Assembly (NCBI RefSeq): GCF_036013525.1
Contig: NZ_CP107853.1
Coordinates: 11,160,001-11,224,000 of the forward strand
Reading direction: 5' to 3'
Length of the DNA: 64,000 nucleotides
Origin: Nonomuraea sp. NBC_00507
Lineage (GTDB): Bacteria > Actinomycetota > Actinomycetes > Streptosporangiales > Streptosporangiaceae
In this document: positions 1-64,000 of the stretch, piece by piece
Numbering within the stretch: the first letter of the stretch is position 1
Layout: every line of letters starts with the position of its first letter
Translations under genes and position numbers: made by a program
The notes under the pieces: generated by a model
Told to the model about the DNA's origin: nothing
What the model saw: only the letters and a program-made list of their open reading frames with translations
Database searches by the model: none

Positions 1-327
1 CTGGAGGGTCGTGGTCCGATCAGTCGAGTGAAAAGCTACGGCCTGCCACCGACATTTTTCTGCGACTGCCGGGGAAGACGTGGCTCGGCGTGGTCCCATC
101 GTAGCCGAACGGCTGTTCGATCACATCAGGAACACGCGGGAACACGGGCCGCCGTCAAACCGGCCGTCCGCGGGGCGGCGAGGAGGCGCGGGGGCCACTT
201 GGAACAGCTCCGGGCGGGCCGTGCCCCGGGGCGTCCCGATGACATTCACGACGGTTGGCGCCTGCGTGTTGTCATGCGGGGTGAGCTGGGGAGACTCAGT
301 GCAGGGGCGAGAGTTGGAGGCGGCGAC
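1..327. other. Left-edge stretch without a supported gene
   Basis: I see no convincing gene here. A reading frame opens near position 28 and joins the small gene that starts at 328. The predicted residues before 328 are Arg/Pro-rich and look like translated non-coding DNA, whereas a good ribosome site lies just before 328. In Streptomyces, as I recall, recA lies next to the DUF3046 gene, so recA/recX may lie just outside this edge. Confidence 0.4.
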
Positions 328-603
328 GTGGCGAGCGGCTATACCGGGGAACGGCGCGCCCATCTCGAGGCACTCGCCGAGTTGCTGCCCAACCAGGGAC
401 TGGTGAGCCGCCTGGTCGGTGGCGACGATCCGGTGTTGTGGGTGTGGGACCCCAGCACGGGCCGGCAGACGATCATCTTCGCCACCCCGACGGCCCACGG
501 ATGGCAGTTTCTGTGGTCGAGCGGAGGCCATGGTCGCGCGGACGATCTGGAGCGTACGGCCGGAGCGCTGCGGGAGACCCTGGGCTCAGCGCAGCTTGGG
601 TGA
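328..603 (+). CDS. Small hypothetical protein (91 aa)
   Basis: I do not recognise the family. The GTG start at 328 is chosen because GGAGG lies at 316-320 with a 7-base gap, and the sequence turns from low-complexity to protein-like at this point. The product is soluble, with no membrane segment or signal peptide. It has a central beta-rich stretch (residues near VLWVWDP, then QTIIFATP and WQFLW) and a helical C-terminus. The 3' end overlaps the convergent DUF3046 gene by 18 bases, which supports a compact real gene pair. Function unknown. Confidence 0.5.
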   Translation: MASGYTGERRAHLEALAELLPNQGLVSRLVGGDDPVLWVWDPSTGRQTIIFATPTAHGWQFLWSSGGHGRADDLERTAGALRETLGSAQLG

Positions 604-780
604 GACGTCCTCCACCTGGCAGACGGCCCGCCAGACGGTCTTGGCGCTCTCCCCGTCGTTCAGCGCCTGCATGACCGTGCGTCCGCCGAGCGGGGCGATC
701 ACGTAGTCGCGGGCCCACGACTCGGCGTACGTCTCACCGAAATGAGCCTTCATCCGTCTCCAGAACTCCGTCAACCGCAT
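586..780 (-). CDS. DUF3046 family protein (64 aa)
   Basis: The protein begins MRLTEFWRRMKAHFG and contains the GGRTV, GE.AK.VWRA and VCQVEDV elements typical of the short actinobacterial DUF3046 family. The ATG at 780 is preferred over upstream in-frame starts because family members are about 60-70 residues long and begin with MRLT-FW. No clear Shine-Dalgarno precedes it. The function of the family is unknown. In Streptomyces it sits beside recA/recX, which fits the orientation of this window, with recA expected to the left. It overlaps the convergent small gene by 18 bases at the 3' ends. Confidence 0.85.
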   Translation of the reverse strand: MRLTEFWRRMKAHFGETYAESWARDYVIAPLGGRTVMQALNDGESAKTVWRAVCQVEDVSPKLR

Positions 781-824
781 GGAACCAAGTATGGAATCGC
801 GCGGAGGGTGGGTAAGACAACCGC

Positions 825-1019
825 ATGCCAAAGACCGCCAAGTCTTCACCCCCGAAGTCCGCCAAGACGAAGGCCAACCGGAGCAGGCGCCGCCGATTAC
901 TGCTCACGCTGCGCCTCGCCGTACAGAAGGAGAAAGCCGAGCGATCAGAAAGGCATGCCGGTATCAGACAGGAGCCCCGTGCGGGCAGGCCGCGTACGCG
1001 CAGGGCGTCGCGGCGTTAG
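825..1019 (+). CDS. Possible small basic protein (64 aa)
   Basis: This short frame encodes a Lys/Arg-rich peptide (MPKTAKSSPPKSAKTKA at the N-terminus, an RRRRLLLTLRLAV stretch in the middle, an Arg-rich tail). Third codon positions are mostly G or C in the first half. No well-placed ribosome site is seen; a GGAGG-like run lies about 17 bases upstream. It occupies the gap between the DUF3046 gene and the VOC gene, and no homologous family is recognised. It may be a genuine small nucleic-acid-binding protein or simply non-coding DNA. Confidence 0.25.
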   Translation: MPKTAKSSPPKSAKTKANRSRRRRLLLTLRLAVQKEKAERSERHAGIRQEPRAGRPRTRRASRR

Positions 1020-1028
1020 CTCACAAGC

Positions 1029-1517
1029 TCACAACACCCGCGCGCCGTACATCTCACCGAGATGGTCGGCGAGCAGCTCCAGCCGGGCGCCATCGGGGTC
1101 CTTGAAGTAAATGGAGGCGCCGCTCTCTATCTGGTGCGGCACGCCGGCCATCTCCAGCTTCCCGCGCAACCGCTCCCACGTGGCGGGGTCGACCGAGATC
1201 GCGATGTGGTGCAGCCCGCCGAGCACCTCCTGGTAGGGGCCCAGGTCGAGCCCCGGGAAGTCGAAGAACGCGAGCAGGTTGCCGTTGCCGATGTCGAAGA
1301 AGAAGTGGTTCGAGCCTTTGTAGTCGCGGTTCTCGATGATCTCCGTGAGCGGGAACTCCAGGAGGTCCTGGTAGAACTGGATGGTGCGCTCCACATTGGA
1401 CGACAGCAGGGCGATGTGGTGCAGCCCGCGCGCGCTGCTCGATGGTCGGCGCGGTAAGACATAGCGCTGCCTGATTTCCGCTCGGCGGGCTTCGATGGCC
1501 GCGTAATCAATGGTCAC
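1029..1517 (-). CDS. VOC (glyoxalase/dioxygenase fold) family protein
   Basis: A 162-residue protein with two beta-alpha-beta-beta-beta half-modules typical of the vicinal oxygen chelate superfamily. The first begins at GLHHIALLSSNVERTIQFY and the second at GGLHHIAISVD, ending in YFKDPDGARLELL. His residues at the start of each module and the Glu in LELL are the expected divalent metal ligands. Substrate cannot be told from sequence; glyoxalase, fosfomycin-resistance-like and ring-cleavage enzymes share this fold. GTG at 1517 (VTIDYAAIEARR) is chosen over GTG at 1556 because the residues before it look non-coding. It diverges from lhr. Confidence 0.85.
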   Translation of the reverse strand: MTIDYAAIEARRAEIRQRYVLPRRPSSSARGLHHIALLSSNVERTIQFYQDLLEFPLTEIIENRDYKGSNHFFFDIGNGNLLAFFDFPGLDLGPYQEVLGGLHHIAISVDPATWERLRGKLEMAGVPHQIESGASIYFKDPDGARLELLADHLGEMYGARVL

Positions 1518-1606
1518 GGTCGCTGTATGTCCGCCAGAACCCCGCCTCAATCGCACGCTGCCGCGCCAATGCGATTTCTGTCGGTGGCGCGAGGCAGTAT
1601 GTCCTG

Positions 1607-6466
<4,860 letters not shown>

Positions 6467-6517
6467 CCTGCCCGATGCCGGCCGGGGCCGCCGCCAGGGT
6501 GGGCCCACATGGCCGGC

Positions 6518-6553
6518 GGGCCAGCGTGAGCGAGCGGGCCAGCGTGAGCGAGC
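6518..6553. repeat. Two tandem 18-bp repeats upstream of TetR gene
   Basis: The unit GGGCCAGCGTGAGCGAGC occurs twice without a gap (6518-6535 and 6536-6553). It lies between the lhr stop and the TetR gene, about 70 bases before the TetR start. It could be a short dispersed intergenic repeat. It lacks dyad symmetry, so an operator role is not favoured. Confidence 0.7.
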
Positions 6554-6624
6554 GGTCAGCAGCCCGGGGTGATGAGCAAGGTCGCGCAGAATATCGCCAC
6601 GCTGTGCTCAATAGACTGGGAGGT

Positions 6625-7203
6625 ATGGAGCAGGGCTCGCTCAGGGAGCGCAAGCAGCAACGGTCCCGTGAGGCGATCATCGAGGCGGCCCACGCGCTGT
6701 TCGAGGAGCGCGGCTTCGACAAGGTCACGGTCGCCGACATCGCTGAGCGCGCGGAGGTCGGGCGGGCCACCTTCTTCCGCTACTTCGGAGACAAGCAGGA
6801 GGTCGTCTTCGCCGACGGGGGCGATCTCGGAGCTGTGCTGGCGGAGGCTACGGAGATCACCGCGGACCGGCCGATCGGGGACGCTCTGCCTGCCGCGCTG
6901 GCCGTGGCGCGCCGCGTCGTCGCCTCCTACGTGCGCCGGATCACCGCCGAGCCTGCCGGCTACACCCGGCACGAGCGCCTGGTGGCCAGCCATCCCGAGT
7001 TGCTCGCCCGCAGCCTCACCAAACAGCGCCGGTATGCCGAGCTCCTGCGTGACCTGCTCGCCGGCCAGGGCGCGAGCCCGGAGATCGCCGCCATCGCGGC
7101 GGAGATGGGATTGGCGGCCTACTACGCGGGGAGAGCGCTCGCCGGCGACGATCCGGCGCGGCTGCCGGCCGCGGTGGAGTCCGTCTTCGACCGGCTCTCC
7201 TAG
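6625..7203 (+). CDS. TetR/AcrR family transcriptional regulator
   Basis: A 192-residue protein with a TetR N-terminal helix-turn-helix (residues about 10-55: REAIIEAAHALFEERGFDKVTVADIAERAEVGRATFFRYFGDK). A divergent, helical ligand-binding C-terminal domain follows. Such proteins usually repress a neighbouring gene until a small molecule binds. The nearest candidate is the two-TM protein gene 63 bases downstream. ATG at 6625 is chosen from the family N-terminus. The only purine-rich run (GGGAGG) is directly adjacent, and a TAGACT hexamer ends 7 bases before the ATG, so a leaderless transcript is possible. Confidence 0.9.
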   Translation: MEQGSLRERKQQRSREAIIEAAHALFEERGFDKVTVADIAERAEVGRATFFRYFGDKQEVVFADGGDLGAVLAEATEITADRPIGDALPAALAVARRVVASYVRRITAEPAGYTRHERLVASHPELLARSLTKQRRYAELLRDLLAGQGASPEIAAIAAEMGLAAYYAGRALAGDDPARLPAAVESVFDRLS

Positions 7204-7266
7204 CGTCGGGAATGTACGGCACCGGTCTGTGGATCGTGCGCCACGCCAAGGCGGGAAACTGAGTGC

Positions 7267-8046
7267 ATGGGTCCCCTGAAGCGCTTACGCGCGGACGTCA
7301 GCACCGGCAAGAACCTCGAGATCTACCTGACGGCGCTCATCGCGCTGGTCGTCGGCGTGCTCGGCGTCTTCAGCGTCGTCAACCCGCAGGTCGTGAGCGC
7401 CGCGATCCTGGCCACGCTGGCCCTGGTCGCGGTGAACGCGCTCGGTCCCCGTCACCAGGTCGCCGACCTCGAAGCGCGGGTCGCCGAGCTCAACCGCCTG
7501 GTGGAAGCGAAGCTGGCCGGCGACGCCTTCCTGACCACCGTGCGGCAGGGGCTTGACGAGCGGGTCGCCCGCGCCGCCGACATCCGCTTCGCCGGGGTGA
7601 CGCTGAGCCGCACGATCCGTGCGCACGTCGAGCAGCTGCGTAAGGGCCTGGCGCGCGGGGCGTCGGTCCAGGTCCTGCTGATCGATCCGAAGGGCGCGGT
7701 CCCGGAGGAGGCGGCCAGGAGGAGCACGATTCCCGAGCAATCCGACGTGTTCGAGCACCGGGTCAAGTCCACGATCTACCTGCTGCGCGATCTGGAGGGG
7801 GTCGAGGTGCGGTTCCTGCCGTTCGTGCCCGCGTTCGGGCTGGTGCTGCTGGATGCCGGTGAGGACGACGGCGTCATCCACGTTGAGCTCGGCACACACA
7901 GCGCGCCGGGCAGGGACCCGGTCTTCACGCTCACCCCACGTCGCGACCACTTCTGGTACGAGCACTTCAAGGCGGAGTTCGACCGTATGTGGGAGGTCAG
8001 CAGGGAGGCGACGGAGGACGACTGGCGTCCCGAGCGGACGAAGTGA
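7267..8046 (+). CDS. Two-TM membrane protein with soluble C-terminal domain
   Basis: A 259-residue protein with two closely spaced hydrophobic helices (residues about 19-37 and 42-60). A short coiled-coil-like stretch (DLEARVAELNRLVEAKL) follows, then a cytoplasmic alpha/beta domain. That domain contains a FAGVTLSRTIRAHVEQLRKGLARGASVQVLLIDP-type strand-helix-strand pattern (about 114-147), seen in DUF5919/phospholipase-D-like sensor modules, but I see no clear HKD catalytic motif. Exact family and function are uncertain. It lies between TetR and GntR regulator genes on the same strand. Only a weak GGCGGG precedes the ATG, some 13 bases away. Confidence 0.7.
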   Translation: MGPLKRLRADVSTGKNLEIYLTALIALVVGVLGVFSVVNPQVVSAAILATLALVAVNALGPRHQVADLEARVAELNRLVEAKLAGDAFLTTVRQGLDERVARAADIRFAGVTLSRTIRAHVEQLRKGLARGASVQVLLIDPKGAVPEEAARRSTIPEQSDVFEHRVKSTIYLLRDLEGVEVRFLPFVPAFGLVLLDAGEDDGVIHVELGTHSAPGRDPVFTLTPRRDHFWYEHFKAEFDRMWEVSREATEDDWRPERTK

Positions 8047-8051
8047 CGGCG

Positions 8052-8060
8052 CTGTATACG
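8052..8060. promoter_or_regulatory. Candidate GntR operator at its own gene
   Basis: CTGTATACG contains the GTATAC palindrome and matches the core of the perfect TGTATACA palindrome found before the ABC operon. It abuts the proposed GntR start, a position suited to autoregulation. FCD-subfamily GntR proteins commonly bind GT-rich palindromes of this kind. The assignment is inference. Confidence 0.4.
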
Positions 8061-8756
8061 ATGAGTCCCGAGATGGCTGATGTGACGCTGGGCGCGGCCC
8101 ATCGGAGCTTGCGCGACGAGGTCACCGGGGAGCTGCGGCGCCGCATACTCTCCGGCGAGCTCCCCCAAGGCGCGCGGCTGGTGGAGGACCGGCTGGCCGC
8201 CCAGCTGGGCGTGTCGCGCAACCCCGTGCGGGAGTCCATCCGGGTGCTGGCCGCCGAGGGTTTCGTCGAGGTCGTCCCCCGCCTGGGCGCCACGGTGGCG
8301 CGCCTGTCCGCCGCGGAGGCCGAGGAGCTGTTCGACGTACGCATGGCGATCGAAGGGCTGGCGGCGCGGCTGGCGGCGCGCAAGCGCACCCCGGCCACCG
8401 CCGAGCGGCTGCGCCGGATGCTCGAGCAGGCCAAGGAGGCCGTGGAGGCGGGCCGGCTGGAGGAGGTGGCCGACCTCAACACCGCCTTCCACCTGGCGGT
8501 GGGCGAGGCGACGGGCAATTCCTATCTCAGCCTGGTGATGAAGCCGATGCTGCAGCGGGCGCAGTGGGTCTTCAGTCAGACGGCCTCCACACGCGGGCCG
8601 CACTCCTGGTCGGAGCACCTGGGCCTGTGCGAGGCCATCGCTGCGGGCGACGAGGACGAGGCGCAGGCCAGAGCCGTCGCGCATGTGGCGGCGGCGCGGC
8701 GGTCGTTCTTGGCGGCAGCGGGCCGCGCATCGAGCAAGACCGAAATACCGAGTTAA
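8061..8756 (+). CDS. GntR family (FadR/FCD subfamily) transcriptional regulator
   Basis: A 231-residue regulator. The winged helix-turn-helix (RDEVTGELRRRILSGELPQGARLVEDRLAAQLGVSRNPVRESIRVLAAEG) is followed by an all-helical FCD ligand domain containing the DVRMAIEGLAARLAA and NTAFHLAVGEATGN segments. The His of FHLAV and the later HL and HV residues fit the FCD metal site. It sits just upstream of, and in the same direction as, the dipeptide-type ABC/GGT operon, whose leader has a matching palindrome, so it is the likely controller. Start is uncertain: ATG 8061 or ATG 8073. Neither has a good ribosome site. Confidence 0.9.
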   Translation: MSPEMADVTLGAAHRSLRDEVTGELRRRILSGELPQGARLVEDRLAAQLGVSRNPVRESIRVLAAEGFVEVVPRLGATVARLSAAEAEELFDVRMAIEGLAARLAARKRTPATAERLRRMLEQAKEAVEAGRLEEVADLNTAFHLAVGEATGNSYLSLVMKPMLQRAQWVFSQTASTRGPHSWSEHLGLCEAIAAGDEDEAQARAVAHVAAARRSFLAAAGRASSKTEIPS

Positions 8757-8795
8757 CACCCAGCCGTAATCTGAACACCAGTGAAATGTAAGGTC

Positions 8796-8805
8796 TTGTA
8801 TACAG
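8796..8805. promoter_or_regulatory. Palindrome TTGTATACAG before peptide ABC operon
   Basis: TGTATACA (8797-8804) is a perfect 8-bp palindrome 30 bases before the substrate-binding protein start, in an AT-richer stretch that probably holds the promoter. Its core recurs at 8053-8059, at the start of the upstream GntR gene. It is the best candidate operator for that regulator. Confidence 0.5.
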
Positions 8806-8834
8806 TCTCCTAAACCGTTCCCACGGAGGCCCAT

Positions 8835-10448
8835 ATGAGACCCAGGCTCGTCGCGGCACTCGCCGTCCTCCCCCTCGGCCTGACGGCCTGCGGCGGAGGA
8901 GCCGGCTCGAGCAGCACGCCCGCCGCCCCTCCCTCCATCGCCGCCGCCACGGCCGACAACCGGCCGGTCAAGGCCGGCGGCACGCTCAATGTGGCGCTCA
9001 ACGCCGACCCCGACGCGCTCGACCCGAGCATCTCGACCACGCTGGTGGGCCGCGAGGTGTTCGCGAACATGTGCGAGAAGCTCTACGACATCGACGCGCA
9101 GGCCACGCTGGTCCCCCAGCTGGCCGCCGCCCTGCCCGAGGTGTCCGGCGACGGCAAGGAGGTGACGATCAAGCTGCGTGAGGGCGTGAAGTTCAACGAC
9201 GGCACGGCGTTCGACGCCGAGGCGGTCAAGAAGTCGCTGGACCGGCACCGCACCTGGGAGAAGTCCGCGCGGCAGGCCGACCTGGCCGCGGTGTCCAAGG
9301 TCGCCGTGGTCGATCCCACCACGGTGACGCTCACGCTGACGCGGGCGTTCACGCCGCTGACCGCCCAGCTCGCGGACCGCGCCGGCATGATCATGTCGCC
9401 GAAGGCCCTGGACGCGGCGGGCGACAACTTCGGCGCGAGCCCGGTGTGCGTGGGACCGTTCAAATTCGCCGGCCGCACGTCGGGCAGCCAGATCGCGCTG
9501 GAGAAGGCCGCCGACTACTACGACGCGGCCAAGGTCAAGCTCGACAAGATCGTATACAAGATCATCGTGGACCCGAACGTCCGGGCCGCGAACCTCAAGT
9601 CCGGCGACGTGCAGGTGGGCGACCAGCTCGCCACGACCACGGTCAAGGGGGTGCAGACCGATCCGAACCTCACGGTCGTGTCGGGCGGCGGCCTCGGCTA
9701 CTACGGCATCACGATCAACACCGGCAACGCCGACGGCTCCACCGAGAAGCCCGGCACGGTGAACACGGCCCTGGCCCAGAGCCCGCAGCTCCGCGAGGCC
9801 TTCGAGCTGGCGCTGGACCGCGACCTGATCAACAAGACCGTTTACAACGGCCTGCACGAACCCGACTGCTTTCCCGTGCCGCTGGACAGCCGGTTCCGGG
9901 CCCAGGATCTGACCTGTCCCAAGCGCGACCTGGCCATGGCCAAGCAGCTCGTGCAGGCCAGCGGCGTGCCGACGCCGATCCCGGTCACGCTCACCAGCCC
10001 CAACGACGCGACCAACGTACGGCTGGCGCAGGTCATCCAGCAGATGACCAAGGAGGCGGGCTTCAACGTGAGCGTGCAGACGGCCGAGTTCGTCAGCACG
10101 CTGGAGCAGGGCAAGTCCGGCAAGTTCGACGTCCTGCTGAACGGCTGGTCGGGCCGCGTGGACCCGGACGGCAACCTGACGAACCTCATCACCAGCCGCG
10201 GCAGCAACAACTACAGCGGCATGTCCGACCCGGGCATCGACGACCCGATCAAGCAGGCCGCCGCCGAGTCCGACGTCGCCAAGCGCGCCGAGCTGTACGC
10301 CTCCGCCATGAAGAAGGCCGCCGAGATCAGGGGCGTCCTGTACCTGTACCACAGCAAGTACTACCTGGGCATGAGCAAGACCGTCGCGGGCGTCCAATAC
10401 TTCAAGGACGGCCTGCCGCGCTTCGTCACCGCCGGATTCGCCGCGTAA
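8835..10448 (+). CDS. ABC transporter substrate-binding lipoprotein (SBP family 5)
   Basis: A 537-residue peptide/nickel-type solute receptor. It has a short signal peptide with lipobox LTAC (Cys19), then a Ser/Ala-rich linker. The SBP family 5 fold follows (GGTLNVALNADPDALDPS, LREGVKFNDGTAFDAEAVKKSLDRH, LREAFELALDRDLINKTVYNG). It should be anchored outside the membrane and deliver oligopeptides or related compounds to the permeases encoded next. Start ATG 8835 has GGAGG 5 bases upstream. Its TAA stop overlaps the first permease ATG by one base. A gamma-glutamyltransferase at the end of the operon suggests gamma-glutamyl peptides or glutathione as cargo; this is inference. Confidence 0.93.
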   Translation: MRPRLVAALAVLPLGLTACGGGAGSSSTPAAPPSIAAATADNRPVKAGGTLNVALNADPDALDPSISTTLVGREVFANMCEKLYDIDAQATLVPQLAAALPEVSGDGKEVTIKLREGVKFNDGTAFDAEAVKKSLDRHRTWEKSARQADLAAVSKVAVVDPTTVTLTLTRAFTPLTAQLADRAGMIMSPKALDAAGDNFGASPVCVGPFKFAGRTSGSQIALEKAADYYDAAKVKLDKIVYKIIVDPNVRAANLKSGDVQVGDQLATTTVKGVQTDPNLTVVSGGGLGYYGITINTGNADGSTEKPGTVNTALAQSPQLREAFELALDRDLINKTVYNGLHEPDCFPVPLDSRFRAQDLTCPKRDLAMAKQLVQASGVPTPIPVTLTSPNDATNVRLAQVIQQMTKEAGFNVSVQTAEFVSTLEQGKSGKFDVLLNGWSGRVDPDGNLTNLITSRGSNNYSGMSDPGIDDPIKQAAAESDVAKRAELYASAMKKAAEIRGVLYLYHSKYYLGMSKTVAGVQYFKDGLPRFVTAGFAA

Positions 10449-11407
10449 TGCTCTGGTTCATTCTGCGGCGCTGCGGGTCGGCGGTGATCGTGTTGTTCCT
10501 GGCCAGCATCCTGATCTTCCTCGGGGTCAGGGCGCTGCCCGGCGACCCGGCCACGGTCATGGCGGGCGAGGAGGCCTCGCCCGCCGTGGTCGAGGCCATC
10601 CGCAAGGAGTTCGGCCTGGACAAGCCGCTGCCCGCCCAATACGTGGACTACGTCGCCCAGACCCTCACCGGCAACTTCGGCCGCTCGACGCAGGACCAGC
10701 TGCCGGTGATCGACATCATCGCCGAGCGGCTGCCCGTGACATTGGAGTTGTCGGCGCTGGCCATCCTGGTCGCCATCGTCGTCGGCGTGGGCGCCGGCAT
10801 CGTGGCCGCCGTCCGGCGCGGCAGGTTCGCCGACTACGTGGCCACCGGGTTCGGCCTGGCCGGGCTGTCGGTGCCGCACTTCTGGCTCGGCCTGCTCAGC
10901 ATCCTGTTGTTCGCGGTCACCTGGCGGGTGCTGCCCGCCTCCGGGTATGTCCCCTTCACCGAGGACCCGGCCGCGAACCTCCAGCGCATGATCCTTCCCG
11001 CCCTCGTGCTCGGCACCGGGTTCGCGGCGATCCTGATGCGGCAGACCCGCTCGGCCATGCTGGGCGCGCTGTCGGCCGACTACGTCAGGACCGCCAGGTC
11101 GAAGGGCCTGTCCGAGGTGAAGGTCGTCGGCGCGCACGCACTGCGCAACAGCCTGACGACGGTGGTGACCGTGCTCGGCCTGCAACTCGGCGCGCTCATC
11201 AGCGGCGCGGTCGTGACCGAGCAGATCTTCGTGATCCCCGGCTTCGGCAAGCTGACCGTGGACGCGGTGCTGACCAGGAACTACCCGGTCATCCAGGCTG
11301 TCGTGCTGATCACGGTCGTCGGGTACGTCCTGGTCAACCTGCTGGTCGACCTCGCGTACGCGGCGCTCAACCCGCGGATCAGGCTGTCGGGGGTGCGCCA
11401 TGATTGA
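10448..11407 (+). CDS. ABC peptide-type permease, DppB-like
   Basis: A 319-residue integral membrane protein of the binding-protein-dependent permease family. It has an N-terminal TM helix (WFILRRCGSAVIVLFLASILIF), the GDPA segment after it, and further TM helices. The cytoplasmic EAA loop is DYVRTARSKGLSEVKVVGAHALRN. It pairs with the DppC-like permease to form the channel. Its ATG shares the last A of the binding protein's TAA stop, and it overlaps the next gene by 8 bases, so translation of the operon is coupled. Confidence 0.93.
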   Translation: MLWFILRRCGSAVIVLFLASILIFLGVRALPGDPATVMAGEEASPAVVEAIRKEFGLDKPLPAQYVDYVAQTLTGNFGRSTQDQLPVIDIIAERLPVTLELSALAILVAIVVGVGAGIVAAVRRGRFADYVATGFGLAGLSVPHFWLGLLSILLFAVTWRVLPASGYVPFTEDPAANLQRMILPALVLGTGFAAILMRQTRSAMLGALSADYVRTARSKGLSEVKVVGAHALRNSLTTVVTVLGLQLGALISGAVVTEQIFVIPGFGKLTVDAVLTRNYPVIQAVVLITVVGYVLVNLLVDLAYAALNPRIRLSGVRHD

Positions 11408-12230
11408 CCGGTTGTGGCGGCGCTTCCGCCGGCGGCCGATGCCGATGGCCGGGCTGGCGCTCGTGACCGCGTTCCTCCTGCTGGCGCTGGCCGGGCCGCT
11501 GGTGACCGGCGACCCGGCCGCGCAGGACTACCTGGCCACGCTGGCGCCGCCGTCGCCCGCGCACCCGATGGGCACCGACGACCTCGGCAGGGACGCCTTC
11601 GCCAGGATCGCGCACGGCGCCCATGTGTCGCTCCAGGCCGGCGTGCTGTCCACGCTGCTGGCGATGGCCGTGGGCATCCCGATCGGGCTGGTCGCCGGGT
11701 TCTACCGGCGCTGGCTGGACCCCGTCGTGATGCGGCTGGTGGACGTGACGCTGGCGTTCCCGTTCCTGGTCTTCGCGGTGGGGCTGGCGGCGATCATCGG
11801 GCCGTCGCTGAGGGGCGTGGTGCTGGCGCTGGGCTTCGCCCAGCTGCCGGCCGTCATCCGGATCACGCGCGGCGAGGTGCTGGCGGTCAGGGAGATGGAC
11901 TATGTGGCGGCGGCCATCGCCGACGGCGCGAGCGACGCCTACCTGATCTTCCGGTACGTGCTCCCGAACTGCGCCAATCCGCTCATCGTGCAGGCCACGG
12001 TGGCCATCCCTGCGGCCATCATCGGCGAGTCCACGCTGTCGTTCCTGGGGCTGGGCGTGCAGCCGCCGACACCGTCGTGGGGCGTGATGCTGACCACCGC
12101 CCAGCAGTACCTGGGCGACGCGCCGTGGCTGGCCATCTGGCCCGGCTTGATGATCGCCCTGGCCACGCTGGGCTTCAACCTGCTCGGCGACGGCCTGCGT
12201 GACGTCCTGGACCCGAGGAGCTTCCGATGA
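11400..12230 (+). CDS. ABC peptide-type permease, DppC-like
   Basis: A 276-residue permease. The N-terminal TM helix is followed by the conserved periplasmic segment HPMGTDDLGRDAFARI that marks DppC/OppC proteins. About five more TM helices follow, with an EAA loop near EMDYVAAAIADGASDAYLIFRYVLPN. It forms a heterodimer with the preceding DppB-like protein. Start ATG overlaps the previous gene by 8 bases, and the stop overlaps the next ATG in ATGA. Confidence 0.93.
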   Translation: MIDRLWRRFRRRPMPMAGLALVTAFLLLALAGPLVTGDPAAQDYLATLAPPSPAHPMGTDDLGRDAFARIAHGAHVSLQAGVLSTLLAMAVGIPIGLVAGFYRRWLDPVVMRLVDVTLAFPFLVFAVGLAAIIGPSLRGVVLALGFAQLPAVIRITRGEVLAVREMDYVAAAIADGASDAYLIFRYVLPNCANPLIVQATVAIPAAIIGESTLSFLGLGVQPPTPSWGVMLTTAQQYLGDAPWLAIWPGLMIALATLGFNLLGDGLRDVLDPRSFR

Positions 12231-13192
12231 GCCTCTTGGAGATCGCCGACCTGGCCGTCGGCTTCGACACGGAGGACGGCCTGGTGCAGGCCGTCAGAGA
12301 CATCTCACTGACACTGGAGGAGGGCGAGATCCTGGCCTTGTGCGGCGAGTCCGGCTGCGGCAAGTCGGTCACCGCGATGTCGGTCCCCCGGCTCCTGCCA
12401 CCGGACACGACCAGGTTGTCCGGGTCGGTGAAGCTGGGCGGACGCGAGCTCACGACGCTGCCCGAGGCCGAGATGCGGCACGTCCGCGGCAAGGAGGTGT
12501 CGGTCGTCTTCCAGGAGCCGATGACCTCGCTCAACCCGTCGTTCACCGTTGGATACCAGATCATCGAGGTGCTGCGCAGGCACGAGCGGCTCTCCCGCCA
12601 GGCGGCCCGCCGCCGGGCCGTCGAGCTGCTGGAGCTGGTCGGCATTCCGGCGCCGCAACGCAGGATGAGGGAATACCCGCACCAGCTGTCCGGCGGCATG
12701 CGGCAGCGCGTGATGATCGCGATCGCGGTGGCCTGCTCGCCCCGGGTGCTGATCGCCGACGAGCCCACGACGGCGCTCGACGTGACGATCCAGGCAGGGG
12801 TGCTGGACGTGTTCCGCGACCTGCGTGACCGGCTCGGCACGGCGATCATCCTCATCACCCACGACCTGGGCGTGGTGGCCGACATCGCCGACCGGGCCGT
12901 GGTCATGTACGCCGGCCGCGCCGTCGAGCAGGCCGCGGTGACCGAGTTGTTCGCCAACCCGCGGCACCCGTACACGCTGGGTCTGATGAAGGCCCTGCCG
13001 TCCGCCGCCGTCAACGGGCGGCTGGCCGAGATCCCCGGCATGGTGCCGTCACCGCTGTCCGACCCGGACGAGTGCGCGTTCCAGGCCCGCTGCCCGCGTG
13101 CGCAGGCAGACTGCCGGATGGAGCGGCCCCCGCTCGACCAGCACGCGCCCGGCCATCTGGCGGCCTGTTTCCACCCCGGAGGCGAGCAGTGA
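12227..13192 (+). CDS. ABC transporter ATP-binding protein, DppD-like
   Basis: A 321-residue ATPase. Walker A GESGCGKS is at 40-47, the Q-loop at VVFQEPMTSLNP, the signature LSGGMRQR, Walker B VLIADEPTTALD, and the switch His in ITHDLG. The C-terminal oligopeptide-transporter extension with its Cys cluster (CAFQARCPRAQADC) is typical of DppD/OppD and can bind an iron-sulfur cluster in some homologues. It powers import together with the DppF-like subunit. Overlaps of four bases on both sides indicate coupled translation. Confidence 0.95.
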   Translation: MSLLEIADLAVGFDTEDGLVQAVRDISLTLEEGEILALCGESGCGKSVTAMSVPRLLPPDTTRLSGSVKLGGRELTTLPEAEMRHVRGKEVSVVFQEPMTSLNPSFTVGYQIIEVLRRHERLSRQAARRRAVELLELVGIPAPQRRMREYPHQLSGGMRQRVMIAIAVACSPRVLIADEPTTALDVTIQAGVLDVFRDLRDRLGTAIILITHDLGVVADIADRAVVMYAGRAVEQAAVTELFANPRHPYTLGLMKALPSAAVNGRLAEIPGMVPSPLSDPDECAFQARCPRAQADCRMERPPLDQHAPGHLAACFHPGGEQ

Positions 13193-14124
13193 TCCTGCGG
13201 ATCGACAACCTGGTCAAACACTACGGCCCGGTACGCGCGGTGGACGGACTGTCGCTGGAGATCGGCCAGGGTGAGGTGCTCGGCCTGGTCGGCGAGTCCG
13301 GCAGCGGCAAGTCCACGGTCGGCAAGTGCGTGTTGCGGCTGACCCAGCCCACGTCCGGCCGGATCGAGCTGGACGGGCGCGACGTCACCCACCTGTCGCG
13401 CCGGGCCATGCGCCCGCTGCGCAGGGACGTCCACATGGTCTTCCAGGACCCCTACTCCTCGCTCAACCCGCGCTTCACCATCGAGCGCATCGTCGGCGAG
13501 CCGCTGCTCAGGCACCAGGCGGCCGACCGGCGGGAGACCTCCAGGCGCGTGTCGGCCATGCTGGAGAAGGTGGGGCTGCGGGCGGAGATGCGCACGCGGT
13601 TCCCGCACGAGCTGTCCGGCGGGCAGCGGCAGCGGGTGGGGCTGGCCAGGGCGTTGATCCTGGAGCCCAAGCTGGTGGTGGCCGACGAGCCGGTGTCGGC
13701 GCTGGACGTGTCGGTGCAGGCGTCGGTGCTCAACCTGATCACCGATCTGCAGCGGGATATGGGCTTTTCATGCCTGTTCATCACGCATGATTTGTCCGTG
13801 GTGGAGTTCCTGGCCGACCGGGTGGCCGTCATGTACCTGGGCAAGATCGTGGAGTCGGGGCCGACGGCCGAGATCTTCGCCGAGCCGCGGCATCCGTACA
13901 CGCAGGCTCTGCTGTCGGCGGCGCCGGTGCCGGATCCGGTCAGGCAGCGGGAGCGGCGCAGGATCGTGCTCAGCGGTGATGTGCCGAGTCCGGTCGATCC
14001 GCCGTCGGGGTGCCGCTTCCATACGCGGTGCCCGCTGGCGTACGACGTCTGCCGGACCGACGAACCCCCGTTGACCGGCACCGGCCATCCGGCCGCGTGC
14101 CACCTTGTTACAGCAAGTCGATAA
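13189..14124 (+). CDS. ABC transporter ATP-binding protein, DppF-like
   Basis: A 311-residue ATPase with Walker A GESGSGKST (35-43), Q-loop MVFQDPYSSLNP, signature LSGGQRQR, Walker B VVADEPVSALD and switch His in FITHDLS. A C-terminal Cys-containing extension (CRFHTRCPLAYDVC) completes it. The GTG at 13189 is chosen because it forms a GTGA overlap with the previous stop and gives the family N-terminus (ILRIDNLVKHYG). Upstream in-frame ATG at 13072 would fall well inside dppD. The gene is followed 11 bases later by the gamma-glutamyltransferase. Confidence 0.94.
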   Translation: MILRIDNLVKHYGPVRAVDGLSLEIGQGEVLGLVGESGSGKSTVGKCVLRLTQPTSGRIELDGRDVTHLSRRAMRPLRRDVHMVFQDPYSSLNPRFTIERIVGEPLLRHQAADRRETSRRVSAMLEKVGLRAEMRTRFPHELSGGQRQRVGLARALILEPKLVVADEPVSALDVSVQASVLNLITDLQRDMGFSCLFITHDLSVVEFLADRVAVMYLGKIVESGPTAEIFAEPRHPYTQALLSAAPVPDPVRQRERRRIVLSGDVPSPVDPPSGCRFHTRCPLAYDVCRTDEPPLTGTGHPAACHLVTASR

Positions 14125-14135
14125 AGGGAGAGAGC

Positions 14136-16037
14136 TTGTTCACCACCAGGCCCGAGCTGTCGGGCGACTTCGGCATGGTCGCCGGCACCCACTGGCTGGC
14201 CTCGGCCACCGGCATGAGCGTGCTGGAACGCGGCGGGAACGCCTTCGACGCGGCGGTGGCCGCCGGCTTCGTGCTGCAGATCGCCGAACCGCACCTGAAC
14301 GGCCCCGGCGGCGAGGTGCCGATCCTGCTGTGGAGCGAGGCCGAGCAGAAGGTGTCCGTGGTGTGCGGGCAGGGCGTGGCGCCCGCCGCGGCCACCATCG
14401 AGCGCTTCACGGAGCTGGGCCTGGACATCGTGCCCGGCACCGGGCTGCTGGCTGCCACCGTGCCGGGGGCCTTCGGCGGGTGGATGCTGATGCTGGAGCG
14501 CTGGGGCACCTGGCGGCTGGCCGACGTGCTCGCACCCGCGATCCACTACGCCGAGCACGGCATTCCGGTGCTGGAGCGCATCGCGGCCACGATCGAGTCG
14601 GTCGAAGGATTGTTCAACGCTGACTGGCCGACGTCGGCAGCGACGTGGCTGCCCGGCGGGCGCGTGCCCGCGCCCGGGTCGAAGCTGGCCAACCCGGTGC
14701 TGGCCGCCACGTACCGACGGCTGGTGGCTGAGGCGGAGTCCGCGGCGAGCAGCCGAGAGGGGCAACTCGCCGCTGCCCGCACGGCCTGGTACGAGGGGTT
14801 CGTCGCGGAGGCGATCGCCGAGTTCAGCGCCAAAACGGCCTGGCGGGACAGCTCCGGCGAGGTGCACGGCGGGCTGCTCACCGGCGACGACCTGGCGCGC
14901 TGGTCGGCATCGGTCGAGGAGCCGCTGACCTTCGACTATCGCGGGCACACCGTGTGCAAGACCGGGCCGTGGGGTCAGGGACCGGTGTTCCTGCAGCAGC
15001 TGGCGTTGCTCGACGGGTTCGACCTGGACGCGATGGGCTATCTCAGCGCCGACTACGTGCACACGGTGACCGAGGTCGCCAAGCTGGCCTTCGCCGACCG
15101 CGAGGCCTGGTACGGCGACGCCCACGTGACCTTGTCCGACGCGCCCGAGTCCGGCACCATGTCCGACGTGCCCGAGTCCGGCACCTTGTCCGACGTGCCC
15201 GAGTCCGGCACCATGTCCGACCTGCTGAGCGCGGCGTACAACGCCGAGCGCCGACGGCTGGTCGGCGTGGAGGCCAGTCTCGACCTGCGGCCGGGCGCTC
15301 CGGGCGGGCGCGCGCCGAGATTGCCGGCTTTCCCCGCGCCCGGCACGGCCAGCAGCGCGCCCGGCATCTCCGGGGCGCGCGCGCCGCAGGGTGCCGGACT
15401 CGGGCACGTCGGACAAGGCGTCGGCGAGCCGACGGTGGCCCGCGACGGGACCGTCCGGGGCGACACCTGCCATGTGGACGTCGTGGACCGCTGGGGCAAC
15501 ATGGTGTCCGCCACTCCCAGCGGCGGCTGGCTGCAGAGCTCGCCCACCATCCCCGAGCTGGGATTCTGCCTGGGGACGCGGGCCCAGATGTTCTGGCTGC
15601 AGGAGGGGCTGCCGGCGTCGCTGCGGCCCGGAACACGGCCGCGCACCACGCTCTCGCCGTCGTTCGCGCTCAGGGACGGGCGGCCGTGGCTGGCGTTCGG
15701 CACGCCGGGCGGCGACCAGCAGGACCAGTGGAGCGTGAACTTCTTCCTGGCCGTCGTCCACGGCCGCCTGAACCTGCAGGAGGCCATCGACGCGCCGATG
15801 TTCCACTCCGAGCACTTCCCCAGCTCGTTCTTCCCGCGCGGCTCCCGCCCCGGAGTCCTGCACACCGAGGACCGCCTGGACCCTGACGTGGTGGCAGAGC
15901 TGCGGCGGCGCGGGCACGAGGTCGAGCTCCAGGGCTCGTGGACGCTGGGCAGGCTCAGCGCGGTGGCTCGCGACGGCGCCTTCCTCAAAGCCGCCGCCAA
16001 CCCCCGCGGCGCTCAGGGTTACGCCGTCGGCCGATGA
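14136..16037 (+). CDS. ggt: Gamma-glutamyltransferase family protein (633 aa)
   Basis: An Ntn-hydrolase of the gamma-glutamyltranspeptidase family. The large-subunit part has GMVAGTHWLASATGMSVLERGGNAFDAAVAAGF and GPGGEVPILLW. The expected autocleavage/nucleophile Thr is in GDTCHVDVVDRWGNMVSATPS, and the small subunit continues through PRTTLSPSFALRDGRPWLAFGTPGGDQQDQW. No signal peptide is seen, so it should act in the cytoplasm on imported gamma-glutamyl compounds. TTG at 14136 is the start because GGGAGAG lies about 5 bases before it and the upstream frame overlaps dppF. Unusual: a run of three 9-residue repeats (PESGTMSDV-like) near residues 333-362 interrupts the large subunit, and an inverted DNA copy lies 180 bp on. 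Confidence 0.9.
   Translation: MFTTRPELSGDFGMVAGTHWLASATGMSVLERGGNAFDAAVAAGFVLQIAEPHLNGPGGEVPILLWSEAEQKVSVVCGQGVAPAAATIERFTELGLDIVPGTGLLAATVPGAFGGWMLMLERWGTWRLADVLAPAIHYAEHGIPVLERIAATIESVEGLFNADWPTSAATWLPGGRVPAPGSKLANPVLAATYRRLVAEAESAASSREGQLAAARTAWYEGFVAEAIAEFSAKTAWRDSSGEVHGGLLTGDDLARWSASVEEPLTFDYRGHTVCKTGPWGQGPVFLQQLALLDGFDLDAMGYLSADYVHTVTEVAKLAFADREAWYGDAHVTLSDAPESGTMSDVPESGTLSDVPESGTMSDLLSAAYNAERRRLVGVEASLDLRPGAPGGRAPRLPAFPAPGTASSAPGISGARAPQGAGLGHVGQGVGEPTVARDGTVRGDTCHVDVVDRWGNMVSATPSGGWLQSSPTIPELGFCLGTRAQMFWLQEGLPASLRPGTRPRTTLSPSFALRDGRPWLAFGTPGGDQQDQWSVNFFLAVVHGRLNLQEAIDAPMFHSEHFPSSFFPRGSRPGVLHTEDRLDPDVVAELRRRGHEVELQGSWTLGRLSAVARDGAFLKAAANPRGAQGYAVGR
15132..15221 (+). repeat. 27-bp minisatellite inside ggt (three copies plus a third)
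   Basis: Units at 15132-15158, 15159-15185 and 15186-15212, plus a 9-base partial copy to 15221. Each unit reads (A/T)TGTCCGACG(T/C)G followed by CCCGAGTCCGGCACC and adds nine residues in frame. Units differ at only two positions, which implies recent expansion. Confidence 0.93.
15390..15418 (-). repeat. Inverted copy of the ggt minisatellite
   Basis: These 29 bases are the exact reverse complement of 15184-15212 (the third unit of the minisatellite). The two arms are separated by 177 bp inside the same gene. The translated residues (GAGLGHVGQG) do not resemble family sequence, so the copy seems inserted. Confidence 0.93.
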
Positions 16038-16768
16038 CGGATCTGCTCTTCCTGATGGTGGCCGGTCTGCTGGCGGGGGCGGTGAACGCCCTGGCCGGCG
16101 GCGGTACCCTCATCTCCTTCCCCGCTCTCGTGGCGTTCGGCTATCCGAGCCTGACCGCGTCCGTGACGAACGCGGTGGCGTTGTGGCCGGGATACCTGGG
16201 CGGCGTGCTCGGCTACCGGGCCGAGCTACGCGGGCAACGACGCAGGGCCGCGATGCTGAGTGCCACGGCCGTGCTGGGCGCGGGGGCGGGCAGCGCGTTG
16301 CTGCTGCTGACACCGGGCAGGCTGTTCGAGTCGCTCGTGCCGTGGCTGGTGGCGTTCGCCAGCCTGGCGCTGCTGGCGCAGCCGTGGCTGCGCCGGCGAT
16401 TCGGCGGTGACGGGCGGCCGAGCAAGCTCGTGTACGCCGGGGTGTTCCTGGGCGGCTGCTACGGCGCGTATTTCAACGGCGGCATGGGCGTGCTGCTGCT
16501 GACCGTGCTCGGCATGTTCCTGCACGAAGGCCTGCACCGGGTGAACGCCGTGCGCGCGGTGCTCGCGCTGGTGATCAGCACCGTGTCGGTGGTGGCGTTC
16601 TCGCTGTTCGGGGCCGTGCAGTGGCAGGCGGTGGCGGTGATCGCACCGGCCAGCCTGGCGGGCGGGCTGCTGGGCACGCGGGTGGCACGGCTCATGTCCG
16701 CCAAGGTCCTCCGGGGCGTGGTCGTCGCGTTCGGACTGGGGGTGGCCGTGGCGCTCGCCCTGCGCTAG
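16034..16768 (+). CDS. TauE/SafE family membrane permease
   Basis: A 244-residue polytopic protein with about seven to eight hydrophobic helices. It begins with the family pattern LMVAGLLAGAVNALAGGGTLISFPALVAFGYPSLTASVTNAVALWPGYLGG and has a matching second half (YFNGGMGVLLLTVLGMF, NAVRAVLALVISTVSVV). Members export or import small sulfur-containing or organic anions such as sulfite and sulfoacetate. An ATGA overlap with ggt indicates membership in the peptide-importer operon; export of sulfite or a sulfur product from gamma-glutamyl thiol breakdown is a possible role (inference). Confidence 0.9.
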   Translation: MTDLLFLMVAGLLAGAVNALAGGGTLISFPALVAFGYPSLTASVTNAVALWPGYLGGVLGYRAELRGQRRRAAMLSATAVLGAGAGSALLLLTPGRLFESLVPWLVAFASLALLAQPWLRRRFGGDGRPSKLVYAGVFLGGCYGAYFNGGMGVLLLTVLGMFLHEGLHRVNAVRAVLALVISTVSVVAFSLFGAVQWQAVAVIAPASLAGGLLGTRVARLMSAKVLRGVVVAFGLGVAVALALR

Positions 16769-16789
16769 CCCGGCTTGCGGCCGCGAGGG

Positions 16790-17443
16790 TCAGTGGGCCG
16801 GGCCGTAGAGGGCGTGGGGAGAGCCCGTCATCAGCGCCCAGTAACGGTCGCCGTAGGACCAGTGCCACCATTCCGTGGGGTAGTTGACCAGGCCCGCCGA
16901 TTCCAGGGCGGTCGCGAGGATCTTGCGGTGCCTGCGCGCGTCCCCCGGGATCCCGGCGGCGGCGGTGTAACAGGCGCCCGCACTCTGCTCGGGAGTGTCG
17001 TTGATCGCGGTGCCCAGGTCGTATTCGGCGCCGTCGGCGTCGCAGAGCGTGAGGTCCACGGCAGCCCCTGCGGTGTGCGGGGCCACCTCGACCGGCGAGA
17101 CGTAGCGGCTGGCCGCCGCATGCAGCTCGTCGGCCGTCATGCTGGGAAAGCGATGGGCGAGCTCGGCCCGGTAGTCGTCGAAGGTCTGGCGCTGGTTCGC
17201 GATGGACCGGTGGCCTTCCACGATCAGGAGGTGGTATCCGGCGGGCAGCTCCTTCTCCGCCCGCTCGAGCCGGTCGAGCAGGCCGGCACGCAGGCGGCCG
17301 TACGCGCCCTCCTCGTCGGCCATCCGGTCGTCGAGTCTCAACCGTCCCCGCACTTCGACCAGCGGCTCCCCGTTGTCGTGGACGGGGATGGCGGTCACGC
17401 GGGGGTCGGAGATCAGGACGATGCCGTGTGCGGGGTGCCACAT
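16790..17443 (-). CDS. D-alanyl-D-alanine dipeptidase, VanX/DdpX-like (M15D)
   Basis: A 217-residue zinc dipeptidase. The predicted zinc ligands are H123 and D130 (in HTAGAAVDL) and H194 (in EWWHW), with E191 as catalytic base. R79 in the VEGHRS segment matches the conserved transition-state Arg. There is no signal peptide, so it acts in the cytoplasm on D-Ala-D-Ala or other D,D-dipeptides. It is not in a vanHAX cluster. It follows a ROK repressor gene by 12 bases on the same strand, near an amino-sugar importer and a GH3 hexosaminidase. Cell-wall dipeptide salvage is therefore more likely than vancomycin resistance (inference). No obvious ribosome site is seen. Confidence 0.9.
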   Translation of the reverse strand: MWHPAHGIVLISDPRVTAIPVHDNGEPLVEVRGRLRLDDRMADEEGAYGRLRAGLLDRLERAEKELPAGYHLLIVEGHRSIANQRQTFDDYRAELAHRFPSMTADELHAAASRYVSPVEVAPHTAGAAVDLTLCDADGAEYDLGTAINDTPEQSAGACYTAAAGIPGDARRHRKILATALESAGLVNYPTEWWHWSYGDRYWALMTGSPHALYGPAH

Positions 17444-17455
17444 GGGCAGAAATTC

Positions 17456-18613
17456 TCACACAGTGTCGGAGAAAACCTGCTCTCGGGCCTGCTCCAAGGC
17501 CGCGACCAGGGCGCCGCGCAGCACGGGGTTTCCGGCGACTCCCGTGGTGACCACGCTGGGCCGCGTCGGGCAGACCTTCGCCACCGCCTCCTCGACCCTG
17601 GCGGCCAGCTCAGGACCTCCGGCCCGCCCGACGTCGCCGGCGAGCACGATGAGCCCGGGGTCCAGCACGACGCTGACGGCCGCGACGCCGACGGCCAGCC
17701 GATCCGCGACGGCGTCGAGAAAGCCGGAGCGGCCGTCGGCGACGGCGGCGCGGACCAGGTCGGCGCTCGGCCGCAGGCTCATGCCGTGGCCCCTGGCCAG
17801 CCCGTCCATCGCCGCCTGGCCCACCAGCCGCTGGTAGGAGCCCGACTGCGGCTGGGTGACATCGGCGGGCAGCGGCTCGCCGGGCACGGGCAGCCAGCCG
17901 ATCTCGCCCGCGCCACCGGTGTTACCGCGGTGCAGGCGGCCACCGAGCATGACGCCCAGACCCTGGCCGACGCCTGCCCAGAGGACCACGAAATCGTCGA
18001 CGCCGACGGCGGCGCCGTAGTGGTGCTCGGCGAGGGCGACAAGGTTGACGTCGTTCTCGATGGTCACCGAGGCGCCGAGGGCCCCGCGCAGGCTGGCCAG
18101 CACGCCGACGTGCCAGGACGGCAGGTCGTAGGAGAAACGCACGTCGCCGGTGGCCGGATCGACCACGCCGCGGGTGCCGATGACGAATGAGCGCAACTGC
18201 GGCAGGGTGATCCTGGCCGCCTCGCAGGCCCGCCGTACGGCCTCGTGCACGGTGGCGACCGGGTCGCCGTCGGTCGGATTGACCACGACCTCCACCACGG
18301 TCCTGCCGGTGATGTCGGCCACACCAACGGTGATGGCGTCGGGCAGCACCTCGAGGCCGGCGACGTGCGCGCTGGAGGGGACCACGCCATAGAGGGCGGC
18401 GTTGGGTCCGCGCCCGCCGGCCCGCTCGCCGGCGACCTCCACCAGCCCTCGCTCTTCCAGCCTCGCGAGCAGCTGTCCCGCGGTCACCTTGGAAAGCCCG
18501 GTGCGTTCTCCCAGCTCAGCGCGGGTGAGCGGGCCCTCGGTGAGAAGGAGCTCCAGGGCCGTCCGGTCGTTCAGGCGGCGCAGCAGGCGTGGCACACCGG
18601 GATTTCGTGTCAC
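17456..18613 (-). CDS. ROK family transcriptional repressor (NagC/XylR type), copy 1
   Basis: A 385-residue protein. The N-terminal winged helix (DRTALELLLTEGPLTRAELGERTGLSKVTAGQLLARLEERGLVEV) precedes a ROK sugar-kinase-like domain (GVGQGLGVMLGGRLHRGNTGGAGEIGWLPVPG). The zinc-binding Cys cluster and catalytic set of true ROK kinases are missing, as expected for a repressor. GTG at 18613 has GGAGAGG just upstream and gives the same N-terminus as the paralogue at 23.6-24.7 kb. It diverges from the sugar ABC operon, which it probably controls; the inducer is likely a sugar (phosphate) handled by that operon. Confidence 0.92.
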   Translation of the reverse strand: MTRNPGVPRLLRRLNDRTALELLLTEGPLTRAELGERTGLSKVTAGQLLARLEERGLVEVAGERAGGRGPNAALYGVVPSSAHVAGLEVLPDAITVGVADITGRTVVEVVVNPTDGDPVATVHEAVRRACEAARITLPQLRSFVIGTRGVVDPATGDVRFSYDLPSWHVGVLASLRGALGASVTIENDVNLVALAEHHYGAAVGVDDFVVLWAGVGQGLGVMLGGRLHRGNTGGAGEIGWLPVPGEPLPADVTQPQSGSYQRLVGQAAMDGLARGHGMSLRPSADLVRAAVADGRSGFLDAVADRLAVGVAAVSVVLDPGLIVLAGDVGRAGGPELAARVEEAVAKVCPTRPSVVTTGVAGNPVLRGALVAALEQAREQVFSDTV

Positions 18614-18651
18614 GGGACCTCTCCCCTCTGGCAACGAAACGCTAACGGCAG

Positions 18652-18683
18652 TTTCTTTTAAGAAAGTTTCTTGTTAGTTTAGC
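18652..18683. promoter_or_regulatory. Candidate ROK operator region
   Basis: An AT-rich stretch between ROK copy 1 and the sugar-binding protein contains an imperfect palindrome TTTCTTTTAAGAAA (18652-18665). It also holds the box AGTTTCTTGTTAGTTTAGC (18665-18683). A 15/19 match to the latter occurs before the second ROK gene at 24771-24789. The position fits control of both divergent promoters. Confidence 0.5.
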
Positions 18684-18779
18684 ACCAATTCGACACTGAC
18701 GATCAGCCAGGTGCGGACCACAGGCTCAGCACCCGATGAGCGCAGACCCGACGCGATTAGCCGGGAAGGGAGAACGCTA

Positions 18780-20108
18780 GTGAGGATCGCGAAGATCACG
18801 GCCACTACGGTCACCACGGCCGCCCTGGCCCTGGGCCTGGCCGCATGTGGCTCCGGAGAGCCGAGCACGCCCCAGCCGCAGGCCTCAGGCTCCGCCTCCG
18901 CCTCTGGCCCCAAGTACGCGGGCCAGAGCATCACCGTCTGGCGCCTCGGCGACCCCAACGAGCCGTCCCAGAAGTACATGGACGACCTCGTCGCCGAGTT
19001 CAAGACCCAGACCGGTGCGGATGCCACCGTGCAGTGGATCCCGTGGCCGCAGGTCAACGACAAGTTCACGGCTGCCGCGGCCGGCGGCGAGGGCCCCGAC
19101 GTGACGGAGATCGGCAACGACCAGGTGCCGCTCTGGCAGAGCCAGGACGCGCTGGCCCCCGTCACCTCGATCACCGCCGGCGGCGAGCACGCGCAGATCC
19201 CGAAGAACCTCTTCGGCCTGGAGACCATCGACGGCGAGGTCTACGCCATGCCGTGGGGCGCCGGCACCCGCGCCGTCATGTACCGCAAGGACTGGTTCGA
19301 AGACCTCAAGATCGAGGTCCCGAAGACCTGGGACGACGTCCTCGCGGCGGCCAAGAAGATCCAGGACGAGAAGGGCAAGGACGTCGACGGCTTCGCCTTC
19401 AACGGCGGCTCCGACGCCAACCACCTGCTCGGCGCGATGGCCTGGTCCGAGGGCGGCGAGTACGCCGTCAAGGAGGGCGACAAGTGGGTCGGCAAGCTCA
19501 CCGACCCCGCCTTCAAGACCGGCTTCGAGACCTATACGGGCATCGTGTCCTCGGGCGCGTCCAGCAAGTCCCGCCTCACGCAGAACACCACGGACATCCG
19601 CACCCGCTTCTCCAACGGCAAGGTCGGCATGTACCTGACCGCGTCGTGGGACATCGCCACCATCAAGGAGGAGAGCAAGGGCAAGGTGAAGGAGGACGCG
19701 ATGGCCTTCTTCCCGCTCCCGTCCAAGAGCGGCGGCGAGACCCCCGCGTTCTTCGGCGGCAATGACATCACCGTGTGGAACGACGCCAAGAACAAGGAGC
19801 TCGCGACCGAGTTCGTGAAGCTCGCCACCAGCAAGAAGTGGGCCGACCGCTACGCGCTGGACGGCGGCCTGCTGCCGGTCTACCCGGACACGCTCGCCGA
19901 GCTGGCCAAGGACCCGGCGCAGGCGCCGTTCGCCGCCGCCTTCGCCAAGGCCAAGGCGTTCCCCGCCGACCCCCAGTGGACGGAGGCCAACGAGACCAAG
20001 GCGGTCCTGCAGAACGCGGCCCGCTCGGTCATCGAGGGCAAGGCCACGGCCGATGAGGCGCTCGCCAAGGCCAACAAGGAACTCGAAGACATCCTCAACC
20101 AGTCGTGA
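18780..20108 (+). CDS. Sugar ABC transporter substrate-binding lipoprotein (CUT1)
   Basis: A 442-residue extracellular solute-binding protein family 1 member. It has a signal peptide with lipobox LAAC (Cys22), a Ser/Ala-rich linker, then the fold beginning at SITVWRLGDPNEPSQKYMDDLVAEFKTQTG. GTG at 18780 is chosen for its GGGAAGGGAG about 8 bases upstream. Together with the two permeases and GH3 enzyme that follow, it resembles the chitobiose (das-like) importer arrangement; amino-sugar saccharides are the probable cargo, but specificity is not proven. No ATPase is encoded here, so a shared MsiK-like ATPase elsewhere is expected. Confidence 0.93.
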   Translation: MRIAKITATTVTTAALALGLAACGSGEPSTPQPQASGSASASGPKYAGQSITVWRLGDPNEPSQKYMDDLVAEFKTQTGADATVQWIPWPQVNDKFTAAAAGGEGPDVTEIGNDQVPLWQSQDALAPVTSITAGGEHAQIPKNLFGLETIDGEVYAMPWGAGTRAVMYRKDWFEDLKIEVPKTWDDVLAAAKKIQDEKGKDVDGFAFNGGSDANHLLGAMAWSEGGEYAVKEGDKWVGKLTDPAFKTGFETYTGIVSSGASSKSRLTQNTTDIRTRFSNGKVGMYLTASWDIATIKEESKGKVKEDAMAFFPLPSKSGGETPAFFGGNDITVWNDAKNKELATEFVKLATSKKWADRYALDGGLLPVYPDTLAELAKDPAQAPFAAAFAKAKAFPADPQWTEANETKAVLQNAARSVIEGKATADEALAKANKELEDILNQS

Positions 20109-21130
20109 CCATGGCGAACACGTCAACGCTCGCGCCCAGGGGCGGAGGCAACCCCTCCGCCCCTGGGCGGCGCCGCCACAGTTCACGCAAGCCCGCTCGA
20201 GGCAGCGGGATGCCCGGATGGTCCATCCCGTACGTCCTGCTCGTCCCTGGGATTGTGGTCATCGCGGGGCTGCTGCTCTACCCGATGATCCAGATGATCA
20301 TCATGTCGTTCCAGAGCATCAGCCTCCGGGTGATCCGCGGCGTCGCGGAGCCGGAGTGGGTGGGGCTGGACAACTACACCAAGCTCTTCGACAACGACAT
20401 CTTCTGGTCCTCGCTGCGGAACACGGTCGTCTTCGCGGCCGTCACCGTGGCCCTCACCCTGATCCTGGGCACCGCCGTCGGCGCGCTGCTCAACCGGCTG
20501 AGCAAGCGGATGTCCACCTTCGTGATCATCGGCATCATGTCCGCGTGGGCGGTCCCACCGGTCGCCCAGGGCACGATCTGGCGCTGGCTCTTCGACGCCG
20601 AGGCCGGCATCATCAACTGGGCGCTCAATCTGCTCCCTGACGCCTTGTCGACCTTGATCTTCGGCCGGGCCGACTGGACCGGCCAGCCGTGGCTCAACGA
20701 CGCGTGGTCCGTCTACGTCGTGCTGGTCCTCACGGTGGTCTGGGCGTCCTTCCCGTTCGTCGCGGTGTCGGTGCTGGCCGGACTGCGCGGCATCCCCGCC
20801 GAGCTGTACGAGGCGGCCAGGGTGGACGGCGCCACCCCGTGGCGCACGTTCAGGAAGATCACCTTCCCGCTGCTGAAGCCGGTCTTCGCCGTCCTGACGA
20901 TCCTGTCGATCATCTGGGACTTCAAGGTGCTCAGCCAGCTCTATGTGCTGCTGAACGGGCCGACCAACCGCGAGGCGTTCAACCTGTCGCTCTTCTCCTT
21001 CGCCGAGGCCTTCAAGGCGCCGCCCAAGATGGGCACGGGCGCGGCGATCGCGGTGGTGCTGACGATCATCCTGCTCATCGTCACCGCGTTCTACACCCGG
21101 CAGATGGTCAAGCAGGAGGACCTGACATGA
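20105..21130 (+). CDS. Sugar ABC transporter permease, MalF-like
   Basis: A 341-residue CUT1 permease with an Arg-rich cytoplasmic N-terminus, about six TM helices starting at IPYVLLVPGIVVIAGLLLY, and the EAA loop at ELYEAARVDGATPWRTFRKITFPLLKP. The GTG at 20105 forms a GTGA overlap with the preceding stop; ATG at 20111 is an alternative start. It partners with the next permease. Confidence 0.92.
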   Translation: MTMANTSTLAPRGGGNPSAPGRRRHSSRKPARGSGMPGWSIPYVLLVPGIVVIAGLLLYPMIQMIIMSFQSISLRVIRGVAEPEWVGLDNYTKLFDNDIFWSSLRNTVVFAAVTVALTLILGTAVGALLNRLSKRMSTFVIIGIMSAWAVPPVAQGTIWRWLFDAEAGIINWALNLLPDALSTLIFGRADWTGQPWLNDAWSVYVVLVLTVVWASFPFVAVSVLAGLRGIPAELYEAARVDGATPWRTFRKITFPLLKPVFAVLTILSIIWDFKVLSQLYVLLNGPTNREAFNLSLFSFAEAFKAPPKMGTGAAIAVVLTIILLIVTAFYTRQMVKQEDLT

Positions 21131-21978
21131 CCCCCCTGGCCCGCAAACGGCTCAACAAGATCGCGCTGAACACGGCCGGGGTTCTGGTCTTCCTCTTCGC
21201 GGTCTTCCCCGTCTACTGGATGGTCTCGACCTCGTTCAAGGCCAACGACCAGATCTTCACCACCGACTTCATCCCGTTCCCCACGCACTTCACCTTCGAG
21301 CACGTCAACACGGTCCTCACCGACGGCGTGGCGGGCAACTCGATCTGGGTCTACATGCGCAACAGCGCGATCGTGGCGCTCGGCACGGTGCTCATCGGGT
21401 CGGCGTTCGCGCTGCTCGCGGCGACCGCCGTGGCGCGTTTTCGCTTCAAGGGGCGTACGAGCTTCCTGATCACCCTGCTCATCGTGCAGATGATCCCGAC
21501 CGAGGCGCTCCTGATTCCGTTGTTCCTGAACGTCCGGCGCCTCGGGCTCTACGACAACCTGCTCGGGCTGATCGTCATCCAGGTCGGTTTGACGTTGCCG
21601 TTCGGCATCTGGATGTTGCGGACGTTCGTCGCCGCGGTCCCCAAGTCGCTGGAGGAGGCGGCGTGGATCGACGGCGCGAGCCGGTTCACCACCTTCTGGA
21701 AGGTGCTCTTCCCGTTGGTGGCGCCGGGTCTGGTGGCGACGAGCATCTTCTCGTTCATCACCGCGTGGAACGACCTGATCTTCGCGCTGGTCCTGATGAA
21801 GGACACCACGGGTTACACCATGCCGGTGGCCCTGCAGTTCTTCTTCGGGCAGCGGGGCACCGACTGGGGCGCCATCATGGCGACCTCCACGCTGATGACC
21901 CTGCCGGTCATCGCCTTCTTCCTGCTGGTGCAGCGCCGTATGGTCTCCGGCCTGGTGGCCGGGGCTGTCAAAGGCTGA
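21127..21978 (+). CDS. Sugar ABC transporter permease, MalG-like
   Basis: A 283-residue CUT1 permease with six TM helices and the EAA loop at KSLEEAAWIDGASRFTTFWKVLFPLVAPG. It ends with the typical LVAGAVKG. The start ATG overlaps the preceding stop in ATGA. It forms the translocation pore with the MalF-like subunit encoded upstream. A 79-base gap separates it from the GH3 gene. Confidence 0.93.
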   Translation: MTPLARKRLNKIALNTAGVLVFLFAVFPVYWMVSTSFKANDQIFTTDFIPFPTHFTFEHVNTVLTDGVAGNSIWVYMRNSAIVALGTVLIGSAFALLAATAVARFRFKGRTSFLITLLIVQMIPTEALLIPLFLNVRRLGLYDNLLGLIVIQVGLTLPFGIWMLRTFVAAVPKSLEEAAWIDGASRFTTFWKVLFPLVAPGLVATSIFSFITAWNDLIFALVLMKDTTGYTMPVALQFFFGQRGTDWGAIMATSTLMTLPVIAFFLLVQRRMVSGLVAGAVKG

Positions 21979-22057
21979 TTTCTCCATATTTCGCAGGGCG
22001 GGTGCGGCCTTCACGCGGGCCGTACCCCTGACCCTGCCCTGAACCTGATGAGGAGCC

Positions 22058-23542
22058 ATGAGTCAGAGTGATCGGGGGCTGCGCCGTCTCGCGGCCGGCA
22101 CGCTGCTCGTCGCCTTCGACGGCACGACCGCGCCCGGCTGGGTCCTGAACGAGCTCGAGCACGGTCTCGGCGGCGTCACGTTGTTCGGTTTCAACGTCGC
22201 CACGCCCGAGCAGGTGACGGGGCTCACCGCGGCGTTGCGGGCGGCCGGCGACCCGTTCATCTCCCTGGACGAGGAGGGCGGCGACGTCACCAGGCTCGCC
22301 TATCACGTCGGCAGCCCCTACCCGGGCAACGCCGCGCTCGGCGCCGTGGACGACGTCGAGCTCACCCGCCGGGTCTACCGGGCCATCGGGGCCGAACTGG
22401 TCGCCGCCGGGGTCAACCTGGACATGGCGCCCGCGGCCGACGTCAACACCGCCGAGGACAACCCGGTGATCGGCACCAGGGCCTTCGGCGACGACGCCGC
22501 GCTGGTCGCCAGGCACACGGTGGCCGCGGTCCAGGGTCTGCAGTCGGCCGGGGTCGCCGCCTGCGTCAAGCACTTCCCCGGCCACGGCGCCACCACGGTC
22601 GACTCGCACCTGGCCGTCCCGGTCGTGGACGTCACCCTGGACGTGCTGCGTTCCAGGGAGCTGGTGCCGTTCATGGCCGCCATCGAGGCAGGGGCGCGCT
22701 CCGTCATGACCGCGCACGTCGCGGTGCCCGTGCTGACCGGCGACCAGCCCGCCACGCTCTCGCCCGCCGCGATCACCGGGCTGCTCAGGGGCGAGCTCGG
22801 CTACGACGGCGTAGTGGTCAGCGACGCGCTGGACATGCAGGCGATCAGCGACGGCGTCGGGCTCGCCAAGGGCGCCGTCCAGTCGCTCACGGCCGGGGCC
22901 GACCTGCTCTGCCTGGGGCCGAAGCCGGGCTACGACGAGATCCTGGGGATCATCGCCGAGATCGTGGCCGCCGTCGGCGACGGGCGGCTGCCGGCCGAGC
23001 GCCTGGAGGAGGCCGCGGCCCGGGCCGACCGGCTGCGGGCCTGGTTCGGGTCGGGGGCGGGCACGCAGGACGAGCCGGCGGACGTCGGCCTGGACGCCGC
23101 CAGGCGCGCGGTCAGGCTCCACGGGTCGGCAGGGCCGTTGACCGATCCGCTGGTCGTCGAGGTCGACACGCCTCCGACGATCGCGGTCGGCGACGTCCCG
23201 TGGGGCGTTGCGCCGTGGCTGCCCGAGGGCGAGGTGGTCCGGGTCGCGCCGGCAGAGGCCGTCGCCGAGCGGCTCCTGGAGCGTGCCAGGGGTCGCTCGC
23301 TGGTGGTGGTGGTCAAGGACGCCCATCGGTACGCCGACAGCCGGGCGCTCGTCTCCACCCTGGTCGCCGCCCGGCCCGACACGATCGTCATCGAGATGGG
23401 GCTGCCCATCTGGCGGCCGGGAGGCGTGGCCTATCTGGCCACGTACGGGGCGGCCCGGGCCAACGCCAGGGCCGCGATGGAGCTCCTCACGGACGGTCGG
23501 CGGCCTCGCGTCGCCTCCCTCGAGCCGAAGCGCTCGGCGTAG
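22058..23542 (+). CDS. nagZ: Glycoside hydrolase family 3 beta-N-acetylhexosaminidase (NagZ-like)
   Basis: A 494-residue GH3 protein. The NagZ-type loop KHFPGHGATTVDSH (from about residue 171) carries the His-Asp general-acid pair special to beta-N-acetylglucosaminidases of this family. The nucleophile Asp lies in VVSDALDMQAI (about residue 255), and SLDEEGGDVTRL is also conserved. No signal peptide is seen, so it should act inside the cell on imported GlcNAc-containing disaccharides, either chitobiose or GlcNAc-(anhydro)MurNAc. AGGAG precedes the ATG closely. Its place after binding protein and permeases resembles the dasABC-dasD order of Streptomyces. Some GH3 members of this group are phosphorylases, which cannot be excluded. 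Confidence 0.92.
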   Translation: MSQSDRGLRRLAAGTLLVAFDGTTAPGWVLNELEHGLGGVTLFGFNVATPEQVTGLTAALRAAGDPFISLDEEGGDVTRLAYHVGSPYPGNAALGAVDDVELTRRVYRAIGAELVAAGVNLDMAPAADVNTAEDNPVIGTRAFGDDAALVARHTVAAVQGLQSAGVAACVKHFPGHGATTVDSHLAVPVVDVTLDVLRSRELVPFMAAIEAGARSVMTAHVAVPVLTGDQPATLSPAAITGLLRGELGYDGVVVSDALDMQAISDGVGLAKGAVQSLTAGADLLCLGPKPGYDEILGIIAEIVAAVGDGRLPAERLEEAAARADRLRAWFGSGAGTQDEPADVGLDAARRAVRLHGSAGPLTDPLVVEVDTPPTIAVGDVPWGVAPWLPEGEVVRVAPAEAVAERLLERARGRSLVVVVKDAHRYADSRALVSTLVAARPDTIVIEMGLPIWRPGGVAYLATYGAARANARAAMELLTDGRRPRVASLEPKRSA

Positions 23543-23565
23543 GCGGCCGGCCTGCCGCCGCGAGG

Positions 23566-24744
23566 CTAGGAGCTGAAGATCTCCTCGCGCGCCTGCTGGA
23601 GTGCCGCCAGCACAGCTCCCCGCAGCACCGGATTGCCCTCTACGGTGCTGGTGGCCACATGGGGCCGCACGGGGCAGATCTTGGCGACCGCCTCCTCCAC
23701 GCGGGAGGTGAGCGCCCGGCCGCCCGCGTGCCCCACCTCACCTCCGAGCACCACCAACCCGGGATCGAGGATCACGCAGACCGCCGCGACCCCGAGAGCC
23801 AGCCGGTGCGCGATCTCATCCAGCAACGGCTCGCCCTCGGCTCCGGCGGCCACCGCGACCTTGACGCACTCGCCGGCGCTCGCGGCCGCGAAGCCGTACT
23901 CGCGGGCCAGCTCGCTGACCGCCTCGGCGCTGACCAGCGACTGCAGACCACCCGCCAGGGAGGGCAGCCGCCCCGGCAAGGTGCGGATGTCCTCGGGCAG
24001 CGGCACACCGGGCACCGGCAGGTAGCCGATCTCGCCCGCACTGCCGGAACGCCCCCGGTGCAGCTTGCCTGCGAGCATGACGGCCATGCCCAGGCCGCGG
24101 CTCGACCACAGCAGCACGAAGTCGTCGAGGCCCTTGGCGGCCCCGTCGGCGCGCTCAGCGATGGCGGCGAGGTTGACGTCGTTCTCGATCGTCACCTCGC
24201 GCCGCAGGTCGCCGGCCAGGGCCTCGTGGATGCCCTCGTGCCAGCCGGGCAGGTCGAAGGAGAAGCGGACGTCGCCGCTGCGGGGATCGACCACGCCCGG
24301 GGTGCCGATCACGACCCCGCGGAGTTTGCCGAGACCCACCTTGGCGCCGCGGCACGCCTTCACGATCGCGTCGTGCACGGCCGAGACCGGGTCGTCGTGG
24401 GCGTGCGGATCGACCGTGACGTCGGCGATCGTGTGGCCGTGGATGTCGGCGATCGCGCTCGAGATCAAGTCGGGCCCCACCTCGAGCCCGGCCACGTATG
24501 CGCTGGAGGCGATCACGGAGTAAAGCGCCGCGTTGGGTCCGCGGCCGCCGGCTTGCGCGCCGACCACCTCGACCAGGCCGCGCTCCTCCAACCTGGCCAG
24601 CGTCTGCGACGCCGTGACCTTGGACAGGCCGGTCAGATCGCCGATCTGACCACGCGTCATGGGGCCGGTGGCCAGTAACAGCTCCAGCGCGGCCCGGTCG
24701 TTGATCTCCCTGAGTAGTCTGGGCACACCAGGGCGTCGCTCCAC
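23566..24744 (-). CDS. ROK family transcriptional repressor, copy 2
   Basis: A 392-residue paralogue of the ROK protein at 17.5-18.6 kb, with the same winged helix (DRAALELLLATGPMTRGQIGDLTGLSKVTASQTLARLEERGLVEV) and ROK fold (GRSGSAGEIGYLPVPG). It likewise lacks zinc Cys residues. GTG at 24744 is chosen because VERRPGVPRLL aligns residue for residue with the start of copy 1 and GGTGGGA lies 6 bases upstream; longer starts exist. It is convergent with nagZ (23-base gap) and divergent from the Rrf2 gene. The two ROK genes bracket the importer/nagZ operon. Confidence 0.92.
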   Translation of the reverse strand: MERRPGVPRLLREINDRAALELLLATGPMTRGQIGDLTGLSKVTASQTLARLEERGLVEVVGAQAGGRGPNAALYSVIASSAYVAGLEVGPDLISSAIADIHGHTIADVTVDPHAHDDPVSAVHDAIVKACRGAKVGLGKLRGVVIGTPGVVDPRSGDVRFSFDLPGWHEGIHEALAGDLRREVTIENDVNLAAIAERADGAAKGLDDFVLLWSSRGLGMAVMLAGKLHRGRSGSAGEIGYLPVPGVPLPEDIRTLPGRLPSLAGGLQSLVSAEAVSELAREYGFAAASAGECVKVAVAAGAEGEPLLDEIAHRLALGVAAVCVILDPGLVVLGGEVGHAGGRALTSRVEEAVAKICPVRPHVATSTVEGNPVLRGAVLAALQQAREEIFSS

Positions 24745-24770
24745 GCTGAATCCCACCGTCACATCGGAAA

Positions 24771-24789
24771 AGGTTGTTGGAAGTTTAGC
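24771..24789. promoter_or_regulatory. Second copy of the ROK-associated box
   Basis: AGGTTGTTGGAAGTTTAGC lies 27 bases upstream of the ROK copy 2 start. It matches the box before ROK copy 1 at 15 of 19 positions, in the same orientation relative to the regulator gene. The remaining part of the 24745-24980 gap shows no other clear structure. Confidence 0.4.
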
Positions 24790-24980
24790 GCTCCCATCCG
24801 CGCGTGACGTCGCAGGTGAACACGAGATTTCCGCATGATCACCCCGTCGTCGCGCCCCCTCGCTCGGCATCGTAACCCGCCGATCAGCCCCGGCTGGAAG
24901 GCCCTGCCAGATTCGGGTCTCGTGCCCGTTCTGACGACCTTGCGCCTAACCAGTGTTGACCAGGAGGGATAATCGAAAAC

Positions 24981-25430
24981 ATGCGCCTCTCCGCTCGTGT
25001 CGACTACGCCCTCCGAGCCGCCGCCGAACTCGCCGCAGCCGGTGCGGGCCCGACCACCGTGGGCGAGCTCGCCAAGGAACAGGACATGCCACCCAAATAC
25101 CTGGAAAACATCCTGCTCCAGATGCGCCGCGCCGGGCTGGTACGGGGACAGCGGGGGCCGGAGGGTGGATACGTGCTGGCCAGGCCCGCCTCCGCCATCT
25201 CGTTGGCAGACGTGATCAGGGCCGTGGACGGCCCGTTGGCCAACGTACGCGGCGAGCGGCCCGAGCACGTCGGCTACCGGGGGCCGGCGGAATCGTTGCA
25301 GCAGGTGTGGATCGCGTTGCGGGCGACCGAGCGCGCCATCCTGGAGGAGGTCACGCTCGAACAGGTCGCCTCCGGGGCGCTGCCCGAGCGCGTCCGCCAG
25401 CTCGCTGCCGACCCCGCCGCCTGGGACTGA
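24981..25430 (+). CDS. Rrf2 family transcriptional regulator
   Basis: A 149-residue protein with the Rrf2 winged helix (RLSARVDYALRAAAELAAAGAGPTTVGELAKEQDMPPKYLENILLQMRRAGLVRGQRGPEGGYVLARP) and a dimerisation helix. It has no cysteine at all, so it cannot hold the Fe-S cluster used by IscR, NsrR or RsrR and must sense something else. AGGAGGG lies 12 bases before the ATG, somewhat far. Target genes are not evident from context. Confidence 0.92.
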   Translation: MRLSARVDYALRAAAELAAAGAGPTTVGELAKEQDMPPKYLENILLQMRRAGLVRGQRGPEGGYVLARPASAISLADVIRAVDGPLANVRGERPEHVGYRGPAESLQQVWIALRATERAILEEVTLEQVASGALPERVRQLAADPAAWD

Positions 25431-25557
25431 GCCGGCACACGCCGGCCAGGGCCTCGCCAGTTTGCCGGAATCGCCACCGCAATGTCACTAAGAGTGAGAA
25501 GGTGGCTACTCGGCAACTGCATGGATTGCCCCGAGGCAGCAGTCCAAGGAGGTCCCC

Positions 25558-26625
25558 ATTCCGTGGCGAACCCCCTTCAAGGGCCGGCGCCGGCTCCTGC
25601 CGGCCCTGCTGGTGGGCGAGATGTTCGTCGCGCTGGCCGACGCCTTCTCCACTCCCGTCGTGTTGTCGGCGCTGCTGGCCGGGCCGGTGATCGCCGCGCA
25701 CTGCCTGACCGTCCGCCAGACCACCTTGGTCACGGCCGCGGCGCTCGCCCTGACCGTCCTGCTGCCGTTCTTGGGAGACGGCTCGGAGCTGCCCCACTTC
25801 CTCATGCGGATGCCGATCGTCGCCGTCGGCGGGCTGCTGTGCGTCGCCCTCGCCCGCCGTCATGAACGGCAGCGCGCCGACTTGAACCGCATCACCCGGA
25901 TAGCCGAGCGGGCGATGATCCCTTCGTTGCCCACCGAGCTGGGCGGCGTCCACCTGGCCGCCCACACCCGGTCGGCGACCCTCGGCGCCCGCATCAGCGG
26001 GGACCTGCACGAGGCCATCGCCACGGCCACGGGCGCGCGGCTGATCATCGGGGACGTCAAAGGCCACGGCCTGGACGCGGCCCATCTCAGCGCTGCGGTG
26101 CTGAGCGCCTTCCGCCGTACCGCCGCCACCGCCCCCGACCTGGTCTGCCTGGCTCGTGACCTGGACACCCGCATCGGCCCCGACCTGGGTCCCGAGGACT
26201 TCGTGACCATCCTGCTCGCCGAGTTCGTGCCCGGCGGAGTTCTGCTCGTCAACTGCGGCCATCCCGCCCCCATCCGGATCGGCAGCCGGCTGCGCGTGCT
26301 CGAGCCGCCCCGCCCCTGCCGGCCGCTGGGCCTGTCCCCCGACCCGTACGTGTGGCGCGTCCGCCTGCTGCCGTCGGACCGCCTGCTGCTGTTCACTGAC
26401 GGGCTCACCGAGACCCGCGACCGGAGCGGCGCCCAACTGCCGTTCGACGAGCATCTGCATTCCGCCCTGACCGCCCCGACACTGGCGGAGGCCGTGCGTG
26501 ACCTGCTGGACCTGCTGCGCGGGCACGCCACGCGCACCCGATCCGACGACCTGACCCTGATCCTGGCCCAACCGGCCCCGCATCCGCCGCCATCCGCCGG
26601 CGCCCAACACCACCACGAGGCCTGA
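25558..26625 (+). CDS. SpoIIE/PP2C-type serine phosphatase with N-terminal TM helices
   Basis: A 355-residue protein. Three to four hydrophobic helices (about 15-95) precede a PP2C-like SpoIIE domain with metal-site Asp residues in SGDLHEAI, IIGDVKGHGLDAA, LLFTDGLTETRD and RSDDLTLIL. Such enzymes usually dephosphorylate anti-anti-sigma factors. The start is odd: a perfect AAGGAGG (25546-25552) sits 5 bases before an ATT codon (25558), giving the expected basic N-terminus PWRTPFKGRRRLLPALL. No ATG, GTG or TTG is in frame between an upstream stop (25495) and the GTG at 25612, and that GTG would cut the first helix. ATT initiation is therefore proposed. Confidence 0.85.
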   Translation: MPWRTPFKGRRRLLPALLVGEMFVALADAFSTPVVLSALLAGPVIAAHCLTVRQTTLVTAAALALTVLLPFLGDGSELPHFLMRMPIVAVGGLLCVALARRHERQRADLNRITRIAERAMIPSLPTELGGVHLAAHTRSATLGARISGDLHEAIATATGARLIIGDVKGHGLDAAHLSAAVLSAFRRTAATAPDLVCLARDLDTRIGPDLGPEDFVTILLAEFVPGGVLLVNCGHPAPIRIGSRLRVLEPPRPCRPLGLSPDPYVWRVRLLPSDRLLLFTDGLTETRDRSGAQLPFDEHLHSALTAPTLAEAVRDLLDLLRGHATRTRSDDLTLILAQPAPHPPPSAGAQHHHEA

Positions 26626-26840
26626 CCAGCCACCCCCTTGCACCACCTCTGCGCGCCGGCGAACGGGCGGGTCACTTCCGCGTGAACCAGAGCGCGACCT
26701 GGTTGATCTCGGCCGCGGGCCTGCTCGCGAGGATCCGGACGACGCGGCCGTTCAGGTCACCACGGAGTCGGCCCACAATGCGCGCGTAACGGCGGCCCGC
26801 CGCAGAAGGGCTCAGAGGCCGTATTCCTGGAGGGCCCTGC
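26626..26840. other. Intergenic stretch before the 74-bp repeats
   Basis: No supported gene. A minus-strand frame (26672-26875) ends in residues resembling RGDLNGRVVRILASRPAAEINQVALWFTRK, which looks protein-like but has no start signal, runs into the repeat array and matches no family I recognise. It may be a decayed gene end. Confidence 0.35.
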
Positions 26841-27284
26841 TTATGGTCGCGCTCGCACGGGCCTCCGCTGGTCACGCAAGCTACCGCTCTCCGCCCCGGC
26901 TCGCCGCTCCGTGCCTATGGTCGCGCTCGCACGGGGCTCCGCTGGTCACGCAAGCTACCGCTCTCCGCCCCGGCTCGCCGCTCCGTGCCTATGGTCGCGC
27001 TCGCACGGGGCTCCGCTGGTCACGCAAGCTACCGCTCTCCGCCCCGGCTCGCCGCTCCGTGCCTATGGTCGCGCTCGCACGGGGCTCCGCTGGTCACGCA
27101 AGCTACCGCTCTCCGCCCCGGCTCGCCGCTCCGTGCCTATGGTCGCGCTCGCACGGGGCTCCGCTGGTCACGCAAGCTACCGCTCTCCGCCCCGGCTCGC
27201 CGCTCCGTGCCTATGGTCGCGCTCGCACGGGGCTCCGCTGGTCACGCAAGCTACCGCTCTCCGCCCCGGCTCGCCGCTCCGTCA
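26841..27284. repeat. Six tandem copies of a 74-bp repeat
   Basis: Copies begin at 26841, 26915, 26989, 27063, 27137 and 27211, exactly 74 bp apart. Each contains TATGGTCGCGCTCGCACGG near its start and CCGGCTCGCCGCTCCGT at its end. Copies two to six appear identical until the final few bases; the first differs at two positions (TTATGG, GGGCCTCC). The period is not a multiple of three, and long frames are open on the plus strand only because the unit lacks stops. There is no spacer, so this is not a CRISPR array. It lies upstream of nei. Confidence 0.97.
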
Positions 27285-27423
27285 GCCGAAGTATGCCGAG
27301 TGGCGGCCCAATCGGCCCCGCCGTAAAGAATGGAGGTTGTGGCCTTAGCTTGGAGAACGGCCCCGCCGCAAAAAAGCGGCTTAACCTGGAGAGCTGCCTA
27401 GAGAGGCCTGGAGGCGCCGAGAG

Positions 27424-28209
27424 ATGCCTGAAGGAGACGCCGTCTATCGGACGGCCGCACGCCTGCGGGACGCTCTGGACGCCCGCATCCTCATCAGGTC
27501 CGACTTCCGCGTCCCTCGATATGCCACCGCAGACCTGACGGGCCGCGCAGTGCTCACCACGCTCTCACGGGGCAAGCACCTGCTCACCCGCGTCGAAGGC
27601 GACCTGACCCTCCACACCCACCTCCGGATGGACGGCAGCTGGAGAATCAAGCCGGCCACGGCCCACATCACACCACCCCCCGGTGACCAGGTCAGGCTGA
27701 TCCTGGCCAATCAGCAGTGGACGGCGATGGGCGTCAAGCTCGGCATGGTGGACCTGGTCAGAACCGGCGAGGAGGCACGCGTGGTGGGCCATCTCGGGCC
27801 GGATCTGCTCGGCCCGGACTGGGACCCGGACGAGGCCGTGCGGAGGCTACGAGCGGCGCCCGGCAGGACCATCGGGGAGGCGCTGCTCGATCAGCGCAAC
27901 CTGGCGGGGATCGGCACGATCTATCGCGCCGAGACCTTGTTCCTGCGGGGGATCTGGCCGTGGCGAAAAGTCGGGGAGATCGAGGATCTCAACGGGCTCG
28001 TGTCGTTGGCGCAGCGACTCCTGGACGCCAACAAGACGTACGCGGGCACGGTGACCACAGGTGATCGCCGCCCGGCGAACCAGACCTGGGTCTATGGCAG
28101 GGCGGGGAGGCCCTGTCGCCGTTGCGGCACCCGCATCAGCCGCGGGGAGATGGGGGCGCAGCCACAGGAGCGGCTGATCCTGTGGTGTGCCGGCTGCCAG
28201 CCGGGCTAG
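27424..28209 (+). CDS. nei: Fpg/Nei family DNA glycosylase/AP lyase (endonuclease VIII-like)
   Basis: A 261-residue base-excision repair enzyme. The mature N-terminus is Pro2-Glu3 ([18 protein letters not shown]); the GD after PE is typical of Nei/Nei2 rather than MutM. The helix-two-turn-helix is at [19 protein letters not shown], and the C-terminal zinc finger is C-x2-C-x16-C-x2-C in [14 protein letters not shown]...CAGC. It removes oxidised pyrimidines and cuts the abasic site. GGAGG lies about 9 bases before the ATG. Its stop shares a CTAG with the convergent clgR stop. Confidence 0.94.
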
Positions 28210-28562
28210 GCAGCCACCATGTCCTTGACTTCGGGGAACACGGAGTCGGAGATCGACCCGGGAACCGTCTCGGCAAGGGGCAGGCGCTCGTGCTCCGGCA
28301 CATCGGCAAGCACAGGAGCGGCCTGGAGCTCCGCCAGCGCAAACTGGTCGGACACTTCACGCAACACCTGCGAAAGCGGCACCCCGAGCGCGCCGCAAAT
28401 GGACGCGAGCAGCTCGGACGAGGCCTCCTTCTGGCCGCGCTCCACCTCGGACAAATAGCCGAGCGAGACACGGGCAAGCGTGGACACCTCGCGTAGCGTG
28501 CGTCCCTGCCGCACCCGCAACCGCCTCAGCACATCGCCGAGCAGCTGACGCAGCAGAATCAT
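28206..28562 (-). CDS. clgR: ClgR-like XRE family regulator of Clp protease genes
   Basis: A 118-residue helix-turn-helix protein matching actinobacterial ClgR at [56 protein letters not shown] and the following VREVS-type helix. ClgR activates clp protease and chaperone genes. The C-terminus ends DMVAA, the Ala-Ala tail known in Streptomyces ClgR as a degron recognised by ClpP-dependent proteolysis. ATG at 28562 has GGGAGGGAG about 6 bases upstream; an in-frame extension is open but lacks family similarity. It is convergent with nei, with shared stop bases. Confidence 0.92.
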
Positions 28563-28823
28563 CTGTCGCTCCCTCCCCGGCGCGGAAGTTTTCACCACGC
28601 CTCGCGCGATCGGATCGTGCCGCACTTTGGTCTTCTTAGCTTCGTACATACTCCTCGCCGTCATCACTGGGCGTCGCTGCCCCTGAACCGCCGCTCGTGC
28701 CTCATTGCGCGACTCATCAGGCCCGCCTGCCGGGCGCTCGGTGCTTGCAGTTGGCTTACGGACCTCACTCACAGCTCCACCGTACCCGTATCCACCGACA
28801 CCGCGTCAGACCGCGTCAGGCAT

Positions 28824-28837
28824 GTTCGCTGGGGACG
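28824..28837. promoter_or_regulatory. Possible ClgR box
   Basis: GTTCGCTGGGGACG fits the published ClgR motif as I recall it (GTTCGC-N5-GCG) with one mismatch. It lies in the 286-base gap between clgR and pncC, about 260 bases upstream of clgR. The rest of the gap shows nothing clear. Weak evidence. Confidence 0.25.
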
Positions 28838-28848
28838 TAACACGGTAA

Positions 28849-29337
28849 TCATCCGGATTGTTCCCCTATGTTCGCCTTCAGCACACCTGCCAGGAGATCA
28901 ACGGCCTCGTCCACCGTCTCTACCCTGATACGTTCGCGCGACCCATCAAGTCTCAATTCCCGGGACCAAATCTGCCCGCCAGGTCCGGAAACGGCCATAT
29001 GCACGGTCCCCACGGGCTTGCCGTCCTGCGGCTCAGGCCCGGCCACCCCGGTCACGGCCAGCCCGTACGTGGCCCCGCACAGCCGTGCGACCCCCGCCGC
29101 CATGGCCGCAGCCACCGCCGGGTGCACGGCCCCCTCACGCCGCAGCAGCTCCCCCGGCACGCCGAGCAGCTCCCGCTTGAGATCGGTGGCGTAGGAGATC
29201 ACCCCACCGCGGAACGCCTTCGACGATCCGGACACCGACGTGAACGCGGCCCCGATGAGCCCGCCGGTGATCGACTCGGCCACTGCCACCGTGGCGGACC
29301 GCTGCACCAGCATGGACAGAACCCCGGCCACATCCAT
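28849..29337 (-). CDS. pncC: CinA C-terminal domain nicotinamide-nucleotide amidohydrolase
   Basis: A 162-residue stand-alone CinA/PncC domain: VAVAESITGGLIGAAFTSVSGSSKAFRGGVISYATDLKRELLGV, then AVTGVAGPEPQDGKPVGTVHMAV. The Ser/Thr-containing SITGG loop is the active-site hallmark. It hydrolyses NMN to nicotinate mononucleotide in pyridine nucleotide salvage. Its start lies 6 bases after the pgsA stop on the same strand, so it is part of the rimO-pgsA-pncC run conserved in actinomycetes. Confidence 0.93.
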   Translation of the reverse strand: MDVAGVLSMLVQRSATVAVAESITGGLIGAAFTSVSGSSKAFRGGVISYATDLKRELLGVPGELLRREGAVHPAVAAAMAAGVARLCGATYGLAVTGVAGPEPQDGKPVGTVHMAVSGPGGQIWSRELRLDGSRERIRVETVDEAVDLLAGVLKANIGEQSG

Positions 29338-29343
29338 CGTCGA

Positions 29344-29916
29344 TCACTCCCCGCGCGCTTGCCTGGCCACCTTACGCAACCTCACGGCCCGGATCACATA
29401 GTCGACGCCGGTGGCCACCGTGACGATCAGCGCAGCGCCCATCACCACCCACCGCACCACGTCGGGCACCCACGGCAGGAGATAGAGGACGATCGCGGCG
29501 ATCTGCAGCACTGTCTTGACCTTGCCGCCATAGCTGGCCGGAATGACCGCGTGCCGCAGCAACACGAACCTCAGCGCCGTGACGCCCAGCTCCCTGCCCA
29601 GGATGACCCCCGTGACCCACCACGGCAGCTCACCCAGGATCGACAGGCACACCAGCGCGGCGCCGGTGAGCGCCTTGTCCGCGATCGGATCGGCGATCTT
29701 GCCGAAGTCGGTGATCAGGCCGTACCGGCGGGCCAGCTCGCCGTCGAGGTGGTCGGTGAAAGAGGCCACCGCGAACACCGCCAGCGCGGCCACCCGCCAG
29801 CCCGCGCCCGGCAGGAAGAGGCAGACGACGAAGAACGGGACGAGCGCCAACCGGAGGACCGTGAGGATGTTGGCGATGTTCCACGGGCTCACCACCCGGC
29901 GCTCGTCTTTCATCAC
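29344..29916 (-). CDS. pgsA: CDP-diacylglycerol-glycerol-3-phosphate 3-phosphatidyltransferase
   Basis: A 190-residue integral membrane CDP-alcohol phosphatidyltransferase. The signature D-G-x2-A-R-x8-G-x3-D-x3-D is present as DGELARRYGLITDFGKIADPIAD (about residues 58-80), followed by several TM helices. It makes phosphatidylglycerol phosphate for membrane phospholipids. The GTG at 29916 has GGAGG 7 bases upstream; the adjacent ATG (29913) is an equal alternative. It precedes pncC by six bases. Confidence 0.93.
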   Translation of the reverse strand: MMKDERRVVSPWNIANILTVLRLALVPFFVVCLFLPGAGWRVAALAVFAVASFTDHLDGELARRYGLITDFGKIADPIADKALTGAALVCLSILGELPWWVTGVILGRELGVTALRFVLLRHAVIPASYGGKVKTVLQIAAIVLYLLPWVPDVVRWVVMGAALIVTVATGVDYVIRAVRLRKVARQARGE

Positions 29917-29995
29917 GAGACGGCCTCCGGAGTGAGCATCGCAGGGAGCGCCGGCGACCGAGGAGCGGAGCGGAGGAGGCCGTCGGGGAGCACAG

Positions 29996-31405
29996 TCATG
30001 GACTGGCCTTGATGCGCGCGATCAGGTCGACCCCCTCGGCGTCGACCACGAGCGCGCGCACGATCTGCCCCCTGACCAACCCGATGCCCTGCACCGTGAC
30101 CGAGCCGTCGACCTCGGGCCCCTGGTGGGCGGCCCGACCCTCGTAGCCGCCGTCGCCCAGGTCGTCGTCGATCAGAATGTCGACCTCGGTGCCGATGCGC
30201 TCCTCCGCCCGCTGAGCGGTCAGCTCCTCGGCCAGTGCGGTGAGCACCCGCACACGCTCGTCGATGACGTCCTGGTCGAGCTTGCCCGGCAGGTGTGCCG
30301 CCTCGGTGCCGTCCTCGTCGGAGTAGCCGAACACGCCGATGACGTCGAGCCTGGCCTCCTCCAGGAAGCTCACCAGCTCGCCGAACTCCTCCTCGGTCTC
30401 CCCGGGGAAGCCCACGATGAAGTTGGAGCGCACGCCGGCCTCAGGGGCGCGCTCACGCACGGCTCCCAGCAGCCCCAGGAAGCGCTCGGGATCGCCGAAC
30501 CGGCGCATCCTGCGCAGCACGCTGTTGCTGGCGTGCTGGAAGGACAGGTCGAAGTAGGGGGCCACACCGTCGGTGCCGGTGATGACGTCGATCAGGCCGG
30601 GACGCAGCTCGGCCGGCTGCAGGTAGCTGACCCGCACCCGCTCGATGCCGTCCACCCCGGCGAGCTGCGGCAGCAGCTTCTCCAGCGCCCGCAGGTCGCC
30701 GAGGTCCTTGCCGTAGGACGTGGAGTTTTCGCTGACGAGGACGAGCTCGCGCACGCCCCGGTGGGCCAGCCAGTCGGCCTCGGCCAGCAGCTCGTCCGGC
30801 GTGCGCGAGACGTAGGAGCCGCGGAAGGCCGGGATGGCGCAGAACGTGCAGCGCCGGTCGCAGCCGGAGGCCAGCTTGAGCGAGGCCACGGGGCTCTCGT
30901 CGAGCCGCTTGCGCAGCACGCGCGGCCCGCTGGAGGGCGCCAGGCCGTCCGGAAGGTCGCCGTGGCCGGGGATGTGGGTCTTGGGCGCGCTGGCACGCTC
31001 CACCGGCGAGATGGGCAGCAGCGTGCGCCGGTCACGTGGCGTGTGGGGCTTGAGCGGCCGGTCCGCGAGCACGTCGTCGAGCCGGTCGCCGATCTCGGCG
31101 TAGTCGTCGAAGGAGATGACTGCGCTGGCCTCGGGCAGCGCCTCGGCCAGCTCGTTGCCGTAGCGCTCGGCCATGCAGCCCGCGGCGACCACCTTCGCAC
31201 CGGAGTCGGAGGCCGCCAGGAGCGTGTCGATGGAGTCCTTCTTGGCGGAGTCGATGAAGCCACACGTGTTGACGACGACGACATCGGGGTCGTCGTCGCC
31301 CAGCTGCCAGCCGGCAGCCTCGAGTCGCGCGGCCAGCTCCTCGGAGTCGACCTCGTTGCGGGCGCAGCCCAGAGTGATCAGCGATGCGGTTCGGCGGGAT
31401 GACAT
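29996..31405 (-). CDS. rimO: Ribosomal protein S12 methylthiotransferase RimO
   Basis: A 469-residue radical-SAM methylthiotransferase. The N-terminal UPF0004 domain carries three Cys ([22 protein letters not shown]) for one 4Fe-4S cluster. The radical SAM motif C-x3-C-x2-C is CDRRCTFC, and a C-terminal TRAM domain ends [15 protein letters not shown]. It adds a methylthio group to an aspartate of S12. The SVILV-like and [11 protein letters not shown] segments support RimO rather than MiaB. ATG at 31405 is used; a GTG three codons earlier is possible, and no ribosome site is evident. Confidence 0.94.
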
Positions 31406-31527
31406 GGTGAACACTACGGTATCGGGAGTTGGCCACTACCCGATGCACGGGTCGCGGGAAGCTTGCTTCCCCCGACAAACAGAACGCCTCTCCTGCGCCT
31501 TGTTTGGGGTCGCGTGGGCCTCGCGGA

Positions 31528-32298
31528 TTATCTCGCGCGCTGTCGCGTCTGCTGTTTCGGCGCCTCGAACGAGCGTCGCACCGCCTCCCCCCGCCCCCCG
31601 AGCCCCGTCACCCTCTTGCCGTTGACCAGCACCGACACCGCACTGGCGTCACTCAGGACCAGGTTGACCTTCTCCGGTGTGCGCCAGGTGGAGGTCCGGC
31701 CGGCCTTCAACGTCCCGGAGAACAACGGGCGACCTTCCGCGTCATGCACGTTCACGTACGACGACCGCCTGGCCTTGAGCTGCACGGTCACCATGCGCTT
31801 GCTGCTCACGCTGCGTGACGGTTTGGGCGTCTCCGTGATGGGTGTGTTGGGCGGAACGCTCGGCCGGGCCGAGACCTGCCGCACGCCGGCGGTCTGCACG
31901 TGGTCGCCCGCCCCGCCCACCACCCGCATCATGCCGAAGACCACCACGATCGCCAGCGCCACCCCGAGCGCCATCGTCCAGTTGGGCCCCCGCCGCACCG
32001 GCACGTTGATCTTCCTGTCGGCCTGGAACACCGCCGCCGCCCGCACCGGCTGGGGCGCCCCGCCGTGCTGCTGGTCGTAGAGGTGCACGGTGGCCTCGGG
32101 ATCCAGCCCCACGGCGTGGGCGACGGCCTTGACGTGCCCCCTGGCGTAGAACTCGCCACCACACTGATCGAAGTCGTCCTGTTCCATGCCATGGATGATC
32201 GCCTCGCGGATCCGGGTGGCCGCGCTCACCTGCGCGACCGTCAGCCCCGCCGACTGCCTGGCTGCCGCCAGTATGGCTCCGATGCTCTGCTCCTGCAC
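31528..32298 (-). CDS. RodZ-like membrane protein with N-terminal helix-turn-helix
   Basis: A 256-residue protein. It has a Cro-like HTH_25 domain (residues 5-70: IGAILAAARQSAGLTVAQVSAATRIREAIIHGMEQDDFDQC), one TM helix near 105-125 (MALGVALAIVVVFGMM), a Pro/Thr/Ser-rich linker and an extracellular DUF4115 beta domain. This is the RodZ architecture, linked to MreB-directed cell shape, though no MreB is seen nearby. GTG start at 32298 has GGGGAGG 9 bases upstream. It lies between ftsK and rimO, a conserved actinobacterial order as I recall it. Confidence 0.88.
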   Translation of the reverse strand: MQEQSIGAILAAARQSAGLTVAQVSAATRIREAIIHGMEQDDFDQCGGEFYARGHVKAVAHAVGLDPEATVHLYDQQHGGAPQPVRAAAVFQADRKINVPVRRGPNWTMALGVALAIVVVFGMMRVVGGAGDHVQTAGVRQVSARPSVPPNTPITETPKPSRSVSSKRMVTVQLKARRSSYVNVHDAEGRPLFSGTLKAGRTSTWRTPEKVNLVLSDASAVSVLVNGKRVTGLGGRGEAVRRSFEAPKQQTRQRAR

Positions 32299-32399
32299 GG
32301 CGAAACGCCTCCCCGATGGCGCCTGGTCTGAACCACCACGACAACATTGCGTAGTGGTTCATATTCAACCAGTAGCTACCCCGCAGGGACGCATTGGGG

Positions 32400-34907
32400 T
32401 CATTCGCCACGCAGGTCGGCCAGCAAACCCGCGAGGTCGTCCGGCTTCACGAGCACCTCGCGAGCCTTGGACCCCTCGCTCGGGCCGACCACGTTGCGGC
32501 TCTCGAGCAGGTCCATGAGCCGCCCGGCCTTGGCGAAGCCGACCCGCAGCTTGCGCTGCAACATCGAGGTCGAGCCGAACTGGGTGGTCACGATCAGCTC
32601 CGCCGCCTGGATCAGCAGCTCGAGGTCGTCGCCGATGTCCTCGTCGATCTCCCGCTTGATCGGCGCGGCGGCGACGTCATCGCGGTATTCGGCCTGCATC
32701 TGCTCCTTGCAGTACGCGACGATCTCGGCGATCTCCTTCTCCGAGACGAACGCGTTCTGGATGCGGATGGGCTTGCTCGCGCCCATCGGCAGGAACAACG
32801 CGTCACCCTGGCCGACCAGCTTGTCGGCGCCCGGCTGGTCCAGGATGACCCGCGAGTCGGTGAGCGAGGAGACCGCGAACGCCAGCCGGGACGGCACGTT
32901 CGCCTTGATCAGGCCGGTGACCACGTCCACGGACGGCCGCTGGGTGGCGATCACCAGGTGGATGCCGGCCGCGCGGGCCAGCTGCGTGATCCGCACGATC
33001 GAGTCCTCGACGTCGCGCGGCGCCACCATCATGAGGTCCGACAGCTCGTCCACGATCACCAGCAGGTACGGGTACGGCTGGTAGACCCGCTCGCTGCCGG
33101 GCGGCGGCTGGAGCTTGCCCGCCCGCACGGCCTTGTTGAACTCGTCCACGTGCCGGAATCCCGACGCGGCCAGGTCGTCATAGCGCCGGTCCATCTCCCC
33201 CACCACCCATTCGAGGGCCTCGGCGGCCTTCTTCGGGTTGGTGATGATCGGGGTGATGAGGTGCGGGATGCCCTCGTACACGCTCAGCTCGACCCGCTTG
33301 GGGTCCACCAGCACCATGCGCACCTCGTCCGGCGTGGCCCGCATGAGGATGCTGGTGATCAGCCCGTTGACGCAGACCGACTTGCCGGCGCCGGTGGCGC
33401 CCGCGATGAGCAGGTGGGGCATCTTGGCGAGGTTCGCGACGATGGTGCGGCCCTCGACGTCCTTGCCCAGCCCGACGATCATCGGGTGGTGGTCGGCCTG
33501 CGCCACCTGGGAACGCAGCACGTCACCGAGCGACACCAGGTCCTTGTCGGCGTTCGGGATCTCCACCCCGATCGCCGACTTGCCTGGGATAGGCGACAAA
33601 ATCCTGACATCTGCGGATTTAACGGCGTAGGCGATGTTCTTGGTGAGGGCCGTCACCTTCTCGACCTTGACCGCGGGGCCCAGCTCGATCTCGTACCGGG
33701 TCACGGTCGGCCCCCGGGTGAAGCCGATCACCTGCGCGTCGATCGTGAACTGCTCGAGCACGCTGGTCAGCGCGTTCACCACGGTGGTGTTGGCCTTGGT
33801 CTGCGGCTTGGGCGCGCTGCCCTGCTTGAGGAACTGCAGGTCAGGCAGGCTGTACGGTCCCGCCTGCGGCGACAGCACCAGCTGCTCGACCTTGCGCGGC
33901 GCGGGAGTCGGCTGCGGCGGCTCGGGCCTGCGCTCCGCCTCGGCGGCGGGCGGCTCCTCCTCGTCGGTCAGCCCGGGCACGATCTCCGGAGAGTGATCGG
34001 CCCGTTTGTCCGGCTTCTCGGCCAGGACAGGGGTGTCGTAGGGCTTGACCGTGTCGCCGCCCTCGCCGGCGTCGGACTTCTTGACCCGGGTCCGCTTCCT
34101 GCCCGGCTCGCGCGGCTGTGGCTCGGCGTGCCGCTCGAACAACATGTGCTTGAGCTCGCCCAGCCGCTCGGGGATCCGGTGCACGGGGGTGGCGGTGATC
34201 ACCAGCACACCGAACCCGGACAGGAGCAGCAGCAGCGGGATCGTGATCCACGGCGGCAGGAGGCTCATCGGCGGCGCCGACACGATGAACCCGATCATGC
34301 CGCCGGCGGCCGACACCTTGTCCATGCCCTGACCCTCGCCGGCCGGGTATGGAGTGCCGTTGGCCACGTGGATCACGCCGAGCACGCCGACGAGCAGCGC
34401 CGCCCAGCCGATCACCATGCGGCCGGTGTCGGCGTTCTGGTCGGGGTGGCGCAGGTAGCGCCAGGCCAGCAGGCCCAGCAGCAGCGGCAGCGCCCAGGCC
34501 AGCGACCCGAACACGCCGCGCACGGTGGTGTTGACCACGCCGGAGATCGCCCCGTCGGCGTTGCGCCAGGTCATGGCCGCCAGCACGATCGCGCCCGCGA
34601 GCACCGTCAGCCCGATCCCGTCGCGACGGTGCGCCGGATCCAGCTCGCGGGCGTTCTTGCCCAGCGCGCGAGCCATGCTGCCGACGCCGTTCGCGAACAA
34701 CATCCACAGTCCGACGATCAGCTTGCCGATCATCGTGAAGACCCAGCTGATCGGATCCTGGTGGGTCATCGAGGGCTTGCGGCCAGAGGCGGCTCCCCTC
34801 GCCCTGGACCCCGCCGACGTTCCGGTCCGCTTCGCGGGGGTCGAGCGAGCCGAGGTCGACCGCTTCGCCGGCCCCTTCGATGCGCTTTTCGGCGTACGGG
34901 TGGCCAT
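32400..34907 (-). CDS. ftsK: FtsK/SpoIIIE DNA translocase
   Basis: An 835-residue protein. A basic N-terminal tail is followed by about four TM helices (residues 70-250), an acidic/Pro-rich linker, the alpha/beta RecA-like motor with Walker A GATGAGKS near residue 500 and Walker B LLVIVDELSDLMM, and a C-terminal gamma winged helix (ELIVTTQFGSTSMLQRKLRVGFAKAGRLMDLLE). It pumps chromosome DNA through closing septa; in sporulating actinomycetes this occurs at many septa. ATG at 34907 (MATRTPKSASK) is chosen; upstream residues are not family-like, and no clear ribosome site precedes it. Confidence 0.95.
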   Translation of the reverse strand: MATRTPKSASKGPAKRSTSARSTPAKRTGTSAGSRARGAASGRKPSMTHQDPISWVFTMIGKLIVGLWMLFANGVGSMARALGKNARELDPAHRRDGIGLTVLAGAIVLAAMTWRNADGAISGVVNTTVRGVFGSLAWALPLLLGLLAWRYLRHPDQNADTGRMVIGWAALLVGVLGVIHVANGTPYPAGEGQGMDKVSAAGGMIGFIVSAPPMSLLPPWITIPLLLLLSGFGVLVITATPVHRIPERLGELKHMLFERHAEPQPREPGRKRTRVKKSDAGEGGDTVKPYDTPVLAEKPDKRADHSPEIVPGLTDEEEPPAAEAERRPEPPQPTPAPRKVEQLVLSPQAGPYSLPDLQFLKQGSAPKPQTKANTTVVNALTSVLEQFTIDAQVIGFTRGPTVTRYEIELGPAVKVEKVTALTKNIAYAVKSADVRILSPIPGKSAIGVEIPNADKDLVSLGDVLRSQVAQADHHPMIVGLGKDVEGRTIVANLAKMPHLLIAGATGAGKSVCVNGLITSILMRATPDEVRMVLVDPKRVELSVYEGIPHLITPIITNPKKAAEALEWVVGEMDRRYDDLAASGFRHVDEFNKAVRAGKLQPPPGSERVYQPYPYLLVIVDELSDLMMVAPRDVEDSIVRITQLARAAGIHLVIATQRPSVDVVTGLIKANVPSRLAFAVSSLTDSRVILDQPGADKLVGQGDALFLPMGASKPIRIQNAFVSEKEIAEIVAYCKEQMQAEYRDDVAAAPIKREIDEDIGDDLELLIQAAELIVTTQFGSTSMLQRKLRVGFAKAGRLMDLLESRNVVGPSEGSKAREVLVKPDDLAGLLADLRGE

Positions 34908-35056
34908 GATGCCAAAGGTACGTCGGAGACACCGCGCCGCGCGCGGAGGCTCGCCGAACACCCCTCACATCGCCCTCGTCAAAGGTGACGAGAGATTCAC
35001 TTCATGTCCACGCAAAGGCCGCATGGCCGCAGGCAAGGCCTTCCTTACTGGGATAC

Positions 35057-35722
35057 ATGCCTCTCCTCAATTTCCGGGACGTGGCGGTGGAGACCGCGCT
35101 GCGCCCGGGTGTGCTCTACCGCTCCGCCCAGCCGCACACGCTCACCCTCGCGGACGCGGAGCTGGTGGCGGGCCTGCGGCTCATCGCCGACCTCCGCGGC
35201 GACGACGAGCGCACGCCCGGCGACTGGGCGCCCGTCCTGGGCGGCGCCGTCAGGCACGCGCCGCTCGGCGCCGGCTCCGTCGCCTCGCCCGCTCACCTGG
35301 CCACACTCCCGGCGGACCTCGACCTCGGCGAGATGTACGTCGGCCTGCTCGAGCACAGGAGGACCTGGCTCGCCGGGGTCGTCGCGGAGATCGCCGACGG
35401 GCTGCCCGCGCTCGTCCACTGCGCCGCGGGCAAGGACCGCACGGGCATCGTGATCGCGCTGATCCTCGACCTGGTCGGCGTGGACCACGAGGCCATCGTG
35501 CGCGACTACGCGCTCACCGCCAAGGCGCTGCCGGACCTGATGCTCACGCTCGGCATCGCGCTGCCGCCCGGCATGCCCCCGGCGCTGCTGGAGGCGCCCG
35601 AGAGCGCGATGCGCACCTTCCTGGCCGCGCTGAGCGTACAGGGTGGCGCCGAGCGGGTCCTGCTCGCCGGCGGCCTGACCCCCGCTCACGCCGTGCGCCT
35701 GCGGGCCGCCCTCATTCCCTGA
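35057..35722 (+). CDS. Tyrosine-protein phosphatase (Y_phosphatase3 type)
   Basis: A 221-residue protein with active-site loop HCAAGKDRTG, nucleophile Cys122 and Arg128. The N-terminal FRDVAVETALRPGVLYRSAQPHTLT segment and ADLRG match the bacterial MptpB/LipA-like family. It may hydrolyse phosphotyrosine or phosphoinositides. No signal peptide. It is divergent from ftsK and overlaps the end of osaB by 11 bases. The start ATG at 35057 has GGGA close by; residues before it are not family-like. Confidence 0.92.
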   Translation: MPLLNFRDVAVETALRPGVLYRSAQPHTLTLADAELVAGLRLIADLRGDDERTPGDWAPVLGGAVRHAPLGAGSVASPAHLATLPADLDLGEMYVGLLEHRRTWLAGVVAEIADGLPALVHCAAGKDRTGIVIALILDLVGVDHEAIVRDYALTAKALPDLMLTLGIALPPGMPPALLEAPESAMRTFLAALSVQGGAERVLLAGGLTPAHAVRLRAALIP

Positions 35723-36332
35723 CCCGGCCCTCCACGGAGGAGATCACATCGAAAGCGGCCTGCATGGCCGCCACCCGGTCGGCCAGCTCCTTGACCGTGT
35801 CCCGAAGCCCGTCGTCGCCGGAGGCGGCCTCGGCCACGCTCGTCAGCCGGGACTCGACCGCGCCGAGCCGCTTCGCGAAGTCCGACAGCGCCTCGTGGTC
35901 GTCGACGAGCTGGGTGAGCAGGGTGGTCTGCTCGACCAGCACCGCGGTCTTGCGGAACAACTCGATGAAGACCGCGACCTTGCTCCTGAGCACCCACGGG
36001 TCGAAGGGCTTGGTGAGGTAGTCCACCGCGCCGACCGCGTAGCCGCGGAAGGCCGAGCCCGAGCTGGGCTCGGTGCCGGTCAGGAAGATGATCGGCACGT
36101 CCCTGGTCTGGTCGAGCCGCTTGATGTGGGTGGCGGTCTCGAACCCGTCCATGCCGGGCATGAGCACATCGAGCAGCACGACCGCGAAGTCGTGGCGCAA
36201 CATGAGCTTCATGGCCTCCTGCCCCGACCGGGCCTTGAACAGCCGTTGCTGGAGTGGCCGCAGGATGGCCTCCAGCGCGACCAGGCTCTCCTCGTTGTCG
36301 TCGACCAGCAGGATCTTGACCTGGCGGTTCAT
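35712..36332 (-). CDS. osaB: OsaB-like response regulator without DNA-binding domain
   Basis: A 206-residue protein. The receiver domain (residues 1-125) has acidic residues DDN at 11-13, phospho-acceptor Asp55 in VVLLDVLMPGMDG and Lys in LTKPFDP. The C-terminal part is helical and coiled-coil-like, with no HTH. It directly follows the hybrid kinase (its ATG overlaps the kinase TGA), matching the osaA-osaB pair of Streptomyces coelicolor, where OsaB is needed for osmoadaptation. It likely acts by protein-protein contact. Confidence 0.85.
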   Translation of the reverse strand: MNRQVKILLVDDNEESLVALEAILRPLQQRLFKARSGQEAMKLMLRHDFAVVLLDVLMPGMDGFETATHIKRLDQTRDVPIIFLTGTEPSSGSAFRGYAVGAVDYLTKPFDPWVLRSKVAVFIELFRKTAVLVEQTTLLTQLVDDHEALSDFAKRLGAVESRLTSVAEAASGDDGLRDTVKELADRVAAMQAAFDVISSVEGRVRE

Positions 36333-39300
36333 CACTCGATCCACCCTCGCATCACTTCGAGGAGATGGTCGAGGTCGACGGGCTTGGGCACGTAGTCGGA
36401 CGCGCCGCAGGAGATCGTCTTCTCCCGGTCGCCGGGCATCGCCTTCGCGGTGAGCGCGATGATCGGCAGCTCGGCGAACCTCGGCATCTCCCGTACGGCG
36501 GCGAGCGTCTCGTAGCCGTCCATCTCCGGCATCATCACGTCCATGAGCACGAGGTCGATGCGCTCGTCACGTTCCAATGCCTCGATGCCCTCCCTGCCGT
36601 TCTCGGCATAGACGATCTCCATGCCGAGCCGGCCGAGCACGTGGGTGAGGGCGTAGACGTTGCGGATGTCGTCGTCCACGATCAGCACCCGCCGCCCCGC
36701 GAACGCCTCCCCGAGCGGGCCGTCCTTGAGCAGGCTGAGTTTGGTGGCGGACTGCCACAGGTCGTCGGTGTCCACGGCCGGCCACTCGGCCTGCGGCTGC
36801 GCGGCACGGGCTTCCACGGGTTTGGGCGCGGGCTGCCAGTCGGTGTCGCCGGTGACGCCCGCCGCCGGGCACCCGGCGGGCACGTACAGCGTGAACGTGC
36901 TGCCGACCCCCGGAGTGCTGATGGCGTGGATCTCACCGCCGAGCAGGCGGGCGATCTCGCTGCTGATCGACAGGCCCAGTCCCGTGCCGCCGTATTTGCG
37001 GCTCGTGGTGCCGTCGGCCTGCTGGAACGCGCCGAAGATGGCCGGCAGCTTGTCGGCCGCGATGCCGATCCCGGTGTCGCTGACGGCGAACGCCAGGACG
37101 TCGCCCTCCGGCGTCCGCCTGGCGGGATCGACGGACACCTGCAGGCGGACCTCGCCGGAGGAGGTGAACTTGACGGCGTTCGACAGCAGGTTGCGCAGGA
37201 TCTGCTGGAGCCGGCGCTCGTCGTTGTAGAGCTCGCGCGGCGTGCCGGGGCGTACCTCGATCTCGAACGTCAGCCCCCGGTCCAGGGTGAGCGGCCGGAA
37301 CGTGGCATCCACGTAGTCGAGCAGCTTGCTCAGCGGCAGCTTCTCCGGGCGCACGTCCATCCGCCCCGCCTCGATCTTGGACAGGTCCAGGATGTCGTTG
37401 ATGAGCTGGAGCAGGTCGCTGCCGGCGTTGTGGATCGTGGTGGCGAACTCGACCTCCTGCGCCGACAGGTTGTCCTCCGGGTTGTCGGCCAGCAGCCTGG
37501 CCAGGATGAGCAGGCTGTTGAGCGGCGTGCGCAGCTCGTGGGACATGTTGGCGAGGAACTCTGACTTGTAGCGGGAGGAGGTGGCCAGCAGGTGGGCCTT
37601 CTCCTCCAGCGCCGCGTTGGTCTTGCGCAGCTCGGCCTGCTGGCGCTGCAGCTCGTCCGAACGGCCCTGCAGCTGCTGGGCCAGCCGCTGCGACTCCGAC
37701 AGCAGCGCCTCGGTGCGAGAGTTGGCGATGATCGTGTTGATGGCGACGCCGATGGTCACCACGAACTGGTCGAAGAAGGCCAGGTGCACGTCGCTGAACC
37801 GGCTGAACGAGGCCAGCTCGATCACGCCGAGCACGTTGTCCTCGAACAAGATCGGCAGCACCACGACGCTGGCCGGGGCGGCCTCCCCCAGCCCCGAGTG
37901 CACCTTGATGTATCCGGGCGGCACGTCCTCCAGCAGGATGCGCTTGCGCTCCAGCGCCGCCTGCCTGATCAGCCCCGACCCCGGGCTGCCGGGTCCGGGC
38001 AGCACGTCGTGGGCCGCGCCGTAGCCGGCGATGTAGGCGAGTGAGCCGTCAGGAGAGTCGTGGCCGGCCAGGAAGAAGGCGCCGTACTGGGCGCTGACCA
38101 GCGGCGTCAGCTCGCGCAGGATGAGGTCGGCCACCTCGACGAGATCCCGGTGACCCTGCATGAGGCCGGCGATGCGGGCCAGGTTGCTCTCCAGCCAGTC
38201 CTTGGCACGGGTGGTCTCGCGCAGGTTGGCGACCATGAGGTTGACGTTGTTCTTCAGCTCGGCGACCTCGCCCTTGGCCTCGACGCTGATCGCGCGGCTC
38301 AGGTCGCCCTGCGCGACGGCGCTGGCGACCTCGGCGATGGCGCGGACCTGGGTGGTGAGGTTGGAGGCCAGCTCGTTGACGTTTTTGGTGAGACGTTCCC
38401 ACGTGCCGTAGACGCCCTCGACCTCGGCCTGCCCGCCGAGCCTGCCTTCGGAGCCGACCTCGCGGGCCACGCGGGTCACCTCGGAGGAGAACGACGACAG
38501 CGTGTCCACCATCGTGTTGATCGTGGTCTTCAGCTCGAGGATCTCGCCGCGGGCGTCCACGTCGATCTTCTTCGACAGGTCGCCGTTGGCGACGGCGGTG
38601 GCGACCTGCGCGATGTTGCGGACCTGGCTGGTGAGGTTGGACGCCATGAAGTTGACGTTGTCGGTGAGGTCCTTCCACACCCCGCTCACCCCCCGCACCT
38701 GGGCCTGACCGCCGAGCCGCCCCTCCGTACCCACCTCACGCGCCACCCGGGTCACCTCGTCGGCGAACGCCGACAGCTTGTCGACGGTGGTGTTGATGGT
38801 GTCCTTGAGCTGGAGGATCTCGCCCCGGGCGTCCACGGTGATCTTCTTGGACAGGTCGCCGTTGGCGACGGCGGTGGCGACCATGGCGATGCTGCGCACT
38901 TGGCTGGTGAGGTTGGAGGCCATGAAGTTGACGTTGTCGGTGAGGTCCTTCCACACCCCGCTCACCCCCCGCACCTGGGCCTGACCGCCGAGCCGCCCTT
39001 CCGTGCCCACCTCACGCGCCACCCGGGTCACCTCGTCGGCGAACGCCGACAGCTGACCCACCATCGTGTTGACGGTGTCCTTGAGCTGGAGCATCTCGCC
39101 CTTGACGTCCACGCTGATCTTGCGGCTGAGGTCGCCCTGCGCGACGGCGGTGGCCACCTGGGCGATGTCGCGGACCTGCTCGGTCAGGTTGGACGCCATG
39201 AAGTTGACGTTGTCCGTGAGGTCCTTCCACACCCCGCTCACCCCCCGCACCTGGGCCTGACCGCCGAGCCGCCCCTCCGTACCCACCTCACGCGCCACCC

Positions 39301-40348
39301 GCGTCACCTCGTCGGCGAACGCCGACAGCTGACCCACCATCGTGTTGATCGTGTCCTTGAGCTGGAGGATCTCTCCCCGGGCATCGACAGTGATCTTCTT
39401 CGACAGGTCGCCGTTGGCCACCGCGGTCGTCACCTGGGCGATCGAGCGCACCTGGGTGGTCAGGTTGGAGGCCATGAAGTTGACGTTGTCGGTGAGGTCC
39501 TTCCAGGTGCCGAGCACCCCCTTCACCTCGGCCCGTCCGCCGAGCTGGCCCTCGGTGCCGACCTCGCGCGCGACCCGCGTCACCTCGCTGGCGAACGACG
39601 ACAGCTGATCGACCATCGTGTTGACGGTCAGCTTGAGCTCCAGCAGCTCGCCGGTGGCCTCAACCGTCACCTGCCTGGTCAGGTCGCCCCTGGCCACGGC
39701 GGTGGTGACCACCGCGATGTCGCGCACCTGCGCGGTCAGCCGCCCGGCCATGGCGTTGACCGCCTCGGTCACGTCGCGCCAGCTGCCCGACATGCCCTGC
39801 ACCTTGGCCCGGCCGCCGAGCCGACCCTCGGTGCCGACCTCGCGCGCCACCCTGGTGACCTCGCTGGAGAACAGGGCGAGCTGGTCGACCATGCGGTTGA
39901 CGGCCTTGCCCATCAGCCGCAGGCCGCCGCGCAGCGGCCGGTTGTCCTCCTGGAGATCGACCCGCTGCGACAGGTCGCCGTCCGCGACCGCGTTGAGCAC
40001 GCGGGTGGCCTTGGCCGCGGGAATGACCAGCGCGTCGACCAGGGAGTTGACCGCGGTCACGTTGACCGCCCAGCTTCCCGTGCCGGGACTGGAGGCGACC
40101 CGCTCGTCGAGGCGCCCGTGCTTGGCCACCTCGCCGCGCACCCGGGTCAGCTCGGCGGTCAGGTGCTCATTGCGCTCGACGACCTGGTTGAACACGATCG
40201 CCAGCTCGGCCAGGACCGGATCGTCAGGCACGTCGAGGCGATGCCGGAAGTTCCCGTCACGCAGCCCCTGCAGCGCTGTGAGCAGGGGCCGTAAGTCCGA
40301 CGGGTGGAGCGATCCACGTACGTAGGGGGGTTCCAACTGCGCGACCAT
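36332..40348 (-). CDS. osaA: OsaA-like hybrid histidine kinase with tandem HAMP domains
   Basis: A 1338-residue protein. A chain of about seven to eight HAMP-like units of 92 residues (each with [13 protein letters not shown] and [12 protein letters not shown] motifs) fills residues about 20-690. A GAF domain (about 715-860), coiled coil, HisKA with H-box [12 protein letters not shown] (about 936), HATPase (GTGLGLSIS) and a C-terminal receiver with Asp in [13 protein letters not shown] complete it. No TM helix is seen, so it is cytoplasmic. In Streptomyces the homologue mediates osmotic stress signalling. ATG at 40348 has GAAGG 5 bases upstream; the open frame beyond it is antisense to osaC and is discarded. 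Confidence 0.93.
38391..39494 (-). repeat. 276-bp near-identical tandem repeats encoding HAMP units
   Basis: The block starting GAGGTCCTTCCACACC recurs at 38666, 38942 and 39218, a period of exactly 276 bp (92 codons). Stretches of about 110 bases are almost identical between copies. Flanking units outside this range are the same length but more divergent at DNA level. Coordinates of the homogenised core are approximate. Confidence 0.85.
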
Positions 40349-40451
40349 GGCGGCCTTCTTCACAACTGGAGAACTGGAGGTATCAACGGCATCAGTCTGC
40401 CACTCTGAGAGTGACCGAACTGCCACATCGAGTGATGTTCTAGGACGCACA

Positions 40452-42887
40452 GTGGACACGACCCGGGTGTCGAGCACGGCCTTCGACGGCACTCCCCATG
40501 CCCCGGCACATGCGCGCAAGTTCGTACGCCAGGTGCTCGGCGAATGGCGGCTGGGCCATCTGGCGGAGGACGCCGTGCTGCTGACCAGCGAACTCGTCAC
40601 CAACGCCGTGGTGCACGCGGGCACCGGCATCGAGCTGACCTGCCGACTGAACGTGGAGGCCATCCCGGCGAAGCTGGAGATCGAGGTCGACGACCACCAT
40701 CCGACGAGGACCATCGAGGAGGCCGAGGCCGTTCCTGCCGACACGATGCGCACCTCGGGGCGCGGGCTGGCGCTCGCGGGCATGCTGGCCGACGCCTGGG
40801 GCGTCACGTACACCAAGACCGCCAAGCGGGTCTGGGTACGCATGGAGCTCGGCGACGGCTTCGACCGGCAGGAGGCCCTGTCCGCCTCGCTCCCCATCGC
40901 CCCGCCCGTCGAGTCCCTGCATGTCGGCGTCATCGTCTGCGACCGCGACGGGGTCGTCGAGTCGTGGAACTCGGAGGCGGAGAAGCTGCTCGGCTGGCAG
41001 GCCGATGAGGTCGTCGGCGGGTCGCTGGAGAAGCTGGTCGCCTGGCGCGGCCACGGCCCGTACGCGCTCACCCTCGCCGACACGCTCGGCCTGGGCCGCT
41101 GGCGGGGCGAGGCCCGCATGCGGCACCTTGACGGCAGGATGATGCCCGTCTACGTCTCGCACCTGCGGGCACGGGGTCAGCGGTCGGCCATCTGGATGGT
41201 GGTGGCCGCCGACCACCGCTACGTCCTGACGCCGCCGCCCGCGCCGATGCGCAGGGAGGCGGGGCGGCGGATCAAGGACCTGCTGGACCAGGACATGCCG
41301 TTCGCGGAGCTGCTCGACACGATCGCGCAGATCGTCCAGGTCTCCAGCGGCGGCGACGCCGCGTACGTGCTGCTCTCGACCGACGGCGGCGACAGGTTCG
41401 GCGTGGCGGCGGGCGCCGGCGCGACGGCGGGATTGGTGGGGGTGCTGGCCACGGGCGTGTTCAGCGCCGACAGGAAGGCGCCCACAATGCTCGACGACCT
41501 GCTGGCCGAGGACGTCGAGCTGGCCGAGCAGCTGCGGGCCCGCTCGCTGGCGTGCGCGCCGCTGCTGGTGTCCGGGGAGGTGACCGGCTACATCGTGGTG
41601 ACGGCCACGCAGCCGGGGCGCTTCGACCAGGAGCTGACGGTCAGCCTGCAGCACATCGCCGACCAGGTGGCCGTGCCGGTGCAGCGCGAGCGGCTGGCCG
41701 AGGAGGACCGGGCGCACCGGGGGCGGCTGTCGTTCCTGGCCGAGGCGGGCGAGCTGCTCGCGGGCGTGCACGACGAGGAGTTGATCGCGGCGTTGACCGC
41801 GCAGCTCGTCGTCCCCAAGATCGCCACCTGGGCGGCGGTCTACCTGACCGATCTGGCGGGGATGACCAGGCTCGCCCACGTCTGGCACAGCGAGGAGCGG
41901 CACAACGCCGAGCTGCGCACGTTGTTGCCGGCCATCCCACGCACCGCGCTCACCGAGGTGAGCTGGCCGATCGGCCCGGAGACAGTGCTGTCGTTCCCGC
42001 TGCTCACCCAGGGCAGGTCGCACGGCGCCCTGGTGATCGGCCGCACCGAGCCGACCCTGCCGCTGGAGCTGGCCGACCTGCTGGCGGACCTGTGCCGGCT
42101 GGTGGCGCTCAACCTGCACACGGCCATGCTGTACGCCCGGCAGGCCACCACGTCGCGGGTGCTGCAGCGCAGCCTGCTGCCCATGCGCGTGGCCCCCATG
42201 CCGGGGCTGGAGTCGGCGGTCGTCTACGAGCCGGCCGAGGAGGGCGCCGACGTGGGCGGCGACTTCTACGACCTGTTCACGGTGGCCGACCACTGGTGCT
42301 TCGCGCTCGGCGACGTGTGCGGCAGCGGGCCCGAGGCGGCCGCGGTCACCGGGCTGGCCAGGCACGCCGTACGCCTGCTCGCCAAGGAGCACTACACGGT
42401 GGCCGACATCCTCGACCGGCTCAACCAGGCGCTGCTGGAGGAGGGCGAGGACGGCAGGTTCCTCAGCCTGCTGTGCGGCGAGCTGACCCCGCTCCCCCAC
42501 GGCGGCGCGCTGTGCACGCTCGCCTCGGCCGGCCATCCGCCGCCCCTGCTGCTGCGGGCGGACGGCACGGTCCAGGCGGTCGCGACGCCGCAGTTGCTGC
42601 TGGGCATCGAGGCGGACGCCAGGTTCTACGTCGAGACGTTCGAGCTGGCGCCCGAGGAGGTGCTGCTGTGCGTCACCGACGGCGTGACCGAGCGGCGCGA
42701 CGGCGACCGCCTGCTCGACGACGGCGACGGGCTGGCGGCGCTGCTGGCCGGCTGCACGGGGCTGAGCGCCCACGCGGTGGCCGAACGGGTGCGGCACGCG
42801 GTCGAGACGTTCGCCGCCGAGCCGTCGCAGGACGACGTCGCCCTGCTGGTGATCAAGGCCGCCCCGCTGCGGCAGGTCAGGACGTGA
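40452..42887 (+). CDS. osaC: OsaC-like multidomain regulator (HATPase, PAS, GAF, SpoIIE phosphatase)
   Basis: An 811-residue protein. The N-terminal RsbW-like kinase domain has N-box ELVTNAVVHAG and G-box GRGLALAGMLADAWG. A PAS domain (LHVGVIVCDRDGVVESWNSEAEKLLGW, about 155-255), GAF-like regions (about 280-560) and a C-terminal SpoIIE/PP2C domain (VGGDFYDLF, ALGDVCGSGPEAA, LCVTDGVTERRDGD, SQDDVALLVI) follow. It matches S. coelicolor OsaC, which returns SigB activity to basal level after osmotic stress. GTG at 40452 has AGGA about 6 bases upstream, and family similarity begins there. It is divergent from osaA, with a 103-base shared control region. Confidence 0.88.
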   Translation: MDTTRVSSTAFDGTPHAPAHARKFVRQVLGEWRLGHLAEDAVLLTSELVTNAVVHAGTGIELTCRLNVEAIPAKLEIEVDDHHPTRTIEEAEAVPADTMRTSGRGLALAGMLADAWGVTYTKTAKRVWVRMELGDGFDRQEALSASLPIAPPVESLHVGVIVCDRDGVVESWNSEAEKLLGWQADEVVGGSLEKLVAWRGHGPYALTLADTLGLGRWRGEARMRHLDGRMMPVYVSHLRARGQRSAIWMVVAADHRYVLTPPPAPMRREAGRRIKDLLDQDMPFAELLDTIAQIVQVSSGGDAAYVLLSTDGGDRFGVAAGAGATAGLVGVLATGVFSADRKAPTMLDDLLAEDVELAEQLRARSLACAPLLVSGEVTGYIVVTATQPGRFDQELTVSLQHIADQVAVPVQRERLAEEDRAHRGRLSFLAEAGELLAGVHDEELIAALTAQLVVPKIATWAAVYLTDLAGMTRLAHVWHSEERHNAELRTLLPAIPRTALTEVSWPIGPETVLSFPLLTQGRSHGALVIGRTEPTLPLELADLLADLCRLVALNLHTAMLYARQATTSRVLQRSLLPMRVAPMPGLESAVVYEPAEEGADVGGDFYDLFTVADHWCFALGDVCGSGPEAAAVTGLARHAVRLLAKEHYTVADILDRLNQALLEEGEDGRFLSLLCGELTPLPHGGALCTLASAGHPPPLLLRADGTVQAVATPQLLLGIEADARFYVETFELAPEEVLLCVTDGVTERRDGDRLLDDGDGLAALLAGCTGLSAHAVAERVRHAVETFAAEPSQDDVALLVIKAAPLRQVRT

Positions 42888-43812
42888 ACCTGTAGGTGGT
42901 GGTGGAGGTGCGGCGCTCGCCCGGCCGCAGCACGGTCGAGGGGAAGTGCGGCTGGTTGGGCGAGTCGGGGTAGTGCTGCGTCTCCAGGCACAACCCGGCG
43001 AACGGCCCGTACGGCGTCGCGACCCCGTCGAGCATGCTGCCCGTGTAGAACTGCACGCCCGGCTCGGTGGTGGTGACCTCCATGGTCAGGCCGCCGGCCG
43101 TGACCTGCATGCCGCCATCGAGGACGAAGCAGTGGTCGTAGGCGCCGTCGTAGCGCTCGGCGACGGCGTGTGGCTCGGTGAAGTCGAACAGCGTGCCCTT
43201 GACCGGCGCGAGCTCCCCGGTGGGGATCTTGTGCTCGTCCACCGGCAGGTAGTGCTCGGCCTCGAGGCGCACCACGTGGTCGCGTACGTCGCCGCTGCCG
43301 GCCAGGTTGAAGTAGGAGTGGTTGGTCAGGTTGACCACGGTCGGCGCGTCGGCCTCCATCGCGTAGTCGATGCGCAGCGCGTCGTCCGCCAGCGTGTAGG
43401 TGACCTGCGCGGTCAGCGTGCCCGGGTAACCCTGGTCGCCGTCGGGGCTGGTCAGCGTGAGCGTCACCGAGTCGCCGGAGAGGTCCTGGACGGTCCACAC
43501 CTTGCGGTCGAAGCCCTCGAGGCCGCCGTGCAGGCTGTTGAGGCCGTTGTTGATCGGTAGCCGGTACTCCACGCCGTCGAGGGTGAAGCGGCCGTTCGCG
43601 ATGCGGTTGCCGTACCTGCCGACGACCGCGCCGAAGTAGCGGCTGCGGGTCAGGTAGTCCTCCACCGAGTCGAGACCGAGCACGACGTTGCGGCCCGACA
43701 CCTCCAGCGAGCGCACGATGCACCCCAGGGTGAGCACTTCGGCACGCAGCCGTCCTGACGACAGCTCCACCTGCTCGACCTGCTCCCCCGACGGCAGCGT
43801 TCCGAAGATCAT
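42877..43812 (-). CDS. galM: Aldose 1-epimerase (galactose mutarotase)
   Basis: A 311-residue GalM. It has the conserved NRIANGRFTLDGVEYRLPINNGLNSLHGG, VVNLTNHSYFNLAG (catalytic His), YDHCFVLDG and Glu in GLCLETQHYPDSPNQPHFPS. It interconverts alpha and beta anomers of aldoses, making the form required by the next enzyme. ATG at 43812 has GGGAAGGG 7 bases upstream and an ATGA overlap with the lacI stop, so the two form an operon. The 3' end overlaps osaC by 11 bases, tail to tail. Its place beside the uronate genes suggests a role there (inference). Confidence 0.95.
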   Translation of the reverse strand: MIFGTLPSGEQVEQVELSSGRLRAEVLTLGCIVRSLEVSGRNVVLGLDSVEDYLTRSRYFGAVVGRYGNRIANGRFTLDGVEYRLPINNGLNSLHGGLEGFDRKVWTVQDLSGDSVTLTLTSPDGDQGYPGTLTAQVTYTLADDALRIDYAMEADAPTVVNLTNHSYFNLAGSGDVRDHVVRLEAEHYLPVDEHKIPTGELAPVKGTLFDFTEPHAVAERYDGAYDHCFVLDGGMQVTAGGLTMEVTTTEPGVQFYTGSMLDGVATPYGPFAGLCLETQHYPDSPNQPHFPSTVLRPGERRTSTTTYRFTS

Positions 43813-44771
43813 TTTTGCGCCCTTCCCGTGGACTCGCGAACTATGAGGGCGGTGTCGAGGGTCACTGTCGCGCCCTCGCCCCCCGACTGCAGCAGCAGAT
43901 CGACGGCCATCCTCCCAGCTGCCACGGCGGGCATGGCCACCGTGGTCAGCTTGGGCCGGTTGAGCCGGCCCGGCAGGATGTCGTCGAACCCGATGACACT
44001 TATCTGGTCTGGTACCCCTATCTCCATCGCGGTCAGCCCCTCGATCAGGCCAAGCGCGACGAGATCGTTGTACGCCAGCACGGCGGTCGCCCCGCAGGCC
44101 GCCACGTCCGCGGCCACGGCCAGGCCCCCCGACTCCGTGGGCTGGTTGGGGCCGAAGAAGACGAGGTCGAGCCCCGGCGCCTCGGCGGCGACGCCCTGCA
44201 TCTCGTTGCTGGTCCACGAGCCGATCGGGCCCGACACGAGGGCGATCCTGCGGTGGCCGAGCCCGGTCAGGTGCTCCAGGGCGAGCTTGGCGCCCTGGGC
44301 GACGTTCATGAGCACCGCGGGCATGCCCTTGATCCGGCGGTTGATCACCACGAACGGCACGTCCTCGGCCAGGCGCTCGATCATCCGGTTGGACAGGCGG
44401 GGGCTGCACAGCAGGACGCCGTCCACCTGCTTGGTGAACGTCCTGATCAGCTCCTCCTCCACCCGCGGGTCCTCGTCGGTGTCGGCCACGAACACGTGGT
44501 AGTCGCGGCCCCTGGCCTGCGCCTGGGCGGCCTTGATGAGCGGCGGGAAGAACGGGTTGGAGATGTCGGCCACGATGAGGCCCATGTTGAACGTGCGTCC
44601 CGTCGTGAGCGCCCTGGCCGCCCGGTTGGGGCGGTAGCCGAGGTCGTCCGCGACGGCCATCACCTTGCTCCTGGTGGCAGGATTGACCAGGTGCGGTGCG
44701 GAGAAGGTGCGCGACACGGTGGACACGTGGACGCCGCAGGCGCGCGCCACGTCTTTGATCGTCGCCGTCAT
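43809..44771 (-). CDS. LacI family transcriptional regulator
   Basis: A 320-residue repressor. The N-terminal HTH is TIKDVARACGVHVSTVSRTFSAPHLVNPATRSKVMAVADDLGYRPNRAARALTTGRT, followed by a periplasmic-binding-protein-like sugar domain (NMGLIVADISNPFFPPLIKAAQAQARGRDYHVFVADTDED). ATG at 44771 has GGGAGG 6 bases upstream. Two LacI-type operators lie upstream, so it likely represses its own lacI-galM operon. The effector is probably a sugar or uronate from this cluster. Confidence 0.95.
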   Translation of the reverse strand: MTATIKDVARACGVHVSTVSRTFSAPHLVNPATRSKVMAVADDLGYRPNRAARALTTGRTFNMGLIVADISNPFFPPLIKAAQAQARGRDYHVFVADTDEDPRVEEELIRTFTKQVDGVLLCSPRLSNRMIERLAEDVPFVVINRRIKGMPAVLMNVAQGAKLALEHLTGLGHRRIALVSGPIGSWTSNEMQGVAAEAPGLDLVFFGPNQPTESGGLAVAADVAACGATAVLAYNDLVALGLIEGLTAMEIGVPDQISVIGFDDILPGRLNRPKLTTVAMPAVAAGRMAVDLLLQSGGEGATVTLDTALIVRESTGRAQK

Positions 44772-44783
44772 CGCCGTCCTCCC

Positions 44784-44800
44784 TTGCAAACGGTTGCCAA
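44784..44800. promoter_or_regulatory. LacI-type operator O1
   Basis: TTGCAAACGGTTGCCAA is a near-palindrome centred on a CG step, the common LacI/GalR box. It lies 13 bases upstream of the lacI start and so probably within its leader. Confidence 0.75.
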
Positions 44801-44841
44801 GACTAAACCTTGACGTTCGCCAGTCCGATCGTCAAGGTTCC

Positions 44842-44856
44842 TGCAACCGGTTGCTA
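44842..44856. promoter_or_regulatory. LacI-type operator O2
   Basis: TGCAACCGGTTGCTA contains the perfect palindrome GCAACCGGTTGC (44843-44854). It lies about 57 bp (centre to centre) further upstream than O1, a spacing compatible with repression looping. Confidence 0.75.
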
Positions 44857-44868
44857 CCGCATCCGCGG

Positions 44869-45663
44869 TTACCAGGAGCCGCCCAGCTCGTTGAGCGTGA
44901 AGACGCCGCCCGCCCGGTCGTGGATCGGCTGCGCCAGATCCGGCTCGCCGTGCTCGGCGATCAGCGCCGGCGCGAACGACTCGGAGTCGTCCCGGGAGAC
45001 GTACCCGAGGGAGGTGGCCTCCTCCAGCGACCACCACCGCCGCGTGTTGTCCGAAACCCCCCAGACGACGTGATACCCGGGCGCCACCAGCGCGGCCTCC
45101 ACGAGACGGGTCAGGTCGTCGGGCGAGATCCAGGTCGCCAGCCCACGGGTGTCGAGTGGCCCCTCGTTGCAGGTGCCGAGCCGGACAACGGTGATGTCCA
45201 TGCCGAACCGGTCATGGTAGAGGCCGGCCAGCGCCTCCATGACGACCTTGCTGACCCCGTAGTAGGTGTCGGGCCGCGGAAAGGCGTAGTCCGGCAGGTC
45301 CTCGCCGTCCGCCGGGCGGGTGTGGAAGCCGGCGGCGTGGTGACTGCCCATGAGCACGAGGTGCTGGACGCCCTCCTGACGCGCCGCCTCCAGCAGCACC
45401 TGCATGCCGTTGATGTTGGCGTGCACGATGTCGACCCAGGGACGCTCCCGGCTCTGGCCGCCCAGGTGGAGCACCGCGTCCACGCCCTTCATCGCCTCTG
45501 CCATGGCGGCGGGGTCGGCGAGGTCGGCCGTCACCCATTCCTCCCCCGGGCCGGTCTCCACCGTCTGGAGGTCGGAGAGCCGCAGGATGCGGCCCTCGCG
45601 GGCGAGCCGCGGGCGGAGCAGCGTGCCGACTTTCCCCGCGGCACCGGTCATGAGAATGCGCAT
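44869..45663 (-). CDS. udh: Uronate dehydrogenase (SDR family)
   Basis: A 264-residue extended-type short-chain dehydrogenase. The NAD-binding GAAGKVG is at 7-13, and the catalytic YxxxK is Tyr135-Lys139 (TYYGVSK). SHHAAGFHTR, RLGTCNEGP and the short length match the Udh family. It oxidises D-glucuronate or D-galacturonate to the aldarolactone with NAD+. ATG at 45663 gives the family start MRILMTGAAG; no ribosome site precedes it, suggesting a leaderless or weakly translated message. Two candidate IclR boxes lie 12 and 31 bases upstream. The downstream pathway enzymes are encoded at 49.7-53.6 kb. Confidence 0.9.
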   Translation of the reverse strand: MRILMTGAAGKVGTLLRPRLAREGRILRLSDLQTVETGPGEEWVTADLADPAAMAEAMKGVDAVLHLGGQSRERPWVDIVHANINGMQVLLEAARQEGVQHLVLMGSHHAAGFHTRPADGEDLPDYAFPRPDTYYGVSKVVMEALAGLYHDRFGMDITVVRLGTCNEGPLDTRGLATWISPDDLTRLVEAALVAPGYHVVWGVSDNTRRWWSLEEATSLGYVSRDDSESFAPALIAEHGEPDLAQPIHDRAGGVFTLNELGGSW

Positions 45664-45674
45664 GCATCCATGGT

Positions 45675-45709
45675 GTACACGATTCTGACTGAAATTCACA
45701 TCCTTGAAT
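45675..45709. promoter_or_regulatory. Paired candidate IclR boxes at udh
   Basis: GTACACGATTCTGACT (45675-45690) and ATTCACATCCTTGAAT (45694-45709) fit the pattern RTNCA-N6-TGRNY. They start exactly 19 bp apart, the same spacing as the pairs at the importer, iclR and gudD control regions. Confidence 0.55.
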
Positions 45710-45751
45710 ATTGACCGTGATGCATACGTGTAGTTACGTTCACACCCACGA

Positions 45752-45786
45752 GTTCAAAATCCGGACTCATGTCCACGTATGTGAAC
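45752..45786. promoter_or_regulatory. Paired candidate IclR boxes at the importer operon
   Basis: GTCCACGTATGTGAAC (45771-45786) is a 16-bp inverted repeat (GTCCA/TGAAC half-sites) touching the ribosome site of the binding-protein gene. A partner GTTCAAAATCCGGAC starts at 45752, again 19 bp away but with a spacer one base shorter. Confidence 0.55.
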
Positions 45787-45799
45787 GGGAGGCGGTCTG

Positions 45800-47110
45800 A
45801 TGTCACGTCGCTTGCTCGGGACCGCGATCATCGCGTCCCTGGCCGTAACGCTGACAGGCTGCGGTTCCGGGGGATCATCAGCTACTGACGACACGTTGGA
45901 GATCTGGATCAGGCAGGCGCCCGATTCCGACTCCGCCAAGACGGCGAAAAAGCTCGCCGACGCATTCACCCAGGCCAGCGGTGTCAAGACGAAAGTCGTG
46001 GCCCTCTTCGACGATTTCGAGACCAAGCTCAACCAGCAGGCCGCCCAGAAGCAGCTTCCTGACATCGTCATCAACGACACCGCCCAGCTCGGCAACATGC
46101 AGTCGCAGGGCTGGTTAAGAGAGGTCGACAAGGCCTCGCTGGCCGGCGGCGACAAGCTGTCGGACCGGGCGTGGAGCGCTGCCACCGGCAGCGACGGCAA
46201 GGTGTACGCCGCCCCGTTCTCGGCTCAGGCGTTCGCGCTGATCGTCCGCAAGGACTGGCGCGAAAAGCTGAAGATGGAGCCGCCGCAGACGTGGGAGGAC
46301 CTCGCCAAGCTGGGCACCGCGTTCACCGAGAACGACCCCGACGGCAACGGCCAGAAGGACACCAGCGGCTTCGTCATCCCCGCCGGCACCAAGCGCGGCT
46401 ACGCCTCCTGGTACGCCTCGTCGCTCATCTACGGCAACGGCGCCGACTTCCTCAAGGCAGCCGGTCCCGGCAAGTACACGGCCACCGCCAACGACCCCAA
46501 GTTCGTGGAGGCCGTCCAATACCTGCAGGACCAGTTCTGCAAGTCCAAGACCGTCAACCCCGGCGCGGTCAGCAACGACACGACCGTCACGCACGAGGTG
46601 TTCGAGAAGGGCCAGGGCGGCATCTATCTCGTCGGCCCGTACGTGCTGGCCCGTTTCGTCAAGAGCATCGGCACCGACAAGATCGAGGTCCTGCCCGTGC
46701 CCAAGGGCCCGTCCGGCGGCCCCGGCACCCTCGGCGAGGGCGAGAACGTCTACATGATGGTCGGCTCGTCCATGGAGGACGCCCAGAAGAAGTTCGCCGA
46801 GTACGCGATCTCCCCCGAAGGCCAGAAGATCGGCATGAACAAGGACGCCAACGGCGCCATCGTCCGCCTGCCGGTCAACACCACCGTGGACATGGCCGCC
46901 GAGCGCCAGGACCCGCGCTGGAAGGTGTTCCAGGAATCGTACGAGTTCGCCGTGTACGCCCCGCCGGTGCCGAACTGGGCGCCCATCCGCCAGACCTCCG
47001 CCGACGCCATCAACACGGTCTGGGCCGACTGCACGGCTGACGTGAAGACGGCGATGGACGGGCTCAACACCAAGCTCACCCAGGAACTGCAGAGCCAGAA
47101 AGCGTCATGA
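45800..47110 (+). CDS. Sugar ABC transporter substrate-binding lipoprotein (uronate cluster)
   Basis: A 436-residue CUT1 family-1 solute-binding protein with signal peptide and lipobox LTGC (Cys21). The ligand-binding fold begins LEIWIRQAPDSDSAKTAKKLADAFTQASG. GGGAGG lies 7 bases before the ATG. The context predicts uronic acids or uronate-containing oligosaccharides as substrate, but binding residues cannot confirm it. The stop overlaps the first permease start (ATGA). No ATPase gene is present, so a shared ATPase is expected. Confidence 0.92.
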   Translation: MSRRLLGTAIIASLAVTLTGCGSGGSSATDDTLEIWIRQAPDSDSAKTAKKLADAFTQASGVKTKVVALFDDFETKLNQQAAQKQLPDIVINDTAQLGNMQSQGWLREVDKASLAGGDKLSDRAWSAATGSDGKVYAAPFSAQAFALIVRKDWREKLKMEPPQTWEDLAKLGTAFTENDPDGNGQKDTSGFVIPAGTKRGYASWYASSLIYGNGADFLKAAGPGKYTATANDPKFVEAVQYLQDQFCKSKTVNPGAVSNDTTVTHEVFEKGQGGIYLVGPYVLARFVKSIGTDKIEVLPVPKGPSGGPGTLGEGENVYMMVGSSMEDAQKKFAEYAISPEGQKIGMNKDANGAIVRLPVNTTVDMAAERQDPRWKVFQESYEFAVYAPPVPNWAPIRQTSADAINTVWADCTADVKTAMDGLNTKLTQELQSQKAS

Positions 47111-48033
47111 CGTCGACCCTCACCCGGGCCGGGGCCCGGACAGCGCCCCCGCACCGCCGCACCAAATCGGTGCGGTGGCGGGGGTCGCTGATCGCGTGGC
47201 TGTTCCTGGCACCGGCGTTGCTGCTGTTCCTGTACTTCAAGTTCATCCCGATGGCCCTAGGCCTGTGGAAGAGCTTCCACGAGGTCCACTACATCACTGA
47301 CACGTGGGTGGGCCTGGACAACTACAAGACGATCCTCACCGACGACGCGTTCGGCGCCGCCATCTGGCACAGCATCCTGCTGGCGCTCGGCACCACGATC
47401 GGCTCGCTCGTGCTCGGGCTCGGGTTCGCGCTGCTCATCGAGGGTCCGGCCCGGTATCTGTGGTTCGTCAGGACGGCGGCGTTCCTGCCCGTCGTGACCA
47501 CGATGGCGGCCGTGGCCGAGGTGTGGCGGATCATGTTCCACCCGGCCGACAGCGGCATGCTCAACACGATCATCGGCTGGGTGGGCGTCGATCCGCAGCC
47601 GTGGCTGGCCAGCGAGAACTCCTCGCTCTGGTCGATCATGCTGATGAGCATCTGGCGCGGCACCCCGTACGACATGATGATCTTCCTGGCCGGGCTGGTC
47701 GGCGTGGACCGCACGCTCTACGAGGCGGCGGCCGTGGACGGCGCCTCCACGTGGCGGCGGCTGCGGCACATCACGCTGCCGGCGCTGCGGCCGGTGTTCT
47801 GGATCCTGTTCACGCTGGCCGCCATCCGCGGGCTGCGGGTGTTCGTCGAGGTCTACGTGCTCACGAACGGCGGTCCCAACGGGTCGTCCGAAGTGCTGAT
47901 GACCTTGATCTACAAGCTCGGGTTCCAGTCGAACGAGCTGGGGGTCGCCTCGGCGGGCGGGATCGTGTTGTTCCTGGCCACGCTGGCGCTCACCGTGGTC
48001 GTGCAGTTGTTGCGCAGGAGGCAGGCGGCATGA
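47107..48033 (+). CDS. Sugar ABC transporter permease, MalF-like (uronate cluster)
   Basis: A 308-residue CUT1 permease with an Arg-rich N-terminus, six TM helices beginning LIAWLFLAPALLLFLYFKFIP, and the EAA loop at TLYEAAAVDGASTWRRLRHITLPALRP. The ATG overlaps the preceding stop in ATGA, and the stop overlaps the next permease start. It forms half of the pore. Confidence 0.93.
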   Translation: MTSTLTRAGARTAPPHRRTKSVRWRGSLIAWLFLAPALLLFLYFKFIPMALGLWKSFHEVHYITDTWVGLDNYKTILTDDAFGAAIWHSILLALGTTIGSLVLGLGFALLIEGPARYLWFVRTAAFLPVVTTMAAVAEVWRIMFHPADSGMLNTIIGWVGVDPQPWLASENSSLWSIMLMSIWRGTPYDMMIFLAGLVGVDRTLYEAAAVDGASTWRRLRHITLPALRPVFWILFTLAAIRGLRVFVEVYVLTNGGPNGSSEVLMTLIYKLGFQSNELGVASAGGIVLFLATLALTVVVQLLRRRQAA

Positions 48034-48890
48034 GGTTCGACAGCGCTCTGGGGTTGGAGTCGCGCAGAGGGCCTGTGGCCATCACCGGAAAGGTCATCCT
48101 TTATGGCCTCATGGTGATCGTTTTCACCGGACCTCTGGTGGGGTTGCTGATCAGCGCGTTCAGCAAGACCCTTGACCCGACGTCGTTCACGCTGTGGCCG
48201 GAGGAGTTCACGCTGGAGAACTTCGTCCAGGCCAAGGACAAGAACGTCTACCTCTACCTGCTCAACTCGTTCATCGTCGTGGGCTTCGGGCTGCTGCTGC
48301 AGATGCTGGTGAGCGTCTTCGCCGCGTACTCGCTGGCCCGCAAGAAGTTCCGTGGCATGACGTTCGTGATGCTGCTCATGCTCGCCACGATGATGCTCCC
48401 CGAGGAGATCATCGCGATCCCGCTGTCCCTCGTCCTGGCCGACATGCCGGTGTTCCACACCAACCTCATCGGCACGTACGCCGGAATGATCCTCCCGGTC
48501 GGGGCGTGGGGCTTCTCGATCCTGGTCATGACCGAGTTCATGAAGGAGGTGCCGGTCGAGCTGGAGGAGGCCGCGCGCATCGACGGCGCCGGCGAGCTGC
48601 GGATCTTCGCCACGATCATCGTGCCGTTGTGCCGCCCCGCGCTCGGCGTGATCGGCGTCTTCGGTTTCACGATGATCTGGGACCAGTATCTGCTGCCGTT
48701 GATCGTCGCGCCCCAGTCGGACATGTGGACGTTGCCCATCGCGCTGCGCTCGCTCCGCTCCGACGAGGAGGTCGGGATCGGTGTGCTGCTCGCTGCCTCG
48801 CTGCTGGCGCTCCTGCCGTCGATCATCGCGTTCCTGGCGTTCCAGCGGCAGTTCATGCGTGGTCTGACAAGCGGCGCGGTCAAGGGTTAA
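48030..48890 (+). CDS. Sugar ABC transporter permease, MalG-like (uronate cluster)
   Basis: A 286-residue CUT1 permease with about six TM helices and the EAA loop at VELEEAARIDGAGELRIFATIIVPLCRPALG. It ends RGLTSGAVKG, as most MalG-type subunits do. AGGAGG lies 8 bases upstream of the ATG, which also overlaps the previous stop in ATGA. Confidence 0.93.
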   Translation: MRFDSALGLESRRGPVAITGKVILYGLMVIVFTGPLVGLLISAFSKTLDPTSFTLWPEEFTLENFVQAKDKNVYLYLLNSFIVVGFGLLLQMLVSVFAAYSLARKKFRGMTFVMLLMLATMMLPEEIIAIPLSLVLADMPVFHTNLIGTYAGMILPVGAWGFSILVMTEFMKEVPVELEEAARIDGAGELRIFATIIVPLCRPALGVIGVFGFTMIWDQYLLPLIVAPQSDMWTLPIALRSLRSDEEVGIGVLLAASLLALLPSIIAFLAFQRQFMRGLTSGAVKG

Positions 48891-48892
48891 GC

Positions 48893-48927
48893 GTCCATGT
48901 ATCTGGACGCTATCCCATATCCTGGAT
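48893..48927. promoter_or_regulatory. Paired candidate IclR boxes at iclR
   Basis: GTCCATGTATCTGGAC (48893-48908) is a clean inverted repeat with GTCCA/TGGAC arms. ATCCCATATCCTGGAT (48912-48927) follows 19 bp later with ATCC/GGAT arms. They sit between the importer operon stop and the iclR start, well placed for autoregulation. Confidence 0.6.
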
Positions 48928-48954
48928 CTTTGAAGCCGCAGGGCACGAGATGGG

Positions 48955-49722
48955 ATGAGCATGGAGCCCCAGCTGGTCAAGTCCGCCGAGCGGACGGTAC
49001 GCATCCTGGAAGTCCTGGCCGAGTCGCACGACACGTTGACGCTGTCGGAGCTCCAGCAGCGCACCGGGTTCCCGCGCAGCAGCCTGCACGCCCTCATGCG
49101 CACGCTGGTCGAGCTCAACTGGGTCGAGACCGACTCCGGCAGGTCCGCGTTCGGGATCGGGCCGCACGCGCTGCTGACCGGCACCGCATACCTGGACAAG
49201 GATCCCGCGCTGCCGTTCGCGCAGGAGATGCTGGAGGACCTGCGGGACGAGATCGGGCGTACGGTGCACTTCGCCCGCAGGGACGGCGCGCACGTACTCT
49301 ACCTGGCGACCAGGGAGTCGCGCGAGGCCGCGCACGTGATCCCCAGAGTGGGCCGGCGGCTGCCCGCCCACGTCACGGCGCTCGGCCAGGTGCTGCTCGC
49401 CCAGCTCACCGACGACGAGGTCGTGGCGCTGCTGCCGCATCCCCTGGTCTCGCTCACCGAGCACACGATCACCGACCTGGCCAAGCTCACCGGCGAGCTG
49501 GACCAGGTCCGCACCAGGGGCTGGTCCTACGAGCGCGAGCAGGGCACGCCCGGCGTGGCCTGCGTGGCCGTGGCGGTCGACTACCGCATTCCGGCCACGG
49601 ACGCGATCAGCTGCTCCATGCCTGCCGGTCTCCCGCCCGCCGACGTCGAGCGGATCACCGAAGCGTTGATCAAACACACCCGCAAGCTGGCTGCCACTCT
49701 GCGCAGGGAGGGCATCCGCTAG
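48955..49722 (+). CDS. IclR family transcriptional regulator
   Basis: A 255-residue IclR protein with winged helix (SAERTVRILEVLAESHDTLTLSELQQRTGFPRSSLHALMRTLVELNWVE) and the C-terminal GAF-like effector domain (YLATRESREAAHVIPRVGRRLPAHVTALGQVLLAQL, PGVACVAVAVDY). Lying between importer and kdgD, it is the likely specific regulator of uronate or aldarate catabolism. IclR proteins bind as dimers or tetramers to paired sites, matching the paired repeats found here. ATG 48955 or ATG 48961 could be the start. Confidence 0.94.
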   Translation: MSMEPQLVKSAERTVRILEVLAESHDTLTLSELQQRTGFPRSSLHALMRTLVELNWVETDSGRSAFGIGPHALLTGTAYLDKDPALPFAQEMLEDLRDEIGRTVHFARRDGAHVLYLATRESREAAHVIPRVGRRLPAHVTALGQVLLAQLTDDEVVALLPHPLVSLTEHTITDLAKLTGELDQVRTRGWSYEREQGTPGVACVAVAVDYRIPATDAISCSMPAGLPPADVERITEALIKHTRKLAATLRREGIR

Positions 49723-49734
49723 AAAGGACTGCTG

Positions 49735-50640
49735 ATGCGGCTAGATGGTGTTCTCTTCTTTCCGGTGACCCCCTTCGGGGCCGATGGGGAGCTGGCCGAA
49801 CCGGTGCTCGCCCGCCACGTCGCCGACGGGGTCGCGGCCGGGGCGGGAGGAGTGTTCACCGCGTGCGGCACCGGTGAGTTCAACGCCCTCGATCTCGGCG
49901 AATACAGCCGGGTGGTGGCCACGGCCGTCGCCGCCACCGAGGGGCGCGCCCCCGTCTTCGCCGGGGCCGGCGGCACGTTGCCCGCCGCCAAGGCGATCGC
50001 CCGCGCCGCTGCCGCCCAAGGCGCCGACGGGCTGCTGCTGATGCCTCCCTACCTGGTCACCGGCCCCGCCTCCGGCCTGGTCCGGTATGTGCGGGAGGTG
50101 GCCGAGACCGTCGAGCTGCCGATCATCGTCTATCAGCGGGGAACCGCACGCTTCACGCCCGAGGCCGTGGCGTCGCTGGCGCAGCTGCCCAACGTCGTGG
50201 GCTTCAAGGACGGGCTCGGCGACTTCGACCTGCTGCAGCGCATCATCCTGACCGTGCGGCAGTCCACCGACCAGGAGTTCACCTTCTTCAACGGCCTGCC
50301 GACCGCCGAGTTCACCGTGCCCGCGTACCGGGGGATCGGGGTGAGCCTGTATTCGAGCGCGGTGTTCGCGTTCGCGCCCGAGATCGCCCTCGCCTTCTAC
50401 AAGGCCGTGACCGGCGGGGACGAGGTGCTGGTGCAGCGGTTGCTCACCGGGTTCTACCTGCCGCTGGTGGAGCTGCGGGACACCGTGCCCGGCTATGCGG
50501 TCTCGCTGGTGAAGGCAGGGGTGCGGCTGCGCGGGCTGGACGTCGGGGGTGTGCGGGCGCCGCTCATGGATCCGTCGCCTGAGCATGTGGCGGTGCTGGA
50601 GCGGCTCATCGCCACCGGACTGGAGATCGCCGGGGCCTGA
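49735..50640 (+). CDS. kdgD: 5-dehydro-4-deoxyglucarate dehydratase
   Basis: A 301-residue DapA-superfamily TIM barrel. The Schiff-base Lys168 is in VVGFKDGLGD, the catalytic Tyr133 in IIVYQRGTARF, and the GTGE carboxylate-binding loop at 45-48 (ACGTGEFNAL). The start LDGVLFFPVTPF and the absence of DapA-specific Arg favour KdgD. It dehydrates and decarboxylates 5-keto-4-deoxyglucarate to 2-oxoglutarate semialdehyde. AAGGA lies 6 bases before the ATG, 12 bases after iclR. The last 58 bases of the gene are repeated twice beyond the stop. Confidence 0.93.
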   Translation: MRLDGVLFFPVTPFGADGELAEPVLARHVADGVAAGAGGVFTACGTGEFNALDLGEYSRVVATAVAATEGRAPVFAGAGGTLPAAKAIARAAAAQGADGLLLMPPYLVTGPASGLVRYVREVAETVELPIIVYQRGTARFTPEAVASLAQLPNVVGFKDGLGDFDLLQRIILTVRQSTDQEFTFFNGLPTAEFTVPAYRGIGVSLYSSAVFAFAPEIALAFYKAVTGGDEVLVQRLLTGFYLPLVELRDTVPGYAVSLVKAGVRLRGLDVGGVRAPLMDPSPEHVAVLERLIATGLEIAGA

Positions 50641-50754
50641 GCAGGTCGCGACGCTCGAGCGGCTCGCCGCCACCGGACTGGAGATCGCCGGAGCTTGAGC
50701 AGGTCGCGGCGCTCGAGCGGCTCATCGCCACCCGGCTGGAGACCGCCGGAGCCT
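50581..50754 (+). repeat. Three tandem 58-bp copies of the kdgD 3' end
   Basis: Units at 50581-50638, 50639-50696 and 50697-50754 share GAGCGGCTC and GCCGCC-type cores and about 85% identity. The first lies inside kdgD and encodes EHVAVLERLIATGLEIAGA. The TGA stop is created at the junction of copies one and two, and since 58 is not a multiple of three the later copies are out of frame and untranslated. Confidence 0.93.
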
Positions 50755-50762
50755 GGCGATGC

Positions 50763-50794
50763 GCCTGGAGGCGGCATCGACGCCGCCTCCAGGC
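50763..50794. terminator. Bidirectional terminator-like hairpin
   Basis: GCCTGGAGGCGGC and GCCGCCTCCAGGC form a perfect 13-bp stem with a 6-base loop. It lies between the convergent kdgD and aldehyde dehydrogenase genes. There is no long T run, as is common in high-GC actinomycetes. Confidence 0.85.
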
Positions 50795-50803
50795 CTACGC
50801 GCT

Positions 50804-52273
50804 TCACACCTGCAGACGCCCATCCACCCGTCGCGGAATGGAGAGCGGGTTGTCATCCTTCAGCTCGTCCGGCAACAACGCCCCCGGCCAGTCCTGGTAT
50901 GCGGTCGGCGCCAGCCAGCGGTCGATGGCCGTGGCCCCGACGGAGGTGTGCGTCGTCGTGGCGGCAGGCCAGGGGCCTCCGTGCTGCATCGCCCAGCACA
51001 CGGCCACACCGGTCGGCCACCCGTTCCAGATGAGCCGCCCGGCCCTCCTCCTGAGCACCTCCACGACCTCACCGGCCTCGTCGGTGTCGGTGCCGTGGAC
51101 GGTGGCGGTCAGCGAGCCGTCCAACCGCTCGAGCACGGGCCGCAGATCGGAAATTTCCCGATATGTCACCACGATCGACGCAGGCCCGAAGCACTCCTCG
51201 CCGATGTGCGGCAGCTTCCCGGCGAAGGTGTCCAGATCCGTGGTGAACACCTTCGGCGTGACGGCCCAGGCGCCCTCGCCCGGCTTGCCCTCGGCCAACA
51301 GCTGCAGCTCGCCGAGCCGTTCGACCCCGCCCAGATACCCGTCCCTGATCCGCTCGGCCAGCATGGGCCCGCCGCTGGTCCCCTCGACGGCCTCCACCAG
51401 GGCCTTGCGCAGCTCGTCGCCCTCGGGCACGAACATGAGCCCGGGATTCGTGCAGAACTGCCCGACTCCCAGCGTCAGCGACCCGGCGAACCCGGCGGCC
51501 ACTCCCTCCACCGGCGCCGACGGCAGCACGACCACGGGGTTGACGCTGCCCAGCTCGCCGAAGAACGGGATCGGCACTTCCCGCTCGTCGATCAGCTTCT
51601 GGATCGCCTTCCCGCCGGCCACGGACCCGGTGAACCCGGCCGCGACCACCGACGGGTGCTGCACCAGGTCGATGCCCGCCTGCATGCCCTGCACGAGGCC
51701 CAGCAGGTCCGGGTACGGGAGCGCGTCCCGCACGATCTTCGCGACCCGCTCGGAGGTGTTGGGATGACCGGGATGCGCCTTGACGACCACCGGGCAGCCC
51801 GCGGCCAGCGCGGAGGCGGTGTCGCCGCCGGCCACGGAGAACGCGAACGGGAAGTTGCTGGCCGAGAACACGGCGACGACGCCGGACAGCGGATGCTTCA
51901 TCCGCCGCACGTCGGGCCGGGGCGGCGTGAGCGACGGGTCGGCGTGGTCGATGATGGCCTCGACGTACGCGCCGTCCCTGAGAACCTGGGCGAAGAGCCT
52001 GAACTGCCCGGCGGTGCGCGCGACCTCGCCGCGCAGACGTACCTCGCCGAGCGCGGTCTCCTCGTCGGCGAGCTGCCACAGCTCGTCCACGTGCGCGGCC
52101 AGGGCGTCGGCGACCGCCTCGAGCGCGATCGCGCGCTCGGCCGCCGGCGTCGACCGCCAGGCCTGGCCGGCCGCGGCCGCGGCAGAAACGACCATGTCGA
52201 CCCCGGCGCTGTCGGTCTCTTGCAGGGCGGCGCCCACGGTCTCGCCGGTCCTGGGGTCGTGTCCGTAGATCAT
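50804..52273 (-). CDS. 2-oxoglutarate semialdehyde dehydrogenase (aldehyde dehydrogenase superfamily)
   Basis: A 489-residue NADP-type aldehyde dehydrogenase of the KGSADH group. It has FSASNFPFAFSVAGGDTASALAAGCPVVVKAHPGHP (cofactor and Asn-Lys residues), GFTGSVAGGKAIQ, catalytic Glu in FFGELGSVNPVVVLP and nucleophile Cys in GQFCTNPGL. It oxidises the KdgD product to 2-oxoglutarate, feeding the TCA cycle. ATG at 52273 has GAAGGG 8 bases upstream. It is divergent from gudD, with paired IclR-box candidates between them. Confidence 0.92.
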   Translation of the reverse strand: MIYGHDPRTGETVGAALQETDSAGVDMVVSAAAAAGQAWRSTPAAERAIALEAVADALAAHVDELWQLADEETALGEVRLRGEVARTAGQFRLFAQVLRDGAYVEAIIDHADPSLTPPRPDVRRMKHPLSGVVAVFSASNFPFAFSVAGGDTASALAAGCPVVVKAHPGHPNTSERVAKIVRDALPYPDLLGLVQGMQAGIDLVQHPSVVAAGFTGSVAGGKAIQKLIDEREVPIPFFGELGSVNPVVVLPSAPVEGVAAGFAGSLTLGVGQFCTNPGLMFVPEGDELRKALVEAVEGTSGGPMLAERIRDGYLGGVERLGELQLLAEGKPGEGAWAVTPKVFTTDLDTFAGKLPHIGEECFGPASIVVTYREISDLRPVLERLDGSLTATVHGTDTDEAGEVVEVLRRRAGRLIWNGWPTGVAVCWAMQHGGPWPAATTTHTSVGATAIDRWLAPTAYQDWPGALLPDELKDDNPLSIPRRVDGRLQV

Positions 52274-52333
52274 CGAATGGCCCTTCGGAGTCTTGACACT
52301 TCTTCAGCCCGATTCTTACAGTTTTGGCAACTT

Positions 52334-52368
52334 GTCCACAAATCTGGCTATTGTTCACATATATGGAC
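52334..52368. promoter_or_regulatory. Paired candidate IclR boxes at the dehydrogenase/gudD divergon
   Basis: GTCCACAAATCTGGCT (52334-52349) and GTTCACATATATGGAC (52353-52368) start 19 bp apart. The second has near-perfect GTTCA/TGGAC arms and spans the in-frame ATG at 52363, which supports the later gudD start at 52378. Confidence 0.6.
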
Positions 52369-52377
52369 GGCGGTCGT

Positions 52378-53634
52378 ATGATCATCAGGGAGATCCGCGT
52401 CACACCCGTTGCCTTCCGGGATCCGCCCCTTCTGAACGCCGCCGGGGTCCACGAGCCGTGGGCCCTCCGTACCATTGTCGAGGTCGTCACGGACGAGGGC
52501 CTGACCGGCCTCGGTGAGACGTACGGCGATCTCGAGCACCTCGGCAGGGTGCGTGAGTGCGCGCAGGCCCTGATCGGGCTCGACGTGCACGCCGTGAACA
52601 CGATGTACGCCCGGATCAACGCGCTCGTCGGTGAAGTGGTGACCGATCTGCACGGCCTGACCGGCGTCGCCACCAAGGAGAAGAGCGTCGACCGGGTCTT
52701 CGCCGCCTTCGAGGTGGCCTGCCTGGACATTCGCGGCAAGGCGGCCGGTGTGCCGGTCGTCGACCTGCTCGGCGGCCGGGTCAGGGACGCGGTGCCGTAC
52801 AGCGCGTATCTCTTCTACAAGTGGGCCGGCCACCCGGGCGAGGAGCCGGACAAGTTCGGCGCGGCACTGGACGAGGCGGGCGTTGTCGAGCAGGCCGCGC
52901 TCCTGATCAAGGAGTATGGCTTCAAGTCGATCAAGCTCAAGGGCGGCGTCTTCCCGCCCGATCAGGAGATCGCCGCGACCAAGGCCCTGCACGAGGCGTT
53001 CCCCGGCGTGCCGCTCCGCCTGGACCCCAACGCCGCCTGGTCGGTCGAGACCTCGATCCGGGTCGGCCGCGAACTCGAAGGCACCCTCCAGTACCTGGAG
53101 GACCCGACGCCCGGCATTCCCGGCATGTCCGAGGTCGCCGCCGCCGTCCCCATGCCCCTCGCCACGAACATGTGCGTGGTCACCCCCGAACACCTGCCAC
53201 CCGCCATCACCTCCCGCGCGATCGGGGTCCTCCTCCTGGACCACCACTACTGGGGCGGACTCGTACGTTCCGCGCATATCGCCACCCTCTGCGACACCTT
53301 CGGGCTGTCGCTGTCCATGCACTCCAACTCCCACCTCGGCATCAGCCTGGCCGCCATGACCCACCTGGCCGCCGCCACCCCGAACCTCACCTTCGCCTGC
53401 GACACCCACACCCCGTGGCAGGACGGGCAGGACGTGGTCGTGCCGGGCAGCCTCCGCTTCACCGACGGGGCCGTCCCCGTCCCCAGCGGCCCCGGCCTGG
53501 GCGTGGAGCTCGACCGGGACGCGCTGGCCCGCATGCACGAGCAGTATCAGAAGTGCGGGATCGTGGCGCGTGACGACACGACGTACATGCAGCGGTTCGA
53601 GCCTGGCTTCACGGCGGCGAGGCCGCGGTGGTGA
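52378..53634 (+). CDS. gudD: Glucarate dehydratase (enolase superfamily)
   Basis: A 418-residue GlucD. KxK is K186-L-K188, the metal ligands are D216 (RLDPNAAW), E241 (YLEDPTPG) and N264 (LATNMCV), and the catalytic His315 is in MHSNSHLGIS with its Asp in LLLDHHYWGG. The N-terminal capping domain begins MIIREIRVTPVAFRDPPLLNAAGVHEPWALRTIVEV. It converts D-glucarate to 5-keto-4-deoxyglucarate. ATG at 52378 is preferred over ATG 52363 because of the overlapping operator and the family N-terminus; GGCGG lies very close. Confidence 0.92.
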   Translation: MIIREIRVTPVAFRDPPLLNAAGVHEPWALRTIVEVVTDEGLTGLGETYGDLEHLGRVRECAQALIGLDVHAVNTMYARINALVGEVVTDLHGLTGVATKEKSVDRVFAAFEVACLDIRGKAAGVPVVDLLGGRVRDAVPYSAYLFYKWAGHPGEEPDKFGAALDEAGVVEQAALLIKEYGFKSIKLKGGVFPPDQEIAATKALHEAFPGVPLRLDPNAAWSVETSIRVGRELEGTLQYLEDPTPGIPGMSEVAAAVPMPLATNMCVVTPEHLPPAITSRAIGVLLLDHHYWGGLVRSAHIATLCDTFGLSLSMHSNSHLGISLAAMTHLAAATPNLTFACDTHTPWQDGQDVVVPGSLRFTDGAVPVPSGPGLGVELDRDALARMHEQYQKCGIVARDDTTYMQRFEPGFTAARPRW

Positions 53635-53705
53635 CCCCTGTTTCGTCTCACTGAGCCCCGTCCGATGAACGCCACACCCGGCCCGTCCAGCAGGAGACCG
53701 CTCCG

Positions 53706-54839
53706 ATGAACATCGCCTACGTCTACCCCTGGGACGTCGTCGGCGACCCTTCCGCCCCCGAGCGCCTGGCCGCGCTGGGCGTGGACGCGGTCGCCCTGGC
53801 GGCCGTCTACCACTCCACCCGGGCCGCCACGCCGTACCATCCGTCCCATCGCGTCCTGGACGTGCCCTATCCGGCCTTCTACCTCCCGGTACGCCCGTCC
53901 GCCTGGGGCCGCCTCGTCCCGGCCGCCCCCACGTGGACCCCCGCAGACGCCTACCTCCAGGCCAGGGACGCGCTGAAGGCCGTCGGCCTCCCCGTCCACG
54001 CCTGGACCGTCCTCACCCACAACTCCCACCTGGGCGCCGCCCATCCCGACCTGGTCGTACGCAACGCCTTCGGCGACCCGTACCCGTACGCACTGTGCCC
54101 GGCCCACGAGGACGTCATCGAGTACTGCGAACGTCTCGTCCAGGAGATCCTGACGGTCGGCGAGCCGGACGGCCTGATCCTGGAAGCCTGCGGACCGCTC
54201 GGCTTCGGGCACCAGAGCGTGCACGAGAAGACCTCCGGAGCGGACTGGACCTCCGTGGACGCGGACCTGCTGTCCCTGTGCTTCTGCGAGGCATGCGCCC
54301 CCCGCTACCCCGAACCCACCCGAACCCAGGTGCGCGCGGCGATAGACCGCACGGGCGACATGTCGGCCCCCCAACCCACCACCGTGGAGGAGGCCCTCGG
54401 CCCGGTGGCGGACGAGGTCCTCGCCATCCGCGTAGGCCTGTCCACCTCCCTCAGGGAACGTCTGATCGCCGTATCCCGAAGGACCGCCCCGAACGTCCCC
54501 ATCACCCTGCACGCCAACCCGGACCCGTGGGCGGCCGGCGCCTTCGCCCCGCTCCCCGCGGGCGAGCCGGGAGCGGACGCGCTGGTGGCCAACTGCTGGG
54601 GCGACCCGTCCACGGACGCCACCCGCCTCACCCGCCTTACGGAGCTGTCCCGTGCGGGCCAGCGAGTAGGCGCCTATGTCCTCGCCCTCCCACCCCGCCC
54701 CGCCGACGCAGCCGTCCTGACCGACCACCTGAGGACGTACGCCAAGGCAGGCGCGACAGAGTTCCACCTGTACCACGCTGGGCTCGCCTCCCGAGAACGC
54801 CTGACCGCCCTCACGGAGGCCCTTCGCCAGATCACTTAG
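53706..54839 (+). CDS. Uncharacterised TIM-barrel, glycoside-hydrolase-like protein
   Basis: A 377-residue soluble protein with an alternating strand/helix pattern resembling putative glycosyl-hydrolase barrels. It begins MNIAYVYPWDVVGDPSAPERLAALGVDAVALAAVYHSTRAATP. A CFCEACAPRYPEP segment near residue 195 recalls the C-x-C-x2-C motif of hypothetical GHL-type families, where it may bind metal. Possible catalytic acids include LILEACGPLGFGHQ. There is no signal peptide, so it acts in the cytoplasm. AGGAG lies 9 bases before the ATG. Its position after gudD suggests a role in uronate or uronoside breakdown, but function is unknown. Confidence 0.7.
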   Translation: MNIAYVYPWDVVGDPSAPERLAALGVDAVALAAVYHSTRAATPYHPSHRVLDVPYPAFYLPVRPSAWGRLVPAAPTWTPADAYLQARDALKAVGLPVHAWTVLTHNSHLGAAHPDLVVRNAFGDPYPYALCPAHEDVIEYCERLVQEILTVGEPDGLILEACGPLGFGHQSVHEKTSGADWTSVDADLLSLCFCEACAPRYPEPTRTQVRAAIDRTGDMSAPQPTTVEEALGPVADEVLAIRVGLSTSLRERLIAVSRRTAPNVPITLHANPDPWAAGAFAPLPAGEPGADALVANCWGDPSTDATRLTRLTELSRAGQRVGAYVLALPPRPADAAVLTDHLRTYAKAGATEFHLYHAGLASRERLTALTEALRQIT

Positions 54840-55467
54840 TCGGCGGGGTATGGGGAGAGCGCCCAACGTGAGCCACGGCACGGATCCAGGGCTCAAGCCG
54901 GTCCTCCGAGCGGCTTTCCCTCTCGTCAGCGACCCAGCTCTCGTCGTAGATCGTGCAGGTTGCGCCTCAGGGCCTCGATCCTCCCGATCGTGTCAGGTCG
55001 AGCCGAGTTGACACGCCCCGTCTGTCCGGCGGCGAAGGCCCGCGACGTCGTCGCCGTCGAGAACCAGCGGCACACGGGGCCGGGTGCGATTTTCTCCCCC
55101 GCCCCATGCATACCACCGATCAGGACATCCCCACATGCCCCGCTCCGACCGTCTTGTCCGGGAGAGGAAAACCACCCCTGGTGAGGTAAAAGTTCCACTT
55201 GCTCACTGGGGATCACGCGACCACCAAACTGTGACGAAACACACCGCCGACGCCCTAACGACCGATGCGACCCGGTGGCTACGCCTCTAAGAGCGGGATT
55301 TGGTGTCGGGGGGTTTGAGTCAGGAGACCCCGGGGCGTGGTCATTATCGGACTGTTGACCCGTGAACGGGAGCGGCCTCCCGGTAGCTGAGGTGTTGTCT
55401 CATCCCCAGCAGGTTCTTAATGAAATGCCGTCGACAAGGCTGTCGCCGACCACCTACGTTGCAGGCC
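54840..55467. other. Long intergenic region, no supported gene
   Basis: Short frames on both strands (for example minus 54926-55216) lack ribosome sites, have mixed codon use and match no family. AT-richer patches (55185-55260 and 55340-55425) and a short GGGAG/CTCCC hairpin near 55370 are present. Nothing identifies an RNA gene or an insertion-sequence end with confidence. Confidence 0.4.
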
Positions 55468-55956
55468 ATGACAGACAGCCCCAGTATGGGTCAGTGTGAC
55501 TGCGGTGCGACTGCCGGTCCGCTGGGCGCGTGCGTGGACTACTACCACGCAATCCTGGCTGAAGAGCAGGCCGATCCTCAGATGTACAGGTGGCACGCGC
55601 CCGTGGTCTGCGCATATCTCCTGCAGCATCCTTCCAGAGCCCACGAGAAGTACCTCGACAGCCAGTTCCGCCTGCTACAGCTCTACGTGGACAAGGGCAT
55701 TGACGCGCTGCTCCGCGTGGCGGCTCATCAGGTGGCGCGAAACAACCACAGGGCACGGCCGAGCTACGACATGGCGCCCTTGGCGGAGTATGCGCCGCTC
55801 CCGCAGAATGGATCCCCCGGACCCTTCCGCGCCACCTTCTGCGGGTTGCCGTTCAGGGACAGTAGCTTCGTGTCTGATGGGCATCTGGCATATGGCCGCC
55901 GCATAGAAATCATCGCTGAAGCGACTGTGGAATCCTGGAGAACCCTCCAGGCCTGA
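55468..55956 (+). CDS. DUF5946 family protein
   Basis: A 162-residue protein. The N-terminal CDCGATAGP, then YYHAILAEEQADPQMYRWHAPVVCAYLLQHPS, matches the actinobacterial DUF5946 pattern (Cys pair, then helix with DP..Y..H and QHP). Function unknown; the Cys/His content hints at metal binding. ATG at 55468 is chosen by family start. No Shine-Dalgarno is visible, and a TACGTT hexamer lies about 7 bases upstream, so leaderless translation is possible. Third-position GC is lower than in neighbours, and it follows a poorly coding stretch, so recent acquisition is conceivable. Confidence 0.7.
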   Translation: MTDSPSMGQCDCGATAGPLGACVDYYHAILAEEQADPQMYRWHAPVVCAYLLQHPSRAHEKYLDSQFRLLQLYVDKGIDALLRVAAHQVARNNHRARPSYDMAPLAEYAPLPQNGSPGPFRATFCGLPFRDSSFVSDGHLAYGRRIEIIAEATVESWRTLQA

Positions 55957-56078
55957 TGCTCGACCCGGCATTTCTGCGATCGGAGGCCCGCTCCCGTTCA
56001 CCGGCACATCACGCAAAGATCACTTACCCAGACCGTCCCGGGACCGCTCACAGCCACCAAACCCTTTGCCAGCTGGCT

Positions 56079-56576
56079 CTAAGACACCATCGCGAGCCAC
56101 TCCAGATGAGCGCCCCCGAAGGGCCCTTTCCGCTCCCCGACCGCATCGAGCAACCACCGCGCGCTCCCCTCCGCCTGCGCGATCAACTCAGGCGGATACC
56201 CGAGCAACACCTGATGCTCGGCGAACTCGTCCTCATCATCGACAAAGAACCGCCCATCCGGCGTCCGAATGACATCAAGATCGAGATCGAGCATGGTCAC
56301 CTCACCGTCCCTCCACTCGGGAACGGTGGTGACGTCGACGTAGATCTCCATCCAATGCGGCTGCGAGTAGAACGCCGCCGTCCACCAGGCATCCCGCGGA
56401 AACAACATGACCGCGGTCGCCTCCCAAGTGATAGGCGGTGCCTCCCCCTTGCGAGCCAAGGTCCCACTGGGCACAACCACCCATACCCCATGCTCGTCCT
56501 CACCAAGAAGCCGACCTGGATGATTCCAGTGCAACGCCCCGCCGTACTTCCGAAACACGATCCGTACGTCACTCAC
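56079..56576 (-). CDS. DUF402 (FomD-like) domain protein
   Basis: A 165-residue protein with the DUF402 core: VVVPSGTLA, AVMLFPRDAWWTAAFYS, MEIYVDVTTVPEWRDGEVTMLDLDLDVIRTPDGRFFVDDEDEFAEH. The acidic cluster DLDLDV plus DDEDEF is the metal-binding nucleoside diphosphate/phosphonate hydrolase site known from FomD-type proteins. The substrate is unknown. A TAAATT hexamer ends about 6 bases before the GTG start, suggesting a leaderless message. No operon partner is evident. Confidence 0.85.
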   Translation of the reverse strand: MSDVRIVFRKYGGALHWNHPGRLLGEDEHGVWVVVPSGTLARKGEAPPITWEATAVMLFPRDAWWTAAFYSQPHWMEIYVDVTTVPEWRDGEVTMLDLDLDVIRTPDGRFFVDDEDEFAEHQVLLGYPPELIAQAEGSARWLLDAVGERKGPFGGAHLEWLAMVS

Positions 56577-56658
56577 AGAAGGAATTTATCCACCTCGAAC
56601 ATCCCGCAATGCCTCAAATGATCGACGACAGCCGCACCGGGGATCCGCTCCAGTCGCC

Positions 56659-57300
56659 TCAACCCGCAGCCGAAACCAGCCCGCTCTCATAAGCGGCAAT
56701 GACGAGTTGCGCCCGATCCCGCGCCTCCAGCTTGGCCAGCAACCGGGTGATATGCGTCTTCACCGTGGCCATGCCGACCTGAAGATGATCGGCGATCTCG
56801 TGATTCGACAACCCCCGCGCGATCAGCGTCAACACCTCCCGCTCCCGCTCGGTCACCCCATCCAGTCCCTTAACCCGCGGCACGCCAGGAGTCCGCGCGA
56901 ACTGCTCGATCAGCCTGCGCGTCACCGTGGGCGCCAGCAACGCCTCCCCACCCGCGACCACCCGAATGGCCGCCAGCAGATCGGCCGGCGGCGTGTCCTT
57001 CAGCAAGAACCCACTTGCCCCGGCCCGCAACGCATCGTAGACATACGCATCCAGGTCGAACATGGTCACCACGAGGACCCGGGAGACGTCCTTGATCCGC
57101 CGAGTGGCCTCGATCCCATCCATCTCCGGCATGCGCACGTCCATGAGCACCACGTCGGGACGCTGCTCCATCGCCACGGACACGGCCTCCACCCCAGTAG
57201 CGGCCTCGCCCACGACAACCAGACCGGGCTCGGAGTCCACGAGCACCCTGAAACTCCCCCGGAGCAACGCCTGATCGTCGGCGATGACCACCCGGATCAC
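56659..57300 (-). CDS. NarL/LuxR-type response regulator
   Basis: A 213-residue regulator. The receiver has DD at 8-9, phospho-acceptor Asp54 (VVLMDVRMPEMDG), Thr in VVTMFD and Lys in FLLKDTPP. The C-terminal LuxR HTH is GVTEREREVLTLIARGLSNHEIADHLQVGMATVKTHITRLLAKL. The GTG start overlaps the kinase stop (GTGA). It probably controls the divergent ABC exporter genes. Confidence 0.95.
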   Translation of the reverse strand: MIRVVIADDQALLRGSFRVLVDSEPGLVVVGEAATGVEAVSVAMEQRPDVVLMDVRMPEMDGIEATRRIKDVSRVLVVTMFDLDAYVYDALRAGASGFLLKDTPPADLLAAIRVVAGGEALLAPTVTRRLIEQFARTPGVPRVKGLDGVTEREREVLTLIARGLSNHEIADHLQVGMATVKTHITRLLAKLEARDRAQLVIAAYESGLVSAAG

Positions 57301-58568
57301 GCGGCCTCCCGGTATGGCAGCCGGGCAAAGACCCGGAACCCACGCCCAGGAAGCCTCCCGGCCTCGAACGTCCCGCCGTACACCATGACCCGCTCCCGCA
57401 TCCCGATCAGCCCATGCCCATCCCCTTCCGCCGCCGGCAACGTACGCCGCCCAGGCCCGTCATCGATCACCTCGATCCGCACATCCCTCCCGTCGGCGAC
57501 AACGGACACCCGGCAACGAGCAGGCGAGGCATGCTTGACCACATTGGTGAGCGCCTCCTGCACAATCCGATAAACCGCCAGCTCCACCCCCTCAGGCAAC
57601 CGCGCCCTCCCAGAAACCGCAGACCCCGGCGCCCTGCCACCGTCGCGCCCACGCACTCCTCTTCCATCCCCGGCCGGTCCGCTGCCATCGTCTTCCATCC
57701 GAAGCTCGAACTGCACTTCCACCCCCGCAGACCGAGTCCGCTGCACCAAGCCCTCCAGCCCTTCAACTCCCGGCGCGGGCCCCAGCTCGGGCACCTCAGC
57801 AGACCTGAGCACACCCAGCAGATGCCGCATTTCGACCAACGCGCTCCTGCTGGCGGTCTCGATCACCCGCAGAGCGTCGTGCGCCTCCTCCGGCCTGGTC
57901 GCCATCACGTGGTTGGCCACGCCGGCCTTGACCGCGATCAACCCGACGCTGTGGGTGACGACGTCGTGAAGCTCCCGGGCCATGCGTAACCGCTCCTTCG
58001 TCACCGCCTGCGCCGCCAGCCGCTCGGCGTCGCGCGCGGCGAACAGCCTCCGTTCGTGCACAGCCCGTCCGATTGTCCAAGCGCTGCCCAGCGCCGCGAT
58101 TCCCATGAGCGGCTGATCGAGGTGCACCATCCACTCCGGTGCGTGCTGCCGCGGCGTGCCCGCCACGGCGAGTCCCACGATGGTGAGCAGGCTCAACGTC
58201 CCTATGGCGGATACAGGGAACAACGTGCCGGAACGCTTGGTCAGAGCGACCACATAGAGGGCGTACGCAGGTGCGAAATAGGCCAACCCGACGGCGCCGA
58301 CAAGGCCGGCGAAGATCGCGAGCACCAGCGTGAGGAGGAAGACAGCCAGCGGCCACAGCCTCCGTGCAGCCAGCGGTAACCCCAGCGCGAAGGGGAGGGC
58401 GATCCTCATCCAGGGCGGCAGCGCCATCGCGTTGGCCGTCGACGAGAAGAGCACGAAGGCCGTCACCAGCCCCGCCACCAGATCGAGCAGGATCAGCTGG
58501 CTGCGGCTCCGGCGCCTGGCGAAGAAGGGGTGGGTCTCGTCCACGTGTTGAACCGTAGCCGCCGGCAT
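57297..58568 (-). CDS. Two-component sensor histidine kinase (HisKA_3 type)
   Basis: A 423-residue kinase. Five to six TM helices fill residues 25-155, followed by the dimerisation/phospho-acceptor helix with His201 (MARELHDVVTHSVGLIAVKAG) and an HATPase domain (VQEALTNVVKHA, IDDGPGR, GHGLIGMRERV). A Gly/Arg-rich insert lies near 300-320. It is transcribed away from an ABC-2 exporter, the usual layout for sensing and exporting a membrane-active compound. ATG at 58568 has GGAGG only two bases away, so a GTG slightly downstream is possible. Confidence 0.93.
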   Translation of the reverse strand: MPAATVQHVDETHPFFARRRSRSQLILLDLVAGLVTAFVLFSSTANAMALPPWMRIALPFALGLPLAARRLWPLAVFLLTLVLAIFAGLVGAVGLAYFAPAYALYVVALTKRSGTLFPVSAIGTLSLLTIVGLAVAGTPRQHAPEWMVHLDQPLMGIAALGSAWTIGRAVHERRLFAARDAERLAAQAVTKERLRMARELHDVVTHSVGLIAVKAGVANHVMATRPEEAHDALRVIETASRSALVEMRHLLGVLRSAEVPELGPAPGVEGLEGLVQRTRSAGVEVQFELRMEDDGSGPAGDGRGVRGRDGGRAPGSAVSGRARLPEGVELAVYRIVQEALTNVVKHASPARCRVSVVADGRDVRIEVIDDGPGRRTLPAAEGDGHGLIGMRERVMVYGGTFEAGRLPGRGFRVFARLPYREAA

Positions 58569-58656
58569 GGCCTCCGCACGTCAGCCCACGGTCTGACCTA
58601 GAAGTTCGAACCGTGGTCCGACGCGCGGGCGGCCCTCCGCACCGCATCCTGACGAC

Positions 58657-59376
58657 GTGATCGAACTCCAGAATGTCACCAAACGCTACGGCGACTCGCT
58701 CGCCGTGGACGACCTGTCGTTCACGGTCGAGCCCGGCCACGTCACCGGCTTCCTCGGCCCCAACGGCGCGGGCAAGTCCACCACGATGCGCCTGATCCTC
58801 GGCCTCGACGCCCCGACGTCCGGCCAGGCACTGGTCAACGGTCGCCGCTACACATCGCTCAGCAGACCGATGCACGAGGTCGGCGCGCTGCTGGACGCCG
58901 GCGCCGTCCACGGCGGCAGGAGTGCCTACAACCACCTGGCCTGCCTGGCCCGCACCAACGACATCAGCGCCACACGCGTGGCCGAAGTGCTCGAGCAGGT
59001 CGGCCTCTCAGGCGTGGCACGCAAGCGCATAGGCGGGTTCTCCCTGGGGATGAAGCAACGGCTCGGCATCGCCGCCGCACTACTCGGCGACCCTGGCGTG
59101 CTCATGTTCGACGAGCCCGTCAACGGCCTGGACCCTGACGGAGTGCGCTGGATCCGCGACCTCATACGCTCCCTTGCCGCAGCTGGCCGCGCGATCCTCC
59201 TCTCCAGCCACTTGATGAGCGAGATGGCTCTCACCGCCGAGCGCATCGTCATCATCGGCCGAGGCAGGCTGCTCGCCGAGGCCACCGTCGCGGAGCTGAC
59301 CGCCCGCTACCCGTCCCTGGAAGACGCCTACATGGCTCTCACCGCCAACAGCGTGCAATACGGAGTAAGCCGATGA
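58657..59376 (+). CDS. ABC exporter ATP-binding protein (DrrA-like)
   Basis: A 239-residue ATPase. Walker A GPNGAGKST is at 34-42, signature FSLGMKQRLGIA, Walker B VLMFDEPVNGLDPDG and switch His in SSHLMSEM. It is shorter than DrrA-type subunits (about 300) because the C-terminal regulatory part is minimal. GTG start, with no clear ribosome site. The stop overlaps the next permease in ATGA. It drives the two ABC-2 permeases encoded next. Confidence 0.93.
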   Translation: MIELQNVTKRYGDSLAVDDLSFTVEPGHVTGFLGPNGAGKSTTMRLILGLDAPTSGQALVNGRRYTSLSRPMHEVGALLDAGAVHGGRSAYNHLACLARTNDISATRVAEVLEQVGLSGVARKRIGGFSLGMKQRLGIAAALLGDPGVLMFDEPVNGLDPDGVRWIRDLIRSLAAAGRAILLSSHLMSEMALTAERIVIIGRGRLLAEATVAELTARYPSLEDAYMALTANSVQYGVSR

Positions 59377-60137
59377 AGGCGATCCTTTCCTCCGAATGGC
59401 TGAAGTTGCGCTCCGTGACCTCCACTTACCAGGCGATGGGCACAGCAGCCCTCACGGTAGCCCTCGGCGTGGCGTGGACGTTCTATGTGAGCGGCCTGGC
59501 CGACGAGCGCGGTTCACTACGGGCGGCGGCGCCGGAAGAGGGTTTCCTCCCGCTCGTCCAGATCAGCCTCGCGGTCCTGGGAGTGCTCGCGATCACGAAC
59601 GAATACGCCACCGGCATGATCCGCACCAGCCTCATCACCGTCCCGAAGCGGGGCACGTTACTCCTCGCCAAGGCCGGCATCGTGGGCCTGGCCACATTCG
59701 CGGCCGCGAACGCCATCCTTCTGGTCACCTACTCAGCGAGCCGCCTGATCGCGAACGGCCGCCACCTGGGCTTCAACGACACGCCTTTCGCCGACGACCT
59801 GCCCAAACTGCTCGCGTCGGGCTTGTCGGTGACCGCTCTGGCGCTGGTGGGCCTCGGCCTCGGCGCCGCCATCCGCTCGACGGCGGGGGCGATCGTGTCG
59901 GTCGTGGCGCTGCTGTTCGTCCTGCCTGGCGTCGTCAACTACCTCCCACCGCCGTGGAACACCCGCGTGGCGACGCTGCTCCTGCCCAACCTCGTGCCCC
60001 AGATAGCGGACGAACGCCTGTCCACCCGCCTGGGCGACGGATTCCTGCCTCCCTGGGCAGCACTCGCCGTCCTGGTCGCCTACCCGATCGTCGCTCTCGC
60101 CATCGGCTCCTACCTGCTCGCTCGGAGAGACGCTTGA
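59373..60137 (+). CDS. ABC-2 type permease subunit 1
   Basis: A 254-residue polytopic protein with six predicted TM helices, beginning SSEWLKLRSVTSTYQAMGTAALTVALGVAW and ending SYLLARRDA. It contains TNEYATGMIRTSLITVPKRGTLLLAK, the conserved region of ABC-2 subfamily exporters. ATG overlaps the ATPase stop. It is a paralogue of the permease 142 bases downstream; the pair probably forms a heterodimer. Confidence 0.9.
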   Translation: MKAILSSEWLKLRSVTSTYQAMGTAALTVALGVAWTFYVSGLADERGSLRAAAPEEGFLPLVQISLAVLGVLAITNEYATGMIRTSLITVPKRGTLLLAKAGIVGLATFAAANAILLVTYSASRLIANGRHLGFNDTPFADDLPKLLASGLSVTALALVGLGLGAAIRSTAGAIVSVVALLFVLPGVVNYLPPPWNTRVATLLLPNLVPQIADERLSTRLGDGFLPPWAALAVLVAYPIVALAIGSYLLARRDA

Positions 60138-60279
60138 TCACGCCCGTCAACGACAACCCCCGCCCCCTTCCCCACCACAAGGCCCACGAGGCACCCCACG
60201 CCAATGCAATCGATAGGGCCGCAGCCGACCTACCTGCGGCAGGACGCCGGGCCTTTCCGACCGCTGGAAGGACACGAGC

Positions 60280-61056
60280 ATGAGCGTCTTCACCGCGGAA
60301 TGGCTGAAGGTCCGCTCGGTCCGCTCAACATACTTGATCATCGGTCTCAGCCTCAGCGCCATCCTCCTAGGCCTCGGACTCGCGGTGATGGCCGCCGGCA
60401 TGTACGACAGCGCTCCCCCGGACAAACGGCCCAGCGCCCGGATCGCCGATTTGGAAGAGGTCGTGGTGATCGTGCCCCAGTTGTGCACGGGCATCCTCGG
60501 CGCCCTCGCCATAACGTCGGAATACGTCACCGGCTTGATCAGGATGAGCCTGACCGTCGTCCCCCGCCGCTGGCCCCTGCTCGCCGCCAAGGCCGCGGTC
60601 GTGGGCACGCTGGGCGCCGTAGTCGGCCCAGCGGCGGTGTTCGGAACCTACCTCGTCTCCCGATGGGTGCTCGGCGGCCGTTTCTCAGGCGCCTACGCCA
60701 CCTCGCTCCTGGACAAGCTTCCGCTGCTGACCGCCACGAGCCTCACCGTGCCCGCATTCGCCCTGCTCGGCCTGGGCCTCGGCGTCATCCTGCGGTCCGC
60801 CGCAGGCGCGATTACGGTCATCGTCGGGCTGGTCTACGTCGTACCGATCATCATCGGCAACATCCCGGAGCCGTGGAGCGAGCGCGTCGGATCCATCATG
60901 ATCGGAGCGCTTCCCCGCCAGATCACCGGCGACGGCAACGCCTCCTCGGTGTACGGCTCGCTCCTGTCGCCGGCTGCTTCCGCCGCGGTGCTGATCGCCT
61001 ACGCGGCACTCCCCCTGTTGGCCGCCACCTGGCTGCTACGCAGGAGAGATGCCTGA
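60280..61056 (+). CDS. ABC-2 type permease subunit 2
   Basis: A 258-residue paralogue of the preceding permease: TAEWLKVRSVRSTYLIIGLSLSAILLGLG, then TSEYVTGLIRMSLTVVPRRWPLLAAK, RSAAGAI and a final LLRRRDA align closely with it. Six TM helices are expected. GGAAGGA lies about 7 bases before the ATG. The 142-base gap before it contains nothing obvious. Confidence 0.9.
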   Translation: MSVFTAEWLKVRSVRSTYLIIGLSLSAILLGLGLAVMAAGMYDSAPPDKRPSARIADLEEVVVIVPQLCTGILGALAITSEYVTGLIRMSLTVVPRRWPLLAAKAAVVGTLGAVVGPAAVFGTYLVSRWVLGGRFSGAYATSLLDKLPLLTATSLTVPAFALLGLGLGVILRSAAGAITVIVGLVYVVPIIIGNIPEPWSERVGSIMIGALPRQITGDGNASSVYGSLLSPAASAAVLIAYAALPLLAATWLLRRRDA

Positions 61057-61123
61057 AATGTTGTGCTGGTTCAGGACATCCGAAACCCTGGGCGGCCATT
61101 CCATCGGTGGCGAGCCTTCCGTT

Positions 61124-61153
61124 GGTGCGGCAGACGGAAACGTCTGCCGCACC
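61124..61153. terminator. Bidirectional terminator hairpin with GAAA loop
   Basis: GGTGCGGCAGACG and CGTCTGCCGCACC form a perfect 13-bp stem closed by GAAA, a stable GNRA tetraloop. It lies between the convergent permease and rnj genes, 68 bases past the permease stop and 18 bases before the rnj stop. Confidence 0.9.
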
Positions 61154-61171
61154 ATCAGGAAGTCAGGAGCC

Positions 61172-62857
61172 TCAGACCTCGACCACCACGGGGATGATCA
61201 TCGGCCGTCGACGATAGGTGTCGCTCACCCAACGCCCGACCGTCCGCCGGACCACCCGGCGGATCTCCTGAATGTCGATCACACCGTCCGCGGCCTTCTC
61301 CTCGAGGGCCCGCTGGATCTGCGGAATGAACTCCTCGAACTGCATGGGATCGATGCCGGACCCGCGAGCATGGATCTCGGGCCCTGCAGTGAGCTTGCCC
61401 GTGTTCGAGTCCACCACGACCACCACCGAGATGAACCCCTCGTCGCCCAGGATCCTGCGATCCTTCAGCGAGGTGTCGGTGATCTCTCCCACGGAGGTGC
61501 CGTCCACGTAGACGTACCCCGCGTGCACCGCGCCGACGATCTTCGCCCTGCCGTCGACCAGGTCCACCACGACGCCGTCCTCGGCGATCACGATGTGATC
61601 GTCGGGGACACCGGTGAGGGCGGCCAGCTTGGCGTGGGCGCGCAGGTGCCGCCACTCGCCGTGCACGGGCATGAAGTTCGACGGGCGGGTCAGGTTGAGG
61701 ACGTAGAGGAGCTCGCCCGCGGCCGCGTGACCGGAGACGTGCACCTTGGCGTTGCCCTTGTGGACCACCCGGGCGCCCCACCTGGTCAGCCCGTTGATCA
61801 CCTTGTTGACCGCGGTCTCGTTCCCCGGGACCAGGGACGAGGCCATCAGCACGGTGTCGCCCTGGGCGATGCGGATCGGATGATCGCGGTTGGCCATCCT
61901 GGACAGCGCCGCCATCGGCTCGCCCTGCGAGCCGGTGCAGATCAGCACCACGTCCTGCGGTGGCCATTCCTCGATGTCGCGGGAGTCGACGATCAGCTCC
62001 GGCGGCACCTTGAGATAGCCCAGGTCGCGGGCCACGCCCATGTTGCGCACCATGGATCGGCCGACGAGCGCGACCTTGCGGCGGTGCTTGGCGGCAGCGT
62101 CCATGACCTGTTGGATGCGGTGGACGTGCGAGGCGAAGCTGGCCACGATGACCCGCTGCTCGGAGGTGCGGATCACCTCGTCGATGACCGGCGCGATCTC
62201 CCGCTCGCTGGTGACGAACCCCGGCACCTCGGCGTTGGTGGAGTCGGACATCAGCAGGTCGACACCCTCGGTGCCGAGCCTGGCGAAGCCGCCGAGGTCG
62301 GTGAGGCGTCCGTCGCTCGGCAGCTGATCCATGCGGAAGTCGCCGGTGTGCAGGACGATGCCGGCCGGCGTTCTGATGGCCACGGCCAGGGCGTCGGGGA
62401 TCGAGTGGTTGACCGCGAGGAACTCGCAGTCGAAAGGCCCGAAGGCGTGCCGTTCTCCCTCGACGACCTCGTGTTTGGTCGGCTGGATCCGGTGCTCGGT
62501 GAGCTTGGCCTCGATCAGGGCCAGCGTGAGCCTGGATCCGATGAGCGGGATGTCGCGCCGCAAGCGCAGCAGATACGGCACCGCCCCGATGTGGTCCTCG
62601 TGGGCGTGCGTCAGCACCACGGCCTCGACGTCGTCGAGCCGATCCCTGATGTATTCGAAGTCGGGCAGGATGAGGTCGACGCCCGGCTGTTCGGGGTCGG
62701 GGAACAACACCCCGCAGTCGACGATCAGCAAGCGGCCGTCGTATTCGAAGACCGCCATGTTTCTGCCGATCTCCCCCAATCCGCCGAGCGCGACGATGCG
62801 CAGGCCGCCATCGGGCAGCGGTGGCGGAGGGCCAAGCTCAGGATGCGGGTGGCTCAT
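61172..62857 (-). CDS. rnj: Ribonuclease J
   Basis: A 561-residue metallo-beta-lactamase/beta-CASP ribonuclease. The zinc motif HAHEDHIG starts at His84; further elements are HTGDFRMD, SDSTNAEVPG, CTGSQGEPMAALSRM and VSGHAAAGE. A C-terminal RNase J domain follows. It is a 5'-3' exonuclease and endonuclease in RNA decay and rRNA processing. It lies 54 bases downstream of dapA on the same strand, the conserved actinobacterial order. The ATG at 62857 lacks a strong ribosome site. Confidence 0.95.
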   Translation of the reverse strand: MSHPHPELGPPPPLPDGGLRIVALGGLGEIGRNMAVFEYDGRLLIVDCGVLFPDPEQPGVDLILPDFEYIRDRLDDVEAVVLTHAHEDHIGAVPYLLRLRRDIPLIGSRLTLALIEAKLTEHRIQPTKHEVVEGERHAFGPFDCEFLAVNHSIPDALAVAIRTPAGIVLHTGDFRMDQLPSDGRLTDLGGFARLGTEGVDLLMSDSTNAEVPGFVTSEREIAPVIDEVIRTSEQRVIVASFASHVHRIQQVMDAAAKHRRKVALVGRSMVRNMGVARDLGYLKVPPELIVDSRDIEEWPPQDVVLICTGSQGEPMAALSRMANRDHPIRIAQGDTVLMASSLVPGNETAVNKVINGLTRWGARVVHKGNAKVHVSGHAAAGELLYVLNLTRPSNFMPVHGEWRHLRAHAKLAALTGVPDDHIVIAEDGVVVDLVDGRAKIVGAVHAGYVYVDGTSVGEITDTSLKDRRILGDEGFISVVVVVDSNTGKLTAGPEIHARGSGIDPMQFEEFIPQIQRALEEKAADGVIDIQEIRRVVRRTVGRWVSDTYRRRPMIIPVVVEV

Positions 62858-62911
62858 GCTTGGCCCCCATGGTCAAATCGTGTGCTCAAAACTCCCGGTT
62901 CCTCCCCGTTC

Positions 62912-63829
62912 CTATGCGTCTGTCAACTTCACCCCGCCGGCTACCAGGCAAGCACGCAGCTCGGCGATTTGCTTCTCTGTGGCGTCCACGAGCGGCAGCC
63001 GTACCGGACCGACCGGTACGCCGACCATGCTCAGCGCCGCCTTTGCCATGATCGCGCCGCCGGCGCGCAGCATGATCCCGTCGACCACCGGGGTCACCTG
63101 GCCGTGAATCGCGAGGGCCTGGGCGACGTCGCCGTTCTTGTGCAGGCGAATCATGCGTGCCAGCTCGGCTCCCACCACGTGCCCGACGACGCTGACGAAC
63201 CCGGCCGCGCCGAGCGAGAGCCAGGCGAGGTTGAGCAGGTCGTCACCGGAGTAGAAGGCGAGATTTGTAGCCGTCATCACCTGACTCCCGGCGAACAGGT
63301 CACCCTTGGCGTCCTTCACGGCCACGATACGCTCATGCTGCGCGAGCCTGATCAGGGTCTCGGTCTTGATCGGTACGCCGCTGCGCCCCGGAATGTCGTA
63401 CAGCATCACGGGAAGCTCGGTCGCGTCGGCGACAGCGGAGAAGTGCCGGTACAACCCCTCCTGCGGGGGCTTGTTGTAATACGGCGTCACCACCAGCAGC
63501 CCGTGTGCCCCGGCACGCGCCGCCTGCTTCGCAAGCTCGACGCTGTGGCGGGTGTCGTTGGTGCCCGCACCGGCCACCACGGTCGCGCGATCGCCGACCG
63601 CGTCGAGGACGGCGCTGACGATGCGCTGCTTCTCCTCGTCGGAGGTGGTGGGCGACTCACCGGTCGTCCCGTTCACGATCAAACCGTCGTTGTGCTGCTC
63701 GTCCACCAGATAAGTGGCAAGGCGGCGCACAGCGACGTAATCGACCTCGCCGTCGGAGGTGAACGGCGTGACCATCGCGGTCAGCATGCGGCCGAAGGGT
63801 GCGTCCGTGGTTCCAGTTGGCGATGCCAT
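62912..63829 (-). CDS. dapA: 4-hydroxy-tetrahydrodipicolinate synthase
   Basis: A 305-residue TIM-barrel lyase of lysine and diaminopimelate synthesis, condensing pyruvate with aspartate semialdehyde. The Schiff-base Lys172 is in VAVKDAKGD, catalytic Tyr144 in VMLYDIPGRSG (with Arg149), the interdimer Tyr in TPYYNKP, and the GTTGES loop is at 54-59. ATG at 63829 gives the usual N-terminus; the upstream frame is not family-like. No ribosome site is seen, and a TAGCGT hexamer ends 7 bases before the ATG, so a leaderless transcript is likely. It is probably co-transcribed with rnj. Confidence 0.95.
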   Translation of the reverse strand: MASPTGTTDAPFGRMLTAMVTPFTSDGEVDYVAVRRLATYLVDEQHNDGLIVNGTTGESPTTSDEEKQRIVSAVLDAVGDRATVVAGAGTNDTRHSVELAKQAARAGAHGLLVVTPYYNKPPQEGLYRHFSAVADATELPVMLYDIPGRSGVPIKTETLIRLAQHERIVAVKDAKGDLFAGSQVMTATNLAFYSGDDLLNLAWLSLGAAGFVSVVGHVVGAELARMIRLHKNGDVAQALAIHGQVTPVVDGIMLRAGGAIMAKAALSMVGVPVGPVRLPLVDATEKQIAELRACLVAGGVKLTDA

Positions 63830-63844
63830 AGTGCGAACGCTACC

Positions 63845-63860
63845 TGGATTCGGAAATCCA
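63845..63860. promoter_or_regulatory. Inverted repeat in the dapA promoter region
   Basis: TGGATT-CGGA-AATCCA is a perfect 6-bp inverted repeat 15 bases upstream of dapA, overlapping where a promoter would lie if the message is leaderless. It could be an operator; no regulator is identified. Confidence 0.35.
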
Positions 63861-63941
63861 TTGGACGCCGCCACCCCGCTTTGCCTGCCTGGAGCCGCTC
63901 TTCGACCGCTTTCGCCGACCTTTTCGCCGGCCGACGGCACC

Positions 63942-64000
63942 CTAGCCGGGCAGTTCGATCTGATACCTGATGAAGCCCCGGTTCTCGCTCACTCTGTCGT
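63942..64000 (-). CDS. C-terminal fragment of an unidentified gene (runs off the window)
   Basis: On the minus strand a frame enters from the window edge and stops at 63942-63944. The visible end reads ...DRVSENRGFIRYQIELPG, with G/C-rich third positions, so it looks coding. It is too short to assign. By recalled Streptomyces gene order thyX or another dapA neighbour is expected here, but this tail does not prove it. Confidence 0.4.
   Translation of the reverse strand, partial: DRVSENRGFIRYQIELPG

Follow-up and report, generated by a model that had tools for sequence, protein, structure and literature searches.

Paired Palindromes 19 bp Apart as Candidate Operators of an IclR-Family Regulator in a Uronate and Glucarate Gene Cluster of Nonomuraea

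Four promoters in a sugar-acid degradation gene cluster of the soil actinomycete Nonomuraea sp. NBC_00507 (genome of 12.9 Mb) each carry two 16-bp sites related to GTYCA-N6-TGRAC. Are these pairs the operators of one regulator, and if so, of which? The window, the whole stretch of 64,000 nucleotides that was analyzed, contains a gene for an IclR-family protein within the cluster. Comparison of the sequences points, with a probability of about 0.8, to the four pairs being operators of this IclR-family repressor, with a second dimer bound at 19 bp and an acid as the inducer.

The Cluster and Its Eight Sites

Genes and sites are collected in Table 1. Three of the four PDB matches to udh carry the name uronate dehydrogenase. 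The proposed regulator has an N-terminal HTH_IclR and a C-terminal IclR_C domain, each above the Pfam gathering score. The KdgD-type dehydratase exceeds the NF002958 cut-off of 278 and stays below that of the KdgD equivalog TIGR03249 (303.5 against 373.95). The gudD product, which also matches PDB 3vdg, a "probable glucarate dehydratase" (1.4e-176), scores 254.9 with the GudD equivalog model, under its cut-off of 828.7.

Table 1. Genes, predicted promoter elements, and paired sites of the cluster (mismatches to GTYCA-N6-TGRAC, 10 fixed positions; bit scores from a PWM trained on orthologous strong sites, the window's own four included)
Feature	Position	Strand	Sequence or location	Evidence or score
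LacI-family protein	43809-44789		adjoins cluster	
udh, uronate dehydrogenase	44869..45663	-		four PDB sequences, 1.8e-55 to 1.3e-50
Secondary degenerate site, udh promoter	45675..45690		19 bp from primary	0.8 bits; 3 mismatches
Primary palindrome, udh promoter	45694..45709		ATTCACATCCTTGAAT	20.1 bits; 2 mismatches
Predicted sbp promoter	45711..45740	+	TTGACC-N18-TACGTT	best by scoring script
Secondary degenerate site, sbp promoter	45752..45767			-0.7 bits; 3 mismatches
Primary palindrome, sbp promoter	45771..45786		GTCCACGTATGTGAAC, directly 5' of GGGAGG	25.6 bits; 0 mismatches
sbp, importer solute-binding protein	45800..47110	+		NCBIfam MalE-type match below cut-off
Importer permeases	47107-48033, 48030-48890		3' of sbp	BPD_transp_1
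Primary palindrome, iclR promoter	48893..48908		GTCCATGTATCTGGAC	22.5 bits; 0 mismatches
Secondary degenerate site, iclR promoter	48912..48927		includes predicted -10 box	-4.1 bits; 3 mismatches
Predicted iclR -10 box	48918..48923	+	TATCCT	
iclR, IclR-family regulator, proposed binder	48955..49722	+		HTH_IclR 1.7e-16, IclR_C 2.7e-33
5-dehydro-4-deoxyglucarate dehydratase (KdgD type)	49735..50640	+	downstream of iclR	NF002958 412.3 bits
Aldehyde dehydrogenase (ALDH)	50804..52273	-		Aldedh 3.8e-50
Predicted gudD promoter	52293..52322	+	TTGACA-N18-TACAGT	ends 11 nt before secondary site
Secondary site, ALDH/gudD intergenic region	52334..52349		best among four partners	12.4 bits; 2 mismatches
Primary palindrome, ALDH/gudD intergenic region	52353..52368		GTTCACATATATGGAC	27.4 bits; 0 mismatches
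gudD, glucarate-dehydratase-like enolase-superfamily enzyme	52378..53634	+		PDB 3vc5 6.6e-222

The eight 16-mers listed in the initial annotation are all present, and the offset within each pair is exactly 19 bp. Their description as 16-bp inverted repeats is accurate for the four strong sites and does not extend to the partners, which carry 2–3 mismatches. The term fits the partners only loosely because it is mainly their outer TGRAC arm that is conserved. At sbp and gudD this arm is better preserved than the inner one, of which remnants (YC, ATCC) are still discernible, and at udh the outer arm of the secondary site, TGTAC on the minus strand, is conserved. Partners at three of the four promoters would bind weakly alone, as they score around 0 bits or below. 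Outside the eight, the highest-scoring site of the 64 kb is at 22255 (11.3 bits), and the runner-up has 8.5 bits.

The pairs are placed in two ways relative to the predicted promoters. Before sbp and gudD, the pair appears to lie directly downstream of a conserved predicted promoter. The sbp promoter ends 11 nt before the secondary site, and a spacer of 17–18 nt with a gap of 9–12 nt recurs in 43/45 orthologous rows (six commonest layouts); the gudD hexamers are identical in 34/34 rows, with a gap of 10–11 nt in 33 of them. At iclR, the pair covers the predicted promoter, whose -10 box ends 7 nt before the ATG in four loci (L060, L073, L075, and L076). The order of sites at udh is as at iclR.

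Conservation, Spacing, and Genome Specificity

Within the Streptosporangiaceae, the strong site before iclR was found with at most two mismatches in all 48 rows, window included, and the one before sbp in 45 of 46. At udh, the automatic pick had at most two mismatches in 44 of 46 rows, although not every pick is secure: the one in L069, at least, resembles a chance match, and a better palindrome lies beyond the range searched. The gudD site is perfect to the consensus in 33/41 rows; a further pick (L073) is misplaced, and no site was seen before gudD in L037, L068–L072, and L074. Rows whose expected range contained no site with two or fewer mismatches were left out (udh, 2/46; sbp, 1/46; gudD, 7/41; iclR, 0/48).

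Matches to the loose consensus alone were rejected as a test of the spacing, since 19 bp is not enriched over other spacings. With two mismatches allowed, the window had 145 matches (69.1 expected by shuffling); with three, it had 950 sites and 10 pairs at 19 bp, compared with a mean of 15.7 per spacing (spacings 10–60). When the search was anchored on the strong sites, offset 19 was the best of 90 partner positions (16–60 bp, either side) at each of the four, and the 19-bp pairing so anchored is not chance. Across all loci, there are 497 sites with at most one mismatch. Of these, 37 have a partner with no more than two mismatches at -19 and 19 have one at +19, against 11 for the next most frequent offsets (the loci are related and not independent).

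The initial annotation had made its proposal depend on conservation of the pairs in orthologous clusters, and within the Streptosporangiaceae they are indeed conserved. With a leave-one-promoter-out PWM, trained solely on the remaining promoters and applied to distinct rows with near-identical ones collapsed, offset 19 ranked 1/116 at sbp (21 rows), iclR (30 rows), and gudD (19 rows) and 2/116 at udh (30 rows). The first-ranked offset at udh was 6, which overlaps the strong site itself. The partner lies at -19 at sbp and gudD and at 19 at iclR. An extra TGRAC half at +19 was the top offset at all four promoters in a count limited further to rows within one mismatch of RTYCA-N6-TGRAY.

In more distant loci, a palindrome precedes some cluster gene in 29/33. 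With sites limited to those scoring over 11 bits and no farther than 200 bp from the gene (20/21 sbp loci and 19/22 udh loci), the sbp partner recurs, with offset -19 ranking 1/106, and udh showed no 19-bp partner (its two ranks being 5/106 and 12/106). Because this set keeps the partner at sbp and not at udh, the partner is, on sequence comparison, not obligatory at every target. In some distant loci, strong sites also precede genes that encode polysaccharide-active proteins, a hint as to the natural substrate.

A genome scan had been proposed in the initial annotation. The four pairs are the top four matches of a pair model (R1) in the 12.9-Mb genome, followed by another locus at E = 1.08, with 150 of the 2058 first-look candidates scored. 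A single-site model (R2) returned only cluster sites at E ≤ 10, the udh site being absent from its list (150 of 3170 candidates scored). Given the candidates scored, weaker targets may exist elsewhere in the genome. The distribution is that of a local autoregulator, with sites at its own promoter and adjacent operons and few or none elsewhere among the 150 candidates scored per scan. A search of 713 kb gave 188 sites scoring 12 bits or more, of which 186 are no more than 260 bp upstream of a cluster gene; 392 kb of matched coding sequence gave none. The bit scores, the 713-kb count, and the R1 scan are partly circular because orthologous sites, those of a near-identical strain (L031) among them, went into training the PWM and models; the leave-one-out ranks are not. 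The pair alignment (A2) held 45 of 59 rows, with 14 left out as shifted or doubtful sites or near-duplicates, and that of R2 (A4) held 33 rows, six being reverse complements of others.

Of 54 genomes of the genus, 53 have an R1 match at E < 0.003. The exception (G013) has a single pair match at E = 0.26 and no close IclR (36% identity for the best-scoring match), which fits the assignment of the operators to IclR. A second genome (G012) has strong operators and no close IclR gene (33% identity at best among the best-scoring matches); it was rejected as a counterexample, as its contig C63 stops (at 21909) roughly 1.3 kb past the sbp operator, short of the expected place of iclR. A third (G019, 63% complete), with no close IclR and two pair matches (best E 8.8e-5), neither helps nor hurts this assignment.

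The Regulator and a Possible Mode of Repression

A single regulator for the four promoters, as the initial annotation suggested, finds support in these comparisons, and the IclR protein is the most likely candidate, judging from the invariable strong site before its gene, the palindromes at distant loci, and its recognition helix, PRSSLHAL. In the register set by our own alignment to TtgV Pro46 (PMC8222616, Table 5), S43, A46, and K9 correspond to Ser30, Ala33, and Lys1 of that table. The helix fits the published preferences of even-length motifs, strong for Ser30 and Ala33 and weak for Lys1; the strongly preferred Pro1 is absent (PMC8222616).

A first IclR dimer would occupy the strong palindrome, and a second, helped by the first, would bind about two DNA turns away on the degenerate site, recognizing it mainly through the outer TGRAC arm. 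At iclR, the bound tetramer would block initiation, and so bring about autoregulation, because the strong site takes the -35 position and the predicted -10 box falls within the partner. Binding in front of sbp and gudD may instead block promoter escape or elongation, as the pair there starts about 9–12 nt downstream of a TTGAC-type promoter. IclR would in this way repress its own gene, udh, the sugar-acid importer, and the glucarate genes until released by a pathway acid, the likely inducer being uronate, glucarate, or 5-keto-4-deoxyglucarate.

It is conceivable, if unlikely, that only the strong palindrome is an operator and that the partners at 19 bp belong to the core promoter (-10 boxes or the start region) and resemble it by coincidence. 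The iclR partner includes TATNCT in 46/48 rows, where selection would keep a -10 box anyway; partners are weak by PWM, and none is seen at udh in more distant loci. At sbp and gudD, however, the predicted -10 box lies 9–12 nt upstream of the partner (43/45 and 33/34 rows), yet offset 19 ranks first, and the sbp partner recurs in distant loci. An IclR subgroup from one genus, with the helix PKSSLYML and another palindrome (GTTCGATATNCTGAAC), likewise has TGRAY at +19 in 5/5 positions in all 16 rows found.

The better-kept outer arm at sbp and gudD could also reflect an operator of the PcaU three-box type, a palindrome plus one extra half-site with alternative dimerization, and an extra direct half-site is known for PcaU, PobR, and HmgR (PMC8222616). 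This is rather improbable, as published three-box sites alternate in box direction (PMC8222616), whereas the best extra half here repeats the right arm in the same direction at +19, and the inner arm is weak but present. That another regulator binds the palindromes is very improbable. The LacI-family gene, the obvious case, adjoins the cluster in this genome and in many other loci of Nonomuraea, but among the 33 distant loci (flanks up to about 8 kb) a LacI match at 1e-20 occurs only in L088 (40% identity), against palindromes in 29, and GTYCA-N6-TGRAC is of the published IclR group 1 type (PMC8222616).

If IclR is the binder, helix and palindrome may vary together. PRSSLHAL goes with GTYCAY..RTGRAC, PRSSLYAL with GTCTAC..GTAGAC (one clear case, L103), and PKSSLYML with GTTCGATATNCTGAAC. 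Three PRSSLYAL loci (L101, L103, and L108) are without a GTYCA-N6-TGRAC-type site, L103 having the perfect palindrome GTCTACGTACGTAGAC in its place. A tentative and rather doubtful generalization is that the 19-bp phase is fixed and the palindrome changes together with the recognition helix, the partner being kept weak to tune tetramer cooperativity. If the geometry of strong palindrome, 3-bp gap, and partner with a kept outer arm does persist in this IclR clade, residue 45 (His or Tyr) would be a candidate specificity switch. Against such a switch, the PKSSLYML group has Tyr there too with a different half-site, and L093 combines a PRSSLYAL gene with an adjacent site in which one arm is GTCCAC. 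The variation in helix and palindrome from group to group forms a small natural series on IclR specificity.

Comparison with Known IclR Systems

The 19-bp rule is not uncommon, as had been supposed: tandem IclR palindromes 18–22 nt apart occur in 94 of 181 orthologous groups, mainly at 19–21 nt (Suvorova and Gelfand, 2021; PMC8222616). The 19 nt between centers at all four promoters falls within this range, the second copy being degenerate, and occupancy by a dimer of dimers would be in line with how tandem sites are interpreted in the literature (PMC8222616). The proposed regulon appears to be new; the tandem spacing rule is already known, and the picture of the family is unchanged. "Glucarate," "uronate," and "Streptosporang" are absent from the main text of PMC8222616 (its supplementary regulog lists may differ), and no paper on this regulon was found in the open-licence literature, which is not proof of absence. 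The finding provides candidate operators for what seems to be the regulator of uronate and glucarate use in Nonomuraea and related actinomycetes, and a possible source of sugar-acid biosensors.

Compared by eye, the consensuses GTCCACGTATGTGAAC, GTCCATGTATCTGGAC, GTTCACATATATGGAC, and ATTCAAGGATGTGAAT agree with the IclR group 1 motif GKTYCRYW3-4RYGRAMC, with arms of the TYCRY...RYGRA type and departures at single core and arm letters. The nearest published form is the even-length NGTYCRAW4TYGRACN, relative to which the length and outer arms are equal, with CAY for CRA in the inner arm and G at some core positions. Analogous to group 1, the sites come in tandem copies at the regulator's own gene and its neighbors, and sugar-acid and aldehyde dehydrogenase genes are common in the even-length subgroup (PMC8222616). 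Unlike group 1, the inner arm here is CAY and the partner strongly degenerate. PcaU, PobR, and HmgR, also of the IclR family and with a palindrome plus an extra half-site, differ in controlling aromatic catabolism and in their alternating boxes (PMC8222616). Like the proposed regulator, GylR of Streptomyces clavuligerus belongs to the IclR family and represses both its own gene and a catabolic operon, and its two footprints of 47 bp each lie downstream of the start (+11 to +57) and over the promoter (-17 to -63); it differs in its 18-bp palindrome (GGTCGGCATTGTCGAACA), its effectors (glycerol-3-phosphate and DHAP), and its glycerol genes (PMC9732521).

Paired putative operator sites in the window, the genome and orthologous loci

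The initial annotation had described four promoter-proximal pairs of 16-bp inverted repeats, each offset by 19 bp. All eight 16-mers and their offsets were confirmed, but the sites are unequal: the strong sites at udh, sbp, iclR and gudD carry 2, 0, 0 and 0 mismatches to GTYCA-N6-TGRAC, respectively, and the partners are degenerate, with 3, 3, 3 and 2. A loose consensus with three mismatches allowed returned 950 sites across the whole window, and pairs at 19 bp numbered 10, below the mean of 15.7 per spacing. When the search was anchored on the strong sites, 19 bp was the best of 90 partner positions for all four. With sequences oriented strong site first, a search for one more TGRAC half placed it best at +19 in each of the four promoters (on average 3.83, 3.75, 3.59 and 4.89 of 5 positions matching), whereas an additional GTYCA half had +19 as its best offset in none, which argues that the partner is a degenerate palindrome with its outer arm retained.

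A 35-position model of the pair, scanned over the organism's own genome with 150 of 2058 first-look candidates scored, returned the four pairs as its top four matches (E of 4.1e-5, 1.7e-4, 2.8e-4 and 2.45e-3), followed by other-strand partial matches to two of the same sites (E of 0.31 and 0.49) and then one separate locus at E = 1.08. All 54 genus genomes, the present one included, contain a match at E ≤ 1, and in 53 of them E is below 0.003; G013 has a single match, at 0.26. At E ≤ 10, a 16-position model returned cluster sites alone (150 of 3170 candidates scored); since it fails to return the udh site, weaker targets may exist elsewhere.

With the IclR protein as query, 80 named loci were obtained (the best 80 of 137), comprising a near set of 47 Streptosporangiaceae loci (L031-L076 and L104) and a distant set of 33, many of which we take, from genus names, to be Micromonosporaceae. 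In the near set, using a PWM from the other promoters, offset 19 ranked 1/116 at sbp, iclR and gudD and 2/116 at udh. Across 713 kb the PWM gave 188 matches scoring 12 bits or more; 186 of them lie upstream of a cluster gene at a distance of no more than 260 bp, a placement that shows specificity rather than independence, the PWM having been trained on such sites. The other two are L035:9973 (23.9 bits) and L070:1705, and 392 kb of matched coding sequence contained no match at this threshold. The gudD site is absent in L068-L072, L074 and the stretch read of L037. A match above 11 bits stands upstream of a cluster gene in 29 of the 33 distant loci and in none of L099, L101, L103 and L108. In the distant set the 19-bp partner is kept at sbp (rank 1/106, 12 distinct rows) and is not kept at udh (ranks 5 and 12 of 106, 17 rows).

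Predicted promoters and proposed mode of block

At gudD, TTGACA-N18-TACAGT is present in 34/34 rows, and in 33 of these it stops 10-11 nt short of the partner; the remaining row (L073) is a misplaced pick. At sbp, where boxes were picked by a scoring script, 43/45 rows have a TTGAC-type -35, a spacer of 17-18 nt and a TA...T -10 box, with 9-12 nt between this box and the partner downstream. At iclR, TATNCT falls within the partner in 46/48 rows; in L060, L073, L075 and L076 its end lies 7 nt ahead of the ATG, which suggests a leaderless iclR message in these loci. No promoter was recognised at udh or ALDH. These layouts predict a block to initiation at iclR; at sbp and gudD, binding of the proposed repressor would instead hinder promoter escape or elongation. 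Both placements are represented among the footprints of Streptomyces GylR, one over the promoter and one downstream of the start (PMC9732521).

Gene cluster and proposed pathway

The window (11160001-11224000) lies on a contig of a 12.9-Mb genome; among named loci, the nearest is that of Nonomuraea sp. G32, whose IclR protein is 99% identical. Judged by gene family, the cluster genes jointly suggest uptake and an oxidative route from uronate or glucarate towards 2-oxoglutarate. The GudD-like protein scores far under the NCBIfam GudD cut-off, and its closest solved relatives include depositions as probable glucarate dehydratases.

Genes and site pairs of the cluster, neighbouring features, and strong sites before other genes in distant loci (locus:position)
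Feature	Position	Strand	Description
udh	44869..45663	-	uronate dehydrogenase
sbp	45800..47110	+	solute-binding protein; importer, with two permeases
iclR	48955..49722	+	IclR-family regulator
kdgD	49735..50640	+	KdgD-type dehydratase
ALDH	50804..52273	-	aldehyde dehydrogenase
gudD	52378..53634	+	glucarate-dehydratase-like enzyme
udh pair	45694, 45675		strong site, partner
sbp pair	45771, 45752		strong site, partner
iclR pair	48893, 48912		strong site, partner
ALDH/gudD pair	52353, 52334		strong site, partner
377-aa protein	53706-54836		adjoins gudD
kdgD 3' repeats	50590-50750		3' end of gene and copies past stop codon
long ORF	36332-41119	-	many near-identical repeats
regulator-like ORF	40347-42887	+	divergent from long ORF
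strong site	L093:4939		before GH28 protein
strong site	L081:11031		before BNR_4 protein; similar ORFs by eye at L080:11007, L077:15609
strong site	L077:12845		before glycerate kinase
strong sites	L094:12038, L087:12283		before CBM2 proteins, one with beta-helix

The 377-aa protein has no Pfam or NCBIfam match at E 0.001 and has tblastn matches in many orthologous clusters (38-48% identity at lowest, in the distant set), making it a conserved glucarate-cluster protein of unknown function. Beyond the kdgD stop codon, apparently two more imperfect copies of the gene's last stretch, read by eye, read as a local tandem duplication. The long ORF, with a kinase-like end that is presumably HAMP-type, overlaps the 5' end of the regulator-like ORF, and its listed start is probably too far upstream. 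The out-of-cluster strong sites of some distant loci hint that the natural substrate may be uronate polymers.

Recognition helix and comparison with known IclR operators

The helix PRSSLHAL is identical in 47/47 near and 28/33 distant loci, as read from the helix alignment listing, in which six rows are shifted in the column counts. L099 has this helix and no site, but its match begins at residue 30, and the other cluster genes were not detected at this locus. Three Streptomyces loci without the usual site (L101, L103 and L108) have PRSSLYAL; L103 has GTCTACGTACGTAGAC near the IclR gene, and L101 and L108 have imperfect sequences related to it. A simple His/Tyr specificity switch in the helix is argued against by a second IclR gene in L093, which has PRSSLYAL and adjoins GTCCACGTATGTAGAC, and by a PKSSLYML group of related IclR proteins that has Tyr yet a different half-site. 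In this group of 17 loci (L170, L171 and L173-L187), all of one genus and as close relatives not independent, 16 have a GTTCGATATNCTGAAC-type palindrome before the gene, and TGRAY at +19 matches 5/5 positions in all 16; L175 has a variant palindrome. The second gene of L093, at L093:3796, has as neighbours a strong site and a divergent ORF that resembles a solute-binding protein, and the same locus also contains a PRSSLHAL copy.

By Table 5 of PMC8222616, the PRSSLHAL protein carries Ser30, Ala33 and Lys1, which are associated with even-length IclR motifs, Lys1 weakly; Pro1, with a stronger preference for such motifs, is missing. The same paper predicts tandem palindromic sites in 94/181 IclR orthologous groups, with centres 18-22 nt apart, mainly 19-21, and explains them by tetramers on one DNA face. 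The 19-bp geometry, initially put forward as an uncommon rule, is therefore the usual one. The main text of PMC8222616 does not name the regulon by glucarate, uronate or Streptosporangiaceae.
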